Origin: Cetobacterium somerae
Lineage (GTDB): Bacteria > Fusobacteriota > Fusobacteriia > Fusobacteriales > Fusobacteriaceae
NCBI RefSeq assembly: GCF_022430525.1
Contig: NZ_CP092523.1
Span: 1-40,685, forward strand
Direction of reading: 5' to 3'
DNA length: 40,685 bases
In this document: positions 1 through 40,685 of the stretch, piece after piece
Numbering within the stretch: the first letter of the stretch is position 1
How the letters are laid out: every line of letters begins with the position of its first letter
Program-made: the position numbers and the translations under genes
The notes under the pieces: model-generated
Told to the model about the DNA's origin: nothing
What the model saw: the letters and a program-made list of their open reading frames with translations, nothing else
The model's database searches: none

Positions 1-886
1 TAAAAGTGTTATACAATTTTCTATGAGTGATAATTTGAATTCGTGTATTGAAACTTTACCAGTTACGATAGTTTTGTGCTTAGATAATATTGAAAGAATA
101 AATGACTTGAATAGAATTACATTGTTATTATCAGGTATAGACGAGCAATTGATTCACAAAATAAGTGATAGAAAAAAATTTAAAGTTATATATCTCTACG
201 ATAAAAAATATATGGAAAAAATTTTTAGTAAAGAAAGTATAAGTTTTAACTCATATATCTCAAAATATTCAGAAAGTGAAATTCAGATTTATGGAATTGA
301 AGACGAAGATTTTAAACAAAATGAAAATTATAGTGAATTTATAAATGTAAGAAACATAATAAATAAAGAGATTGAGCTTAGAAATGATAATTTTGAAAAA
401 CAATGGTCTATGAAAATAGGTGAATTAATTGACAATGAATTTGGTAGAGATTATGATTCAGAAAAAAATTATTCTGCTGATAAAGCAAAATATTTGGAAG
501 AGATAAAAGATAAAAATAAAGCTTTGAAAGATAAAATTTTAATAGGAGTAGATAATTATACAAAACAGATTGAAGAAAAATTAAAAAATCCAAGATTTAT
601 AGAGCAATGTTTTAAGTTTAAAAAAAATGATGAACAAAAATTAACAATAGAAAATATAATAAAATATAAGATAATTTTAGATATATTTCAAAATGTTAAT
701 TTAACGAATAAATCTGTAACTGAAATTTTTGAGTATAATTTATTAAAAAAAATACAAATGAAAAATTTAATTGATTTCTCAGCAGAAACTATAGAATTAA
801 TAACCATTCAATTTATTTTATTTAATAATAATAATGAATCATTTAAGGTATTTATAAATGAGTTAAAAGAAAGTGGAGTTATATAG
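1..886 (+). CDS. KAP-family P-loop NTPase, C-terminal part (continues from 39994..40685 across the circular junction)
   Basis: This is the second part of a 525-residue protein that begins at 39994. The last two bases of the window plus base 1 make one codon, and bases 2-886 stay open in the same frame, so the ATG at 23 is probably internal (no ribosome-binding site precedes it). The Walker B motif LCLDNIER lies near base 83 (Asp about residue 259), aligning with ICLDNLER of the 868-residue KAP protein at 2732-5338; a later NPRFIEQC stretch matches NPRYVDNF there. KAP NTPases are known as membrane-linked STAND-like ATPases, several acting in phage exclusion. The protein lacks the long C-terminal region of its paralogue and has no nuclease gene beside it; a strong terminator follows at once. 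The family call is firm; a role in defence is inferred. Confidence 0.85.
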   Translation, partial: KSVIQFSMSDNLNSCIETLPVTIVLCLDNIERINDLNRITLLLSGIDEQLIHKISDRKKFKVIYLYDKKYMEKIFSKESISFNSYISKYSESEIQIYGIEDEDFKQNENYSEFINVRNIINKEIELRNDNFEKQWSMKIGELIDNEFGRDYDSEKNYSADKAKYLEEIKDKNKALKDKILIGVDNYTKQIEEKLKNPRFIEQCFKFKKNDEQKLTIENIIKYKIILDIFQNVNLTNKSVTEIFEYNLLKKIQMKNLIDFSAETIELITIQFILFNNNNESFKVFINELKESGVI

Positions 887-913
887 GAAATAGTGATTTC
901 AAAATGAAAAAAT

Positions 914-954
914 AAACTAAAAAATGCAGAGACTTACTCTGCATTTTTTAGTTT
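914..954. terminator. Perfect bidirectional terminator hairpin
   Basis: An 18-bp perfect inverted repeat with core GCAGAG-actta-CTCTGC is flanked by A-runs and T-runs on both sides. It lies between the KAP gene ending at 886 (plus strand) and the small peptide gene ending at 965 (minus strand), so it can terminate transcription from both directions. Confidence 0.85.
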
Positions 955-964
955 AGATTAGAAA

Positions 965-1048
965 TTATTTAAGAATTATCTTAATTTCTATTTCTAAATG
1001 GTTAATTCTGATACATCCTATCACAATGAAATAAATTAAAAAATTCAT
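965..1048 (-). CDS. Very small hydrophobic peptide, possible type I toxin or leader peptide
   Basis: A 27-codon frame (ATG at 1048, TAA at 967-965) has a textbook ribosome-binding site AGGAGG six bases before the start. The peptide starts MNFLIYFIVIG, a short membrane-like segment, followed by a polar charged tail. Size, one hydrophobic helix, strong SD, position beside an origin and a strong terminator just downstream are features of type I toxins of plasmid addiction modules. No antisense RNA promoter was identified with certainty and no family was recognised. It could equally be a chance frame or a leader peptide. Confidence 0.4.
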   Translation of the reverse strand: MNFLIYFIVIGCIRINHLEIEIKIILK

Positions 1049-1280
1049 TTTATTCCTCCTAAAAATTAGACATGAAAAACAAATCTTCTTAGGATATACA
1101 AAATTAACTTGTATTGTATTTACTAATGATTTGTTTAAATCCTTTAAAAATAATAAAGAATTAACTGGCTTTTTCTTATTACAAATTTTATCAATACGAA
1201 AGTAAAAAAGATAAGAGATTTTTAGAGATAGTTTAAATAAATATTTAACTTTAAATATTTAAGAATTTAGACTTCATCTA

Positions 1281-1298
1281 GCCATTGATTTTATTGAG
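1281..1298 (-). other. Origin-associated conserved motif, copy 1
   Basis: On the minus strand this reads CTCAATAAAATCAATGGC. It lies 14 bp before the first iteron of the Rep_3 origin, on the strand opposite to the rep gene. The same motif with the same relative placement is found at 35326-35343 next to the second iteron origin, so it is likely a functional part of both origins, such as a host-factor or primosome site. The function is inferred. Confidence 0.6.
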
Positions 1299-1312
1299 CT
1301 AAAGTAGGGTAT

Positions 1313-1422
1313 CTTATTACAAATTGTTACATTACTTATTACGTTTTGTTACATTGCTTATTACAAATTGTTACAAAAGTTATTACATATTGTCGCAGAA
1401 CTTATTACAAATTGTTGCAGTA
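1313..1422 (+). repeat. Five 22-bp iterons of the plasmid replication origin
   Basis: Five direct repeats start at 1313, 1335, 1357, 1379 and 1401, an exact 22-bp period (two helical turns). The best copy reads CTTATTACAAATTGTTACA; later copies drift to TTGTCGCAG and TTGTTGCAG. They lie directly upstream of a Rep_3 initiator gene, the usual arrangement for iteron-controlled theta plasmids, in which the initiator binds the repeats. An AT-rich stretch at about 1200-1270 on the far side is a candidate unwinding region. Confidence 0.9.
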
Positions 1423-1437
1423 ATTAATGCGTATAAA

Positions 1438-1466
1438 TTGACGAGTAATAAGTTTAAGCGTATAAT
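1438..1466 (+). promoter_or_regulatory. Promoter of the Rep_3 gene with an inverted iteron half-site
   Basis: TTGACG (1438-1443) and TATAAT (1461-1466) are separated by 17 bp, a near-consensus sigma-70 promoter. The spacer holds GTAATAAG (1445-1452), the reverse complement of the iteron start CTTATTAC. Binding of the initiator there would block its own promoter, the usual autoregulation of Rep_3 plasmids. Confidence 0.7.
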
Positions 1467-1497
1467 AAATTATAAAGTAATAATATGAGGTGTAGGT

Positions 1498-2676
1498 ATG
1501 AGTAAAAAAGTTGTGAGATATAATAATGATTTAAACTCTGTAACTTTTGGAAGTTTTAGAGAAAAAGAACTCGATCTATTTTTTTCAATATGTTTTAAGT
1601 TAAAAGAGTTAGGAACTGATGAAGTTGAAATAACATTTGAAGAGTTAAAAGAGCTTTCAGATTACTCAAATAGAAATGTAAAAAGGTTCATTAAAGACTT
1701 GGAATCAACTTATGACAAGATGCTAGGGTTAAACATAAAAATGAAGCACTCTGAGTTGAGCTTTGAAAAGTTTAATCTTTTTACAACATACAGTGTTCAT
1801 GGAGATACTAAAAAGATTCGGATTAAGATGAGTGAGAAGTTTGATTATCTTTTAAATAAAATTTTAGGAAACTATACAAAGTTTGATTTAATAGATTTTG
1901 TTCGATTGAAAAGTGTTTATTCTAAAAATCTTTTTAAATTGCTTAAGCAATGGGATAGTGTTAGAGAGTATAAAGTTTCTGTAGTGGATTTTAAGGAGCT
2001 TTTGGGAGTTTCTGATAAATATACAACAGCAAATTTTAACACGAGGGTTTTAGGGCCAATTATGGAGGAATTACCTCACCACTTTAAAGGATTATCTCTA
2101 GAAAAAATTAAAACAGGAAGAAAAGTAACTCATTTAAAGTTTACCTGGGAGATTGAGAAGCAGGAAGTTATTGAAAAAGAGAAAATTGAAATTCAAATAA
2201 CAGAAAGTTTAAATAGTATTTTTGAAAAAGTTAGGAAAAATAGATTTCTTCAAGAGTGGTTAACAGAAAAAAATATTTATAAATTAATTCAAATGTATGA
2301 TGAAAAACCTTTGAAAAAAGGGTTGATGTATCTTTATAAAGAGGTAAAAAAAGAGATGCCGAGCTTTTCCTATTTAATTAAGATAATTGAAAGTGGAATT
2401 GAGGAACAAGAGTTTGATATTAAAGTTATGAAAGATAAAACTGTGGTTGATGAAAAAGTGGAGGAAATATCAAAAGAAGTAATAGAAAGTGAAGAAGTTG
2501 AGAATCCATTATTACTAGCTTATTCAAAGATGCCAAAAGCTATTCAAGATATGCTTTTAGATCAGGCTAAAGATTTGTACATGAAAGATGTTAATATTAA
2601 AAAGATGAATGCAACACATGAGAAGTTTTTTAAAGCAGCTCAAAAAAGTTACATACTAAAAGTTCTAGGGTCTTAA
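1498..2676 (+). CDS. Rep_3-family plasmid replication initiator
   Basis: This 392-residue protein has the layout of RepB/RepE-type initiators: two winged-helix domains over about residues 1-230 (features include TFGSFREKELDLFFSICFKL, RFIKDLESTYDKMLGLNIKM, FDYLLNKILGNYTKFDL and VVDFKELLGVSDKY). It binds iterons and opens the origin. A further acidic and lysine-rich segment of about 150 residues follows, longer than in the shortest family members. The start is the ATG after GAGGTG; five iterons and a self-regulated promoter lie upstream. The next gene, a KAP NTPase, starts 55 bp downstream in the same direction and may be co-transcribed. It is one of three likely initiators here. Confidence 0.9.
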   Translation: MSKKVVRYNNDLNSVTFGSFREKELDLFFSICFKLKELGTDEVEITFEELKELSDYSNRNVKRFIKDLESTYDKMLGLNIKMKHSELSFEKFNLFTTYSVHGDTKKIRIKMSEKFDYLLNKILGNYTKFDLIDFVRLKSVYSKNLFKLLKQWDSVREYKVSVVDFKELLGVSDKYTTANFNTRVLGPIMEELPHHFKGLSLEKIKTGRKVTHLKFTWEIEKQEVIEKEKIEIQITESLNSIFEKVRKNRFLQEWLTEKNIYKLIQMYDEKPLKKGLMYLYKEVKKEMPSFSYLIKIIESGIEEQEFDIKVMKDKTVVDEKVEEISKEVIESEEVENPLLLAYSKMPKAIQDMLLDQAKDLYMKDVNIKKMNATHEKFFKAAQKSYILKVLGS

Positions 2677-2731
2677 GATTTTTAGTATTTGAAAACAGAA
2701 ATTATTATAATGGGAGGGAAATTAAATATAA

Positions 2732-5338
2732 ATGTCTCAAAAATTTAAAATAATTATAAGAGTGGTTATCTCCTTTAGTTTAGGAGCTATTTTTAATAAA
2801 GTTTTTAGTTTCACTAATAGGTTAGTTGGATCTACAGACCAATATAGTTATGAGGTTCCATTTATTTATATTTTAACGATATCTGATATCTTAGCTGTAC
2901 TTACAATAACATCAATAATAGGGATGTTTTTATATTTTTATTTTAATAAAAGTAAATCTAGTCAAAATGATATTTCTAAAATCTATAGATTGATTATTGA
3001 AAGTGAAATTTTATTATTTTCGTTTGTTATTGGAACTTCAAAATGGCAAAAAATTATTTCTAAAGATATATTTAATATTAATCAATTACTAAACAATCGT
3101 AGTTTAAATGAGATTATATTACTTTTTATTTTTATAGCTTTTTCTTCAATTGTTTTATCAGCAAATGAAATAAAGAGCAAAAAACCTGTTAAATTATATT
3201 CTTCAAGAATTTCTTTATTGGGAACAATTGATGAATATTTAAAAAGTATGAATTCATTTTCAATAATAGGAGAATGGGGAATTGGAAAAACCAAATTAAT
3301 TGAAAACTTTTTTTATGGAGATTATAAAGATTCAGATGAAAAAGAATTTAAGAATAAGTATGAATTATTATATATAGATGCATCTATTTATACGAATAGT
3401 CAAAAAATAATAGAAGCAATAGAAAGTGATTTAAATTTAATTTTTAAAAATTATGGAATTTTAAAAAAAAATACAAGTTTTATAGATGAGTTATTTATTG
3501 AAAATAATACTTTTCTAAAAACTATTTATAAATATATATTTTCAAATAAAACAGTAAATGAAGAAAAATATAAAATTGAAAAAAGAATTAAAGATATCAA
3601 AAAAAATTATGAAAAAGATATAGTTATTTGTTTAGATAATTTAGAAAGATTGAATTCAAAAGAAAAAATTATTGAGTTATTTGCAATAATAAATGAGATT
3701 TTTCCAAGTAATGTTAAGAAAATTTATATTTATGAAGAGAAAGAAATGATTGAATTATTTAAAGATAATAGTTTAAAAAATTTAAAATTCTTGCTTAAGA
3801 ATTATATAAATGATTACCAAGAAATGGATATTGTAGAAAAAGACTCGAATCAAATTTTTTTAAAATATATTGAGAAGTACACTTTTAATAAGATAGAAGT
3901 CAAGAATATAAGCATGGAAGAAATTTTAAAAGATAAAGAAACTGCCAAAGAAGTTATAGAGGAAATTATAGAAAAATGTAATAATTCAAACAAATTTATA
4001 AAATTAGTAGAAAATGTAATTAGCAAAAATTATACCGGGAAAGATGAATATATAGAAAATTTAAAAAAAGATTTTAATATAAAATTAAATGAAATAAAAA
4101 ATAGATTAAGAAATCCAAGGTATGTAGATAATTTTTTAAATTATTTAAAAGGTAGTCAGCAGAAAGAAGAGGAATATAAATATAAAATTCAATATAAGAT
4201 AACTCGAGATTTTTTATTGTCTATTAATAGAGAAAATATAAAGATAAAAGATATCTCTTCTAATATGTTATTTAATGCAGGTGATGCTTTTGAGTTATCA
4301 TTATTTGAAAAATCAAGAAGTATTAAAAATGAAAAAATTGGAGCGGAAGGATTAGAGAAACTTTGTTATATTTATCTTTTCAAAATTGATGAATATGGAC
4401 AAAACGTAAGTGACTTTGCAAAAAAAGAGAGTTATTTTGAAATTTTTTTTGAAAATAAAAAAATGATTGAACAAGCAGAAGAATTTGAGAAATTAGAAAA
4501 ATTTAAAAAAAATCCTGAGAAAAATTTATTAGATATTATTAATCAAATAATTTTTCTTTATCCAGAAGAGTTTGTAAAAAAAATCAAAGATTATTTAAGA
4601 ACTCAAGAAACTTTAAAGTATATAATATCAGTATCAGATGATTTAAGTAAATTAATATATTTAGAAAAATTGGTTGAGTATTCTGAATTTCTTCTTCCAA
4701 AAATAATTTTAAATGAAAACGGTAAATACTCAGATGGAGGAAATAAAAAAGAATTAGAAGAATATCATTCCATTTTGACAAAGGTTTATTTATTAAAAAA
4801 TAATTTTATTAAAGATTTAATTCAAATTATGAATAAAGAAGAATTAAAAGATTTTTATAAATTAGTTCCAAATAATTTTAATGAATTTCTTAAAACAAAA
4901 TTAAATATAGAAACTTTAGAAGAGTTTATTGAAATTTTATTAAAAAAAACTGATGAGAATAAAGAGATTTTAGATAAATTAAAAACTTATGAAATAACAA
5001 AAAAATCAATAGAAACTTTAAAAAATATTAATAATTTAAAAAAAGATAGATTTCAGGTAGAAGAAAAAGTTTTAAAAATTTCTGATGAACTTTTAAAAAC
5101 AAGAAAAATAAATATACTAGAAGCTATTTCTGATAAAGGAGACTATTTAGAAATACATGATAGCTATTCTTATGAAGAGATAATAATAAAAAAAACTGAA
5201 ATAGATACTTATATAGAAGAATTAGAAGAAAGAGGAGAAAAAAATCAGAAATTAATGGAAGGAATAAGGACTATAATTATAGAGCTAGATAAATTTAAAA
5301 AGAAAGTTAGGGAGTTAAATGGAGAAACAGGAGTATAA
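2732..5338 (+). CDS. Membrane-anchored KAP-family P-loop NTPase, first gene of a putative defence operon
   Basis: An 868-residue protein with four predicted membrane segments in the first 145 residues (about 7-25, 43-70, 88-103 and 124-142), then an NTPase domain: Walker A GEWGIGKT at 180-187 and Walker B DIVICLDNLER at 296-306. The remaining 500 or so residues are charged, helix-rich and likely the sensor or partner-binding part. KAP NTPases with membrane helices are known from phage exclusion (PifA) and from Qat-type defence systems. The gene is preceded by GGGAGGG, and its end overlaps the next gene, a PD-(D/E)XK nuclease, by 20 bp, which argues for translational coupling. A shorter paralogue spans the circular junction (39994-886). 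Recognition is good; the defence role is inferred from family and operon. Confidence 0.85.
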   Translation: MSQKFKIIIRVVISFSLGAIFNKVFSFTNRLVGSTDQYSYEVPFIYILTISDILAVLTITSIIGMFLYFYFNKSKSSQNDISKIYRLIIESEILLFSFVIGTSKWQKIISKDIFNINQLLNNRSLNEIILLFIFIAFSSIVLSANEIKSKKPVKLYSSRISLLGTIDEYLKSMNSFSIIGEWGIGKTKLIENFFYGDYKDSDEKEFKNKYELLYIDASIYTNSQKIIEAIESDLNLIFKNYGILKKNTSFIDELFIENNTFLKTIYKYIFSNKTVNEEKYKIEKRIKDIKKNYEKDIVICLDNLERLNSKEKIIELFAIINEIFPSNVKKIYIYEEKEMIELFKDNSLKNLKFLLKNYINDYQEMDIVEKDSNQIFLKYIEKYTFNKIEVKNISMEEILKDKETAKEVIEEIIEKCNNSNKFIKLVENVISKNYTGKDEYIENLKKDFNIKLNEIKNRLRNPRYVDNFLNYLKGSQQKEEEYKYKIQYKITRDFLLSINRENIKIKDISSNMLFNAGDAFELSLFEKSRSIKNEKIGAEGLEKLCYIYLFKIDEYGQNVSDFAKKESYFEIFFENKKMIEQAEEFEKLEKFKKNPEKNLLDIINQIIFLYPEEFVKKIKDYLRTQETLKYIISVSDDLSKLIYLEKLVEYSEFLLPKIILNENGKYSDGGNKKELEEYHSILTKVYLLKNNFIKDLIQIMNKEELKDFYKLVPNNFNEFLKTKLNIETLEEFIEILLKKTDENKEILDKLKTYEITKKSIETLKNINNLKKDRFQVEEKVLKISDELLKTRKINILEAISDKGDYLEIHDSYSYEEIIIKKTEIDTYIEELEERGEKNQKLMEGIRTIIIELDKFKKKVRELNGETGV

Positions 5339-6569
5339 GTTATTTTTTGAGAACTTAGATTTGATAAAAAGAAAATATGATATATTACATAGCTTTGAAG
5401 ATGAGTTTAATATTTTTTCTATTTTGAGAAATGAAAGAGATGAAGTAAATTTGCATTCCAAATTTATAGGTGAACTTTTAAAAAATAAAAGTTTCGGAGA
5501 TATTTTCTTGAAGCTTTTTTTAGAAATTTTAGAGATTGAAATAGAGGAAAAGCTAAATAAAAGTATCTACTTAGAATATGGAGTAAGTGATAATGGAAGA
5601 ATAGATATTCTATTAAAAATTAATTCTAAAAGCTTTAAAAGAGTAGTTATTATTGAAAATAAAATAGATGCTGGAGATCAATGGCAACAACTTCAAAGAT
5701 ATGTAGAGGCTATGAAAAAAGAGGGATATTCCAAAGATGAAATAACTATTATTTATTTAACTTTAGCTGGAGAGACACCTTCTAATTATAGTTTAGGCTG
5801 CATTCAAGATGAGGAAGTTATAAAGCTATCTTATAAAGAGCATATAATCTCTTGGATAGAGAAATGTATAAAAGAGGTTGCTGCGGTTCCAAGTTTAAGA
5901 GAAACTTTGATTCAGTATAAAAAACTTTTAGAAAAACTAACAGGTAAAGGGGAGAAGAAAATGATAGATGAACTAAAGGAGATGATACTTTCAAAGGAAA
6001 AATATCTATCTGCAGCCTATTTAATACCAGATATTCTTTTAGAAATCAAAAGAGTTTTACAATATAGATTTTGGGAAAAGTTAGAAGTAGAAATGGAAAA
6101 ACTAAATTTAAAAGAAGTTAAATTTGAAGATGAATTTAATACTAAATTTGATTTAGATAAAGTAAATAAATTTTATACAACTTCAACAAATAAAAGATTT
6201 TATGGAATAATGTATGAAATTAAAGAATTAGAAGATGGGAATAAGTTATATTTAAGAATAGAAGTTAACCATAATATTTATTTGGGATTAAGGGTTATAG
6301 ATAAAGATGGGAATTCTAATAAAAATTTAGATAAACAATATTTAAATAGAAGTTTAAAAGAATTTGGATTTACTACTAATAATATGTGGTTAGGATGGAG
6401 ACATTGTTATTTAGATGAAACCTCTTTAGAAACTATAAATTTTAATAAATTTGATGCAAAACTAGCTGGTATTTTAAGAGATGAAGATAAACTTAAAAAA
6501 TTAGTTGAATCTATTGTAGTGAGTATAAAAAAGGATTTGGATAAATTAAAAGAAAATGAAGTAATTTAA
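5319..6569 (+). CDS. PD-(D/E)XK nuclease family protein (PDDEXK_4 type)
   Basis: A 416-residue protein. The N-terminal half has the nuclease signature: Asp96 in GRIDILLKI, then Glu113 and Lys115 in VIIENKIDAGDQWQQLQRY, the typical D...ExK followed by a Q-rich helix. The fold cuts DNA using a metal ion. The C-terminal half (about residues 215-416) is a separate region of unknown role containing YLRIEVNHNIYLGLRV and NNMWLGWRHCYLD. The start codon lies inside the end of the KAP gene, so the two are probably made together; the next gene follows after 13 bp. I infer that the nuclease is the effector of a KAP-controlled defence system. Confidence 0.85.
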   Translation: MEKQEYKLFFENLDLIKRKYDILHSFEDEFNIFSILRNERDEVNLHSKFIGELLKNKSFGDIFLKLFLEILEIEIEEKLNKSIYLEYGVSDNGRIDILLKINSKSFKRVVIIENKIDAGDQWQQLQRYVEAMKKEGYSKDEITIIYLTLAGETPSNYSLGCIQDEEVIKLSYKEHIISWIEKCIKEVAAVPSLRETLIQYKKLLEKLTGKGEKKMIDELKEMILSKEKYLSAAYLIPDILLEIKRVLQYRFWEKLEVEMEKLNLKEVKFEDEFNTKFDLDKVNKFYTTSTNKRFYGIMYEIKELEDGNKLYLRIEVNHNIYLGLRVIDKDGNSNKNLDKQYLNRSLKEFGFTTNNMWLGWRHCYLDETSLETINFNKFDAKLAGILRDEDKLKKLVESIVVSIKKDLDKLKENEVI

Positions 6570-6582
6570 AAAGGAGAAACTT

Positions 6583-7008
6583 ATGAACTTAAAAGATTTA
6601 CAACAAAAATATTGGAGTACTTTTATAAAAGTAGCTTTAATAAAAAGAAAATTATCTTCAGATGAATATAGACTAGTTAAAACGGCTGGTATAGATGTTG
6701 CTATTTGCAAAGATTATCACTTGTATATTTCTACAGATAGTAGAAAAAAAACTTTGACTATAAAGGTTTACATTGATAGCAATAAAGAATACTATAAACT
6801 TTTTGAAAGTAAAAAATTAGAAATAGAAGATCAAATTGGATCTAAATTAGAATGGAGAAATTTAGAGGATAATAAATCAAGTATGATTATGAAAAGTGTG
6901 GAATTTGATATATATAATGAAGAATCGTGGGGAGATTCAATAAATTACTTATTATCAGAAATTCCTAAGTATATAGAAGTTTTTAAAAAATATGAGCATA
7001 GTATATAA
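6583..7008 (+). CDS. DUF4268-domain protein
   Basis: A 141-residue protein preceded by AAAGGAG. The stretch KKTLTIKVYIDSNKEYYKLF followed by QIGSKLEWRNLEDNKSSMIM matches my memory of the DUF4268 domain, which often stands alone or fused to restriction-like nucleases. Its biochemical role is not known. Being third in the KAP-nuclease operon, it may be a subunit or specificity partner of the nuclease. The domain call is from pattern memory, not from a search. Confidence 0.65.
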   Translation: MNLKDLQQKYWSTFIKVALIKRKLSSDEYRLVKTAGIDVAICKDYHLYISTDSRKKTLTIKVYIDSNKEYYKLFESKKLEIEDQIGSKLEWRNLEDNKSSMIMKSVEFDIYNEESWGDSINYLLSEIPKYIEVFKKYEHSI

Positions 7009-7066
7009 GCAGGATATTAAGAACTATATCAAAATATGTTAAGGAAATTGTAATATTGGAGGTAGA

Positions 7067-8266
7067 ATGAAGTCAGAGTATTCATCTAATCAAATTTTAG
7101 AACGAAAATCGATTCATTATATAGAGGGAAAGTGTATAAATTTAAAGTGGAAATATCGTCAATATGATCAAGATAATGATGTTGATGGAGAGATAGAAAT
7201 ATTTGAAGAAGAAGAAAGTTTATTAAAAAATATAACTAAATCTAATTACATAAAAGTTCAATTAAAAGCTCAACAAAAGGTTGATAAAAATGAAAAATTT
7301 GTAAGATTTTCTTTAAAAACAAAATTTATCAAATTTATAAAAGAATGCCAAGTTCCTTTAATTTTGATAGTTTATGATGAAAGTGAAGAGAAGGGATATT
7401 GGGTATTTTTACAAAGGTATTATAGAGAAAATAATTTAGACGAAAGTTTAAATCAACTTGAGAAAACTATATATATACCAATAGAAAATACTTTAGAAGA
7501 TATAGACTTGTTTAAAAACGAAATGTTAAAATTATCAGAAGATGGTTTGTTAGAAATATTATTAGAAAATAAAAAAATAAATTTGAATGAATGTTATGAA
7601 ATCATAGAAACAAAAGATATATCATATGCAGGTAGAGTTAGAAAAACAATGAGCGTTTATATAAATAATTTATTTTTAAAAAATGAATATATTTTAAATA
7701 AATTATTGATTAGATTAGAAAATGAACATATAAAGAATGATATCAATTTTAGAGAAAGTAATAAGTTAGTGGATGAACTAACTATATTTGTTTATAATTC
7801 TTTGATAAAAATTGGGAATTTTGCTGCTTTATTTAGATATGAAGTAATAAATAATAACGGAAAATACAATAGAGCTTTGATAGATTTGAATAAGCTTGAC
7901 TATAATATAGAGACATATTCCAAAGGGGAATATTTACAAATAGCATTGATTAGTTTTTTAGAGGCAACAAAGATTACCACAAATTTATACAATTTAAATA
8001 ATGTTAAAACAAATATTATAAAATATGAAAAAGATATTGAAGAAATATATTTTGGATTTATAGATAGATCAAAAATAGCTCCTTTAGAATGTAAAAAATT
8101 AGATGAAAGTTTTTTACAATATATAAGTTTACTTGATAATTTTAAATTCTACAAAGAGGATCATTATAATGATTATTATATAAATAAAAAAATTAGTGAA
8201 TTAAAACTTAAAGAAATAGAGGTAATTGATTTAATGAAAAAGCAAATTCAAAGTATTTATATATAA
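7067..8266 (+). CDS. DUF4365-domain protein, nuclease-like, last gene of the putative defence operon
   Basis: A 399-residue protein with GGAGG before the ATG. The first 150 residues look like DUF4365, a restriction-nuclease-like fold: the acidic motif is DVDGEIEIF (Asp38, Asp40, Glu42) and the core strand is YIKVQLKAQQKV (Gln65, Lys67), replacing the usual ExK with QxK. After that comes GYWVFLQRYY, also typical of the domain. The C-terminal 250 residues are helix-rich and not recognised. The gene follows the DUF4268 gene by 58 bp in the same direction and is the last before the GC-rich non-coding island, so the operon would carry two nuclease-like proteins. Confidence 0.7.
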   Translation: MKSEYSSNQILERKSIHYIEGKCINLKWKYRQYDQDNDVDGEIEIFEEEESLLKNITKSNYIKVQLKAQQKVDKNEKFVRFSLKTKFIKFIKECQVPLILIVYDESEEKGYWVFLQRYYRENNLDESLNQLEKTIYIPIENTLEDIDLFKNEMLKLSEDGLLEILLENKKINLNECYEIIETKDISYAGRVRKTMSVYINNLFLKNEYILNKLLIRLENEHIKNDINFRESNKLVDELTIFVYNSLIKIGNFAALFRYEVINNNGKYNRALIDLNKLDYNIETYSKGEYLQIALISFLEATKITTNLYNLNNVKTNIIKYEKDIEEIYFGFIDRSKIAPLECKKLDESFLQYISLLDNFKFYKEDHYNDYYINKKISELKLKEIEVIDLMKKQIQSIYI

Positions 8267-8285
8267 AATTAAGTAACTTTTTATT

Positions 8286-8797
8286 CAAGAAACCCCGCCT
8301 GCTGCGAGAACCGATATTCGGCGGGGACAAGCCAGCGATGAGACACATTTCTCCAGTGAGAGATAGGGATGTCAGTCGCTGGCTTTTTTCTTTCATAAAA
8401 AATGTGTGGGCTTGGGCCACCCCCGCCGCTCTTCCCCCCAAGCCCCCCTTCCGGCATCCCCCGTCAAGGTACTCCCTTTTTGGTGGGACCGCTCTTGGGG
8501 GTGGCCAATGCCTTTCCCTCATTTTGCTCCCTTTGGGATAGAATCAGGCTTTTTTTCGCTGAGATTGTAAAAGAGAAAGCATGTCTCAGCAAAGCCTTCA
8601 TAAGCAAGAGGCAGCAACTGCGCCCACACTTAATAATCCCCACCCTCCCTCTACTGCTATCTTGTTGGGACATTCCCATTTTTAGTAAGTAGAGTTAGAC
8701 ATACTATCTATCATAGTTTTTAAAAATTTAGGCGGAAATAACTTTTTTTATCTTCTAGCTGCAATCTCCGCCAAAAATCCACCCGGTGGACTTTCAG
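8286..8797 (-). ncRNA. Candidate large structured non-coding RNA, copy A
   Basis: A GC-rich island stands out in an AT-rich plasmid and has no credible protein gene. Read on the minus strand it holds: a short palindromic hairpin (8794-8777); a GGCGGAGATT...TTTCCGCC stem (8772-8730); GGGAATGTCCC and GATAGCAG (about 8687-8655); GGGAGGGTGGGG; CCCCCAAGAG pairing with GCGGGGGTGG; a long stem GCCAGCGA/TCGCTGGC (8383-8331); and a final hairpin CCCCGCC...GGCGGGG (8326-8293) followed by TTTCTTG. Several of these blocks recur in the same strand sense in the island at 39230-39905. The size, GC contrast, G-runs and plasmid setting recall ornate large RNAs such as ROOL, known from phages and plasmids of Firmicutes and Fusobacteria. 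The class is not proven. Confidence 0.55.
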
Positions 8798-8825
8798 ATT
8801 TTACCAAAGATAAAATTTAAGTAAA
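8798..8825 (-). promoter_or_regulatory. Possible promoter of structured RNA copy A
   Basis: On the minus strand TTTACT (8825-8820) and TAAAAT (8803-8798) are 16 bp apart. The expected start would lie just before the palindromic hairpin and the GGCGG stem of the RNA candidate. In AT-rich DNA such matches arise easily, so the call is weak. Confidence 0.3.
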
Positions 8826-8932
8826 GATATGGTATTAAATCAGTAAAATCAATGATTAAAGCCTTTTATTTACAATTCATGGGTTATATGATACACTGAA
8901 GGGCAAAAAATAAAAAGGAGTTAATTTTAATT

Positions 8933-9730
8933 ATGAAAAAAAGAGTGTTTTATATTTTAAATATTTTTCTAATTTTATCATTTCAGTTGCTAGCTTTAAA
9001 TTTTACTGAAAATAAAAAAATTGAAGAGATATTTGAAAAGAATAAATTAGAAGGAACTTTTGTCCTTTATGACGCACAAAATAATAGTTTCACTGGTTAC
9101 AATAAAAAAAGAGCAGAAGTACAATTTTATCCAGCTTCTACTTTTAAAATTTACAACTCTCTAATTGGATTAAACACTGGAGTTGTTAAGAATGTAGATG
9201 ATATTTTTTACAAATATAATGGTGAGAAAGTATTTTTAGAAAGTTGGGCTCAAGATTCAAATTTAAGATATGCTATTAAAGTTTCACAAGTTCCTGCTTA
9301 TCAATTGTTAGCTAGAAAAATTGGAACAGAAAAAATGCAAGAAGAAATCAATAAATTAAATTTTGGAAATAAAAAAATTGGAGAAGAAGTTGATCAATTT
9401 TGGTTAAGAGGACCTCTAAAAATTAGTGCTGTAGAGCAATGTGAGTTATTAGCTAAATTAGCAAAAAATGAATTACCATACACTAAAGATATTCAAAAGC
9501 AAGTTCAAGAAATAACAGTTTTAGAAAAGACTGAAGAGTGGACTATGCACGGAAAAACTGGATGGGCAACTTCAAATATAGAAATTCCAGTTGGATGGTT
9601 TGTTGGTTGGGTAGAAAAAGATGGCAAGGTATACAGTTTTGCTATAAACTTAGATATGAAAGAAGGTAAAAATTTACCTAAGCGTGAAGAAATGGCAAAG
9701 GAATCTTTAAAAGCCTTAAATATTATATAG
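8933..9730 (+). CDS. Class D beta-lactamase, OXA type
   Basis: A 265-residue secreted enzyme that hydrolyses beta-lactam antibiotics. A signal peptide covers about residues 1-22 (positive start, then a leucine/isoleucine-rich stretch). All class D motifs are present: STFK at 69-72 (catalytic Ser69 and the lysine that becomes carboxylated), SQV at 118-120, FGN at 144-146, Trp157, and KTG at 208-210. GGAG precedes the ATG and a perfect terminator follows. The gene stands alone, with no regulator. It is AT-rich like its surroundings, so it is native to this group of hosts; OXA-85-like enzymes are known in Fusobacterium. The family is certain; the exact allele is not. Confidence 0.95.
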   Translation: MKKRVFYILNIFLILSFQLLALNFTENKKIEEIFEKNKLEGTFVLYDAQNNSFTGYNKKRAEVQFYPASTFKIYNSLIGLNTGVVKNVDDIFYKYNGEKVFLESWAQDSNLRYAIKVSQVPAYQLLARKIGTEKMQEEINKLNFGNKKIGEEVDQFWLRGPLKISAVEQCELLAKLAKNELPYTKDIQKQVQEITVLEKTEEWTMHGKTGWATSNIEIPVGWFVGWVEKDGKVYSFAINLDMKEGKNLPKREEMAKESLKALNII

Positions 9731-9742
9731 AATCAGAGAATA

Positions 9743-9771
9743 GAGGAGGAAATTAAATTAATTTCCTCCTC
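9743..9771 (+). terminator. Terminator of the beta-lactamase gene
   Basis: A perfect 14-bp stem (GAGGAGGAAATTAA and its complement) lies 13 bp after the stop codon. The flanking bases are also partly paired, and a T-rich stretch follows. Confidence 0.75.
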
Positions 9772-9790
9772 TGATTTATTCAATAAAAAA

Positions 9791-9822
9791 AGTAGAGGGC
9801 AACCATCACAAATCCCTCTACT
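9791..9822 (-). terminator. Minus-strand terminator
   Basis: AGTAGAGGG pairs with CCCTCTACT across a 14-base loop, and on the minus strand a T-run follows (A-run at 9785-9790). It implies a minus-strand transcript entering from the gene-free stretch at 9823-10134. Confidence 0.65.
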
Positions 9823-10134
9823 TCACTACTAAATCACCTTTGAATAACTTTAAAACTTTCAATCATTTCATTTAAAAATTAAAAAACTTCTTAAAAATAA
9901 ATTAATCTACTAACATTTAAATCTATTTCCTCAATATAATAGTTAGACAAAACAACTTCACGATTTGTTAAAACTTTTTAAAAACTCCTCCTTTTAAAAA
10001 TTAAAACATCTTTGAAACTGTGTGATGGCTATTTTAACTGCTTTAAATATTTTTCTATCTTCTAACTATTATTATAAACTTTAGACGTTTATTTTTTAAA
10101 AAAGTTTTAATTTTTTAGAAAATTATTTTGATAG
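9823..10134 (-). other. Gene-free stretch with a probable small minus-strand transcript and a repeated segment
   Basis: No credible protein gene is seen. On the minus strand a TATAAT-like box near 10070, an AAGGAGGAG sequence near 9990 without a proper start codon after it, and the terminator at 9791-9822 suggest a short transcript, perhaps a small RNA or a decayed small gene. The end at about 10099-10135 (AAAAAAGTTTTAATTTTTTAG and onward, plus strand) is nearly repeated at 21225-21258 and in part at 20275-20296. Confidence 0.3.
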
Positions 10135-10135
10135 T

Positions 10136-10202
10136 ATATTAAAGGAAAAATAGAGATAAAGTTGTAGTTAACATTAACTTATTTTTTATTTTAAAAGGAG
10201 GA
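10136..10202 (+). promoter_or_regulatory. Shared leader and operator of the ferredoxin gene
   Basis: About 65 bp before this gene are nearly the same as the 65 bp before hcp (15236-15301), including TTAAAGGAAAAAT, the dyad AGTTAACATTAACT and TTATTTTTTATTTTAAAAGG. Such conservation in non-coding DNA points to one regulator. In anaerobes hcp and its ferredoxin are predicted targets of HcpR, a CRP/FNR-family regulator of the nitrosative stress response. No such regulator is encoded on this plasmid. Confidence 0.7.
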
Positions 10203-10207
10203 ACAAA

Positions 10208-10384
10208 ATGGCGTATAGAATAAATAAAGATGAATGTATTGGGTGTGGAGCTTGTGAAGGAGTATGTCCTGTGACATGTATATCTGAAGTTGAAGATGGG
10301 AAAAGAGAAATAAATGAGAATGAGTGTATAGACTGTGGTTCGTGTGCCTCTGTCTGCCCAGTATCTTGCATATCACAAGTGTAA
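10208..10384 (+). CDS. Small 2[4Fe-4S] ferredoxin, likely electron donor of the hybrid cluster protein
   Basis: A 58-residue protein with two Cys-x2-Cys-x2-Cys-x3-Cys-Pro-type clusters: CIGCGACEGVCP (from Cys10) and CIDCGSCASVCP (from Cys40). The GGAGG site lies just before the ATG. Such proteins shuttle electrons at low potential in the cytoplasm. The leader is shared with hcp at 15307, which suggests that this is FrdX, the ferredoxin partner of Hcp. Both clusters appear complete. A hairpin after the stop ends the transcript and is shared with the PadR gene on the other strand. Confidence 0.92.
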   Translation: MAYRINKDECIGCGACEGVCPVTCISEVEDGKREINENECIDCGSCASVCPVSCISQV

Positions 10385-10403
10385 TAATTTATATCATAAT
10401 AAA

Positions 10404-10434
10404 AAAGGATTAGGCTATTTAAGCTTAATCCTTT
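10404..10434. terminator. Bidirectional terminator between ferredoxin and PadR genes
   Basis: AAAGGATTA pairs with TAATCCTTT, with A- and T-runs on both sides. It overlaps the last codons of the PadR gene (minus strand), so both convergent genes can use it. Confidence 0.7.
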
Positions 10435-10775
10435 AAATTTTTAATTTTAGAGTTTTTAGCTAGTTCTAAAACTTGATTTTCGGCTTTTTCTAAAATCTCT
10501 AGTCCTGTTTCAGTTATACTATAATAGATTCTAATCTTACCATCGTCCTCTTTTATTTTTTGTGTCTTTAAAACTCCTTCTTCTTCCATTTTATGCAGAA
10601 TAGGGTAGACCATTCCAGGACTAACTTTATAACCATGTTTTTCTAAATGCTCCATAAGCCAGGAACCAAAAAATGGCTTTTTACTAGCATGTCTTAATAT
10701 ATGAATATTTATAAATCCTAAAAATATTTTTCTTAAATATTTTTCTTGTATTTTTTTTTCCACTATATCCTCCAT
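10425..10775 (-). CDS. PadR-family transcriptional regulator
   Basis: A 116-residue winged-helix protein. Residues about 20-90 fit PadR: FINIHILRHASKKPFFGSWL, then the recognition region GYKVSPGMVYPILHKMEEEG and the wing KIRIYYSITETGLEIL. PadR proteins are repressors released by small toxic compounds. The gene overlaps the end of the chromate-transporter gene by 13 bp in the same direction, so it is the second gene of that operon and probably controls it through the ATATC palindromes before the transporter. Confidence 0.85.
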   Translation of the reverse strand: MEDIVEKKIQEKYLRKIFLGFINIHILRHASKKPFFGSWLMEHLEKHGYKVSPGMVYPILHKMEEEGVLKTQKIKEDDGKIRIYYSITETGLEILEKAENQVLELAKNSKIKNLKD

Positions 10776-11824
10776 ATTAAATAACCGTAAACTAGTGATA
10801 TGATAATCAAATAGTAACTACTTATTTTAAATTTAATTAATAATAAATTGATTAAAATCAAAGGGATTCCTTTCAAATCTTTTATTAAATCTTTTCCCAT
10901 AAGCAATATGATAGAAATCATAACACCTAAACTTGATGCGTTAATAAAATTTAAAAAATTCGATGCTATTACATTGTTTCTAATTTTAACTATTATAGTT
11001 CCTAAAAAATATATAAAGATAAATGATGGTAGAAATATTCCAATAGTTGCCCAAATAGAACCTGATATTCCACCTATTTCATAGCCTATAAAAGTTGCTG
11101 TTGTCAATATAGGTCCTGGTGTAAATTGTCCAAAGGCTATTGCATCTAAAAGCTGAGTTTCTGTAAGTAATCCTGTTTGAATAAAGAAATCAGATATATA
11201 TGCAATTAGCATATAACCTCCACCAAATAAAGTAGCTCCTATTTTGAAAAATTTTTCAAAGATTATAATCCAAAGAGGAAAAATAATAACATTTAAATTT
11301 TTTTTATTTAAATATAATTTATAAATTGTTCCTAAAATTCCAATTGAAAAAATGATAAAAATCTCTTTTTCTAAAAAGAAATTTAAAAAACAAGAGATAA
11401 CCAAAATAAAAACCTGTTCATTATTTTTTTTAACTTTATGAAACATATTTATTAAAGAAAATACAATTATAGGAAATACTCCAAATTTAATATAATCAAA
11501 AACAGGTTTTATAATAGCAATATCTTTTGAATAACTATAGATAACCGCTAATAACAAAGTTATAAAAGCTGCTGGAAATATAAAAGATAATCCAGCAACG
11601 ATCATACCCCAAAAACCTTTATAACGTAGCCCAGTTAACATGACAATTTGAGTAGAGTTTGGTCCAGGAATCAGGTTTACACTTCCTATAAAATCTAAAA
11701 AATCTTCTCTAGAAATCATTTTTCTTTTTTCTACCACTTCTCGTTCGACCATAGCAATATGAGCTACGGGACCTCCAAAGGCAGTACAACCTAATTTAAA
11801 AAATATTTTAAATAAATCTAACAT
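10763..11824 (-). CDS. chrA: Chromate transporter, ChrA (CHR) family
   Basis: A 353-residue membrane protein built of two similar halves, the long form of the CHR family. Each half carries the signature: FFKLGCTAFGGPVAHIAMVE and NLIPGPNSTQ in the first, FFKIGATLFGGGYMLIAYIS and FGQFTPGP in the second. Around ten to twelve membrane segments are seen. CHR proteins export chromate; some members carry sulfate or other anions, so the true substrate in an anaerobe is uncertain. It is the first gene of an operon with a PadR regulator. Confidence 0.88.
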   Translation of the reverse strand: MLDLFKIFFKLGCTAFGGPVAHIAMVEREVVEKRKMISREDFLDFIGSVNLIPGPNSTQIVMLTGLRYKGFWGMIVAGLSFIFPAAFITLLLAVIYSYSKDIAIIKPVFDYIKFGVFPIIVFSLINMFHKVKKNNEQVFILVISCFLNFFLEKEIFIIFSIGILGTIYKLYLNKKNLNVIIFPLWIIIFEKFFKIGATLFGGGYMLIAYISDFFIQTGLLTETQLLDAIAFGQFTPGPILTTATFIGYEIGGISGSIWATIGIFLPSFIFIYFLGTIIVKIRNNVIASNFLNFINASSLGVMISIILLMGKDLIKDLKGIPLILINLLLIKFKISSYYLIIISLVYGYLIWRI

Positions 11825-11833
11825 AATAAGTAC

Positions 11834-11907
11834 CTCGATATTTTTTATACTGATATCTAAATTCGATATCGTAATAAGATAATACTAGTTGTTTAATTTT
11901 TTGTCAA
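11834..11907 (-). promoter_or_regulatory. Promoter and PadR-type operator of the chrA-padR operon
   Basis: On the minus strand TTGACA (11907-11902) and TATTAT (11884-11879) are exactly 17 bp apart. Directly downstream lie GATATC copies around TAAATTC (11852-11869) and another CGATAT near 11836, giving overlapping dyads at the transcription start. This is a likely site for repression by the PadR protein of the same operon. Confidence 0.65.
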
Positions 11908-11999
11908 GAATTTTAATTAAGTATTTTCTTCCAATATATTCAAAAATTACAGATATATCAACAAATTTTTCAAAAAAAATACACACAAAATAAAAAGTG

Positions 12000-12155
12000 T
12001 TGCTTTTTTTTAACACTGTGTGATATACTTAAAGAGTAGTAAAGATATAACACAGTTAATAAGAGATTTTGAAGCACTATTTTAGGCAAGTACTTCTTTA
12101 GAATGTTATTATGTTGAGGCAATAGTTACTAACAAAAAATAACGGAGGTACTTAA
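12000..12155 (+). promoter_or_regulatory. Promoter and long leader of the cold-shock gene
   Basis: TTGCTT (12000-12005) and TATACT (12024-12029) are 18 bp apart, placing the start about 120 bases before the gene. The leader holds GAAGCACT...AGTACTTC (about 12071-12096), and ACTT occurs again beside GGAGG. Long structured leaders that change shape with temperature are typical of cspA-type genes. The temperature response is inferred. Confidence 0.5.
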
Positions 12156-12353
12156 ATGAAAGGTACAGTAAAATGGTTTAACGAAGAAAAAGGATTTGGA
12201 TTTATCACTGGTGAGGATGGGAAAGATGTATTCGCACATTTCTCTCAAATCAAAAAAGATGGATTTAAATCATTAAAAGAAAATGAAGAAGTAGAATTCG
12301 ATGTTGTTAAAGGCGACAGAGGATTACAAGCTGAGAATATTATATCAAGATAA
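12156..12353 (+). CDS. Cold-shock protein, CspA family
   Basis: A 65-residue OB-fold protein that binds single-stranded RNA and DNA and acts as an RNA chaperone. The two nucleic-acid motifs are complete: RNP1 KGFGFI at residues 12-17 and RNP2 VFAHF at 25-29. Length is normal for the family. GGAGG precedes the ATG, and a strong terminator follows within 10 bp of the stop, so it is a single-gene transcript. Cold-shock genes are usually chromosomal; one on a plasmid is unusual but not rare. Confidence 0.95.
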
Positions 12354-12362
12354 TATATATTA

Positions 12363-12389
12363 AGAGTTCCAGTTGGAACTCTTTTTTTA
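12363..12389 (+). terminator. Terminator of the cold-shock gene
   Basis: AGAGTTCC-AGTT-GGAACTCT is followed by a T-run, a canonical intrinsic terminator. Confidence 0.9.
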
Positions 12390-12414
12390 TATATTAAAAT
12401 TTGAGGTGATTGAT

Positions 12415-12708
12415 ATGGAAGAGATTAAAATAGAAAAGTTAGAGTTTTATATATTAAAAATATTAAAACAATTAAAAACAGAAGAAGAAATTTATTCTTA
12501 CTTTGAAAGATATATTTATGGTGTTTTTACTAAAAAAAATATCAGTAATTTAGATTTAAAAGCATTTGATTATAAGAAAAATATTAGTAATGCTATTATA
12601 TTATGGAAATTATTGTATCTATCATTATGTAAAAATGATGTTGATATGAGTTCTGTATTAAAATATTTAAAAAGTTATAAAAAAGCAGAGAAAATTTCTC
12701 TGCTTTAA
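12415..12708 (+). CDS. Small protein of unknown function
   Basis: A 97-residue frame starting at ATG 12415, chosen because GAGGTG lies just before it; an upstream in-frame ATG sits in the previous terminator. The protein is basic, lysine/isoleucine/leucine-rich, probably all helical, and has no cysteine cluster or membrane segment. I do not recognise a family. Its last codons are written in the stem of a terminator (AAAGCAGAG/CTCTGCTTT). It may share a transcript with the cold-shock gene by read-through. Confidence 0.6.
   Translation: MEEIKIEKLEFYILKILKQLKTEEEIYSYFERYIYGVFTKKNISNLDLKAFDYKKNISNAIILWKLLYLSLCKNDVDMSSVLKYLKSYKKAEKISLL
12681..12706 (+). terminator. Terminator overlapping the end of the small gene
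   Basis: AAAGCAGAGA and TCTCTGCTTT form a stem with a short loop, followed by AATTTTTTA. The stop codon lies in the 3' arm. Confidence 0.75.
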
Positions 12709-12716
12709 TTTTTTAT

Positions 12717-12890
12717 ACAAAAGCTGAAGTTATAGATAAAGAGGGAAAACCTCATGAAGTTTTGACTTTTGGTCCTTTAAGCGTATCTCCTAAATTACAG
12801 AAACAGGGTATAGGAAGAGCTTTGAGTGTCATTTCAAATGACACCGCTCCTTTTTCTTATAAACTAAAGTTTATGGAACTATCAAATTAA
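12717..12890 (+). pseudogene. GNAT acetyltransferase fragment
   Basis: An open 57-residue stretch without a start codon or ribosome-binding site encodes VLTFGPLSVSPKLQKQGIGR, the acetyl-CoA binding motif (Q-x-x-G-I-G-R/K) of GNAT acetyltransferases. The N-terminal domain is missing and the downstream residues do not continue the fold. It is the remnant of a larger gene lost by rearrangement. Confidence 0.7.
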
Positions 12891-12895
12891 CTAAA

Positions 12896-14290
12896 TTACC
12901 TTTGAATAACTTTTAAACGATTTATACCATCTATAATCTCTGAAATATTTGTAGTAGCAAAACTCACTCTAAAATATTGATTTTTTTGATTATCTAAAAA
13001 GAAAACATTTCCAGAAAGAAGTAAAATATTATTCTCTTTACACTTTAAATAAAATTGGCTTGAATCTATTGTATCATTTAGTTTTATCCAAATATAAAAG
13101 CCACCATCAATATTATAAACAACATCTATATAGGGTATTTCTTTTAGTTTCTCAGTTAAAACAATATATCTTTCTTTGTAAATTTTAATTAGATTTTCTA
13201 TATGTAATTCTAGAAAATTGCCTTTCAAAAAATTAGCTAAAACTTTTTGTTCAAGAGCTGGTGTTGATATATCTGTAGTAAACTTAACAGTCACTATTTT
13301 AGAAATAAGCTCAGTTGGCGCTATCATGTATGCCAATCTCAAACCTGGCATAATTATTTTAGAGAATGATTTAATATAAATAACAGTTTTATTATCAGAA
13401 TCTAAAGATTTTATAGAGGTTCTAGGAGTGTTGTAAAATGAAAGCTCTGATGCAAAATCATCTTCGATAATTAAAGTGTTATATTTTTTAGCTAATAAAA
13501 TTAATTGTTGTTTCTTTTCTTCGCTCCAAGAAATACCAGTGGGACAACTAAAATCCATTGTCGTATATATGAAAGTTATTTTTTCTTCAGATAAAATATT
13601 TTCTAATTGAATAAGATTGAAACCATCCTCTTCCATTTCTACAGGATAAATTTTACAATTTGTTTTAAAAGTATTTAAAGCTCCGTGATAAGTTGGATTT
13701 CCTACAACTATTTTATTTTTTCTTTTAGACGAAAGTGTCTTTAATATCAAGTCTAATGCTTGTTGTGAACCACTGGTTATTTGGATATCATCTTTAGACA
13801 CAAAAATCCCTTTTTTTTCAACATTTTTCTTAATTACTTCTCGAAGCTCTTCTAAACCTTGGGTAGGATGATATAGCATAATTTTAGGTCCATACTCTTC
13901 TAAAACATCACAGTATAATTTCTTAAAAATTTCAAATGGATAAACATCTTCCGAAGGAGTTCCACTTGCAAAATTAATAAGATTATTTTCTTTTAATTGA
14001 CCAACTTTAAAAGTTTCAATAAGGTTATTGGATGGTGTATTGTAGAATAAAGATTCTTTAGATTTTACAAAAATTCCAATCCCACGTTTTTTGATAATAT
14101 ATCCCTCTTTTTCTAAAAGAGTAAAAGCTTTCATAACTGTGATATTATTTAGTTTATACTTTAAAGCAAGCTGCCTAATTGATGGTAGTTTAGAGTTTTC
14201 AGGATATTCATTTTTTTCAATTTTATTTTTTAAGTCTTCATAAATTTTTAAATAAATAGGTATTTTCTTTTTTTCTGAGTCAATTTTCAT
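12896..14290 (-). CDS. MocR-type regulator: GntR winged helix fused to an aminotransferase-like domain
   Basis: A 464-residue protein, starting at the ATG that follows GGAGG (14290). The GntR winged helix covers about residues 10-76 (KLPSIRQLALKYKLNNITVM). The rest resembles class I/II aminotransferases: IITSGSQQALD-like segment near 171-180, the Asp277/Asp278 pair in IIEDDFASE, and the PLP lysine Lys311 in SFSKIIMPGLRLAY. MocR proteins sense amino acids or vitamin B6 through PLP. It is divergent from the alaX gene, with which it shares a 157-bp region containing repeats, so alaX is a possible target. Confidence 0.9.
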   Translation of the reverse strand: MKIDSEKKKIPIYLKIYEDLKNKIEKNEYPENSKLPSIRQLALKYKLNNITVMKAFTLLEKEGYIIKKRGIGIFVKSKESLFYNTPSNNLIETFKVGQLKENNLINFASGTPSEDVYPFEIFKKLYCDVLEEYGPKIMLYHPTQGLEELREVIKKNVEKKGIFVSKDDIQITSGSQQALDLILKTLSSKRKNKIVVGNPTYHGALNTFKTNCKIYPVEMEEDGFNLIQLENILSEEKITFIYTTMDFSCPTGISWSEEKKQQLILLAKKYNTLIIEDDFASELSFYNTPRTSIKSLDSDNKTVIYIKSFSKIIMPGLRLAYMIAPTELISKIVTVKFTTDISTPALEQKVLANFLKGNFLELHIENLIKIYKERYIVLTEKLKEIPYIDVVYNIDGGFYIWIKLNDTIDSSQFYLKCKENNILLLSGNVFFLDNQKNQYFRVSFATTNISEIIDGINRLKVIQR

Positions 14291-14301
14291 AAAACCTCCA
14301 T

Positions 14302-14394
14302 CTGTAGTACTACAGTTTTTGATGTATAACATTGACATAACTGTTATAGTTTTGTAGAATGAAAAATATATTTCACTAGCATCACTGTTATACT
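14302..14394. promoter_or_regulatory. Repeats in the MocR/alaX intergenic region, likely operator
   Basis: A perfect 14-bp palindrome CTGTAGTACTACAG (14302-14315) and two direct repeats CTGTTATAGT (14341-14350) and CTGTTATACT (14385-14394), 44 bp apart, lie between the divergent genes. MocR-type regulators often bind direct repeats at this kind of spacing. Binding is inferred. Confidence 0.5.
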
Positions 14395-14447
14395 ATTTTT
14401 TTTAATATTTGTAAATCTTATTAACAATAAAGTTTAAAGGAGCACTT

Positions 14448-15200
14448 ATGAAAACAGAAAAAATATATTATAAAAATCAATTTCAAACATCATGTGAGGC
14501 AGTTTTGATTGAGAGTACAGAAAATGGATTAATATTTGATAAATCTGTTGCTTACCCAGAGGGAGGAGGGCAAATAGGAGATGTTGGAGTTTTAATCAGA
14601 TGTAAAGATGGGGCTGAGATTCCATTTTACAACACAACAAAAATTAAGGGGCGAAATATTTTCTTAAATGACTTTCCTAGCATAAAAGTAGAAAACCAAA
14701 TTGTACATCATATAGATAATAACTATGAATTTGAAAAAGATGAAAAATTTATTATAAAGTTAGATAGTGTAAAAAGAGCTCAAACAACTCTCCATCACTC
14801 TGGTTTGCATCTTGCCTTAATGGTTTTAGAAGAGATGTTTTCAGGGATTGACAAAAAAATAGTTGGTGCTAAAATAACCGATAAATATGGAAGACTTGAT
14901 TTTTCAATAGATTTTAAATTCACTCCAGAGCAGATAGCTCATATACAATCTCGTTGTAATGAATATATAGATAAAAATATTCCAATAAATGTATTCTCTC
15001 ATCTAGAGGAAAATGAGGCTTTATATTGGAAGTGTGATAGCTATACTGTTCCTTGTGGTGGAACTCATTGTGAAAATACAAAAGATTTAGTGGGAATAAA
15101 AATTAAGAGAAAGAGCATTGGGAAAACATCTGAAAGGTTAATTGTTGAATTACCTTTTAATGATGAGTTTTTAAAATTATACGGTGATTCTAGCTTCTAA
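14448..15200 (+). CDS. AlaX-type alanyl-tRNA editing protein
   Basis: A 250-residue free-standing editing domain that removes serine or glycine wrongly attached to tRNA-Ala. The zinc ligands of the family are seen: His117 and His121 in HHSGLH, Cys203 and His207 in PCGGTHCEN. The N-terminal part has the AYPEGGGQIGDVG motif shared with the AlaRS editing region. GGAG lies before the ATG. The gene is divergent from a MocR regulator, and hcp follows after about 100 bp with its own leader. A chromosomal-type housekeeping accessory gene on a plasmid suggests recent capture from the host. Confidence 0.9.
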   Translation: MKTEKIYYKNQFQTSCEAVLIESTENGLIFDKSVAYPEGGGQIGDVGVLIRCKDGAEIPFYNTTKIKGRNIFLNDFPSIKVENQIVHHIDNNYEFEKDEKFIIKLDSVKRAQTTLHHSGLHLALMVLEEMFSGIDKKIVGAKITDKYGRLDFSIDFKFTPEQIAHIQSRCNEYIDKNIPINVFSHLEENEALYWKCDSYTVPCGGTHCENTKDLVGIKIKRKSIGKTSERLIVELPFNDEFLKLYGDSSF

Positions 15201-15235
15201 TTTTTTTCTTTTCGTTCCTCCGTTCTAATATAATA

Positions 15236-15301
15236 GTTTAAAGGAAAAATGTAGATAAAATTGAAGTTAATGATAACTTATTTTTTATTTTAAAAGGAGG
15301 T
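15236..15301 (+). promoter_or_regulatory. Shared leader and operator of hcp
   Basis: The sequence from TTTAAAGGAAAAATG through AGTTAATGATAACT and TTATTTTTTATTTTAAAAGG closely matches the leader of the ferredoxin gene at 10136-10202. The dyad AGTTA-N4-TAACT is kept in both while the central bases differ, as expected for a protein-binding site. HcpR is the likely regulator, by knowledge of hcp/ferredoxin regulons. Confidence 0.7.
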
Positions 15302-15306
15302 TCTTA

Positions 15307-16980
15307 ATGGAAATGTTTTGTTATCAATGCCAAGAGACAGCTAAAAATGCTGGATGTACAGTAAGAGGTGTCTGTGGAAAAGTACCGGTGGAAGCTAAAA
15401 TAGAGGATTTACTTATTTATCTTTCAAAAGGAATTTCTGTTTGTAGTAGTAAACTTCGACATTTAGGATTAAAAGATACAGCAGTTGATTATTATATTAT
15501 AAATTCACTTTTTACAACAATAACTAATGCAAATTTTGATACAAAGAAATTATATTTAATGGTAGAAAATGGAGTAAATTTAAGAGATGATCTTCGTATA
15601 AAATGTATAGAGAAAAACTTAGAAATAGAGGGGTTTTATGAACATCTATTTGAACCAAAAGAAGTTCTTCTTGACTTTGAAAAGGCTTTAGAATTTGCAG
15701 GAGAAAATGGAGTTTTAAGAACTAGGGATGTTGATAGACGTTCACTAGTTGAAACAGTAACTTATGGATTAAAAGGAATGGCTGCTTATTTAGAGCATGC
15801 TGCAAATTTAGGGTATGAAAATGAGGAAAATATAGTTTTTGTTGAAAAAGCACTATGTGATATTGAAAATCCAAATAAAAATATAGAAGAGCTTGTTCAA
15901 TTAGTTTTAGATACAGGAATGTATGGAGTTAAAGCTATGGAAATTTTAGATAGAGCTAATACTGAAACTTACGGGCATCCTGTAGCAGGAAAAGCAAATA
16001 TAGGTGTTGGTACAAATCCTGGAATTTTAATATCAGGGCATGATTTAAAAGATATGGAAAGACTTTTAGAACAAACATCAGGAACTGGAGTTGATGTATA
16101 TACTCACTCTGAAATGCTTCCAGCAAATTATTATCCAGCTTTTAAAAAGTATGAACATTTCCGTGGAAACTATGGTGGGTCATGGTGGAGTCAAGATAAA
16201 GAGTTCCCAACTTTTAATGGGCCAATTTTATTTACGAGTAACTGTATTGTTCCATATCCTTTTAGAGAGGGAGCTAAAAAAGTTAACTACATTGATAAAG
16301 TATTTACGACAAATGCTGCTGGAATGGAAGGGTGTAAACATATAGAATTAGATGAATTTGGAAATAAAGATTTCTCTGAGATTATAACTCTTGCAAAACA
16401 ATGTGAACCTCCAATAGAAATTGAAAAAGGAGAAGTTAATGGTGGATTTGCTCATAATCAGGTTTTACAACTTAAAGATAAAATAGTAGATGCTGTAAAA
16501 TCTGGAGCTATCAAAAGATTTATAGTTATGGGTGGATGTGATGGTAGAATGGCAGATAGAAAGTATTATACAGAGTTTGCTGAAAAGTTACCAAAAGATA
16601 CAATTATTTTAACTGCAGGTTGTGCTAAATTCCGTTACTTAAAACTTCCTTTAGGAGATATTGGTGGAATACCAAGAGTTTTAGATGCAGGTCAATGCAA
16701 TGATTCATATTCATTAGTAGTTATAGCTTTAGCTTTAAAAGAAGCTTTTGGGCTTGAAGATATAAACGATTTACCAATAGTATACAATATAGCATGGTAT
16801 GAACAAAAAGCAGCGATAGTTCTTTTAGCTTTACTTTATTTAGGAATAAAAAATATTCATATTGGACCTACTCTTCCAGCATTCTTATCACCAAATATAG
16901 CTGAAGTTTTAGTAGATAGCTTTGGTTTATCAGGAATTGGAACTGTTGATGAAGATTTAAAAAAATTTAACTTAGTATAA
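15307..16980 (+). CDS. hcp: Hydroxylamine reductase / hybrid cluster protein
   Basis: A 557-residue cytoplasmic iron-sulfur enzyme that reduces nitric oxide or hydroxylamine and protects anaerobes from nitrosative stress. The N-terminal cysteines Cys5, Cys8, Cys17 and Cys23 bind the cubane cluster. The hybrid cluster ligands appear in [30 protein letters not shown] and [23 protein letters not shown]. Length and motif order are normal. AAAAGGAGG precedes the ATG. A ferredoxin with the same leader lies 5 kb away and probably supplies electrons. A terminator follows at 17033. Confidence 0.97.
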
Positions 16981-17032
16981 AGAAATATATTTAAGATACA
17001 AAAAAGGATTAAGGTAATATTTATTTGTTTTG

Positions 17033-17058
17033 GAGATAGCTTTTTAAAAAGCTATCTC
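17033..17058 (+). terminator. Terminator of hcp
   Basis: GAGATAGCTTTTT is followed by its perfect complement and a short T-run, about 55 bp after the hcp stop codon. Confidence 0.8.
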
Positions 17059-17121
17059 TTTTAATATATTTTTTATTAAAATATAAAAAAATTTAATTAC
17101 GGGAGTAGTTCACGTCATAGA

Positions 17122-17640
17122 TTAAATATCTTTGTATGAAATTAAAGAAACATCCCAAGTTAAAGTAGCAGCTAAACCAATTAAATGAATTGGCTCTGAT
17201 ACAGATGTACATGCATCCGTTAAAATAGATGTTTTATAATTTTTAGTTTTTTTATTTGAAATAGATGTATGAGTAACACAATTTTGTGTCATCATTCCAC
17301 AAACTAAAAGTTCATCCACATCTAACTTTTCTAGAACTTCATTTAAATTAGTTTTTACAAATCCGTCAGCATATGTTTTTACAACTATAGGAGCATTAGA
17401 TACAGCCTCTAATATTTCAGGCACTATTTGAACTCCATCTGAATCTTTAATAAAAAATGGTGCTAAACCTAAATTAGGATCAGCAATATGTTGAATATGA
17501 ATTATCGGATAATTTTTATCTTTACATATTTTGATAGCTTCTAGAATATTGCTTAAAGTAGCTTCTGTATTCCAAAGGGGAAATTTACCTTGTGGAAAAT
17601 AATCATTTTGTAAATCAATAATTAATAAAGCTTTTTTCAT
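17122..17640 (-). CDS. Isochorismatase-family cysteine hydrolase
   Basis: A 172-residue enzyme with the catalytic triad of the family: Asp9 in LLIIDLQNDYF, Lys88 in VVKTYADGF, and Cys121 in CGMMTQNCVTHT, followed by DACTSV. Members cleave amides or vinyl ethers in small molecules such as nicotinamide or isochorismate. The exact substrate cannot be read from the sequence. The gene is divergent from an HxlR regulator, and the pair shares an operator-like region, so the hydrolase probably answers to that regulator. Confidence 0.9.
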   Translation of the reverse strand: MKKALLIIDLQNDYFPQGKFPLWNTEATLSNILEAIKICKDKNYPIIHIQHIADPNLGLAPFFIKDSDGVQIVPEILEAVSNAPIVVKTYADGFVKTNLNEVLEKLDVDELLVCGMMTQNCVTHTSISNKKTKNYKTSILTDACTSVSEPIHLIGLAATLTWDVSLISYKDI

Positions 17641-17701
17641 AAAAATAACCTCCTATAACTAAAGTAATACTTCATTATAATTTACTTTTTAAAGAATGAA
17701 T

Positions 17702-17728
17702 AGTACTTACTTTTTTGTGGGTACTTTT
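17702..17728. promoter_or_regulatory. Probable HxlR operator
   Basis: AGTACTTAC and GTGGGTACTTT form an imperfect inverted repeat in the intergenic region between the hydrolase and the HxlR gene. GTACTT-type dyads are common binding sites for this family. Confidence 0.5.
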
Positions 17729-17779
17729 AATTTTTTTTGTATGTGATAGAATAATAAATAAACTAAAAGGAGAATATCC

Positions 17780-18121
17780 ATGAAAATAAGAAAAGAATAT
17801 ACGTGCCCTTTAGAATTTATTCATGATATTCTAAGAGGCAAATGGAAAACCGTTATTATATGGCAGATTTATTATCGAAAAAATCCTTCACTTTCACAAT
17901 TACAAAAAGACATTAAAGGGATTAGTCAAAAAATACTTTTAGAACAATTGAATGAACTGTTGGAATATAAGCTTATATCTAAAGAAAAATCCATAGGTTA
18001 TCCACTAAACGTTCAATATTATATAACTGACGATAAAGGAATGAGAGTTATTGAAGCTTTAAAAATATACCAAAAATTAGGTGAAATATATTTAGATGAA
18101 TTAAAGAGTATTTCTAGATGA
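17780..18121 (+). CDS. HxlR-family transcriptional regulator
   Basis: A 113-residue winged-helix protein. The opening YTCPLEFIHDILRGKWKTVI is the family hallmark, with Cys9 placed where HxlR proteins sense electrophiles or oxidants. The recognition region LQKDIKGISQKILLEQLNEL and the wing VQYYITDDKGMRVI follow. AAAGGAG lies before the ATG. It is divergent from the isochorismatase-like hydrolase and most likely regulates it and itself. Confidence 0.9.
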   Translation: MKIRKEYTCPLEFIHDILRGKWKTVIIWQIYYRKNPSLSQLQKDIKGISQKILLEQLNELLEYKLISKEKSIGYPLNVQYYITDDKGMRVIEALKIYQKLGEIYLDELKSISR

Positions 18122-18146
18122 GCCTAAGACTTATTATCTATTTCTT

Positions 18147-18176
18147 TATCCCTTAAATTTGTTGATTTAGGGGATA
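18147..18176. terminator. Weak hairpin after the HxlR gene
   Basis: TATCCCTTAAAT and ATTTAGGGGATA can pair around a 6-base loop, 26 bp after the stop. There is no clear T-run after it, so it may act only weakly as a terminator. Confidence 0.4.
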
Positions 18177-18281
18177 TATCCTATATCTATAAGCTAAATT
18201 ATACTTCGAAGTACACCTCCTTTTATATTATTTATCCTAATATTATAAAGATTTTTACACTAACTTATATATAATCAAAAC

Positions 18282-18335
18282 TAGACAAATAAATTATTGT
18301 GTGCTATACTCTTCTAATTTTTGCAAACGTTTGCA
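18282..18335 (+). promoter_or_regulatory. Promoter with LacI-type operator before the DUF1349 gene
   Basis: TAGACA (18282-18287) and TATACT (18305-18310) are 17 bp apart. The perfect palindrome TGCAAACGTTTGCA (18322-18335) lies at the expected transcription start, so a bound repressor would block initiation. The same layout is found before the esterase gene at 38276. The regulator, a LacI-family protein by the form of the site, is not encoded in the window. Confidence 0.8.
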
Positions 18336-18361
18336 TAAAATTGGTTAAAAGGAGAAAATTT

Positions 18362-18961
18362 ATGAAAAATAGTATTAAATTAACTGATTTAAGATTAGAA
18401 TGGATTAATAAACCTAAACATTCAAAAATTGAAAGTGGTAAAGTCTCTATAACAACAGATCCACAAACAGATTTTTGGCAACGAACTTATTATGGATTTC
18501 AAAATAATAATGCTCCAGCCTTACTATCAAAAATTGCAGATAAATATTTTTCATTTATAGTGAAAACAGAATTTGATTCAAAGCATCGGTATGATCAGAG
18601 TGGAGTTATCATTTATCAAGATTCTGATAATTGGTTTAAAGCCTCAATTGAATATGAAAATGAAGATTTTCAAAGACTTGGAAGCGTTGTTACAAATAAT
18701 GGTTATTCTGATTGGGCAACAACAGATATTTCTGTCATACATAAATTCATGTATTATCGACTTAGCCGTCGTGAAAATGATTTTTGTATAGAATCATCTT
18801 ATGATGGTATTAATTATAAACAAATGAGAATTTTTCATCTATTTTCTGCTAACGAAATAATTAATATAGGTATTTATGCTTGTAGTCCTGAAAATTCAAG
18901 TTTTTGCGCAGAATTTTCAGGACTTGAATTTGTGGATTGTAAATGGGAGGAACATAAATAA
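18362..18961 (+). CDS. DUF1349-domain protein
   Basis: A 199-residue protein starting at the ATG after AAAAGGAG. It looks like DUF1349, a concanavalin-like beta-sandwich: DFWQRTYYGF near the start, FSFIVKTEFDSKHRYDQSGV, IYQDSDNWFKASIEYEN, and IGIYACSPENSSFCAEFSGLEF at the end. The fold is related to carbohydrate-binding domains; the biochemical role is unknown. Its promoter holds a LacI-type palindrome shared with the secreted esterase, which supports a role in sugar use. Its stop codon overlaps the start of a broken acetyltransferase gene (TAATG). Confidence 0.85.
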   Translation: MKNSIKLTDLRLEWINKPKHSKIESGKVSITTDPQTDFWQRTYYGFQNNNAPALLSKIADKYFSFIVKTEFDSKHRYDQSGVIIYQDSDNWFKASIEYENEDFQRLGSVVTNNGYSDWATTDISVIHKFMYYRLSRRENDFCIESSYDGINYKQMRIFHLFSANEIINIGIYACSPENSSFCAEFSGLEFVDCKWEEHK

Positions 18962-19056
18962 TGACTGAAAAAGAAAAATGTATTGCTGGAAAGTTATATA
19001 ATGCAAATTTGGTGCCAAAGGACAAAAAAACCGACGCGAGGCCAATATTAAAATAG
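18961..19056 (+). pseudogene. Truncated maltose/sugar O-acetyltransferase
   Basis: The 31-codon frame starts MTEKEKCIAGKLYNAN, the typical beginning of maltose O-acetyltransferase (Maa/NodL group), but stops after 31 codons where the family continues for about 150 more. The start overlaps the DUF1349 stop codon, so the intact ancestor was translationally coupled to it. The left-handed helix domain is gone. Confidence 0.7.
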
Positions 19057-19099
19057 TGGCCTCTTTAAAAGAGAAACCGTATATTGAAGGAACTAAAAA

Positions 19100-19355
19100 A
19101 ACCTAAGACTAATTCAAGGAAAAAAAGTTTTAGATACTTTACCAAATGAATATAAGGAGTTTGGAATTGAATCTTGTAAGAGATATGAAAATTTAAATAA
19201 TGTTAAGGTTGATATTACAGTTAATGATGGAGATATTTTAGATTGGTTTGGTGGTTGTATGGTAGTTGAAACTCCTGGGCATACTTCTCTTTATTTAAAA
19301 AATGAAAAAATTTAAAAATCGAAAAATATATTTGTTACCACGGTGGAATTCTAGG
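19100..19355 (+). pseudogene. Degraded metallo-beta-lactamase-fold hydrolase
   Basis: An open stretch ending at 19315 encodes GDILDWFGGCMVVETPGHTS, a core segment of MBL-fold hydrolases, and CYHGGILGAN appears in a shifted frame just after it (about 19332-19355). There is no start codon, the HxHxDH metal site is missing, and stops and frame changes interrupt the rest. It is the wreck of a longer gene, next to another broken gene. Confidence 0.65.
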
Positions 19356-19542
19356 AGCCAATTAGGTTTTCTTCCGATAATAATGATAGAAAATTAAAAG
19401 TTATCACCTAACTGAATAAAATAAAGTATAATTAATTGAGATATGTTATTTTAATTTTAAAAAGTAAAAATAGCTTATAACCATAAATGTATTATAAATT
19501 TTTTATTGATTAAAATTATAAAAGTAATATTGGAGGAAAAAA

Positions 19543-20175
19543 ATGGAAAAACATTGGTCTAAAATAGAGATGATTCATGAAACAGTAACAAATGAAAATA
19601 TTATTATAAAAGGAACAAAAAGTTATTATAGTAATGCTTGGACTGAAAATTTTCAAAATTCAGTTGTGAGATATTTATATGGAGATGAATATAGTAAAAA
19701 AAGTTGGAAAAATAAGTGGGATTTAGATAAATTATATATTGGAAATTTTGTGTGTATTGGTGCAGAAAGTATCATATTGATGGGTGGAAACAATACTCAT
19801 AGGGTAGATTGGTTCTCTTGTTACCCTTTTATGGAAAAGATTGATGAAGCTTATGAAAAAAGAGGAGATACAATAATCGAAGATGGAGCTTGGATAGGAA
19901 TAAGAGCTATAATTATGCCAGGAGTTAAAATAGGCGAAGGAGCGATAATTGCAGCTGGAGCTGTTGTCACAAAAGATGTACCACCATATTCAGTTGTAGG
20001 TGGAAATCCTGCCCAAGTTATAAAATATAGATTTCCTCAGGAAGCTATAGAGAAATTATTGAATATGAAAATTTATGATTTACCTGAGGAAAAAATTGAA
20101 AACCTAATAGAATCGTTATGCTCTAATAATTTAAATTTTTTAAAAAGTATGTACCATAAGATTAAGGGTGAGTAA
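19543..20175 (+). CDS. CatB/Vat-type xenobiotic acetyltransferase
   Basis: A 210-residue left-handed beta-helix acetyltransferase. The CatB-type signature is [27 protein letters not shown], with His86 as the likely catalytic base. The hexapeptide repeats and the end of the domain ([20 protein letters not shown], then [20 protein letters not shown]) are complete. Such enzymes use acetyl-CoA to inactivate chloramphenicol or streptogramin A. The HRxDW-type motif is nearer to chloramphenicol enzymes than to Vat. GGAGG precedes the ATG. Whether it gives resistance, and to what, must be tested. Confidence 0.88.
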
Positions 20176-20296
20176 TAGAAAATAGTTCTAAAGGTCTTTG
20201 ATTTTATGAAAAAAGATGTAAATTTAAATATCTCTTGATTCTATTGACTTAAACGAAGAAAAAGTGACTTTTTTTGGAGAAAATTATTTTGATATT

Positions 20297-20318
20297 AAAA
20301 GTCCACCCGGTGGACTTT
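20297..20318. repeat. Short palindromic hairpin, family copy
   Basis: AGTCCACCCGGTGGACT flanked by A and T runs. The same hairpin or a base-paired variant occurs at 8777, 21064, 21260, 21426, 21455 and 39552. Here it is preceded by GAGAAAATTATTTTGATAT, as at 21241, so part of the flank is repeated as well. Confidence 0.75.
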
Positions 20319-20361
20319 ATGATTTGAGAAATAAATGATGCTAAATTATTTTAAATATATA

Positions 20362-20835
20362 TTAAAAATCTAAATACATTTTTTTACTTATCTCATTAAA
20401 TCCTTTTTTTTCATAAAAGGAAATTGTGTTTGTATTAAATGAATATACTGTTAATTCAATTCGATTGATATTTTTATCTTTAGCCCATTCCTTAACCTTT
20501 TCCAATAAAAGATTTCCTACTTTTTTATTTTGGTATTCACTTTTTACGGCTATGTTATCTAGTTGTATCCATTTACGTTCTTTTATAACAGGATGATCTA
20601 TAGATGTTGCTATAAAGCATTCAGTAAATCCAATAATTTCAGAGTTGTATTCTGCTACAAATAATTCTCGGTTAGGATTTTCAATAATATTTTTTATATC
20701 AGATTCGTCTCTAGAAGAAATCAATGGTTTTTTAAAAAGTTCAGGATGATTTTGAAGATGTAAACTATCTAATTCGTCGTAAACTGAGCAAAGAGATGTG
20801 TAGTCTTCAATACAAGCTTTTCTAATATTAATCAT
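20362..20835 (-). CDS. GNAT-family N-acetyltransferase
   Basis: A 157-residue acetyltransferase, starting at the ATG that follows GGGGGT (20835). The core motif WIQLDNIAVKSEYQNKKVGN carries the acetyl-CoA loop (Q-N-K-K-V-G), followed by the usual helix and by YSFNTNTISFYEKKGFNEIS near the end. The substrate cannot be told from sequence. It faces the CatB-like gene, with a palindromic hairpin between the two. Confidence 0.85.
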   Translation of the reverse strand: MINIRKACIEDYTSLCSVYDELDSLHLQNHPELFKKPLISSRDESDIKNIIENPNRELFVAEYNSEIIGFTECFIATSIDHPVIKERKWIQLDNIAVKSEYQNKKVGNLLLEKVKEWAKDKNINRIELTVYSFNTNTISFYEKKGFNEISKKMYLDF

Positions 20836-20936
20836 TTTACTTACCCCCACAAAAAGTTTTTAATTATAAATTTGTGATATTATACATTAATTTTAAATAA
20901 TTAGCTATAAAAATACAAATGACCATTTTTTTTGAT

Positions 20937-21012
20937 AAATGCTCACTTAAATGCTCACATGTTATTAATTTTTTTTAAAAAACTCAATAAAATCAAGGAG
21001 ATAAATGCTCAC
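20937..21012 (+). repeat. AAATGCTCAC repeats around a third origin-motif copy
   Basis: AAATGCTCAC starts at 20937, 20949 and 21003. Between the second and third copies lies CTCAATAAAATCAAGGAG (20983-21000), close to the motif found at the two iteron origins. No initiator gene is adjacent, so this may be an origin remnant or a site used by an initiator encoded elsewhere on the plasmid. Confidence 0.5.
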
Positions 21013-21063
21013 CTAAATATTAAAATAAATTAAATTTTCATATGGATATTTAGATTAGAAGAG

Positions 21064-21086
21064 AAAGTCCACCCGGTGGACTTTTT
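21064..21086. repeat. Short palindromic hairpin, family copy
   Basis: AGTCCACCCGGTGGACT with a T-run on the right, identical in its core to the copy at 20297. It may act as a terminator. Confidence 0.7.
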
Positions 21087-21124
21087 GTATTTTTTAATTA
21101 AAAAATTTAAAATACAAAAAAGGG

Positions 21125-21157
21125 AAAGAGCCTCTGGGGGGGATAGAGGCTCTTTTT
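21125..21157 (+). terminator. Strong hairpin with G-run loop
   Basis: AAAGAGCCTCT and AGAGGCTCTTT form a perfect 11-bp stem followed by a T-run. The loop contains seven Gs and a further G6 run follows the T-run, both odd in this AT-rich DNA. No gene clearly ends here, which suggests an unrecognised small transcript. Confidence 0.6.
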
Positions 21158-21259
21158 GGGGGGATTAAATTATTTATTACTTTTTTAACACTTATTTACA
21201 ATATTTAGACAACGGGTTTTATAAAAAAGTTTTAATTTTTGAGAAAATTATTTTGATAT

Positions 21260-21284
21260 AAAAAGTTCGCTCAGCGAACTTTTT
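21260..21284. repeat. Short palindromic hairpin, variant stem
   Basis: AGTTCGCTCAGCGAACT keeps the outer AGT/ACT pairs of the family but changes both sides of the inner stem together, so pairing is kept. It lies at the end of the 115-bp block, like the copy at 39552. Confidence 0.7.
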
Positions 21285-21392
21285 GTAAATTACAAAAATA
21301 AGAATACTTTACTAATTTTAAAATAAAAAATTTATAGTAAGAAATAGCCACTTAACTCATCACTTTCTCCCTCTGGTCGTAGCTGGGATAGT
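21285..21392 (-). repeat. 115-bp repeated block, second copy (inverted)
   Basis: On the minus strand the block begins ACTATCCCAGCTACGACCAG and runs through GAGTTAAGTGGCTATTTCTT to a hairpin of the AGTCC family. It matches 39436-39560 (plus strand) with only a few differences. The other copy is part of the large structured RNA candidate, so this may be a detached domain of such an RNA. Confidence 0.75.
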
Positions 21393-21425
21393 AATAAGTA
21401 TCCGTATAGACATTCATATTATAAT

Positions 21426-21469
21426 AGAAAGTCCACCAGGTGGACTTTCTGATTTTCCGACGGTCGGAA
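21426..21469. repeat. Two adjacent palindromic hairpins
   Basis: AGTCCACCAGGTGGACT (within 21426-21450) is followed 4 bp later by TTCCGACGGTCGGAA (21455-21469). The second shares its core CCGACGGTCGG with the hairpin at 39552. Both lie just after the resolvase gene and can end its transcript. Confidence 0.7.
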
Positions 21470-21491
21470 TGATAAAAATTTTAAAGTTAAT

Positions 21492-22073
21492 TTATAAATT
21501 ATTCTCATTTTTAATTTTTTCCCACTCTCTAAGCAGTTTATAAAACGTTGTCTTTTTAAGATTTAGTATTTCCATAGCTCTAGTACCTGTGATTTCTCTA
21601 GTTTTCCAACTGTTATAAATCTCTTTCCAGTTCTCTGGAAAAGGTATTGGTTTACGTCCTTTGTACTTTCCTAACTCCTTTGCTATCAATATTCCCTCCC
21701 TTTGACGCTCTAAAAGATTAGTCCTTTCAAACTCGTTTATAGCAGCTATCATAGTTAACATTAGCTTTCCAGTAGGTGTAGATGTGTCGATGTTCTCTTT
21801 AAATGACACCAAATGCACCTTTTTTTTGGCTAAAAGGTCAGTTATATGTAAAAGGTCCTTAGTAGATCTAGCTAATCTAGAGAAATCATGGACATATACA
21901 GTATCCCCTTCTCTAACAAACTCTAGCATGTTTTTAAGTTCAGGTCTCCCCTCGATATCTTTACCTGATACTTTTTCAATATACAGTTTTTCCACCTTGG
22001 CCTCTTTCATCCTCACCAATTGGCGACTTTCATTTTGGTCCACAGTGGAGACTCTCACATATCCAACTTTCAT
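21492..22073 (-). CDS. Serine recombinase, resolvase/invertase family
   Basis: A 193-residue site-specific recombinase. The N-terminal catalytic domain starts KVGYVRVSTVDQN, with the nucleophile Ser9, and continues VHDFSRLARSTKDLL and FKENIDTSTPTGKLMLTMIAA. The C-terminal helix-turn-helix (about 150-190; TGTRAMEILNLKKTTFYKLL) binds DNA. Length matches small resolvases and invertases. On a plasmid it most likely resolves multimers or cointegrates. Three evenly spaced CGTTCG motifs upstream form a probable res site. Confidence 0.95.
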   Translation of the reverse strand: MKVGYVRVSTVDQNESRQLVRMKEAKVEKLYIEKVSGKDIEGRPELKNMLEFVREGDTVYVHDFSRLARSTKDLLHITDLLAKKKVHLVSFKENIDTSTPTGKLMLTMIAAINEFERTNLLERQREGILIAKELGKYKGRKPIPFPENWKEIYNSWKTREITGTRAMEILNLKKTTFYKLLREWEKIKNENNL

Positions 22074-22116
22074 ACTTCCTCCGATAATTAAAATTCTTGG
22101 CTATATTATACAATAT

Positions 22117-22207
22117 CGTTCGTTTAAAGTAAATAACAATCATATGTTCATAAAATACGTTCGAAAATTATTTTTAAGGCTTTGTAATTTTGATTTTAAG
22201 GCGTTCG
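22117..22207. promoter_or_regulatory. Probable res site of the resolvase
   Basis: CGTTCG occurs at 22117, 22158 and 22202, with CGTTCGTTTA at the first and last. The 41-44 bp spacing and the place directly upstream of the recombinase fit a res site with several subsites that also covers the gene's promoter. The motif is GC-containing in an AT-rich stretch. Confidence 0.6.
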
Positions 22208-22415
22208 TTTAGATTGTACCTTATTAAAACTATATGAAAAATTAAAAATAAATAAAAGTGAGAAATATGAGGTTATAGGAGATTTAGTTTAAAACGCCAA
22301 AATTCTTAAATAAATATATAGATATAACCATAAAAAACCACTAAAAACATGTATTTGTTATGGTTATACCCAGAACAAATATTTTTAACTAGTATTTATT
22401 TAGGGTTATAAAATA

Positions 22416-22452
22416 AAAAAGGGATATCACTAAACTTTGATAACCCTTTTTT
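22416..22452. terminator. Terminator downstream of the orphan MntA gene
   Basis: AAAAAGGG...TATCA pairs with TGATA...CCCTTTTT, with A and T runs on both sides. It ends the minus-strand transcript of the orphan mntA and the HepT relic. Confidence 0.7.
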
Positions 22453-22453
22453 A

Positions 22454-22495
22454 TTATTTACTGCCTATTCTATCTCTTTTAGCTTTATTAAACAT
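22454..22495 (-). pseudogene. Relic of a hepT start codon region
   Basis: A 13-codon frame starts with an ATG that overlaps the end of the orphan mntA by 8 bp, exactly the overlap seen between mntA and hepT at 24699-24706. The frame stops after 13 residues. It is best read as what is left of a deleted hepT toxin gene. Confidence 0.45.
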
Positions 22496-22811
22496 AGATA
22501 ACACTTCCTAATATCTTATTTTTTACTTTTTCTTTATATTTAGCAACTAATGGATTTTTATATTTATAATCAAATTGTCCAGAAGTTACCAAATCTATTT
22601 TTTTACCAAAAGTAGTTTCTAAATAAGATTTTAAATTATAAAAATTAGTTAACATTTCATCATTATCAATCAATTCTACAAATATATCTATATCACTTTT
22701 TTCTGTTTGTTCATTTTTAGAATAAGATCCAAATAATCCTATTTTTTTTATACCAAATTGCTTTTTATCAATATTAGATAATTTATTTAGTATTAAGTTT
22801 TTATCAATCAT
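22488..22811 (-). CDS. MntA-type minimal nucleotidyltransferase, orphan antitoxin
   Basis: A 107-residue nucleotidyltransferase with the motif G28-S29 in GLFGSYSKNEQTEKSDIDIFVEL and the metal-binding Asp40/Asp42. In type VII toxin-antitoxin systems MntA adds AMP to the HepT toxin. This copy has no intact HepT beside it, unlike its paralogue at 24699-25028, with which it shares the C-terminal IYV and the overlap pattern. It could protect against HepT from the other locus or an incoming one. GGAG precedes the ATG. Confidence 0.85.
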   Translation of the reverse strand: MIDKNLILNKLSNIDKKQFGIKKIGLFGSYSKNEQTEKSDIDIFVELIDNDEMLTNFYNLKSYLETTFGKKIDLVTSGQFDYKYKNPLVAKYKEKVKNKILGSVIYV

Positions 22812-22892
22812 TTTGACCCACTCCTTTTTTTGATTATATTAAACTATATCATAAATTTAAATACAATAGAAATTCTAATGACATTCTTATTA

Positions 22893-24242
22893 TTAATATC
22901 TTAATACCAACCCTTTTACAAAAACATTTAAAGCTGGGATATTTAAATGAAGAGGTTCTATATTGTCTTCACTCCATAAGGCTTGAGAACGCAAATACTT
23001 TTGTCTAATGTTAGTGCTGTTTGAAATTCCTTTCATAAATGTGTAAACTATATCATCATTGGATTCAGTGGAGATTATAATAGAATCTTTACCTAATTTT
23101 TCCATAGGTAAAAGATTATGACCTGTAAAAATAAGTTGCCCTTTAGCTAAAGGAGCCATTGTTTCTAATAACACAGCTAACAGGTATTCAAATATATGAA
23201 TATCTAGCTCATCTATAACAATAATAGCTTTTTCATTTTGTATATATACAATTAAAATAGATAAAAGAGATACAAGTTTAATTGTACCTGTAGATTCTAG
23301 TGTTAAAGGGATTTTGATACCTTTTTTTACCAGGAACAAGTTGATAGCAGTTCTTTCATCATTTTCATCAACTCCAACAACTTTTTCTTCAAGTATAAAC
23401 CTAGAATCAGGAATAATAATCGAAAGAAGTTTATCTATATTTTTAGCAGCTCTTTTCAAAGAGTCTACATCATTTTTATTAAAAATATTATCTCGAGTAG
23501 AGTAATTTATAGTATCTAAATCTGAACCATCTCCATAATTGATAGGAATAACAAGTGTATCCTTATAAAGAGCTTGTTTTGATAGAGTAACTACAACAAT
23601 ATTTTTAATTAAATTTTCAACTATTTTTAAATTTTCAAGTGAATCTTTTAGGATTTTAAATTTAGGATCTTCTAATTTTTTTATATCAGTATGTAAGAAT
23701 GAGCTCAAGAAAAAAGTGTTCAAATTACTAAAGTTTTTTAACAGTTGCTTAAAGTTTGACGTATCTAAAAAATCAATCAAAATATTAGAATTTGTTGTAT
23801 TTGTTCCTCCTATAAAAATCTCTGGTAATAACAGTGTGTCATCATTTTTAATCTTAGCTATATGTTGAAATTTACGTCTAGCTTTAGATTGCTTTTGAGA
23901 AAACTCCTCTCTAGAAACAAAAATTCCGCCGTTACTATCTTTGACGAACTCCACTAAAACTTTGAAATCAGTATCTTCATGAACAAAAATAGCTTCAATA
24001 ACCATATTTTGTGTACCTATAGTCATAAGCTTTAAAATTTTATCTAAAACCTGGTTATTATTTATATATTTAGAAGTATTACTAAAATATAGTTTTAAAA
24101 CTTCTAAAGCTTCTAAAGCTTCTATAATAGATGTTTTTCCCGTTCCATTAGGACCATAAATTCCAGATAAATTACTACGGAATTCTATTATACTATTTTT
24201 TATATTTTTAAAATTTTCCAATCGAATTTGTTTTATATTCAT
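22893..24242 (-). CDS. AAA15-type ATPase (SMC/OLD-like), probable defence protein
   Basis: A 449-residue ATPase. Walker A is GPNGTGKT at residues 30-37, after the typical opening IKQIRLENFKNIKNS. The second half has a signature-like segment (PLTLESTGTIKLVSLLSIL), Walker B AIIVIDELDIH and a switch TGHN. These match the AAA_15/AAA_21 group found in abortive infection proteins and in RloB-paired ATPases. No nuclease domain and no RloB gene are present. It lies between an orphan antitoxin and a HepT/MntA pair. The start is the ATG at 24242; a GTG at 24254 is possible. Partner and trigger are unknown. Confidence 0.85.
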   Translation of the reverse strand: MNIKQIRLENFKNIKNSIIEFRSNLSGIYGPNGTGKTSIIEALEALEVLKLYFSNTSKYINNNQVLDKILKLMTIGTQNMVIEAIFVHEDTDFKVLVEFVKDSNGGIFVSREEFSQKQSKARRKFQHIAKIKNDDTLLLPEIFIGGTNTTNSNILIDFLDTSNFKQLLKNFSNLNTFFLSSFLHTDIKKLEDPKFKILKDSLENLKIVENLIKNIVVVTLSKQALYKDTLVIPINYGDGSDLDTINYSTRDNIFNKNDVDSLKRAAKNIDKLLSIIIPDSRFILEEKVVGVDENDERTAINLFLVKKGIKIPLTLESTGTIKLVSLLSILIVYIQNEKAIIVIDELDIHIFEYLLAVLLETMAPLAKGQLIFTGHNLLPMEKLGKDSIIISTESNDDIVYTFMKGISNSTNIRQKYLRSQALWSEDNIEPLHLNIPALNVFVKGLVLRY

Positions 24243-24303
24243 TTTTATTCCCACTTTCTAAAAATATATTTTATCATAATTTTACAAAATAATTATATAA
24301 AAA

Positions 24304-24325
24304 TACACCGATAAATACCGGTGTA
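24304..24325 (-). terminator. Terminator after hepT
   Basis: TACACCG and CGGTGTA pair around an 8-base AT loop, followed by T-rich DNA on both strands. It separates hepT from the AAA15 gene. Confidence 0.65.
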
Positions 24326-24346
24326 TAATTTTTCTATAGTCACTTA

Positions 24347-24706
24347 TTATTGTATATTTTCTCCAATAATAATCTTATCAATGTAGATTTCTAATTCGTC
24401 AATTTTTTTAGTGGCAACATAAAAAACCATATCTATACTAACTCCCCAGTATTGGTGAATTAAAAGATTCCTCATATCTTTAATTTGTCTCCAATAGCTA
24501 CTGTTATCATAATACTTTAATAAAGTTTCTTGCGGAATTTTAGAAATCGCTTCACCTATAATCATTAAACTATGCTCAACAATAATTTCTAAGTCTTCAT
24601 CTTCAAGAAAATCTTGTAGTTTTTTATCCTTACTTTTAGATTTAATTTTAGCTATTTTTTCTTTTATATCTATTAGATAGTTTTCAATCTCTCTTTTTTT
24701 ATACAT
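24347..24706 (-). CDS. hepT: HepT-like HEPN ribonuclease toxin
   Basis: A 119-residue HEPN (DUF86) protein. The active site motif R-x4-H-x-Y is complete: Arg79, His84, Tyr86 in RNLLIHQYW. HepT cuts RNA and is silenced when MntA attaches AMP to the motif tyrosine. The gene overlaps the end of mntA by 8 bp, so the antitoxin is translated first. This pair can kill plasmid-free cells or act against phages. Confidence 0.93.
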   Translation of the reverse strand: MYKKREIENYLIDIKEKIAKIKSKSKDKKLQDFLEDEDLEIIVEHSLMIIGEAISKIPQETLLKYYDNSSYWRQIKDMRNLLIHQYWGVSIDMVFYVATKKIDELEIYIDKIIIGENIQ

Positions 24707-25028
24707 AGATAATGCTCTCCATTATTTCTTTTTGAATCAATTCACTATGCTTTTTAGCAATTTCAGTTTTATAATTTTTTCTAAAGTGGCTAGTTGTAAG
24801 GAGATCTATTTTCTTTTGGAATAAATCTTCTAAAAAATATTTTATATTACAATAATTACCATAAATATCTCCATCTGGAGCTAACTCAATTAGTATATCT
24901 ACATCACTATTATCAGTTGCTAAATCTTTTGCATAACTTCCAAAAAGACCTATCTTTGTTGCACCTAGGGCTTCTATTTTTATTTTATTTTCTTTTAATA
25001 GATTTAAAATTTCCATTTTAGTTAACAT
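24699..25028 (-). CDS. mntA: MntA-like nucleotidyltransferase antitoxin
   Basis: A 109-residue minimal nucleotidyltransferase; motif G30-S31 in GLFGSYAKDLATDNSDVDILIEL with Asp42 and Asp44. It pairs with HepT downstream, the order usual for type VII systems. AAAGGAG lies about 10 bp before the ATG at 25028; a second ATG four codons later is also possible. It is similar to the orphan MntA at 22488-22811, especially in the last residues, so the two arose by duplication or separate gain. Confidence 0.92.
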   Translation of the reverse strand: MLTKMEILNLLKENKIKIEALGATKIGLFGSYAKDLATDNSDVDILIELAPDGDIYGNYCNIKYFLEDLFQKKIDLLTTSHFRKNYKTEIAKKHSELIQKEIMESIIYV

Positions 25029-25140
25029 TATTATTTATCTCCTTTCTTTTTATCTAAATTTTAAAATATCCTATTCTTAGTATATCATATTTTCAGTGAA
25101 ATAAAAAATATTGTAAAATGTAAAGCTGTGATATCATGTT

Positions 25141-25176
25141 AATTGTGCAAGCACCTCCTGCACAATTTCCGCCAGA
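25141..25176. repeat. Palindromic element at the left edge of the CRISPR-Cas13 locus
   Basis: TTGTGCA and TGCACAA pair around a short loop, followed by ATTTCCGCCAGAT. A nearly equal element in the same orientation lies at 29459-29493, so the CRISPR array and cas13 gene sit between two direct copies. Confidence 0.65.
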
Positions 25177-25229
25177 TTTTCTAGAAATTTTGATTATATC
25201 TAAATTCAAATAAAAATGTTATACTAAAA

Positions 25230-25406
25230 TTGTCGATAGAGAATAAAGAAGAATTTCTATGACATCGACAGATGTAGGAAAGTGTAGCAGGGAGAGTGGT
25301 AATTTAATTTTAGCACAAACTTAATTCTAACTTTTATGAAAAACCTATCTGTTCGACATATTGGACAGTTAAAATCATCAACTATAGATAGTTAAAATCA
25401 CTGCCA
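25230..25406 (+). promoter_or_regulatory. Probable CRISPR leader
   Basis: About 180 bp of AT-rich DNA before the first intact repeat. It contains an inverted repeat TGTCGAT...ATCGACA (about 25230-25267) and two direct copies of AGTTAAAATCA (25367-25377 and 25390-25400) 23 bp apart. The other end of the array has a decayed repeat, which puts the leader on this side. Promoter boxes are not clear. Confidence 0.5.
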
Positions 25407-25612
25407 GTCTATATCCACAATAGTGGAATTATAACATCTCAACATCATCATGTGAATACAAGACTTTATGTCTATATCCACAATAGTGGAATTATAACTC
25501 AACATAAATTATTATGTTTTTATCAATTGATGAGTCTATATCCACAATAGTGGAATTATAACTTAACCAATTTGCCGTACCTTTTCTTCTTGCAAATGTC
25601 TATATCCACAAT
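25407..25612 (+). CRISPR. Short CRISPR array of type VI (Cas13)
   Basis: Three identical 29-bp repeats at 25407-25435, 25470-25498 and 25534-25562, and a fourth cut off after 15 bases (25598-25612). The repeat begins GTCTATATCC, has the hairpin CCAC-AATA-GTGG, and ends GGAATTATAAC. The three spacers are 34, 35 and 35 bp. The truncated repeat marks the distal end, so transcription is probably on the plus strand, towards the cas13 gene that runs on the minus strand. No cas1 or cas2 is present, so new spacers cannot be gained without help. No spacer matches the rest of the plasmid by eye. Confidence 0.93.
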
Positions 25613-25760
25613 CCCCATCTTCCTAAAACTTTCCAAAAAATAAAAAAAGAGCACCCACATAACACCTTCCAAAATAGTTTTCCTAAACATATCACTAGAT
25701 TTGTTGATAATGGGGCACTCACTAATAATATTTCCATTTTTTTATTTTTAGTCAATAGTT

Positions 25761-27839
25761 TTATTTCGTTCCATAAACAATAGTTTTTCCAAAAATATAT
25801 CCACTTCTCAGATCAAACTTAAACTCAATCTTTTTCACACTATGCTTAGGAACTACTGTTACAACTCCACCTTTTTCACAGCATAAATAATATTGATTTT
25901 CTAATATAGACTTTTCATCAATAATATACACATCACTATCTTTATCTCTTTTAACCTTTATTATAAAAGATTCAGTTTCTCCTGCAGCTGCCTTGTAAAC
26001 ATTTATAGTTATTATTTTTTCTTCATCATAGATAAATTTTTCAATAACCTTTTTCTTTAATTTCTTTACAACCTGTTCCTTATAAACACCCATTAAATCA
26101 GAACTATCTTTTATTAAAATTCCATTTCTAGTTTTCTCATCTAACTTTAAAAATGGTATATTATCTACTTTTATAGAGGTAAAAATTCCCTTGTTTTCAT
26201 CTATAGATTCCACTTCATCAGCAATACTTCTCAATTTATTTGCTCTGTCATATACTTTATTTAAATTATCATAATCAAGATTTAATCTATATTTTTTCAT
26301 AAGTTCATCATTTTGCTTTTTCATCAAATCCCTTTTAGTATCTATAATGTCACTTGGAATCAACCTTCTCTGATTGAAAATAAACCTCTCTTTTTTCATG
26401 TAGTAATCATTCACAAAATCCATACCTAAATCAACTTTATTCAGCTTATTATCTAAAGAAAATTCAATAGCACTTCTAACATTTTCGTTAAGTTTCAATT
26501 CATTTTTAAAGAGATCTACAATTAACTCTTTTAAATTTAAATGAGCAATAGAATTTCTAATTTTAGCTTTATTTTTATAATCTTTTTTATTAATTATCTT
26601 TAATAAATTAGAAAAATTAAAAAAGCCATCTTTTCCTTCATCTTTAACAAAAGTCAAGGTTTCTTCTAAATTAATACTTTTATTTTGAGCAAGTTTTAAT
26701 AACCCGTGAATCTCTATATCGTTATAAAGTTTAAATACATTTTGATAGTATTTAAAAATAGGCAGCAGCATATTTTTATTAAATATCCCAACTTCATCAG
26801 TGGATTTGTACTCTAGATGTTTAACATTTAGTTCTAATAATTCAAAATACCTCTTCATATCTTCATGATTAGATATAGAGTACTTTATAATTTCATAATT
26901 TTTTATATTTTTCTCAAAGAGACGAATTTTGTGGAAGAACCCATCATCAGATAACTTTTTTAACTTTTCATTGAGTTTTTCATCACTTAAACTCTCATCA
27001 CTTTCATCTAAGAAATCCACATTTTTTATATTGTAATAATGTGTTTTAACAAATCCCAAGAAGTCCCCTTTAAACTCAACAGGTAACAGCAAATAGTTTA
27101 AAATATAAAATTTAAACAGATTATTTTTTGAATCAACATCTAAATACAAACTATCTCTTTTATTAAACTCATCTTGCATCCTCTTTAGTTGATTTTCTAG
27201 CTTTCCAAGGTCAAAGATACTCTTCTCTCCTCTTTTAATTTTAGGTACTCTAAAGTTTAGATACTCCTCTTTCTTCTTCAAATACTCCTGGATTTTTTCT
27301 AAATTAGTTGGATCAAATTTATTTTTAAACTCTTTTAAATCCCCATTAAATTCAATTGTTAAAAAAGCATAAGCTACTTGGAGCTTATATTTCAATCTAA
27401 ATAGAGAGTTGTTTTTAGTAATCTCTTCCATCTGCTTTTTAAGTTCTAAAAGCTCGGAATTAATATTTGTTATCCTAGTTTTACTTTTAATTCCATTAAT
27501 CTCGTTATTGTAGTCTTCCACTAGGTTTTTTCTTTTGTTATATAATTTTTTATAGATATTAGATGTATGAATATCCCAAAAGTACGGAGTATTTTCCATT
27601 AGTTTAAAGTGTGACTCCATTCGATTTAAATTTTTCTTTGAAAGGTCATTTTTTTTAGAAAAACTTTTTATAGCATCCATTTCATTTTGAAAATTTTCAA
27701 CAATTAACTTTTTAAAATCAGAATCCTCCACACCATCACAAGTAAAAAATGTATTTATAAACTTATTAAATCCACTTTTATTACTACATAAAGTGTTGTA
27801 GTACGAGTATAGTTTCTTTATATTCTTAAGTTTTCCCAA
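25761..27839 (-). CDS. cas13: Cas13 (type VI effector), C-terminal part with HEPN2, cut off by an insertion
   Basis: This 692-codon frame is the second part of a cas13 gene split by a 398-bp insertion. It carries the second HEPN motif R-x4-H as RNSIAH (Arg428 of this part; about 806 in the rejoined protein). The apparent TTG start at 27839 is just the old codon at the insertion site and has no ribosome-binding site, so it is probably not translated alone. Removing the insertion with one copy of its 5-bp duplication joins both parts in one frame, giving 1070 residues. Cas13c of Fusobacterium is of similar size, so subtype VI-C is likely; VI-A is not excluded. Cas13 binds crRNA and cuts RNA through its two HEPN domains, which here are on separate pieces. 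Confidence 0.88.
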   Translation of the reverse strand: MGKLKNIKKLYSYYNTLCSNKSGFNKFINTFFTCDGVEDSDFKKLIVENFQNEMDAIKSFSKKNDLSKKNLNRMESHFKLMENTPYFWDIHTSNIYKKLYNKRKNLVEDYNNEINGIKSKTRITNINSELLELKKQMEEITKNNSLFRLKYKLQVAYAFLTIEFNGDLKEFKNKFDPTNLEKIQEYLKKKEEYLNFRVPKIKRGEKSIFDLGKLENQLKRMQDEFNKRDSLYLDVDSKNNLFKFYILNYLLLPVEFKGDFLGFVKTHYYNIKNVDFLDESDESLSDEKLNEKLKKLSDDGFFHKIRLFEKNIKNYEIIKYSISNHEDMKRYFELLELNVKHLEYKSTDEVGIFNKNMLLPIFKYYQNVFKLYNDIEIHGLLKLAQNKSINLEETLTFVKDEGKDGFFNFSNLLKIINKKDYKNKAKIRNSIAHLNLKELIVDLFKNELKLNENVRSAIEFSLDNKLNKVDLGMDFVNDYYMKKERFIFNQRRLIPSDIIDTKRDLMKKQNDELMKKYRLNLDYDNLNKVYDRANKLRSIADEVESIDENKGIFTSIKVDNIPFLKLDEKTRNGILIKDSSDLMGVYKEQVVKKLKKKVIEKFIYDEEKIITINVYKAAAGETESFIIKVKRDKDSDVYIIDEKSILENQYYLCCEKGGVVTVVPKHSVKKIEFKFDLRSGYIFGKTIVYGTK

Positions 27840-27843
27840 AATA

Positions 27844-28241
27844 GGGGTTCCGTCAGGAAAACGCGGTTTTACAACGTTAAGAAAATTAAAAAATTAATCG
27901 AACCTAATAAAATCAATATCTTATACCGTTCTGCTCCCGAAAACGCGGAATAACAACGCTAAGAACTGATTTTTAAGGATTTTTTGATTTTTTTTAAAAT
28001 TTAACAACGTTAAGGATTAAAAAACAAGCCTATTGAGACACTGAAAACCCTTATTTTTCAATGGGTCATAGAATATCTCAATAGAGTACAATCTATTGAA
28101 ACATTTTGATTTTTGAGACAATCTTTAAAAATTTTAGTTTTTTAAGAACAAAAAAGTCTATAACCTTAATAAAATCAAAGGCTTGTACGGTGTTTCAACA
28201 TTCCTTAGCGTTGTTATTCCGCGTTTTCCTGATGGGACCCC
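27844..28241. mobile_element. 398-bp MITE-like insertion in cas13
   Basis: The ends are 40-bp inverted repeats with 33 matches, starting GGGGTTCCGTCAGGAAAACG on the left and GGGGTCCCATCAGGAAAACG on the right (read inward). AAATA is duplicated on both sides (27839-27843 and 28242-28246). There is no transposase gene. Inside, GAAAACGCGG...CGCTAAGAA (27939-27965) repeats the end sequence in direct orientation, and AACAACGTTAAGGA (about 28003-28016) repeats part of it. The motif AATAAAATCAA appears twice (27907-27917, 28168-28178), similar to the plasmid origin motif. A transposase acting in trans is required; none is in the window. The family was not recognised. Confidence 0.92.
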
Positions 28242-29376
28242 AAATAGAAAGTTCTTCATCTCCATCAAGGTAGTTAGTTTTATTTTCAATTTTAAACTCC
28301 CCTATAAGTTTTGTATATCTGAAGAAGTTTAAATCAAGAAGGTTTTTAAGATTATCACAACCTCTATTTTCAAAAAGGTTTTCAAAGTACATGTAGTCGT
28401 AATGCATTAAAGCATGCCTAAACTCAGAAAAAATATCTACAATCTTTTTAAGATCCTGCTTTAGATTTTCTTTAGAGCTATATCCAGAGAGCTCTGACAT
28501 TTTAATTTTCAAACTTTTATTCAACAATTCAAGCTGTTCAATTTTTCGTTTATTTCCATTTTTATGACTAAAAAGTACTTTTAACTCCTCAATCTCTTTG
28601 TTATTTTTAGAAATTCTTTTTTCCAGTTGGTTAACTCTGTTTTCAACCTCTTTTGAGAGGGTACTATAAACATAATCTGTAATTTTTTCTAATCGTTTAT
28701 CTAATAAAGGAGTATTATTTTTAGAGAGTTTCCAAACCTCTGTAATGCCCTCCTCTTTTAAAGGAGCACATAAAAAATCATTTATTAGTGCAAAGTATAT
28801 TAGAAGATTTGAACGATAATTTAGGAATCGTTTAATCTTATAAATTTTTAAAGAGTCAATCTCATCCACTGAAACTCTAGCTATTTCAGAGTAATTTCGG
28901 CAAACCTCTTTAGATAAAAGTTTTCGTTCTGTTTGAGAGGTTCTATTTCTTAGTTTTATTCTCTCTCCACTAACATCTTTTTTCTGTTCCTCCATTTTAT
29001 CCTCTACCTCAGCAAAGATAACATTAGTAGTTTTTTCTTTTAAACTTAATGTTACTTTATATCTTCGAATCTCTTTATTTAAAATTTTATCAAATTTAGT
29101 AATAATAAAACTATTTTTATCACCAGGAGAATTTCCCATGGTGTCATATGAAAAACTATATCTATTTCTCTCTTTCTCTTTAGATTTAAAACTTTTTATA
29201 ATAACTTTTCTAGATGTTAAATCTATGTATGAATCTAAGTTAAAAGTATCAACGCCCCCCTGTTTTTGATACAGTACCTTCAACTCTTTTATCCCTATCA
29301 TATCGTAATTGGATAAAATTATTCTAATAATAGAACTTCTATTTTGCTTAGATCCATATATTTTATTTTTTTCCAC
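28195..29376 (-). CDS. cas13: Cas13 (type VI effector), N-terminal part with HEPN1, cut off by an insertion
   Basis: The first part of the split cas13 gene. I place the start at GTG 29376 because GGAGG lies seven bases before it; an ATG seven codons upstream overlaps that site. The first HEPN motif is RHALMH (Arg320, His325), in IFSEFRHALMHYDY. A coiled-coil-like helix (about 250-290) precedes it. The natural reading ends at 28242; the last 15 codons, up to a stop at 28195, come from the insertion. Without the C-terminal part the protein has only one half of the composite RNase site and should be inactive. GGAGG and a good start context suggest the gene was functional until recently. Confidence 0.88.
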   Translation of the reverse strand: MEKNKIYGSKQNRSSIIRIILSNYDMIGIKELKVLYQKQGGVDTFNLDSYIDLTSRKVIIKSFKSKEKERNRYSFSYDTMGNSPGDKNSFIITKFDKILNKEIRRYKVTLSLKEKTTNVIFAEVEDKMEEQKKDVSGERIKLRNRTSQTERKLLSKEVCRNYSEIARVSVDEIDSLKIYKIKRFLNYRSNLLIYFALINDFLCAPLKEEGITEVWKLSKNNTPLLDKRLEKITDYVYSTLSKEVENRVNQLEKRISKNNKEIEELKVLFSHKNGNKRKIEQLELLNKSLKIKMSELSGYSSKENLKQDLKKIVDIFSEFRHALMHYDYMYFENLFENRGCDNLKNLLDLNFFRYTKLIGEFKIENKTNYLDGDEELSIWGPIRKTRNNNAKEC

Positions 29377-29458
29377 ATTCACCCCTCCTATGTACAAATT
29401 TTAATAAAATTTACTTTTTAACTTTATTAGATAAAGCTATATTATGTCCCCCACGATA

Positions 29459-29493
29459 ATTGTGCAACAATCTGTTGCACAATTTCCGCCGGA
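29459..29493. repeat. Palindromic element at the right edge of the CRISPR-Cas13 locus
   Basis: TTGTGCAAC and GTTGCACAA form a perfect 9-bp stem, followed by TTTCCGCCGGAT. It matches the element at 25141-25176 in sequence and orientation and lies just upstream of cas13. Confidence 0.65.
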
Positions 29494-29518
29494 TAGCTTT
29501 CAAAAAACTCCTTACAAC

Positions 29519-30307
29519 TTAGATAACTTCTTGTTTTTTTAAAATAAACTTACATTTAGGATAGTTATTACATCCAATAAATTTACCATAACGACCATTT
29601 TTTTCCACTAATTTTGTTTTACACTTTGGGCAGATTCCGTGATTTATCATCTCTTTTTTTTGTTTTAATCTTGCCTTTACATTTTGAATATGCTTCTCCT
29701 CTATGTTTTCATCAAGAACAATAGAAGCTCTTAATTTTTCTATTATTTTCTCTATATCTGAATTAGTAAAAATTTTAGTTTTATAATTAAGAATAAATCG
29801 TTCTAATTCTAATAGATGGATGACAATATTTTTAGAGTTAATTTTTAATTCAGCATCTCCAGCAAATACTACAATTGGAACAAATTTATATTTCTGAATT
29901 TTTAAGATACTTTCTAAAATGTTTATATGAGCGAAGTTTTGTTTTATTGGATTATAAAACTTATATTTTTTTCCATACATATTTTGAGTCCAATATTCAG
30001 AACTGTCTCCTCCATAAATCCATCCGCTATAATTTTTAGTTTCTATTACAAAAATTCCATAGTTAGATATTATTAGATGATCTATTTGAGTTGTTATTCC
30101 GTTTACTTCTAAGTAGATATCATTAAATATATGATAATCTTTTGGAAGAAATTTTAGCATGATACTTACGTTTTTTTCTCCTATTTTTCCTAGCATTTCT
30201 GCTTCAGTTTCATATTTCCATGTAGGTATTTTTAGTTTCTTATTTTTAAAATTTAACACAAATAATATTATTAATATACTAATAATTAATATATTTAAAA
30301 AAAGCAT
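29519..30307 (-). CDS. NERD-domain protein with membrane anchor and zinc ribbon
   Basis: A 262-residue protein. Residues 2-18 form a membrane helix. The NERD (nuclease-related) domain covers about 40-155: EKNVSIMLKFLPKDYHIFND, then ITTQIDHLIISNYGIFVIETKNYSG with the Asp and ExK of the PD-(D/E)XK fold. A C-terminal zinc ribbon of topoisomerase type (CPKCK...CNNYPKCKF) ends the protein. The combination is common in bacteria and thought to act on DNA at the membrane; no function is proven. AGGAGAAG precedes the ATG. Its place beside a CRISPR locus fits a defence island but may be chance. Confidence 0.9.
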   Translation of the reverse strand: MLFLNILIISILIILFVLNFKNKKLKIPTWKYETEAEMLGKIGEKNVSIMLKFLPKDYHIFNDIYLEVNGITTQIDHLIISNYGIFVIETKNYSGWIYGGDSSEYWTQNMYGKKYKFYNPIKQNFAHINILESILKIQKYKFVPIVVFAGDAELKINSKNIVIHLLELERFILNYKTKIFTNSDIEKIIEKLRASIVLDENIEEKHIQNVKARLKQKKEMINHGICPKCKTKLVEKNGRYGKFIGCNNYPKCKFILKKQEVI

Positions 30308-30378
30308 TATTCTTCTCCTAGATAATTACGACATAGGATATAGTTTATTCTATTTGTTATTATTTTTCAATAAAATAA

Positions 30379-30409
30379 AAAACACACCAATATCTAGTCG
30401 GTGTGTTTT
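30379..30409. terminator. Terminator before the NERD gene region
   Basis: AAAACACACC and GGTGTGTTTT pair around an 11-base loop, with A/T runs on both sides. It ends the minus-strand gene at 30417. Confidence 0.8.
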
Positions 30410-30416
30410 ATGATTA

Positions 30417-31208
30417 TTAAATTCTAAAATCTGTGTTTAAATAAGTTTCTAAAGGATGAATATCTTTAATCGTATTTTTTACAAACTTTCCACGGAAATA
30501 ATCATCAAAATCTCTATCGTGAACAATTATAACATCGTTGTAATCAAATAGTGTATCAGGTACTTTAGATATGATAAATCTTTTAGCTTGATCATAACTT
30601 AAATCAATCTCTAATTTTTTTAAAACTTTAAAAGTTTCATCAACATCTAAAGATCCATGGATTTCAATAATTCCATTTATTAATTTTAAAATATAATTTT
30701 CTTTTTCTCTAAGCTCTGCATTATTTTCTAAAAACTCGAATAAAACAGTTCCAATCTCTTTATCAATAGCTTCAAAGTATCTCTTTTGGATATCTTCTTC
30801 TGAAGGGAAATTATTTTTTTCTAAAGCTTCTTCTATAATTTTTTCAAATGTTTCCTTTGGGTAATTTTGAAGATTATTTGCCTCAGAGTATCTATTTATA
30901 AAACTTATTGTATCCTCAGTAATATTTGAAATAGAGCTATCTGATAAACCTAAATCTTCAAATGTACTCCAAATATCTCTAAACTCATCATCAAAAATTT
31001 TTTCTGAATCATCTTTTAAAGCTATTTCTAAATACTTGTGAGTGCACATAGGTAAGTGGTTGTAAAGTGTTTCAACATTTTCAAAGTAAAAATTTTTTAA
31101 ATTAAGAGTATCCCTTCGAAAGTTCCCAGTATTTTTAATGTTTAACTTCTCCAAATTCTCATGAATAATTTCTTCTGGTAAATTTCTTAAATTTTCTAAA
31201 ACGCTCAT
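30417..31208 (-). CDS. Protein of unknown function
   Basis: A 263-residue acidic, helix-rich protein with GGGGGT before the ATG. It has no membrane segment, cysteine cluster or nucleotide-binding motif that I can see. Segments such as LPMCTHKYLEIALKDDSEKI and VIIVHDRDFDDYFRGKFVKN may be useful as search seeds. It stands as a single gene between the winged-helix replication protein and the NERD protein, all on the minus strand. It could belong to plasmid maintenance or to the neighbouring defence island. Confidence 0.8.
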   Translation of the reverse strand: MSVLENLRNLPEEIIHENLEKLNIKNTGNFRRDTLNLKNFYFENVETLYNHLPMCTHKYLEIALKDDSEKIFDDEFRDIWSTFEDLGLSDSSISNITEDTISFINRYSEANNLQNYPKETFEKIIEEALEKNNFPSEEDIQKRYFEAIDKEIGTVLFEFLENNAELREKENYILKLINGIIEIHGSLDVDETFKVLKKLEIDLSYDQAKRFIISKVPDTLFDYNDVIIVHDRDFDDYFRGKFVKNTIKDIHPLETYLNTDFRI

Positions 31209-31352
31209 TTAAACCCCCATAATCTTTATTTTTTCCCCGTGTCTAACATAAAGTTATTATAAACTAAAAATTTTAATATTTTTGGCAATTTGACTACTTT
31301 GTCACAATTGTTTTTGATGCATTTTACAATATTATTCCGAATAATTATTATT

Positions 31353-32144
31353 TTAAACAATATTTAATCTATAAATATTTGCATAAAAATAAAAGACAGG
31401 ACTATAGCTTGGCAAAAACTCAGAAACAGTTTTTTTAATAGCTTCTACGACTTTTAATATACCGTATTTTTCTATGGCTGGAATTATAATTTCACTCATA
31501 TAATTTTTAACATCTTCAAAAGTTTTTTCTATACGTTTTTTCAAAATTAAATTTTGAGAAATACTATCCTCTATTTCAGAAAAATATTGTTGAAAATTTT
31601 CTATATTTTCAGCACTCATTTTTTCTATATTTCTATCCCTTTCTATAAGGTTTCTATATTCTATTATTATATCTGCTAATTTTGACAGGTCTTCCCCTGA
31701 ATTTGACAGAAGGTCTGTGAGATTTAACACATCTTTTGCTGTTTTTAACAGCCCCTTTGTAAAAATTGACAGATGGGTATTGTTAAATTTATCAGATGCC
31801 GTTTCTATTTTTTTCCTCTCTCCTAGTTTTTCTAAAAAAAACATAACTGACCACCCTTTTGGTGTTAAAGAGTAGGAGAGGGAGTTACTCACAGATTTAT
31901 GTATTTGGTCTACTTCAATAAGGTTTAGGGCAATTAACTTTTTAGTAATGCTTCTAATAGTTGTGTAGGAAAAATACTCCTGGTATTCTAAAATATTTGC
32001 CCTAGACATAGTGATAGATATATTGAGATTCTTATCAATCTTTTCTTTAAGCAGATTATTTTTGCAAAGGTAATAAATGTTTTGTAAAAAAATAGCTTCG
32101 TTAATTCCTATTTTAGTTGCTAATTTTTCGTGGAAAAAATGCAA
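31353..32144 (-). CDS. Winged-helix replication initiator-like protein with origin repeats in its gene
   Basis: A 263-residue protein. I chose the TTG at 32144 because AGGGAGG lies six bases before it; a GTG 14 codons earlier has no such site. The N-terminal part (about 1-110) is a winged helix: HEKLATKIGINEAIFLQNIY, then ISITMSRANILEYQEYFSYT, TTIRSITKKLIALNLIEV and SNSLSYSLTPKGWSV. This resembles DnaD-like and RepA_N-like plasmid or phage initiators. The C-terminal part is helical. The middle of the gene holds five repeats of a CTGTCAAA-type motif at an exact 21-bp step, suggesting that the origin lies inside the gene. The family assignment is by pattern only. Confidence 0.65.
   Translation of the reverse strand: MHFFHEKLATKIGINEAIFLQNIYYLCKNNLLKEKIDKNLNISITMSRANILEYQEYFSYTTIRSITKKLIALNLIEVDQIHKSVSNSLSYSLTPKGWSVMFFLEKLGERKKIETASDKFNNTHLSIFTKGLLKTAKDVLNLTDLLSNSGEDLSKLADIIIEYRNLIERDRNIEKMSAENIENFQQYFSEIEDSISQNLILKKRIEKTFEDVKNYMSEIIIPAIEKYGILKVVEAIKKTVSEFLPSYSPVFYFYANIYRLNIV
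31682..31772 (-). repeat. Five 21-bp iterons inside the replication gene
   Basis: On the plus strand the motif TTGACAG or TTAACA(G/C) starts at 31682, 31703, 31724, 31745 and 31766, a strict 21-bp step equal to seven codons. On the coding strand it reads CTGTCAAA, CTGTCAAAT, GTGTTAAAT, CTGTTAAAA and CTGTCAATT. The use of CTG for leucine, rare in this plasmid where TTA is normal, and the local GC rise suggest selection on the DNA. An origin within an initiator gene is known for RepA_N plasmids and lambdoid phages. Confidence 0.6.
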
Positions 32145-32344
32145 AAGCCACCTCCCTAAATAAAATCTATATTTAAGATATACCACTTTAATTTTTTAAA
32201 AGCAATAATCAAATAATAAAAACAGAACTATAAATGAAAAAAATGTAATACAAACGATATATTTATTTGACTCCACTACACTTTGAAAGTATAATTATAA
32301 TATACACAACTAAGTTACCTAAAATAAAAATTTGGGAGGTAACA

Positions 32345-32494
32345 ATGAAAGAAAAAAAGATGTATCCCTTCACATCTATGATAAGTTTAAGAATTTCAGG
32401 AAAACTGTTAAAGCAGATTGATGAAAAAGCAAAAGCACATAAAAAGAGTAGATCCTATATAATTAAAGAGTTACTAAAAAATAATACAGATTAA
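32345..32494 (+). CDS. Small ribbon-helix-helix (CopG-like) protein
   Basis: A 49-residue protein. The start is the ATG after GGGAGG at 32345; an earlier in-frame ATG has no such site. The strand-helix-helix pattern is SMISLRISGKLLKQIDEKAK followed by KKSRSYIIKELLKN, typical of ribbon-helix-helix repressors or antitoxins. It is divergent from the winged-helix replication gene, so it likely controls copy number. No toxin gene follows it. Confidence 0.8.
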   Translation: MKEKKMYPFTSMISLRISGKLLKQIDEKAKAHKKSRSYIIKELLKNNTD

Positions 32495-32609
32495 AGGACT
32501 CGACCGATAATAAAATTAATATAAAAATTTCTTATTTAATCTTTATAGGGTTAATTCTAATATCCCCCGTATTAGATCCCCTAAATATAAAAAATGGAGG
32601 TCGATAATT

Positions 32610-32921
32610 ATGTCTATGACAGTTGGTGGTGCAAAAGCAGTAATTGAAGGAGTTATCATTAAAACTGAAAAAAGTATTGAAAGAGAAGTTACTTACTTAA
32701 AGGAGTTAGCAGATGATAAAGCTGCTCTATCTCACATTCAACAAAAAGAACTTGATGGAGAACCGTTACCTGCTACAAGTCCATATGGAAGTTATTCTGA
32801 ATGGAAAGATCAAATTGAAAAGGAGATTAAAATATCTCAAAACTCTTTAGATAGAATCGATGTAGAAAAGGCTGAGTTGATGGCTTTTAACTACTTTGTT
32901 CAAACTGCTCCTGAGGAGTAA
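32610..32921 (+). CDS. Small plasmid protein of unknown function
   Basis: A 103-residue protein with GGAGG before the ATG. It begins MTVGGAKAVIEGVIIKTEKS and is mainly helical and charged, with a Gly/Pro/Ser/Tyr turn (PATSPYGSYSEWKDQIEK) in the middle. No family is recognised. A second small gene follows after two bases, so the pair is co-translated. It is a candidate for plasmid maintenance or copy control. Confidence 0.75.
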   Translation: MSMTVGGAKAVIEGVIIKTEKSIEREVTYLKELADDKAALSHIQQKELDGEPLPATSPYGSYSEWKDQIEKEIKISQNSLDRIDVEKAELMAFNYFVQTAPEE

Positions 32922-32923
32922 AA

Positions 32924-33127
32924 ATGTGGGCCAACAGCACAAAAGTGTATAAACTGATCTATGCAGTTTTTAATCTACTTGGTACGCTTTTGGCGGTAAA
33001 TAACACTCATACGCTTTATAGTAACGTGAGTAAATCAAAGCAAAGAGAGGAGATGATATATCCTAAGCCTAGGATAATTAATCACTCTGAAATAGAATTT
33101 GTAAGTAATAAAAGAGAGAAGCAATAG
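32924..33127 (+). CDS. Small protein of unknown function, coupled to the previous gene
   Basis: A 67-residue frame whose ATG lies two bases after the previous stop, with GAGGAG overlapping the end of that gene as a ribosome-binding site. It has one hydrophobic stretch (LIYAVFNLLGTLLAV, about residues 11-25) that may insert in the membrane. The base composition is slightly richer in GC than nearby genes. Its stop codon lies in the loop of a terminator. No family is recognised. Confidence 0.6.
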   Translation: MWANSTKVYKLIYAVFNLLGTLLAVNNTHTLYSNVSKSKQREEMIYPKPRIINHSEIEFVSNKREKQ

Positions 33128-33139
33128 TTTCTCTCTTTT
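33110..33139. terminator. Terminator between convergent genes
   Basis: AAAAGAGAGAA pairs with TTCTCTCTTTT across a 7-base loop, between the plus-strand gene ending at 33127 and the minus-strand rep gene ending at 33154. Confidence 0.85.
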
Positions 33140-33153
33140 TCATGTTAGAATAA

Positions 33154-34974
33154 TTATTTTAATTTTTTTACAATTACTTCATTTATCTCTTCTAAAGTTA
33201 TATTTTTTGTAATAATTTTAGTTCCTAATTCCAATAAAGTTTCTTTTTTAATCTCTTTTAATCTCTCTTCAGAAAGATCAAAAATATTTCTATAAAGTTC
33301 AACATTTGTACTAATATAATCAGTATAATAGTTTATATCATCTATTAAACTTAAATCCACATTTTTTTCTTTTGGAATCTCTTCAATAACTGATTTTGGT
33401 TTCTCACTTTTTAGGAGATTATTTTTTAAAATATACTCAGCAATTAATCTATTCTTAGCAGCATTAAAAGCTAATTTTTGAATTTTAGTTTCTTGGCCAC
33501 ACTCTTCTATGTATGCTCTATAAACTTTTTCTTGGAGTTTTTCTTTTTCTTCAGATGACAGAGCTGAAAAATATTCTAACTCTCTTTCATAATTTTTCGG
33601 AGTCTCATCTTTATTTAAAAACTCCTCAGAAGCGTTTAAAACATCTTTTTTAGGCGTTTGTATTACAATAGCCTCATCTTCACACCAATTATTCTCCAAA
33701 GCTTTAATAAAGTATGCTCTGACCTTTTCAACTTTATTTTTTTTCATGTATATAGCTACTGATTCAACTTTTGTGTATCCATATTCTAAAATTGCCTCTT
33801 TAATAGTTTTTGGCATAGTTTTTAAACTTCTTGCTTTACTTGGCATAAGTCCTAAAATTTTATCAATCATCTCTTGAGTTACAATTACTGTAGATTCTAT
33901 TGGAGTACTCTTTTCAATAATTTCAGCATCCTCTATCATCTCGTGTTCTGTGTCACTAACAGTTGTTTCTGTTAATAGTTTTCTAAAATCATTTCGGTCT
34001 TCAAAAAATCGCTGTTGTTTCTCCTCTTTTGATTTTTCATGAAAGAAGATCTCAATCTCTGATTTTTCCCACGTCGATTCTTTTATTATTTTAAAATCCT
34101 CTATTAAATTTTTATTTTTAAGTTCTATAAAAGCTTTTTCCAAAGTTTTAATAGTATGTGCTATATTTCTTTTATCATATTTTAGTGGTATTCTTTTTAT
34201 TAAAAACAAACTATCAATATTTAAGTGAAGATTATCAAATCTAAGTTTTTCTATTAACATATAAATTGTTCTAGCAGTACTAGTTCCTATATCTAAAAGA
34301 ATTCCTGAGTTATATACCATATATCCCTTTTGAATAATATTGCTATAGAAATGATCTGAAATATTTATTTCATAAATTTCTTTAATCCTTTTATCTGGTA
34401 TCTCTTTTCTATATTTTGAGTTTTCTTTCAAAGAAAGAGTTATTATTTTTAAAGATAGTATTTGAGTACTAATTTCTTCTTTTATAACTCCTTTTTTCTC
34501 TGACGAATACATTGTATTTTTAAAATTATAATTTGTTTCTGATAATCTTAAAAGTGAATTTTTAATAACAGTTCCATAAGAAGCATTTGAACCTATTTTT
34601 AATTTATCTCTAAGTTCTGTTGAGGTAACCATAAATTTTTTTGGCATTCCTCTTTCTTTCATTATTTGCATTAAAGCTATAAAAATTTTTTCTTCCATCT
34701 CTCCTGGAATATAATTCCCAGCTGAAGGTTTAACTGTTATGTAAGTATCTCGATTTTTATTAAAATAATACTTAATTATTTGGTTTATTTTTCTCTTTGT
34801 ATTTTTAGAAAAGATAGGGAACTGAACAATATTTATGTCCATTCTTACAAGATTCTTATTTTTTATAAAAGATTCTTCTATATAAAAATTTTCCTCTACA
34901 ATTTCTGTTTCAGGTGTATCTATAACTTCTTCCCACCAAGGAGTATTTTTTTTTGTAACTTCTTTCTTAGACAT
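33154..34974 (-). CDS. Large replication initiator protein (RepA-like)
   Basis: A 606-residue protein. The start is the ATG at 34974 after GGAGGA; the ATG nine codons upstream lies inside an iteron copy and has no ribosome-binding site. The region of about residues 40-310 resembles initiator domains: NYIPGEMEEKIFIALMQIMK, VTSTELRDKLKIGSNASYGT, LSETNYNFKNTMYSSEKKGV and LLDIGTSTARTIYMLIEKLR. The C-terminal half is charged and helical and includes repeats of acidic patches. Upstream are five regular 22-bp iterons plus weaker copies, as expected for the binding site of this protein. It probably drives the second origin. I am less sure of the family than for the Rep_3 gene. Confidence 0.8.
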   Translation of the reverse strand: MSKKEVTKKNTPWWEEVIDTPETEIVEENFYIEESFIKNKNLVRMDINIVQFPIFSKNTKRKINQIIKYYFNKNRDTYITVKPSAGNYIPGEMEEKIFIALMQIMKERGMPKKFMVTSTELRDKLKIGSNASYGTVIKNSLLRLSETNYNFKNTMYSSEKKGVIKEEISTQILSLKIITLSLKENSKYRKEIPDKRIKEIYEINISDHFYSNIIQKGYMVYNSGILLDIGTSTARTIYMLIEKLRFDNLHLNIDSLFLIKRIPLKYDKRNIAHTIKTLEKAFIELKNKNLIEDFKIIKESTWEKSEIEIFFHEKSKEEKQQRFFEDRNDFRKLLTETTVSDTEHEMIEDAEIIEKSTPIESTVIVTQEMIDKILGLMPSKARSLKTMPKTIKEAILEYGYTKVESVAIYMKKNKVEKVRAYFIKALENNWCEDEAIVIQTPKKDVLNASEEFLNKDETPKNYERELEYFSALSSEEKEKLQEKVYRAYIEECGQETKIQKLAFNAAKNRLIAEYILKNNLLKSEKPKSVIEEIPKEKNVDLSLIDDINYYTDYISTNVELYRNIFDLSEERLKEIKKETLLELGTKIITKNITLEEINEVIVKKLK

Positions 34975-34995
34975 TAAATATCCTCCACTTTTTTT

Positions 34996-35175
34996 CGTCA
35001 TTACCCAATGAGATTTTTATAAAGTATCCATTTTTTTATTAAAAATATCATTATATAATAACGAAACTTTCATTATATAGTTACGATTTCTCTAATTTTA
35101 ATCTTTTTTTTTATAAAAATCAAATTTTTTTTAAAGATATCATTATATAATAACGAAATCTTATTATATTATATA
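34996..35175. repeat. Scattered iteron-like repeats before the large rep gene
   Basis: Looser copies of the origin repeat: CGTCATTACCCAATGAG (34996-35012, inverted, near the start codon), and TCATTATATAATAACGAAA-like copies near 35047, 35070 and 35140. The inverted copy beside the gene is likely an operator for self-regulation. AT-rich DNA between them may be the unwinding region. Confidence 0.7.
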
Positions 35176-35196
35176 AATATTCTCTTAAAAACAGTA

Positions 35197-35306
35197 GATA
35201 TCATTGGGTAATGACGAAGATATCATTATATAATGACGAAAGTCTCATTAGGTAATGACGAAAGTCTCATTATATAATGACGAAACTATCATTGGATAAT
35301 GACGAA
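35197..35306 (+). repeat. Five 22-bp iterons of the second origin
   Basis: Direct repeats start at 35197, 35219, 35241, 35263 and 35285, an exact 22-bp step. The form is TCATTATATAATGACGAA, with the inner bases alternating between ATATAA and (A/G)G(G/A)TAA. The part TCATTATATAATGA is itself a palindrome. They face the large rep gene and lie 19 bp from the shared origin motif. Confidence 0.9.
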
Positions 35307-35325
35307 AGATAAAATGATATATAAC

Positions 35326-35343
35326 CTCAATAAAATCAATGGT
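35326..35343 (+). other. Origin-associated conserved motif, copy 2
   Basis: CTCAATAAAATCAATGGT differs in one base from the minus-strand motif at 1281-1298. In both places it lies on the side of the iterons away from rep, 14-19 bp from them, and on the strand opposite to rep. Confidence 0.65.
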
Positions 35344-35687
35344 CCAAATGGTGTTTTTGGGCGTTTTTTTTTGTACATAACAATATAACAATATTTACAA
35401 TATAAACAACTATATACAATGTAAAAATTTAAATAAATTGAAGATAAAAATAATATTTATTAATTTTTATAAAAAGTGTATTCAAAACACATTTTTTATT
35501 GGATATTTATATAATGTAAATACACTTTTAAAACTTATTTTAATAATTTAACTTTTAAGTAACAAACAAAGCTTGAAAAAAAAGTATATTTAGAATATAT
35601 TAAATAGTATGATTAATAAATTAAAATTCAAAGAATTGATAATAGAGAAAATAAATAAAACAATAGCAGAGAGGTTAGGAGGATAAA
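35344..35687 (+). promoter_or_regulatory. Control region before parA
   Basis: No clear gene is present. ACAATAT is repeated at short distance (about 35379-35425). AAAAGTGTATT (35472-35482) and AAATACACTTTT (35518-35529) form an inverted pair around a possible promoter TTGGAT...TAATGT. A 25-codon frame from 35609 ends in the parA ribosome-binding site but has none of its own. The repeats are candidate binding sites for autoregulation by the partition proteins. Confidence 0.4.
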
Positions 35688-36392
35688 ATGCTAGCAAAAA
35701 TTTTAACATTTAAAGTTAATAAAGGTGGAATAGGAAAAACTTTTTTAACTGTTCAAACTGGATCTGGATTAGCTACAGCTGGAAAAAAAACATTAATAAT
35801 AACATCTGATTCACAAAATAATGTTTTAAACTATACATTTCCATTTGAAGAAAAACCTGTATTTAAAAAGGGTTTAAAACATTTTGTAAAAACTGGAGAT
35901 GGAGATTTAATTAGACTAAGAGAAAATCTATATTATATTCCTCTTGAAGATAATAAGTTTTCTTCAAGTTTTATAAAAGAGCTTCCAGAGTTTATAAAGA
36001 AAATTAGCAGTGATTATGACTTTATTTTAATCGATAGTATTCCAACTATGAAACTTGATAGCATTTTTGTTAAATGTTCAGATAAGGTTATAATTCCATA
36101 TTTTTGTGATCCTGTTACTTTAGAAGGTGTTCTAAATGTAATAGATGAAGTGGGAGCAAATAAAATTCACGCTATTGTACCTAATTTATATAGAAATACA
36201 GAAACTCAAAAAAAGTTTTATAATAATTTAAAAACAATTTTGAAAGACACTAGAATATTATTTCCAGAACCAATAAAAGAATCCTCAGCAGTGGAATCAC
36301 TATTAGCAAAAGGAAAAACTATTTGGGAATCTGAGCAAAAAGATATAAGAGATGTGCAGGATATTTTTATAAATATAATTGGAACAATTTAA
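35688..36392 (+). CDS. parA: ParA-type partition ATPase
   Basis: A 234-residue ATPase with the deviant Walker A KGGIGKT at residues 12-18 and the signature lysine Lys12. Walker B is in YDFILIDSIPTMKLD, and DKVIIPYFCDPVTLEGVLNV follows as in ParA/Soj proteins. It moves plasmid copies apart by forming ATP-dependent gradients on the nucleoid. It has no N-terminal helix-turn-helix, so it is the small (type Ib) form, in which the partner usually does the DNA binding. AGGAGG precedes the ATG. A parS-like palindrome and the partner gene follow directly. Confidence 0.95.
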   Translation: MLAKILTFKVNKGGIGKTFLTVQTGSGLATAGKKTLIITSDSQNNVLNYTFPFEEKPVFKKGLKHFVKTGDGDLIRLRENLYYIPLEDNKFSSSFIKELPEFIKKISSDYDFILIDSIPTMKLDSIFVKCSDKVIIPYFCDPVTLEGVLNVIDEVGANKIHAIVPNLYRNTETQKKFYNNLKTILKDTRILFPEPIKESSAVESLLAKGKTIWESEQKDIRDVQDIFINIIGTI

Positions 36393-36411
36393 TGTTTCGC
36401 ATGCGAAACAT
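36392..36411. promoter_or_regulatory. parS-like 20-bp perfect palindrome
   Basis: ATGTTTCGCATGCGAAACAT starts at the last base of the parA stop codon and lies before the partner gene. Its form TGTTTC-N6-GAAACA is that of the common parS site (TGTTTCACGTGAAACA), two bases longer in the centre. It is the probable centromere for ParA with its partner or with the ParB at 37122. Confidence 0.8.
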
Positions 36412-36437
36412 CAAAAGTGAGAACAAGGGGGTCAAGA

Positions 36438-37070
36438 ATGAGAAACAGATCTATATCTTTAGAAGAAAGATTAAAGCAAGCTGTATCTACTGAGAAAGTT
36501 GAAGAAACTAAGGTTATTACAAAGATAGATAACATTTGTATTTCAGAAGATGAAAACGAAAATAAATACTTAATAGAAAAAACTATAGAAGTTTTAAATA
36601 TCCAATCTAAGGCTTCATTAGAACTTGGAAAAATATTTAACGAAGTAAGTGAAAAAGTAAAAGATGAAAGCTATTGTAAATGGCTTGAAATAAATGGTTT
36701 TAATAGAACTACGGCATTTAGACATAGAAGAAGACACTCTCTTTATGAAGAGGTGAGTCACAAAGATGGAAAAGAGATAATAGCTCTGTGTGGTTATAGA
36801 GATATCGATAAAATTTTTCAATCTGAAGATAGAGAAAACTATATAAATATATTGAATGCAGGAAATATAAATTTAAAAGAGTTTAGAAATTTACTGAATG
36901 GAAATTTATTAGAGAATAAGCTTAACAAACAAAATTCAATAGTAAATATAAATTTTGAGAATTATAGCAATTTTTTTACAAATTTTTCAGAAAAAGTAAA
37001 TAGTTTAGATGATGAAAAGAAAATTTTGTTAGAAAAATATTTGAAAAAAATTGAAGAGTTATGGAAATAA
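36438..37070 (+). CDS. ParA partner protein, DUF3102-like
   Basis: A 210-residue protein. The start is the ATG at 36438, after AAGGGGGTC; a GTG seven codons earlier is less likely. The core, QSKASLELGKIFNEVSEKVK followed by CKWLEINGFNRTTAFRHRRR, resembles DUF3102, found in plasmid and phage DNA-binding proteins. The C-terminal 60 residues are helical. Being just after parA and the parS-like site, it probably takes the ParB role or is an adaptor for it. A terminator ends the operon. Confidence 0.75.
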   Translation: MRNRSISLEERLKQAVSTEKVEETKVITKIDNICISEDENENKYLIEKTIEVLNIQSKASLELGKIFNEVSEKVKDESYCKWLEINGFNRTTAFRHRRRHSLYEEVSHKDGKEIIALCGYRDIDKIFQSEDRENYINILNAGNINLKEFRNLLNGNLLENKLNKQNSIVNINFENYSNFFTNFSEKVNSLDDEKKILLEKYLKKIEELWK

Positions 37071-37112
37071 AAAAAGAGTCTTAGAGAAATATAATCTTTA
37101 AGACTCTTTTTT
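37071..37112. terminator. Terminator between the parA operon and parB
   Basis: AAAAAGAGTCTTA and TAAGACTCTTTTT pair with A and T runs on both sides, serving both convergent transcripts. Confidence 0.85.
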
Positions 37113-37121
37113 TATTAAATT

Positions 37122-37994
37122 TTATCTATTTTTAAATAACTCTTTAAAAAAAACTTTAATTTTCAGATGATGTTCCTCAGTGAGATCTTCTTTGATTTTA
37201 AGAATAGTTATATTACTATTTTTTTTGATTTCGAAACTATTATTTTGATTTGTATCTTCATCTAAACTTTTTAAAATATCTTTTAGATCATCTTTACTTT
37301 TTTTTGAATATTCAAAAAGTAGAGATTGAGCTTTATTTTTTGGATATAGTACCAGTAATTTCTCTAAAATTTTATTTAATAAATCAGCTTTAATAGCACC
37401 TACTGTTTCAAGCATAGTTCCTTTTATTAACGGATGGAAATCAATAGCTTTTTTAATAGCATAAAATTGAGATTTTCCAATGTTAAATTGTTTTAAACAC
37501 TCTTCTATGGTAACTCCTTTTGTAGCGGCTAATTTATTGAATTTATAACTTAATTCTAGAAGTGTTAAATCTTTTCTTTTAGTATTTTCATTGATTGAAA
37601 TAGTTTCTAAAATCTCTAAAGGTGTTTCTTTTTTTAAAATAATTGCTTTATTAAAGAAAATTTTATTTTTATCAACTTTATAAATCTCTTTCAAAGCATG
37701 AAATCGTCGCCATCCGCTAATGATAATATAATTATTTTTATTTTTTTCTAAAAGATAGATTGGATGCAATAAATCAATTTTTTTTATAGAATCCAACAAA
37801 TTTTGAAAAGATTCTTTTGTAGTAAGGTTTTCATCATCTAATCGATTAACAAAGGTCTTATTAGAATATAAGATATTATCAATTAAATTAATTGTAATAT
37901 CTTTAAAATAAATAAAATTTTCTAACCCATTTTTTTCAAAAATTAAATTACTAGTGTTATCGTGTTCTGCAAAAAAAAACCTATTTAATTCCAC
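37122..37994 (-). CDS. parB: ParB-family partition protein
   Basis: A 290-residue protein with GTG start after GGGGAT. The ParB/Sulfiredoxin-type CTP-binding domain shows the boxes SGWRRFHALKE (residues 93-103; GERR in most ParBs) and ENTKRKDLTLLELSYKF (136-152). The helix-turn-helix follows near VTIEECLKQFNIGKSQFYAI (about 165-185). ParB binds parS and spreads as a CTP clamp. It is not in the parA operon but converges on it, which is unusual; the parA operon already has its own partner. It may come from another of the fused plasmids. Confidence 0.9.
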   Translation of the reverse strand: MELNRFFFAEHDNTSNLIFEKNGLENFIYFKDITINLIDNILYSNKTFVNRLDDENLTTKESFQNLLDSIKKIDLLHPIYLLEKNKNNYIIISGWRRFHALKEIYKVDKNKIFFNKAIILKKETPLEILETISINENTKRKDLTLLELSYKFNKLAATKGVTIEECLKQFNIGKSQFYAIKKAIDFHPLIKGTMLETVGAIKADLLNKILEKLLVLYPKNKAQSLLFEYSKKSKDDLKDILKSLDEDTNQNNSFEIKKNSNITILKIKEDLTEEHHLKIKVFFKELFKNR

Positions 37995-38062
37995 AATATC
38001 CCCCTGAATGATTTTTTAGTAATTCTTTAGAATAAATATAAAAGTGTTCAACTAAAAAATTT

Positions 38063-38098
38063 TAATAGCTACTAAAAAGATCTAATAGCACTAAAGTA
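38063..38098. promoter_or_regulatory. Direct repeats upstream of parB
   Basis: TAATAGCTACTAAA (38063) and TAATAGCACTAAAG (38083) are 20 bp apart, and TTTTTAGTAATTC nearer the gene (about 38012-38024) is a partial inverted match. They are candidate sites for ParB or its regulator. Confidence 0.4.
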
Positions 38099-38200
38099 TA
38101 CCCTATTTAAATTAAAAATCAAGATTAACATGAAAATGATTTTTTATTGAATATAGAACAGAAAGAGTTATGAAGAATTATCAATATATATTTTCTATAT

Positions 38201-38250
38201 TAGACAAATTTATAAGTATTTGATATTTTTTAAATTAAGCAAACGTTTGA
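38201..38250 (+). promoter_or_regulatory. Promoter with LacI-type operator before the esterase gene
   Basis: TAGACA (38201-38206) and TATTTT (38224-38229) are 17 bp apart. CAAACGTTTG (38240-38249) follows at the expected transcription start. The -35 box, spacing and operator place match those of the DUF1349 gene (18282-18335), so both genes are likely under one LacI-family repressor encoded elsewhere. Confidence 0.75.
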
Positions 38251-38275
38251 TTAAAATAATATACGGGGGTATTTT

Positions 38276-39037
38276 ATGTTAAAAAAAATTATGTTATTTT
38301 CAACAATTTCATTGACATGTTTAGCTAGTTCTGGAGAATGGAGTAAAAATAATTTTAAATATGATGAGTTTAATTTACCGTATCAACTTTTTAAACCAAA
38401 TAATATTGAAAAAGAGATACCTTTAGTCATATATCTTCACGGTTCAGGAGAAGCAGGAATAGATAATGAAAAACAGATGTATGCTGGAACAAATATTGGT
38501 CCACAGTATTTTGCATCAGAAGAGATTCAAAATATTCAAAATGCATATGTACTAGCTCCTCAAACAACACCAGAAATAAGATGGGCAAGTGTAAGCATAG
38601 ATGAGTATGATTTTAAAACTACTCCGATTACTCCGTCTATGAATTCTTTGCTTCATTTAATCGACAACTTAGAGAAGGAGTTAAAAATAGATCCTAAAAG
38701 AATATATATAGCAGGACTATCAAGGGGAGGACAAGGAGTTTGGAATGCTGCCATGAATAGACCTAGTAAGTTTGCTGCAATCGTTCCAATAGCTGGGTCT
38801 GGAAGCCCTAAAGATATTGATTTAATAAAACATATTCCTACTTGGGTTTTTCATGGAAATGCAGATGATATTACTCCAATTGAAGTTTCTCAAAATATGG
38901 TAGATGCTTTAAAGAAAAAAAATGGGAATGTTAAGTTTACAATCGTTGAAAATGGGAATCATGATTCGTCTTGGTTAGAAGCACATAAAAATTCAGAGTT
39001 ATGGAAATGGATGATTTCAAATAAAAAAGATAATTAG
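38276..39037 (+). CDS. Secreted alpha/beta-hydrolase, PHB-depolymerase/feruloyl-esterase-like
   Basis: A 253-residue enzyme with a signal peptide (about 1-18). The oxyanion motif YLHGSGEAG (53-61), nucleophile Ser149 in GLSRGG, acid Asp197 or Asp198 in HGNADD, and His229 in NGNHDSSW make a full catalytic triad. The family cleaves esters, often on plant polysaccharides. The residue WNAAMNRPSKFAAIVPIAG is typical of this group. The LacI-type operator shared with the DUF1349 gene suggests sugar-controlled expression. GGGGGT lies before the ATG. The exact substrate is unknown. Confidence 0.88.
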   Translation: MLKKIMLFSTISLTCLASSGEWSKNNFKYDEFNLPYQLFKPNNIEKEIPLVIYLHGSGEAGIDNEKQMYAGTNIGPQYFASEEIQNIQNAYVLAPQTTPEIRWASVSIDEYDFKTTPITPSMNSLLHLIDNLEKELKIDPKRIYIAGLSRGGQGVWNAAMNRPSKFAAIVPIAGSGSPKDIDLIKHIPTWVFHGNADDITPIEVSQNMVDALKKKNGNVKFTIVENGNHDSSWLEAHKNSELWKWMISNKKDN

Positions 39038-39067
39038 AGCAATCATTTCAATTTAAAGGGGTAAATT

Positions 39068-39209
39068 ATGAATACCTGGAGAATAGATTTAAAATATTAA
39101 AACTTATACTTTAACTGATAAAAGTAGTACAACAAAAATAGAGTTTGAACTTGCAGATATTAATGGAAGATATTTTGGAGTTCAAGTTAAAAGTGGAGAA
39201 ATCTCTTAA
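39068..39209 (+). pseudogene. Frameshifted gene fragment after the esterase
   Basis: AAAGGGG and ATG at 39068 open a frame that stops after 10 codons (MNTWRIDLKY). Shifting one frame near 39100 continues as LTDKSSTTKIEFELADINGR and YFGVQVKSGEIS, ending at 39209. It looks like the two ends of a small beta-rich protein or of a domain from a larger protein, joined by deletion or broken by an indel. No family is recognised with confidence. Confidence 0.5.
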
Positions 39210-39229
39210 AAAAGAGGTTTCTTTTTTTA
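39198..39229 (+). terminator. Terminator before the structured RNA island
   Basis: GAAATCTCTT pairs with AAGAGGTTTC (one G-T pair) with a 4-base loop, followed by a run of seven Ts. It ends the esterase transcript. Confidence 0.75.
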
Positions 39230-39435
39230 TGGGAATGTCTTGATAAGATAGCAGAATGGGGAGGGTGGGAAAGACTTAAAGGTTCAAGGGCGAAGAGATC
39301 CGTGTATTGCAAATTGAAATTGCTTTCATCCACAGCTCTCAAGCCCTTTTCCTATTAAGGCAAGAACTATCTTTAACTCTTGAGCGGAGTACTAAGCGAC
39401 CGACAGGGTAGAGTACCATAAGGGACTGCCATTAA

Positions 39436-39560
39436 GACTCCCACTATCCCAGCTACGACCAGAGGGAGAAAGCGATGAGTTAAGTGGCTATTTCTTACTG
39501 TAAATTTTTTTATTTTAAAATTAGGAAAGTATTTTGATTATTGCAATTTACAAAAAGTCC
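39436..39560 (+). repeat. 115-bp repeated block, first copy
   Basis: CTATCCCAGCTACGACCAG through GAGTTAAGTGGCTATTTCTT and an AT-rich tail up to the AGTCC-type hairpin. The minus-strand copy at 21285-21392 matches it with a few changes, including AAAGCGATGAG against AAAGTGATGAG. It is part of the structured RNA candidate. Confidence 0.75.
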
Positions 39561-39578
39561 GACGGTCGGACTTTTTTT
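39552..39578. repeat. Short palindromic hairpin, variant stem
   Basis: AGTCCGACGGTCGGACT followed by a T-run; its stem differs from the AGTCCACC form on both sides so that pairing is kept. It shares its core with the hairpin at 21455. Confidence 0.7.
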
Positions 39579-39993
39579 ATGGCGGAGATTAAGGTTAGAA
39601 GAAAGAGAAATTTATTTCCGCCTAAAGTTTTAAAACTTATGATAGATAATATGTCTTTCATAGTTACGAGCTTATGTTGCTGTGGCCGTGGGCACGAGGT
39701 CCTAAGACCGAGTAGAGACCCATCCCCCAAGAGGCGACTAAAATAAAACGGTACATTAACTGGGGATGCCAGCGAAAGATGTTTTTTGAAAATTTACCTG
39801 GGCCGGCCTGTGCTAAAAAAACATCTGAAGCGACGCCGGCGGGGGATGGGCCCCGGCCACCAAGCGAGGCCGCCGTAAACAACGGACTAGCTAAGGCGAG
39901 CCGAGCGTGCTTATAATTTTATTCTTTACAAATATATATAATTAGTTTATAAATATTATTGCTTAGTATTAATGTTTTACAGGGGGAAAAATA

Positions 39994-40685
39994 TTGGAAC
40001 TTATATTTTTTATATTTTTTATTTTTTTCATAGAAAAAAATATTTTTGTGGGTGCTATTTTAGATATAACTAATACTGATCCATCAATAGAAAACAGAAT
40101 AACTATATTTTCAGGAATTTGTATTTTTATAATGAGTAATTTATTCGTAAAGTATAGAAACAATCTAAAGGATTTATATAAGTTTATTTTATATTTTTTA
40201 CTAATTTTTATAATATATTTTTATAAAGAATCAAAGAATTTATATGCTGTGATATCTCTCTTTTTAAATAATCAAATGTTTATATTTTTTATATTTTTAT
40301 TGTTATTTTCAGTTATTTTTCCGATGCTATTAAATTATATAAATGAAAAGTATCCATTGGAAAATAATTTAAAAGAGTCACTTTATTCAAGTAGAGAAAA
40401 CAAAATAAAAGTATTACACCAATTTTTAAATGTTTATAATGAATTTTCTATTACTGGGGAGTGGGGAGTTGGAAAAAGTTTTTTTCTAAAATATTTTTTT
40501 AAAAATTCAGATAAAAATAAATATGAAGAGATAATAATAGATATTTCTTCGTATTCTACTAACGATAAAATTTTAAAAAAGATAGATTCTGAAATAAATA
40601 GAATATTTAAAAAATATCATATTTTTAGATTTTCACCATCTATTTTTAAAGAAATTAGTTTACAAAATTCTTTTATAGAAATTTT
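39994..40685 (+). CDS. KAP-family P-loop NTPase, N-terminal part (continues at 1..886)
   Basis: An open frame starting at TTG 39994, seven bases after AGGGGG and 21 bases after an in-frame stop; it runs off the right end. Three or four membrane segments fill the first 115 residues (about 2-14, 30-45, 58-72 and 87-107). Walker A is GEWGVGKS at residues 155-162, aligned with GEWGIGKT of the KAP protein at 2732. The end of the window falls two bases into codon 231, and base 1 completes it; the frame goes on to the stop at 886, giving 525 residues. It is a shortened paralogue of the operon KAP protein and has the large structured RNA directly upstream. Confidence 0.88.
   Translation, partial: MELIFFIFFIFFIEKNIFVGAILDITNTDPSIENRITIFSGICIFIMSNLFVKYRNNLKDLYKFILYFLLIFIIYFYKESKNLYAVISLFLNNQMFIFFIFLLLFSVIFPMLLNYINEKYPLENNLKESLYSSRENKIKVLHQFLNVYNEFSITGEWGVGKSFFLKYFFKNSDKNKYEEIIIDISSYSTNDKILKKIDSEINRIFKKYHIFRFSPSIFKEISLQNSFIEI

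Follow-up and report, generated by a model that had tools for sequence, protein, structure and literature searches.

A 17-bp sequence common to plasmid iteron origins, the chromosomal origin and Tn3-family transposon ends of Fusobacteriaceae is a putative docking site for an IHF/HU-family protein

The window analysed here is the whole of contig C5 (40,685 bp) of the 2.97-Mb Cetobacterium somerae genome G000 and represents a complete plasmid. It carries two initiator genes, each accompanied by a 22-bp iteron array and, just beyond the array, an exact copy of CTCAATAAAATCAATGG (Table 1). These two copies bear out the original prediction that a single motif accompanies both arrays, except that the motif spans 17 bp and not 18 bp. 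Its placement on the strand opposite to rep, also predicted, holds for the window and for all rep2-type origins but fails at five loci (L001, L021, L024, L082 and L274), where the motif lies on the rep strand. The two iteron sets and their initiators had further been described as unrelated; the iteron sequences do differ, but "unrelated" is too strong for a Rep3 protein and a distant RPA-type relative, and the 22-bp period is common to both. Profile alignment of rep2 with the RPA-type chromosomal initiator described below gave an hhalign E of 7.8e-5, and the PLSDB relatives of rep2 are found on Cetobacterium somerae plasmids and one Sebaldella plasmid. The short repeats between motif copy 2 and parA are a possible partition site.

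Table 1. Motif copies, replication genes and neighbouring features in the 40,685-bp window.
Feature	Position	Strand	Remarks
Motif copy 1, exact CTCAATAAAATCAATGG	1282..1298	(-)	14 bp past rep1 iterons
rep1 iteron array	1313..1416		22-bp period, 4.7 copies
rep1, Rep3-family initiator	1498..2676	(+)	PF01051 5.9e-23, PF21205 6.7e-14
Motif match, 3 mismatches	8839..8855	(+)	Upstream of class D beta-lactamase-like gene
Class D beta-lactamase-like ORF	8933-9730		STFK motif spotted by eye
Truncated class-B Tn3 TIR (GGCCTCGCGTCGG...)	19002..19043	(-)	No motif behind TIR
Motif variant, 2 mismatches	20983..20999	(+)	Amid three AAATGCTCAC repeats
CRISPR-like repeat array	25406-25612		
cas13c	25761-29397		Split by TIME; PADLOC Cas13c E 1e-102 and 2e-194 (two halves)
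TIME, Tn3-derived miniature element	27844..28241		38-bp TIRs, 5-bp target duplication AAATA, inserted in cas13c
Weak motif variant CCTAATAAAATCAATAT, 4 mismatches	27903..27919	(+)	21 bp inside left TIR of TIME
Motif variant, 2 mismatches	28165..28181	(+)	In TIME, 22 bp inside right 38-bp Tn3-type TIR, reverse orientation
rep2, 615-aa initiator	33154..35001	(-)	No Pfam match; distant kin of chromosomal RPA-type initiator
rep2 iteron array	35198..35308		22-bp period, 5 copies
Motif copy 2, exact CTCAATAAAATCAATGG	35326..35342	(+)	17-18 bp past rep2 iterons
ACAATATAAACAAT-type repeats with GTACATAACAATAT	35370-35430		Conserved at rep2-type origins, adjoining parA (35688)

Further forms of the motif are scattered over the plasmid. 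With the two exact copies and the forms at 20983, 28165 and 8839, the 17-mer has five matches at up to three mismatches; shuffles gave an expectation of 0.5 at this limit, and five were reached by 0 of 100. The third form that had been reported amid repeats is present, but the three AAATGCTCAC copies around it (at 20937, 20949 and 21003), although real, are no more than chance would supply. A third origin may once have lain in this region, which has no rep gene nearby. The match upstream of the beta-lactamase-like gene is probably fortuitous. Two weaker forms assigned to a MITE were both recovered, the element being a TIME.

We scanned 64 distinct rep upstream regions of 700 bp each, using 500 permuted motifs as the control. 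At up to two, three and four mismatches the motif was found in 12, 16 and 23 regions, a count in which related origins appear separately and one region (L286) is a TIME near a rep gene; the permuted means were 0.016, 0.34 and 3.6, and the real counts were never reached in the 500 permutations (maximum 16 at up to four mismatches). In about twenty origins, which account for nearly all sites, 22-bp iteron arrays of differing sequence end 10-23 bp from the motif. In all rep2-type origins with enough upstream DNA it occupies the opposite strand at a distance of 300-363 bp from the start codon, and Rep3-type origins carry it in either orientation. By genus, the motif occurs in 20 of 34 rep upstreams in Cetobacterium (g1), 2 of 7 in its sister genus (g2) and 1 of 23 in other genera, and was missing from 14 of 34 and 22 of 23 in the first and last of these. 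Most Rep3 plasmids outside Cetobacterium lack the motif. Among the seven named C. somerae plasmids, p5 (two mismatches, gap 19) and p3 (four mismatches, gap 20) have the motif, p6 has a weak form at the expected position, and p1, p2, p4 and p7 have none. Since it is present in only part of the origins and missing from several C. somerae plasmids, the motif is common but dispensable. Nearness to the iterons at a fixed spacing would suit a secondary site of the replicon's own initiator, such as an operator or half-iteron. However, the same sequence lies beside initiators that have different iterons, and it also lies inside Tn3 terminal inverted repeats (TIRs) that have no Rep; we consider such a secondary site very unlikely.

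The transposon copies belong to a block, GGCCTCGCGTCGG...CACCAAATTTGCAA...[motif], that is repeated on plasmids and chromosomes and forms the TIR of a Tn3-family transposon. In the element at L293 1698-5488 (G006:C57), two inverted TIR copies, identical at 59 of 64 bp including the motif, enclose a serine resolvase (PF00239, 2.3e-22) and a 923-aa Tn3 transposase (PF01526, 1.6e-114). A target duplication was looked for at this element and none was seen; the TIME of the window has the 5-bp duplication of the Tn3 family. In the recognised class-B Tn3 TIR copies the motif starts exactly 47 bp inside the end. The second TIR type, that of the window TIME, mostly lacks the motif in other elements. 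One locus (L042) is a hybrid in which two different Tn3 TIRs stand back to back around one motif copy. This hybrid, together with flanking sequence partly shared between the TIME copy and the rep2-type copies (AACC...motif...GGTGTTT), raises the question whether the origins acquired Tn3 or TIME ends, or whether the motif is a recombination core. The origin copies, however, have no adjoining TIR sequence and are phased with the iterons, and the motif recurs in many different origins and chromosomes, so that descent from a mobile element or its target has an even smaller probability than a secondary Rep site. XerCD/dif, oriT/nic and rolling-circle nick sites, suggested by the presence of the motif on plasmids and in a TIME, were also dropped as candidates, the motif being no dyad, lying inside TIRs and being phased to iterons.

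Searching the 17-mer at up to one mismatch yielded 31 sites in 61 Fusobacteriaceae genomes versus 4 for the reversed pattern, and 2 versus 1 in the other 37 genomes of the phylum. The 31 family sites comprise nine class-B Tn3 ends, eight iteron plasmid origins, two at the chromosomal origin, one on another plasmid near a possible replication gene, six in coding sequence and five unclassified. The six coding copies look like chance, and those in coding sequence of Fusobacterium-type chromosomes (ELNKING, SQLNQWP) were rejected as functional sites for the same reason. These copies and the AT-rich core are what could be said for the motif as a whole being an accident of AT-rich DNA; the permutation and reversed-pattern controls refute this, leaving it a negligible probability. 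A separate locus (L025, G012:C36, 1501-1668) has two copies separated by 151 bp; the gene near them (1726-2661) is possibly a phage-like replication gene and not an iteron rep. In an exact 16-mer scan of the genome contigs of the collection, unrelated organisms dominate among the matches listed; an exact 17-mer scan of viral contigs gave matches, and window positions 35300-35440 had no BLASTN match in PLSDB. The sequence, positions, phasing and distribution of the motif are direct observations: it is specific to the family and has three homes, namely plasmid iteron origins, the chromosomal origin, and Tn3-family transposon ends and TIMEs. The initial observation is thus real and the distribution much broader than first stated, and the suggestion of a host-factor site used by many plasmids stands in substance, with about one-third of the family's iteron origins (20 of 34 in Cetobacterium), the chromosomal origin and Tn3-family ends carrying it. 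As for the helicase-loading or primase site suggested alongside, the sequence pattern is more in keeping with a bending protein of the IHF/HU type.

The chromosomal sites lie next to rpmH. In the rnpA neighbourhoods of 30 genomes, a divergent gene of ~600 aa, which is not dnaA, adjoins rpmH-rnpA-yidD-yidC-jag; for 26 of these genomes the start of the gene could be read directly, and three of the remaining four ran into contig ends. The rep-rpmH intergenic region contains iterons close to ATATTATTGATAATATACA at spacings of mostly 53, 64, 95, 104-106 and 115-118 bp, values close to multiples of the helical repeat (10.5). At up to three mismatches the motif has 38 sites there in 20 of 29 genomes, with a permuted mean of 0.16 and maximum of 5. 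Its position relative to the iterons is tightly constrained. Across 12 genomes of Cetobacterium and the sister genus, at up to four mismatches, 15 of 16 forward copies are at -34/-33 from an iteron and 19 of 20 reverse copies at -32..-34 or +27..+30. In the complete chromosome of G025, the GC skew goes from negative to positive on passing from the 3,305-3,310 kb to the 3,310-3,315 kb block (5 kb each), and the initiator gene (3,306.9-3,308.7 kb) and rnpA (3,309.8 kb) lie at this switch; roughly half a chromosome off, between 1.22 and 1.40 Mb, it switches back.

Homologues of the chromosomal initiator were found by protein search in 59 of 61 Fusobacteriaceae. Loci with plasmid-type initiators include G000:C1:1-1848 and 1903000-1904440 as well as L360-L390, L409-L416, L419 and L478-L497. 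The protein matches Pfam RPA (PF10134) at 8.4e-8, above the cut-off. AlphaFold modelling from 9 sequences was poor (pLDDT 50), and a 23-sequence model (pLDDT 67) was used, in which the core (residues 40-345) has a pLDDT of mostly 75-90. The best match of this core by VIA-align is to RctB domains 2-3 (5tbf; Z 14.2, rmsd 5.1, 241 aligned), with RepE of F (Z about 11, rmsd 3.7-4) and pi of R6K (Z 10.4) also matching; Foldseek likewise ranked RctB best (5.4e-5), then RepE and pi. With both a predicted Rep fold and neighbouring iterons, the chromosomal initiator is, on this model, of the plasmid type and RepE/RctB-like. Outside Fusobacteriaceae it was found only on the second replicon of G062 (Haliovirga abyssi pHIC, 297,551 bp), whose initiator (L487/L477) is the closest outside the family, at about 42% identity over the core, and adjoins parA/parB, hinting that a secondary-replicon origin was captured by the main chromosome. 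The PLSDB entry "Fusobacterium vincentii plasmid pSB055A" (L468, NZ_CP084075.1) is 2.1 Mb long and has a chromosomal-type initiator; it is apparently a chromosome under the wrong label.

The DnaA C-terminal domain (PF08299) was detected in 0 of 25 Fusobacteriaceae genomes tested and in 16 of 16 order-mates outside the family, and a DnaA protein search of the 61 family genomes returned only short AAA-ATPase or similar fragments and no DnaA-like protein. From these searches Fusobacteriaceae seem to have lost dnaA. By 2020, no dnaA-less free-living species was on record apart from cyanobacteria (PMC7198777). In the open-licence literature on Fusobacterium dnaA/oriC we found no report of dnaA absence; coverage was incomplete, and we therefore make no priority claim for a dnaA-less plasmid-type chromosomal origin. 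Reached by following the motif, this chromosomal-origin result is larger than the motif result itself.

The motif is not a DnaA box, as its sequence is unrelated to TTATNCACA and no DnaA was detected in the family. It could instead stand in for one, serving a family-specific host replication factor (a helicase recruiter or the chromosomal Rep) through which plasmids and replicative transposons would load the replisome. Motif and dnaA loss share the same taxonomic boundary, and, besides chromosomal and plasmid origins, the motif marks the ends of transposons dependent on a replication fork. The chromosomal initiator, however, has iterons of its own that do not resemble the motif, no candidate protein came to light, and the helical phasing and the IHF-like spacing described below fit a bending protein well; we regard such a factor as unlikely. 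A wider scheme would have DnaA-oriC replaced across this free-living family by the RepE/RctB-like initiator and its iteron origin, with the motif as a shared DnaA-box substitute that recruits host replication machinery for chromosome, plasmids and replicative transposons; we offer it tentatively, as possible but improbable.

Column counts were made over four site classes (51 chromosomal, 28 plasmid, 18 class-B TIR and 7 TIME sites, which are not independent in evolution). CAATAAAATCAA is near invariant over the four classes and a WATCAA core is present in 86-96% of sites, the former partly circular since it was searched for and the latter partly built into the search. At column 19, which the searched word does not cover, T occurs in 84% of chromosomal, 79% of plasmid, 89% of class-B TIR and 100% of TIME sites, where its local background frequencies are 39, 29, 34 and 51%, respectively; column 20 holds A or T in 82-100%. 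With AATCAA placed at columns 9-14, column 19 falls on the first T of the IHF consensus WATCAANNNNTTR (as quoted in PMC3281130), giving the WATCAA-N4-T spacing. At the second T of TTR, T is frequent in chromosomal and TIME sites alone, plasmids and class-B TIRs mostly having A, and the third position is R in 22-100% depending on the class. G000 encodes two HU/IHF-family paralogs (PF00216; 1-8 in relatives), both of which keep the RNPxTG arm; their matches to the NCBIfam IHF-alpha, IHF-beta and HU models are below every cut-off, and a PDB search with one of them matched IHF and HU chains. Besides these sub-cut-off matches and the A at the second T, other observations speak against an IHF reading: conservation of the left half (CAATAA) exceeds what the short IHF consensus requires, HU/IHF homologs exist outside the family, where the motif is absent, and within the family the motif is not universal.

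No single replicon-encoded protein accounts for the plasmid, chromosomal and Tn3 sites, and the binder is therefore most likely encoded by the host. We favour an IHF/HU-type docking site because the T19 spacing fits the IHF consensus, IHF has precedents at origins and Tn3 ends, and the host has two paralogs. The motif would then be a putative docking site for a host IHF/HU-family DNA-bending protein, accessory to origins and replicative-transposon ends in Fusobacteriaceae, a reading to which we assign a probability of about 0.6. From the sequence we infer the identity of the binder, the bending and a requirement in replication or transposition. One or both paralogs would bind the motif and bend the DNA sharply; the bend could join iteron-bound initiators together or bring them against the AT-rich opening region, and at transposon ends it may stabilise the transposase on the TIR. 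At the chromosomal origin, the motif alternates in helical phase with the iterons. Chromosome and plasmids could share one accessory site because there is no detectable DnaA and a plasmid-type initiator occupies the rpmH locus.

What began as a two-copy curiosity thus becomes a common sequence code of Fusobacteriaceae replication origins and a concrete target for finding the host factor, and it brings to light a plasmid-like architecture at the chromosomal origin of a family in which dnaA is not detected. If this is true, DnaA-free chromosome initiation and a plasmid-type initiator driving a main chromosome become testable.

IHF sites are known at the R6K, pSC101 and P1 origins and at E. coli oriC (PMC4980987). 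Like these, the motif is a single short site beside iterons or initiator boxes with a WATCAA-N4-T core, where a host bending protein is predicted to bind and would aid the initiator without substituting for it. Unlike them, it has a longer, near-invariant CAATAAAATCAAnG core that is common to many replicons and the chromosome of one family, and no DnaA was detected in the fusobacterial host. The likeness to DnaA boxes near plasmid iterons is that of a putative host-factor site flanking iterons; the sequence itself is unrelated to theirs. Wiater and Grindley reportedly described, in 1988, IHF sites just inside the terminal repeats of gamma-delta (Tn1000). The fusobacterial elements resemble gamma-delta in having a predicted host bending-protein site adjoining the Tn3-family TIR at both ends, and differ in carrying there almost the same sequence as the origins of plasmids and chromosomes do. 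IHF sites also occur at Vibrio ori2. As in Vibrio chromosome II with RctB, the fusobacterial chromosomal origin is iteron-based and its modelled initiator is closest to RctB domains 2-3; unlike in Vibrio, this initiator is at the rpmH locus of the main chromosome, in a family where dnaA is not detected.

What the first reader, a model, noticed from the sequence alone, without database searches (positions are those of the whole stretch)
8286..8797. Two related GC-rich structured RNA candidates flank the rep and defence block in inverted orientation
Island A (minus strand) and island B (39230-39905, plus strand) share GGGAATGTC, GATAGCAG, GGGAGGGTGGG, CCCCCAAGAG, GGGGATGCC, a GCGGGGG(A)TGG block and a GGCGGAGATT/TTTCCGCC stem, yet differ elsewhere while keeping stems. 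This is the pattern of a large structured RNA. They point inward around the KAP2, rep, KAP1-nuclease block. The setting recalls ROOL-type ornate RNAs, but the class may be new.
Basis: partly seen in the sequence, partly recalled or inferred. Interest (0 to 1): 0.85.

Follow-up and report, generated by a model that had tools for sequence, protein, structure and literature searches.

The report
Structured RNA pair bordering defence genes
On plasmids of the fish-gut bacterium Cetobacterium and close relatives, two related folded-RNA-like elements of no catalogued family face each other around a stretch whose anti-virus and toxin genes differ from plasmid to plasmid, so they look like the fixed frame of a slot in which defence genes are exchanged.

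Summary
The block order differs, and B carries a terminator-S-P stretch that a relative (L053) lacks. The fold is supported: helix K covaries across A and B (15 both-side changes versus 5.4 shuffled, 0/500), the A body in 13 pairs versus 5.1. No Rfam family matches at curated thresholds, so ROOL is not supported. Copies occur in only three Fusobacteriaceae genera. The main new result: the window is a circular plasmid, and B -> genes <- A recurs with different genes between: KAP/Rep/nuclease, Lamassu, LlaJI restriction, zeta toxin, others. A's border GTAATTTTTTATTCAAGAAAC follows the last gene's stop codon closely in most loci, and one locus looks like the empty site. Best reading: a new class of plasmid structured-RNA genes framing a defence-gene exchange slot. 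Expression, RNA strand and exchange mechanism are not shown.

The parts
8273..8402 (-). 3' module and right border of A. On the block's strand it starts with GTAACTTTTTATTCAAGAAAC (8273-8293), then hairpins CCCCGCC..GGCGGGG and AAGCCAGCGA..TCGCTGGCTTTTTT (a T-tailed hairpin on the plus strand).
   Evidence: 8 pairs changed on both sides vs 2.6 shuffled, 0/500; border found 10 times in 9 loci, never in mononucleotide shuffles of the window; T-tailed hairpin.
8397..8629 (-). A body: closing helix H1 (8622-8629 with 8404-8411), helix K (8497-8506 with 8415-8424), T run after H1 at 8402-8397.
   Evidence: 13 pairs changed on both sides vs 5.1 shuffled, 0/500; helix K across A and B; fold.
8639..8679 (-). 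C core of A (GGGAATGTC..GATAGCAG..GGGAGGGTGGG).
   Evidence: 83% identical to the B core over 41 nt; pattern scan.
8696..8794 (-). P motif (8696-8715), S hairpin (8731-8773) and upstream hairpin (8774-8794) at the 5' end of A.
   Evidence: 84% identical to B over 81 nt, E 3e-18; motif scan.
39229..39500 (+). C core (39229-39269) and B1 domain of B.
   Evidence: Copies in L043, L047 and L053.
39505..39657 (+). Hairpin AAGTCCGACGGTCGGACTTTT (39550-39579), S (39580-39622) and P (39638-39657) inside B; absent from the continuous B of L053, so probably inserted.
   Evidence: Alignments, motif scan.
39660..39910 (+). B2 domain with helix K (39719-39728 with 39841-39850) and 3' hairpins; ends about 85 nt before the KAP2 start.
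   Evidence: alignments; fold.
21256..21392 (-). Third fragment, the 3' end of B1, downstream of a serine resolvase gene (21492-22073, minus).
   Evidence: 89% identity, E 6e-45; Resolvase domain.
39994..40685 (+). First gene of the bordered block: KAP-family NTPase KAP2, which continues across the contig ends to window 1-886 (525 aa in all).
   Evidence: In-frame join; KAP_NTPase.
1498..8266 (+). Rest of the bordered block: Rep3 initiator (1498-2676), large P-loop protein (2732-5338), PDDEXK_4 nuclease (5319-6569), DUF4268 (6583-7008), DUF4365 (7067-8266).
   Evidence: Pfam and PADLOC.

Best explanation
A and B are two subtypes of one previously undescribed class of structured RNA genes on plasmids of Cetobacterium and near relatives. 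They form the fixed left (B) and right (A) frame of a slot in which defence or toxin operons are gained, lost and swapped. Shown by sequence: a shared covarying fold, no catalogued RNA family, and B -> changing genes <- A with junctions at A's border close to the last stop codon. Inferred: that both are transcribed; that their 3' hairpins terminate transcription and insulate the genes between; and that their conserved sequence is where recombination exchanges those genes, by homologous recombination or an unidentified recombinase.
For: Covariation. No Rfam family. Arrangement with different genes: window, p7 Lamassu/ABC-3C, G009 LlaJI McrBC-type, G005 zeta toxin, G005:C4 small unidentified genes, G048 1220-aa protein. 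Exchange: homology between window and L043 stops at the DUF4268 stop codon (7008) and resumes at the A border (8272); the DNA between is DUF4365 in the window and a zeta-toxin unit in L043 and L044; in L048 DUF4268 and A are joined directly. Border repeated at 10 places.
Against: No expression data; no convincing promoter. Only about ten loci, several on broken contigs, and some carry only fragments of A or B. No recombinase is linked to the exchange.
Confidence: 0.5

Rival explanations
1. A and B are the ends of a mobile DNA cassette (inverted-repeat element moved in trans by a transposase or serine resolvase), and the secondary structure acts as DNA or single-stranded DNA.
For: The C cores face each other as inverted repeats; resolvase genes lie near several copies and one C core is fused to a resolvase fragment; exact cargo borders.
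Against: C is not at the outer end of A (S-P lies outside it); no target-site duplication was seen by eye; A and B occur singly and as fragments; each is far longer than ordinary transposon ends and folds with covariation deep inside.
Confidence: 0.2
2. They are cis-acting structured terminators or insulators of the neighbouring genes, reused because they work, with no RNA function of their own.
For: T-tailed hairpin on the block's strand; stand-alone 3' pieces follow other genes (window 21256-21392; L043 and L044 B2 ends after DUF4268).
Against: A terminator needs neither 300-550 nt of covarying structure nor a shared C core and K domain.
Confidence: 0.2
3. They are diverged members of ARRPOF, the large RNA already known from Fusobacterium plasmids.
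For: Same phylum, plasmid-borne, large and structured; ARRPOF is named among ornate RNAs (PMC12641628); a Rep3 gene lies in this plasmid's block.
Against: Rfam scans of A and B at E up to 5 and of relatives at E up to 1 list no such family; I could not confirm with a positive control that the model is in the library. Where I annotated the block in relatives, no rep gene was identified.
Confidence: 0.07

Closest known systems
ROOL, GOLLD and OLE large ornate RNAs
   Same: Large, multi-helix RNA-like elements, several of them on phages or plasmids
   Different: No Rfam match; they occur here as facing pairs of two subtypes around changing genes
ARRPOF RNA of Fusobacterium plasmids
   Same: Fusobacteriota, plasmid-borne, large and structured (PMC12641628)
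   Different: No Rfam listing in the scans; no positive control available, so kinship is untested
Integron gene cassettes
   Same: Genes exchanged at a folded border next to the stop codon
   Different: No integron integrase over the cut-off in seven carrier genomes; two different long elements face each other, not one attC per gene
Defence-gene hotspots of phages and mobile elements
   Same: Different defence systems between two constant flanks
   Different: Here the flanks are related structured RNA-like elements and not protein-coding genes

Membership tests
ROOL / GOLLD / OLE / HEARO / group I and II introns | Match to the family covariance model | tested here: not met
   No Rfam family at gathering threshold in the window; relaxed scans list only unrelated sub-threshold families.
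ARRPOF | Match to the family covariance model | tested here: inconclusive
   No listing, but no known ARRPOF sequence could be found as a positive control.
Structured RNA (general) | Helices kept by changes on both sides | tested here: met
Structured RNA (general) | Stable transcript | not testable with these tools
   No expression data.
Integron | Integron integrase | tested here: not met
   TIGR02249 gives only general tyrosine-recombinase scores, none over the cut-off; control genomes ring the same way.
Inverted-repeat transposon | Terminal inverted repeats with target-site duplication and a transposase | tested here: inconclusive
   C cores are inverted but not terminal in A; no duplication seen by eye; no systematic test done.

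The most novel reading that the evidence does not exclude
A paired structured-RNA system whose RNAs, or folded DNA strands, actively direct capture and exchange of defence operons between them: an integron-like platform for immunity genes without an integron integrase.
Probability: 0.15. Interest if true: 0.9.

Novelty: new variant of a known kind. Interest (0 to 1): 0.62.

Why it matters
Defence genes are known to collect in exchange spots, but what defines the edges of such spots is often unclear. Here both edges appear to belong to one structured RNA class, and filled, differently filled and empty-looking versions of the slot exist. That makes it directly testable whether an RNA gene can serve as the frame for exchanging immunity genes, and it adds an uncatalogued RNA class from Fusobacteriota plasmids.

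Tried and rejected
(1) Protein coding: the C core reads KWECPNKIAVEGG in one frame and ends a peptidase-like ORF in L049, but stops close that frame in other copies and indels are 1, 2, 4, 12, 23 or 24 nt: rejected. (2) Known RNA families: none. (3) Phage origin: B has no match in phages; exact patterns from conserved A and B segments found nothing in IMG/VR; the 19 hits of the short gapped core pattern did not carry the other motifs together. (4) Wider distribution: C core over 98 Fusobacteriota genomes gives three genera; the two outside hits look like chance inside protein genes; covariance model R1 gives the same genera at convincing E-values. (5) Plasmid collection: convincing matches only in C. 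somerae p7. (6) Model R1 from A's K domain finds B only weakly (E 0.1), so the A-B link rests on motifs and on helix K aligned by hand. (7) A guessed Rfam accession for ARRPOF was caiA: a wasted search. (8) Integron integrase: none over the cut-off.

Full report
WHAT IS THERE. The window equals contig C5 of the assembly. The open frames at its two ends join in frame into one 525-aa KAP-family NTPase, so it is most likely a complete circular plasmid of 40,685 bp. The nearest named relative is Cetobacterium somerae plasmid p7. They share 27 9-mers on the same strand against a shuffle mean of 2.7 and maximum of 13.

ANATOMY. I call the shared pieces S (a 43-nt hairpin, GGCGGAGATT...TTTCCGCC), P (TATGATAGATARTATGTCT), C (GGGAATGTC..GATAGCAG..GGGAGGGTGGG) and K (a domain closed by a GC-rich helix and containing CCCCCAAGAG and GGGGATGCC). 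A reads S-P-C-body with K-3' module. B reads C-B1-hairpin-S-P-B2 with K. In a relative (L053) B runs from C through B1 to B2 without hairpin-S-P, so that stretch is probably an insertion in the window's B. A third fragment, the 3' end of B1, lies at 21256-21392 downstream of a serine resolvase gene.

IS IT A FOLD. Nine copies of the A body, two of them from another genus and some partial, give 13 pairs with changes on both sides against 5.1 +- 1.6 in shuffles (0/500) and at most 5 in slid controls. The 3' module gives 8 against 2.6, most of it from one lineage (G009). Helix K, with arms picked by hand from A and B copies, has 15 cells with both sides changed against 5.4 (0/500); examples are GGCCACCCCC/GGGGGTGGCC, GTTTACCCCC/GGGGGTAAAC, CCCATCCCCC/GGGGGATGGG and CTTTCCCCCC/GGGGGGAAAG. 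Single-sequence energies are unremarkable for A (z -1.15) and moderate for B (-2.6 and -2.8). Indels of 1, 2 and 23 nt and no shared open frame argue against coding.

WHICH STRAND. Open. No convincing sigma-70 promoter was found for either element. The 3' module of A carries a T-tailed hairpin on the block's strand, so it can terminate the block's transcripts.

WHAT KIND OF RNA. No Rfam family matches A, B or relatives at curated thresholds; the few relaxed listings are far below cut-off. The C core pattern over 98 Fusobacteriota genomes occurs in three genera of one family, plus two hits that look like chance inside protein genes. The K-domain covariance model agrees. B has no match in phages, and exact patterns from A and B found nothing in IMG/VR. 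ARRPOF, a known large RNA of Fusobacterium plasmids (PMC12641628), could not be tested with a positive control.

THE ARRANGEMENT. In the window B points into the block KAP2-Rep3-P-loop-PDDEXK_4-DUF4268-DUF4365, and A points into it from the far end; all genes run from B to A. The same layout holds in p7 around a three-gene Lamassu/ABC-3C operon, in G009:C41 around a LlaJI McrBC-type system plus DUF4268, and in G005:C4 around small unidentified genes next to a partial A (L045). L053 has a full B, then a 1220-aa protein with no family match, then A borders up to the contig end. L043 and L044 have only the 3' hairpins of B before a small gene and a zeta toxin, then A or its 3' module. Elsewhere A follows a Septu-like pair (L050), and B precedes a GmrSD/NsnA-like gene (L051).

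EXCHANGE. Window and L043 share 89% identical DNA ending at window 7008, the stop codon of DUF4268, and 95% identical DNA starting again at 8272, the A border, running through A into the OXA-85-like beta-lactamase gene. Between them the window has DUF4365, while L043 has B 3' hairpins, a small gene and a zeta toxin. L044 repeats the L043 case. In L048 the DUF4268 gene and A are joined directly, an apparent empty site. The border GTAATTTTTTATTCAAGAAAC occurs ten times in nine loci and never in mononucleotide shuffles of the window. In most it follows the last stop codon within about 30 nt, and in p7 it supplies the stop codon. In L053 it occurs twice, with an apparent transposase fragment between.

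MECHANISM. I take A and B as a new class of structured RNA genes that frame an exchange slot (0.5). Shown: fold, facing pair, border, turnover of the genes between. Inferred: transcription, insulation, and recombination within the conserved elements. Not known: whether the RNA itself does anything. Rivals are ends of a mobile DNA element, plain structured insulators, and diverged ARRPOF. No integron integrase over the cut-off is present in seven carrier genomes, so this is not an integron, although the slot works in a way that resembles one.

LIMITS. About ten loci from seven genomes plus one named plasmid, several on broken contigs; diverged copies aligned partly by hand; no RNA data; the metagenome collection could not be scanned. 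Gene names come from profile similarity only, and several (Septu-like, NsnA-like) are weak.

Noticed in passing
window 25761-29397 (minus): A type VI-C Cas13c gene split in two ORFs at profile position 315 (28195-29397 and 25761-27839) by an insert of roughly 330 bp with long inverted repeats starting GAAAACGCGG.
   Followed up: partly
window 25407-25567: Three 34-nt direct repeats GTCTATATCCACAATAGTGGAATTATAAC.. spaced 63-64 nt, a likely CRISPR array next to the split Cas13c gene.
   Followed up: no
window 1498-2676 and 33154-35001: Two replication-type genes on one plasmid: a Rep3 initiator inside the A-B block and a second protein similar to a Sebaldella replication initiator, so the block may come from another replicon.
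   Followed up: no
window 8933-9730: OXA-85-like class D beta-lactamase gene just outside A, shared with G005:C3 as part of the same outer flank.
   Followed up: no
window 20297-20317, 21065-21085, 39553-39579, 8774-8794: Dispersed short hairpins of the type AAAGTCCACCGGTGGACTTTT with changing stems, perhaps a common terminator or REP-like repeat of these plasmids.
   Followed up: no
L046 4344-4400: A lone C core in a chromosome contig fused to the C-terminal part of a serine resolvase gene, with the junction at a shared GGGAGGG/GAGGG stretch.
   Followed up: partly
L049 4252-4378: A shortened A: C core, then GTGTGGcccaagCCCACAC-ATTTTTTAT, with the inner body deleted between the arms of H1.
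   Followed up: partly

Follow-up and report, generated by a model that had tools for sequence, protein, structure and literature searches.

Organisation of the locus

The window, by which we mean the whole contig examined (G000:C5), comprises 40,685 bp at 25.9% GC from a genome of the Cetobacterium group, and its ends do not overlap with each other. Its minus strand carries a gene for a winged-helix (WH) protein, in which the following features were delimited:

31353..32144, minus strand: WH gene, putative initiator, 263 aa from TTG 32144, in an ORF open to GTG 32186
31785..32144, minus strand: N-terminal WH domain plus the first part of the linker, as far as the iterons (AlphaFold, WH matches in the PDB)
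31668..31772, minus strand: five 21-bp iterons with half-sites TGT...RCA (dyad TGTN/NACA)
31752..31772, minus strand: iteron 1, CTGTCAATTTTTACAAAGGGG
31731..31751, minus strand: iteron 2, CTGTTAAAAACAGCAAAAGAT
31710..31730, minus strand: iteron 3, GTGTTAAATCTCACAGACCTT
31689..31709, minus strand: iteron 4, CTGTCAAATTCAGGGGAAGAC
31668..31688, minus strand: iteron 5, CTGTCAAAATTAGCAGATATA, its end being the conserved CAGATATA
31611..31676, minus strand: presumed unwinding element, AT-rich, GCAGATATAATAATAGAATATAGAAACCTTATAGAAAGGGATAGAAATATAGAAAAAATG..., with ATAGAA five times
31353..31610, minus strand: coding stretch of the C-terminal helical domain, mostly at pLDDT 50-75

Translation likely starts at TTG 32144, behind GGGAGG, rather than at GTG 32186, since the ATG start and Shine-Dalgarno sequence of the homologues match there. 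The WH domain occupies residues ~15-120 in the numbering of the long ORF. In an AlphaFold model built from six sequences, whose mean pLDDT of 55.5 means low overall confidence, blocks at pLDDT 58-84 over residues 21-120 form this domain, and residues 121-194, the middle encoded by the candidate origin, are poorly predicted (pLDDT <50). Comparison of the model with the PDB returned WH matches of a generic kind, among them TubR (4asn, Z 9.2); the RepA structures 4pt7 and 4pql (Z 9.3, rmsd 7.6-8.6) were tied with MarR-type WH proteins, and function was not deduced from any of the TubR, MarR or RepA matches.

Sequence searches of Pfam, NCBIfam and the PDB with the WH protein gave no meaningful family. 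It had no Pfam match to Rep_3 (PF01051/PF21205), which other genes of the plasmid do match, to RepA_N (PF06970) or to the phage O family models, and no RepA chain matched it by sequence in the PDB search. Tblastn against plasmids and phages reached only E 0.3-0.9 at best, and the PHROG 'replication initiation O-like' (phrog_678) only E 0.032. The profile of phrog_11233, a phage replication initiation protein, matched residues 16-198 at E 5.6e-8, and all six close family members match it; the phage connection was reached through distant relatives of the protein, described below. No helicase-loader gene was recognised beside the WH gene.

The gene is adjoined on several contigs by one for a 103-aa protein (MSMTVGGAK..., here at 32610-32921) that has no Pfam match and is also found on further contigs, including the large C1 of the same genome. 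Elsewhere on the plasmid, genes for an AAA ATPase, a PD-(D/E)XK nuclease and a DUF4365 protein stand in a row (2732-8266) and are possible defence genes, as is one for an AAA_15 ATPase (22893-24254). A 265-aa protein with a penicillin-binding transpeptidase domain (PF00905; 8933-9730) has the size of a class D beta-lactamase, and an intergenic 64-bp tandem repeat of 2-3 copies lies at 25406-25612.

Repeats in register within the coding sequence

Read on the plus strand, the array presents TTGACAG at 31682, 31703 and 31766, TTAACAG at 31745 and TTAACAC at 31724. A preliminary description of this DNA had reported five TTGACAG/TTAACA motifs at an exact 21-bp step, and we confirmed the pattern as TTRACA(G/C), with four in-register 21-bp pairs against 0.08 expected and none of 100 shuffles reaching four. 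It is the spacing that departs from expectation, the abundance of the motif being at chance (11 occurrences of TTRACAG across the window against 11.5 expected). The array lies deep within the gene, ~370 bp from its start, and is absent from the output of Tandem Repeats Finder and of a repeat finder because its units are too divergent.

The same description had linked the motifs to CTG leucine codons, which holds for four of the five codons, the remaining one being GTG; CTG is indeed rare on the plasmid, at 18 of 766 Leu codons (2.3%) in 17 other ORFs. A local rise in GC was likewise found (0.36 against 0.28 for the gene), but it continues past the array to ~31930 and so is not confined to it.

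As TTGACA is the canonical -35 hexamer, the repeats could be read as a set of sigma-70 -35 boxes or as some other signal for transcription. Homologues, however, have TTCGACA or TTTGAACA-like variants in place of the motif, and we give this reading practically no credence. No promoter-like site using any of the five motifs was found. An RNA element was also considered and set aside, as there was no Rfam match.

Selection on the DNA of the array and the AT-rich stretch

We compared the window gene with five related genes (L002, L003, L004, L008 and L009; 49-60% protein identity) and permuted the synonymous codons of each gene so that its protein stayed the same. The window gene gave 117 unit-to-unit matches against a shuffle mean of 91.6 (P 5e-5). 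For the homologues, the shuffles gave 0/20000 in L008 and L009,.001 in L002,.006 in L003 and.04 in L004, where the iteron signal is weak. As the six genes are related and not independent, P values pooled over them are too small, but the result for the window gene reaches significance by itself.

The codons responsible can be located within the unit. Of the 30 units of the six genes, 25 have Leu or Val at position a of the heptad, and the third base of the codon is G in 24 of these 25, against 27/215 Leu/Val codons outside the array; at position e, Thr and Ala are encoded by NCA (ACA or GCA) in 23 of 24 cases, against 55/122 outside. Together these biases spell a TGT...ACA dyad with half-sites 11 bp apart, the symmetry of which exceeds the shuffles in five of the six genes. 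Even L004, with Trp at three of its five a positions, keeps the final G (TGG).

Protein heptads alone, forming a coiled coil or amphipathic helix with the DNA repeat as a by-product, would explain why the step is seven codons and why Leu or Val recurs at position a in 5/6 genes, and the structural model does place helices in the array-encoded part (pLDDT <50). Shuffles that preserve the protein nevertheless fail to give the unit similarity, the NTG codons or the TGT/ACA dyads, the 22-bp repeats of distant relatives encode a non-repeating peptide, and the conserved AT-rich stretch beside the array is left unexplained. We consider this account very improbable. Synonymous change under the heptads, to which the preliminary description had looked for a check, proved not to be free in the five homologues. 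The Leu/Val...Thr/Ala heptads would rather be the by-product of TGT...ACA recurring in frame every 21 bp, with the origin-encoded linker (residues ~121-194) serving mainly as a spacer.

Across the six genes, synonymous sites are most strongly conserved right behind the array on its downstream side, from 31694 to ~31613 (GCAGATATAATAATAGAATATAGAAACCTTATAGAA...), in a stretch that adjoins the array beyond the span considered in the preliminary description and was absent from it. Where the amino acid is conserved here, 95-100% of codons are identical, against ~55% expected (z up to 9.6), with counts in successive overlapping windows of 100/104, 111/117, 113/119, 112/118 and 87/87. All 27 Ile codons of the AT-rich stretch in the six genes are ATA, compared with 53/154 elsewhere. 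In five of the six genes ATAGAA occurs five times, and likewise in five of six the 50-bp segment of lowest stability in the gene starts 5 nt short of the array's end. Such a stretch has the appearance of an unwinding element next to iterons, and it would presumably complete the anatomy of an origin.

Judged by synonymous codon use, the iterons and the AT-rich stretch are under strong selection as DNA, independently of the protein. The earlier proposal of an origin inside the gene is supported by this constraint together with the adjoining element, which makes the gene a candidate for carrying its own origin.

A shared layout in distant relatives and phages

Distant genes of Fusobacteriaceae were assigned to the same family by profile comparison (94%, E 1e-7) and match phrog_11233 at E 1e-9 to 1e-37. 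Their in-gene repeats, of 21-22 bp, begin right behind the WH domain and give way to 12-bp AT-rich repeats. A 22-bp step breaks codon phase, and the repeat in these relatives therefore cannot be a protein repeat and is a feature of the DNA. The codon-shuffle test was clear for L030 and L032, borderline for L028 and L029 and negative for L027; an autocorrelation test found no significant in-gene array in L027, Vibrio 1.213.O or NIIg9.7. On the L028 contig, a nearly identical 9-bp tandem repeat (ATGCAACAT / GCAACATAT) at 1853-1898 and 4064-4107 flanks a stretch with the phage-type initiator gene and two ORFs, perhaps a mobile or satellite element of small size.

Phage homologues adjoin DnaC-like or primase/helicase genes, and several have the same layout, with significant 22-bp arrays in Flavobacterium and Bacteroides phages and a weaker 24-bp array in phiLdb. 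CAGATATA is common to the window family and the phages, at 12 and 14 bp respectively from the last TGT. Scanning IMG/VR with ATACCAGATATAAACACAGATATAAA returned 17 contigs, with the pattern mid-gene in a WH initiator gene in 17/17 and significant 22-bp iterons just upstream of it in 15/17; as the pattern was derived from these phages, the counts gauge how closely the element is linked to the array and do not measure the frequency of either. The core TGTCRAA appears in the iterons of many of these contigs, as in the window family. In these diverse viral contigs (L071-L087) ATACCAGATATAAACACAGATATAAA, which encodes PIPDINTDI, always follows the WH domain. A scan of IMG/VR with ATAGAAACCTTATAGAA returned 11 contigs, and a peptide-pattern search of the same collection confirmed no relatives.

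These findings bear on a further reading of the array, as a set of sites for autoregulation or plasmid partition (an in-gene centromere) and not for replication. WH proteins such as TubR bind tandem repeats, TubR is among the (generic) structural matches, and the plasmid has a ParA/ParB-like pair besides its other replicons. An AT-rich element with the strongest synonymous constraint, however, fits unwinding and not a centromere or operator; the family is that of a phage replication initiator, adjoining helicase genes in phages; and the sites lie a long way, ~370 bp, from the start of the gene. We regard a role in autoregulation or partition as decidedly unlikely.

Genome G002 holds three divergent copies of the WH gene (L022 10026-10838, L023 2155-2967 and L024 1208-2008), which differ in iteron variant (TGTCT/TGTTC, TGTCGAA and TGTCA/G) and in recognition helix, and which are possibly compatible replicons. 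We tentatively propose, as a picture that we think may well prove wrong in part or whole, an initiator family of several phyla with an in-gene origin, composed of TGTC-type iterons, 12-14 bp and a CAGATATAWA melting element, in which DNA-level selection dictates the linker. In the Cetobacterium plasmid branch the step would have gone from 22 to 21 bp and become frame-locked, and the iteron variant (TGTCAA, TGTCGAA, TGTCT/TGTTC) would vary together with the recognition helix, so that G002 would hold three replicons that can be told apart.

Other replicons on the plasmid

Two further genes bring the contig to three candidate replicons. A Rep_3 gene at 1498-2676 has its own 22-bp repeats at 1313-1416, and a 615-aa Rep_3-like gene at 33154-35001 has 22-bp repeats at 35198-35308; the region upstream of the latter (35014-35308) combines the 22-bp repeats with a 92-bp tandem repeat. 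All seven listed C. somerae plasmid records carry relatives of the 615-aa gene, as do 11 of 12 Cetobacterium genomes. This type is found on many Cetobacterium contigs that lack the WH gene, and on L022 and L026 it is accompanied by the WH gene and a short antisense ORF. The detrended cumulative GC skew has its minimum at ~35-36 kb, ~4 kb from the array, which weakly favours the repeats of the 615-aa gene.

The array could accordingly be a former origin, one that came with its initiator from a phage or phage-plasmid but has ceased to drive replication of the plasmid. The presence of two other replicons, a skew minimum nearer to one of them, and distant copies that stand alone on chromosomal contigs would all suit such a history. 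Against it, the ORFs and the DNA-level constraint are intact in 6/6 genes at 49-60% protein identity, which means that selection on the DNA element has continued, and we think a defunct origin unlikely. An embedded origin, even if functional, need not be in regular use on this plasmid, and we put the chances of such use at roughly even; the WH-gene replicon is probably an extra or conditional one beside the two Rep_3-type replicons.

Discussion

The layout of the gene and the constraint on its synonymous sites make it very likely that the WH gene encodes a phage-type replication initiator with its own theta-type origin mid-gene. By analogy with lambda (PMC7466680), SPP1 (PMC6316719) and pSK41 (PMC5703833), the WH N-terminal domain would bind the TGT/ACA half-sites as a multimer, this binding would melt the adjoining ATAGAA-repeat element, and the C-terminal helical domain would recruit the host helicase or primase.

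Origins within initiator genes form an established class, to which lambda O, SPP1 gene 38 and pSK41 rep belong (others listed are pAD1, pSX267, pAMbeta1, pLS32 and pSK1; PMC3155836). The iterons of this class lie between the DNA-binding and C-terminal domains, as they do here, and its adjoining AT-rich element is present here as a sequence feature. In SPP1, oriL lies in gene 38, for the replisome organiser G38P, with initiator-bound direct repeats in the gene and an AT-rich unwinding element (PMC6316719). Direct repeats and an AT-rich element within the initiator gene are common to both, the binding being predicted in our case, and the likeness is one of layout. SPP1 also differs in having its own loader (gp39) and helicase (gp40), whereas no loader was recognised beside the window gene. 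The lambda ori, with iterons and an AT-rich tract in the middle of gene O (PMC7466680), has four iterons against five 21-bp sites here, and the WH gene has no adjoining P-like partner.

In pSK41 rep, an N-terminal domain of residues 1-120 binds Rep boxes at the centre of the gene, and a linker of residues 121-199 is encoded by the origin (PMC5703833), much as the WH domain here extends to ~120 and is followed by a putative origin-encoded linker at ~121-194. RepA_N plasmids are nonetheless unlike this one in that PF06970 is unmatched, and the structural resemblance is that of generic WH domains. The chimaeric rep of pPR9 is a plasmid initiator whose N-terminal domain and origin resemble a phage replication protein (PMC5703833); it differs in being staphylococcal and in keeping the pSK41 C-terminal domain. 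The phrog_11233 initiators of Lactobacillus, Flavobacterium and Bacteroides phages, together with the chromosomal copies in Fusobacteriaceae, share with the window gene the WH domain, the in-gene iterons and an AT-rich element started by CAGATATA, but their step is 22 bp (24 in phiLdb) and their element codes for PIPDINTDI, compared with 21 bp and an ATAGAA-repeat element here.

Thus, while origins in initiator genes are already known, what is new is the fusobacterial plasmid family, the frame-locking of its 21-bp iterons and the signature it shares with phages of several phyla. A literature search whose coverage largely left aside subscription papers returned none joining Cetobacterium, plasmid and iteron. 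The analysis locates a candidate compact one-gene origin for Cetobacterium plasmids and illustrates that synonymous-site analysis can expose origins hidden in coding sequence. It also points to a sequence signature by which in-gene origins might be recognised in phages from several phyla. Should iteron variants change in step with recognition helices, the family would offer a natural series from which to read the recognition code of these initiators.
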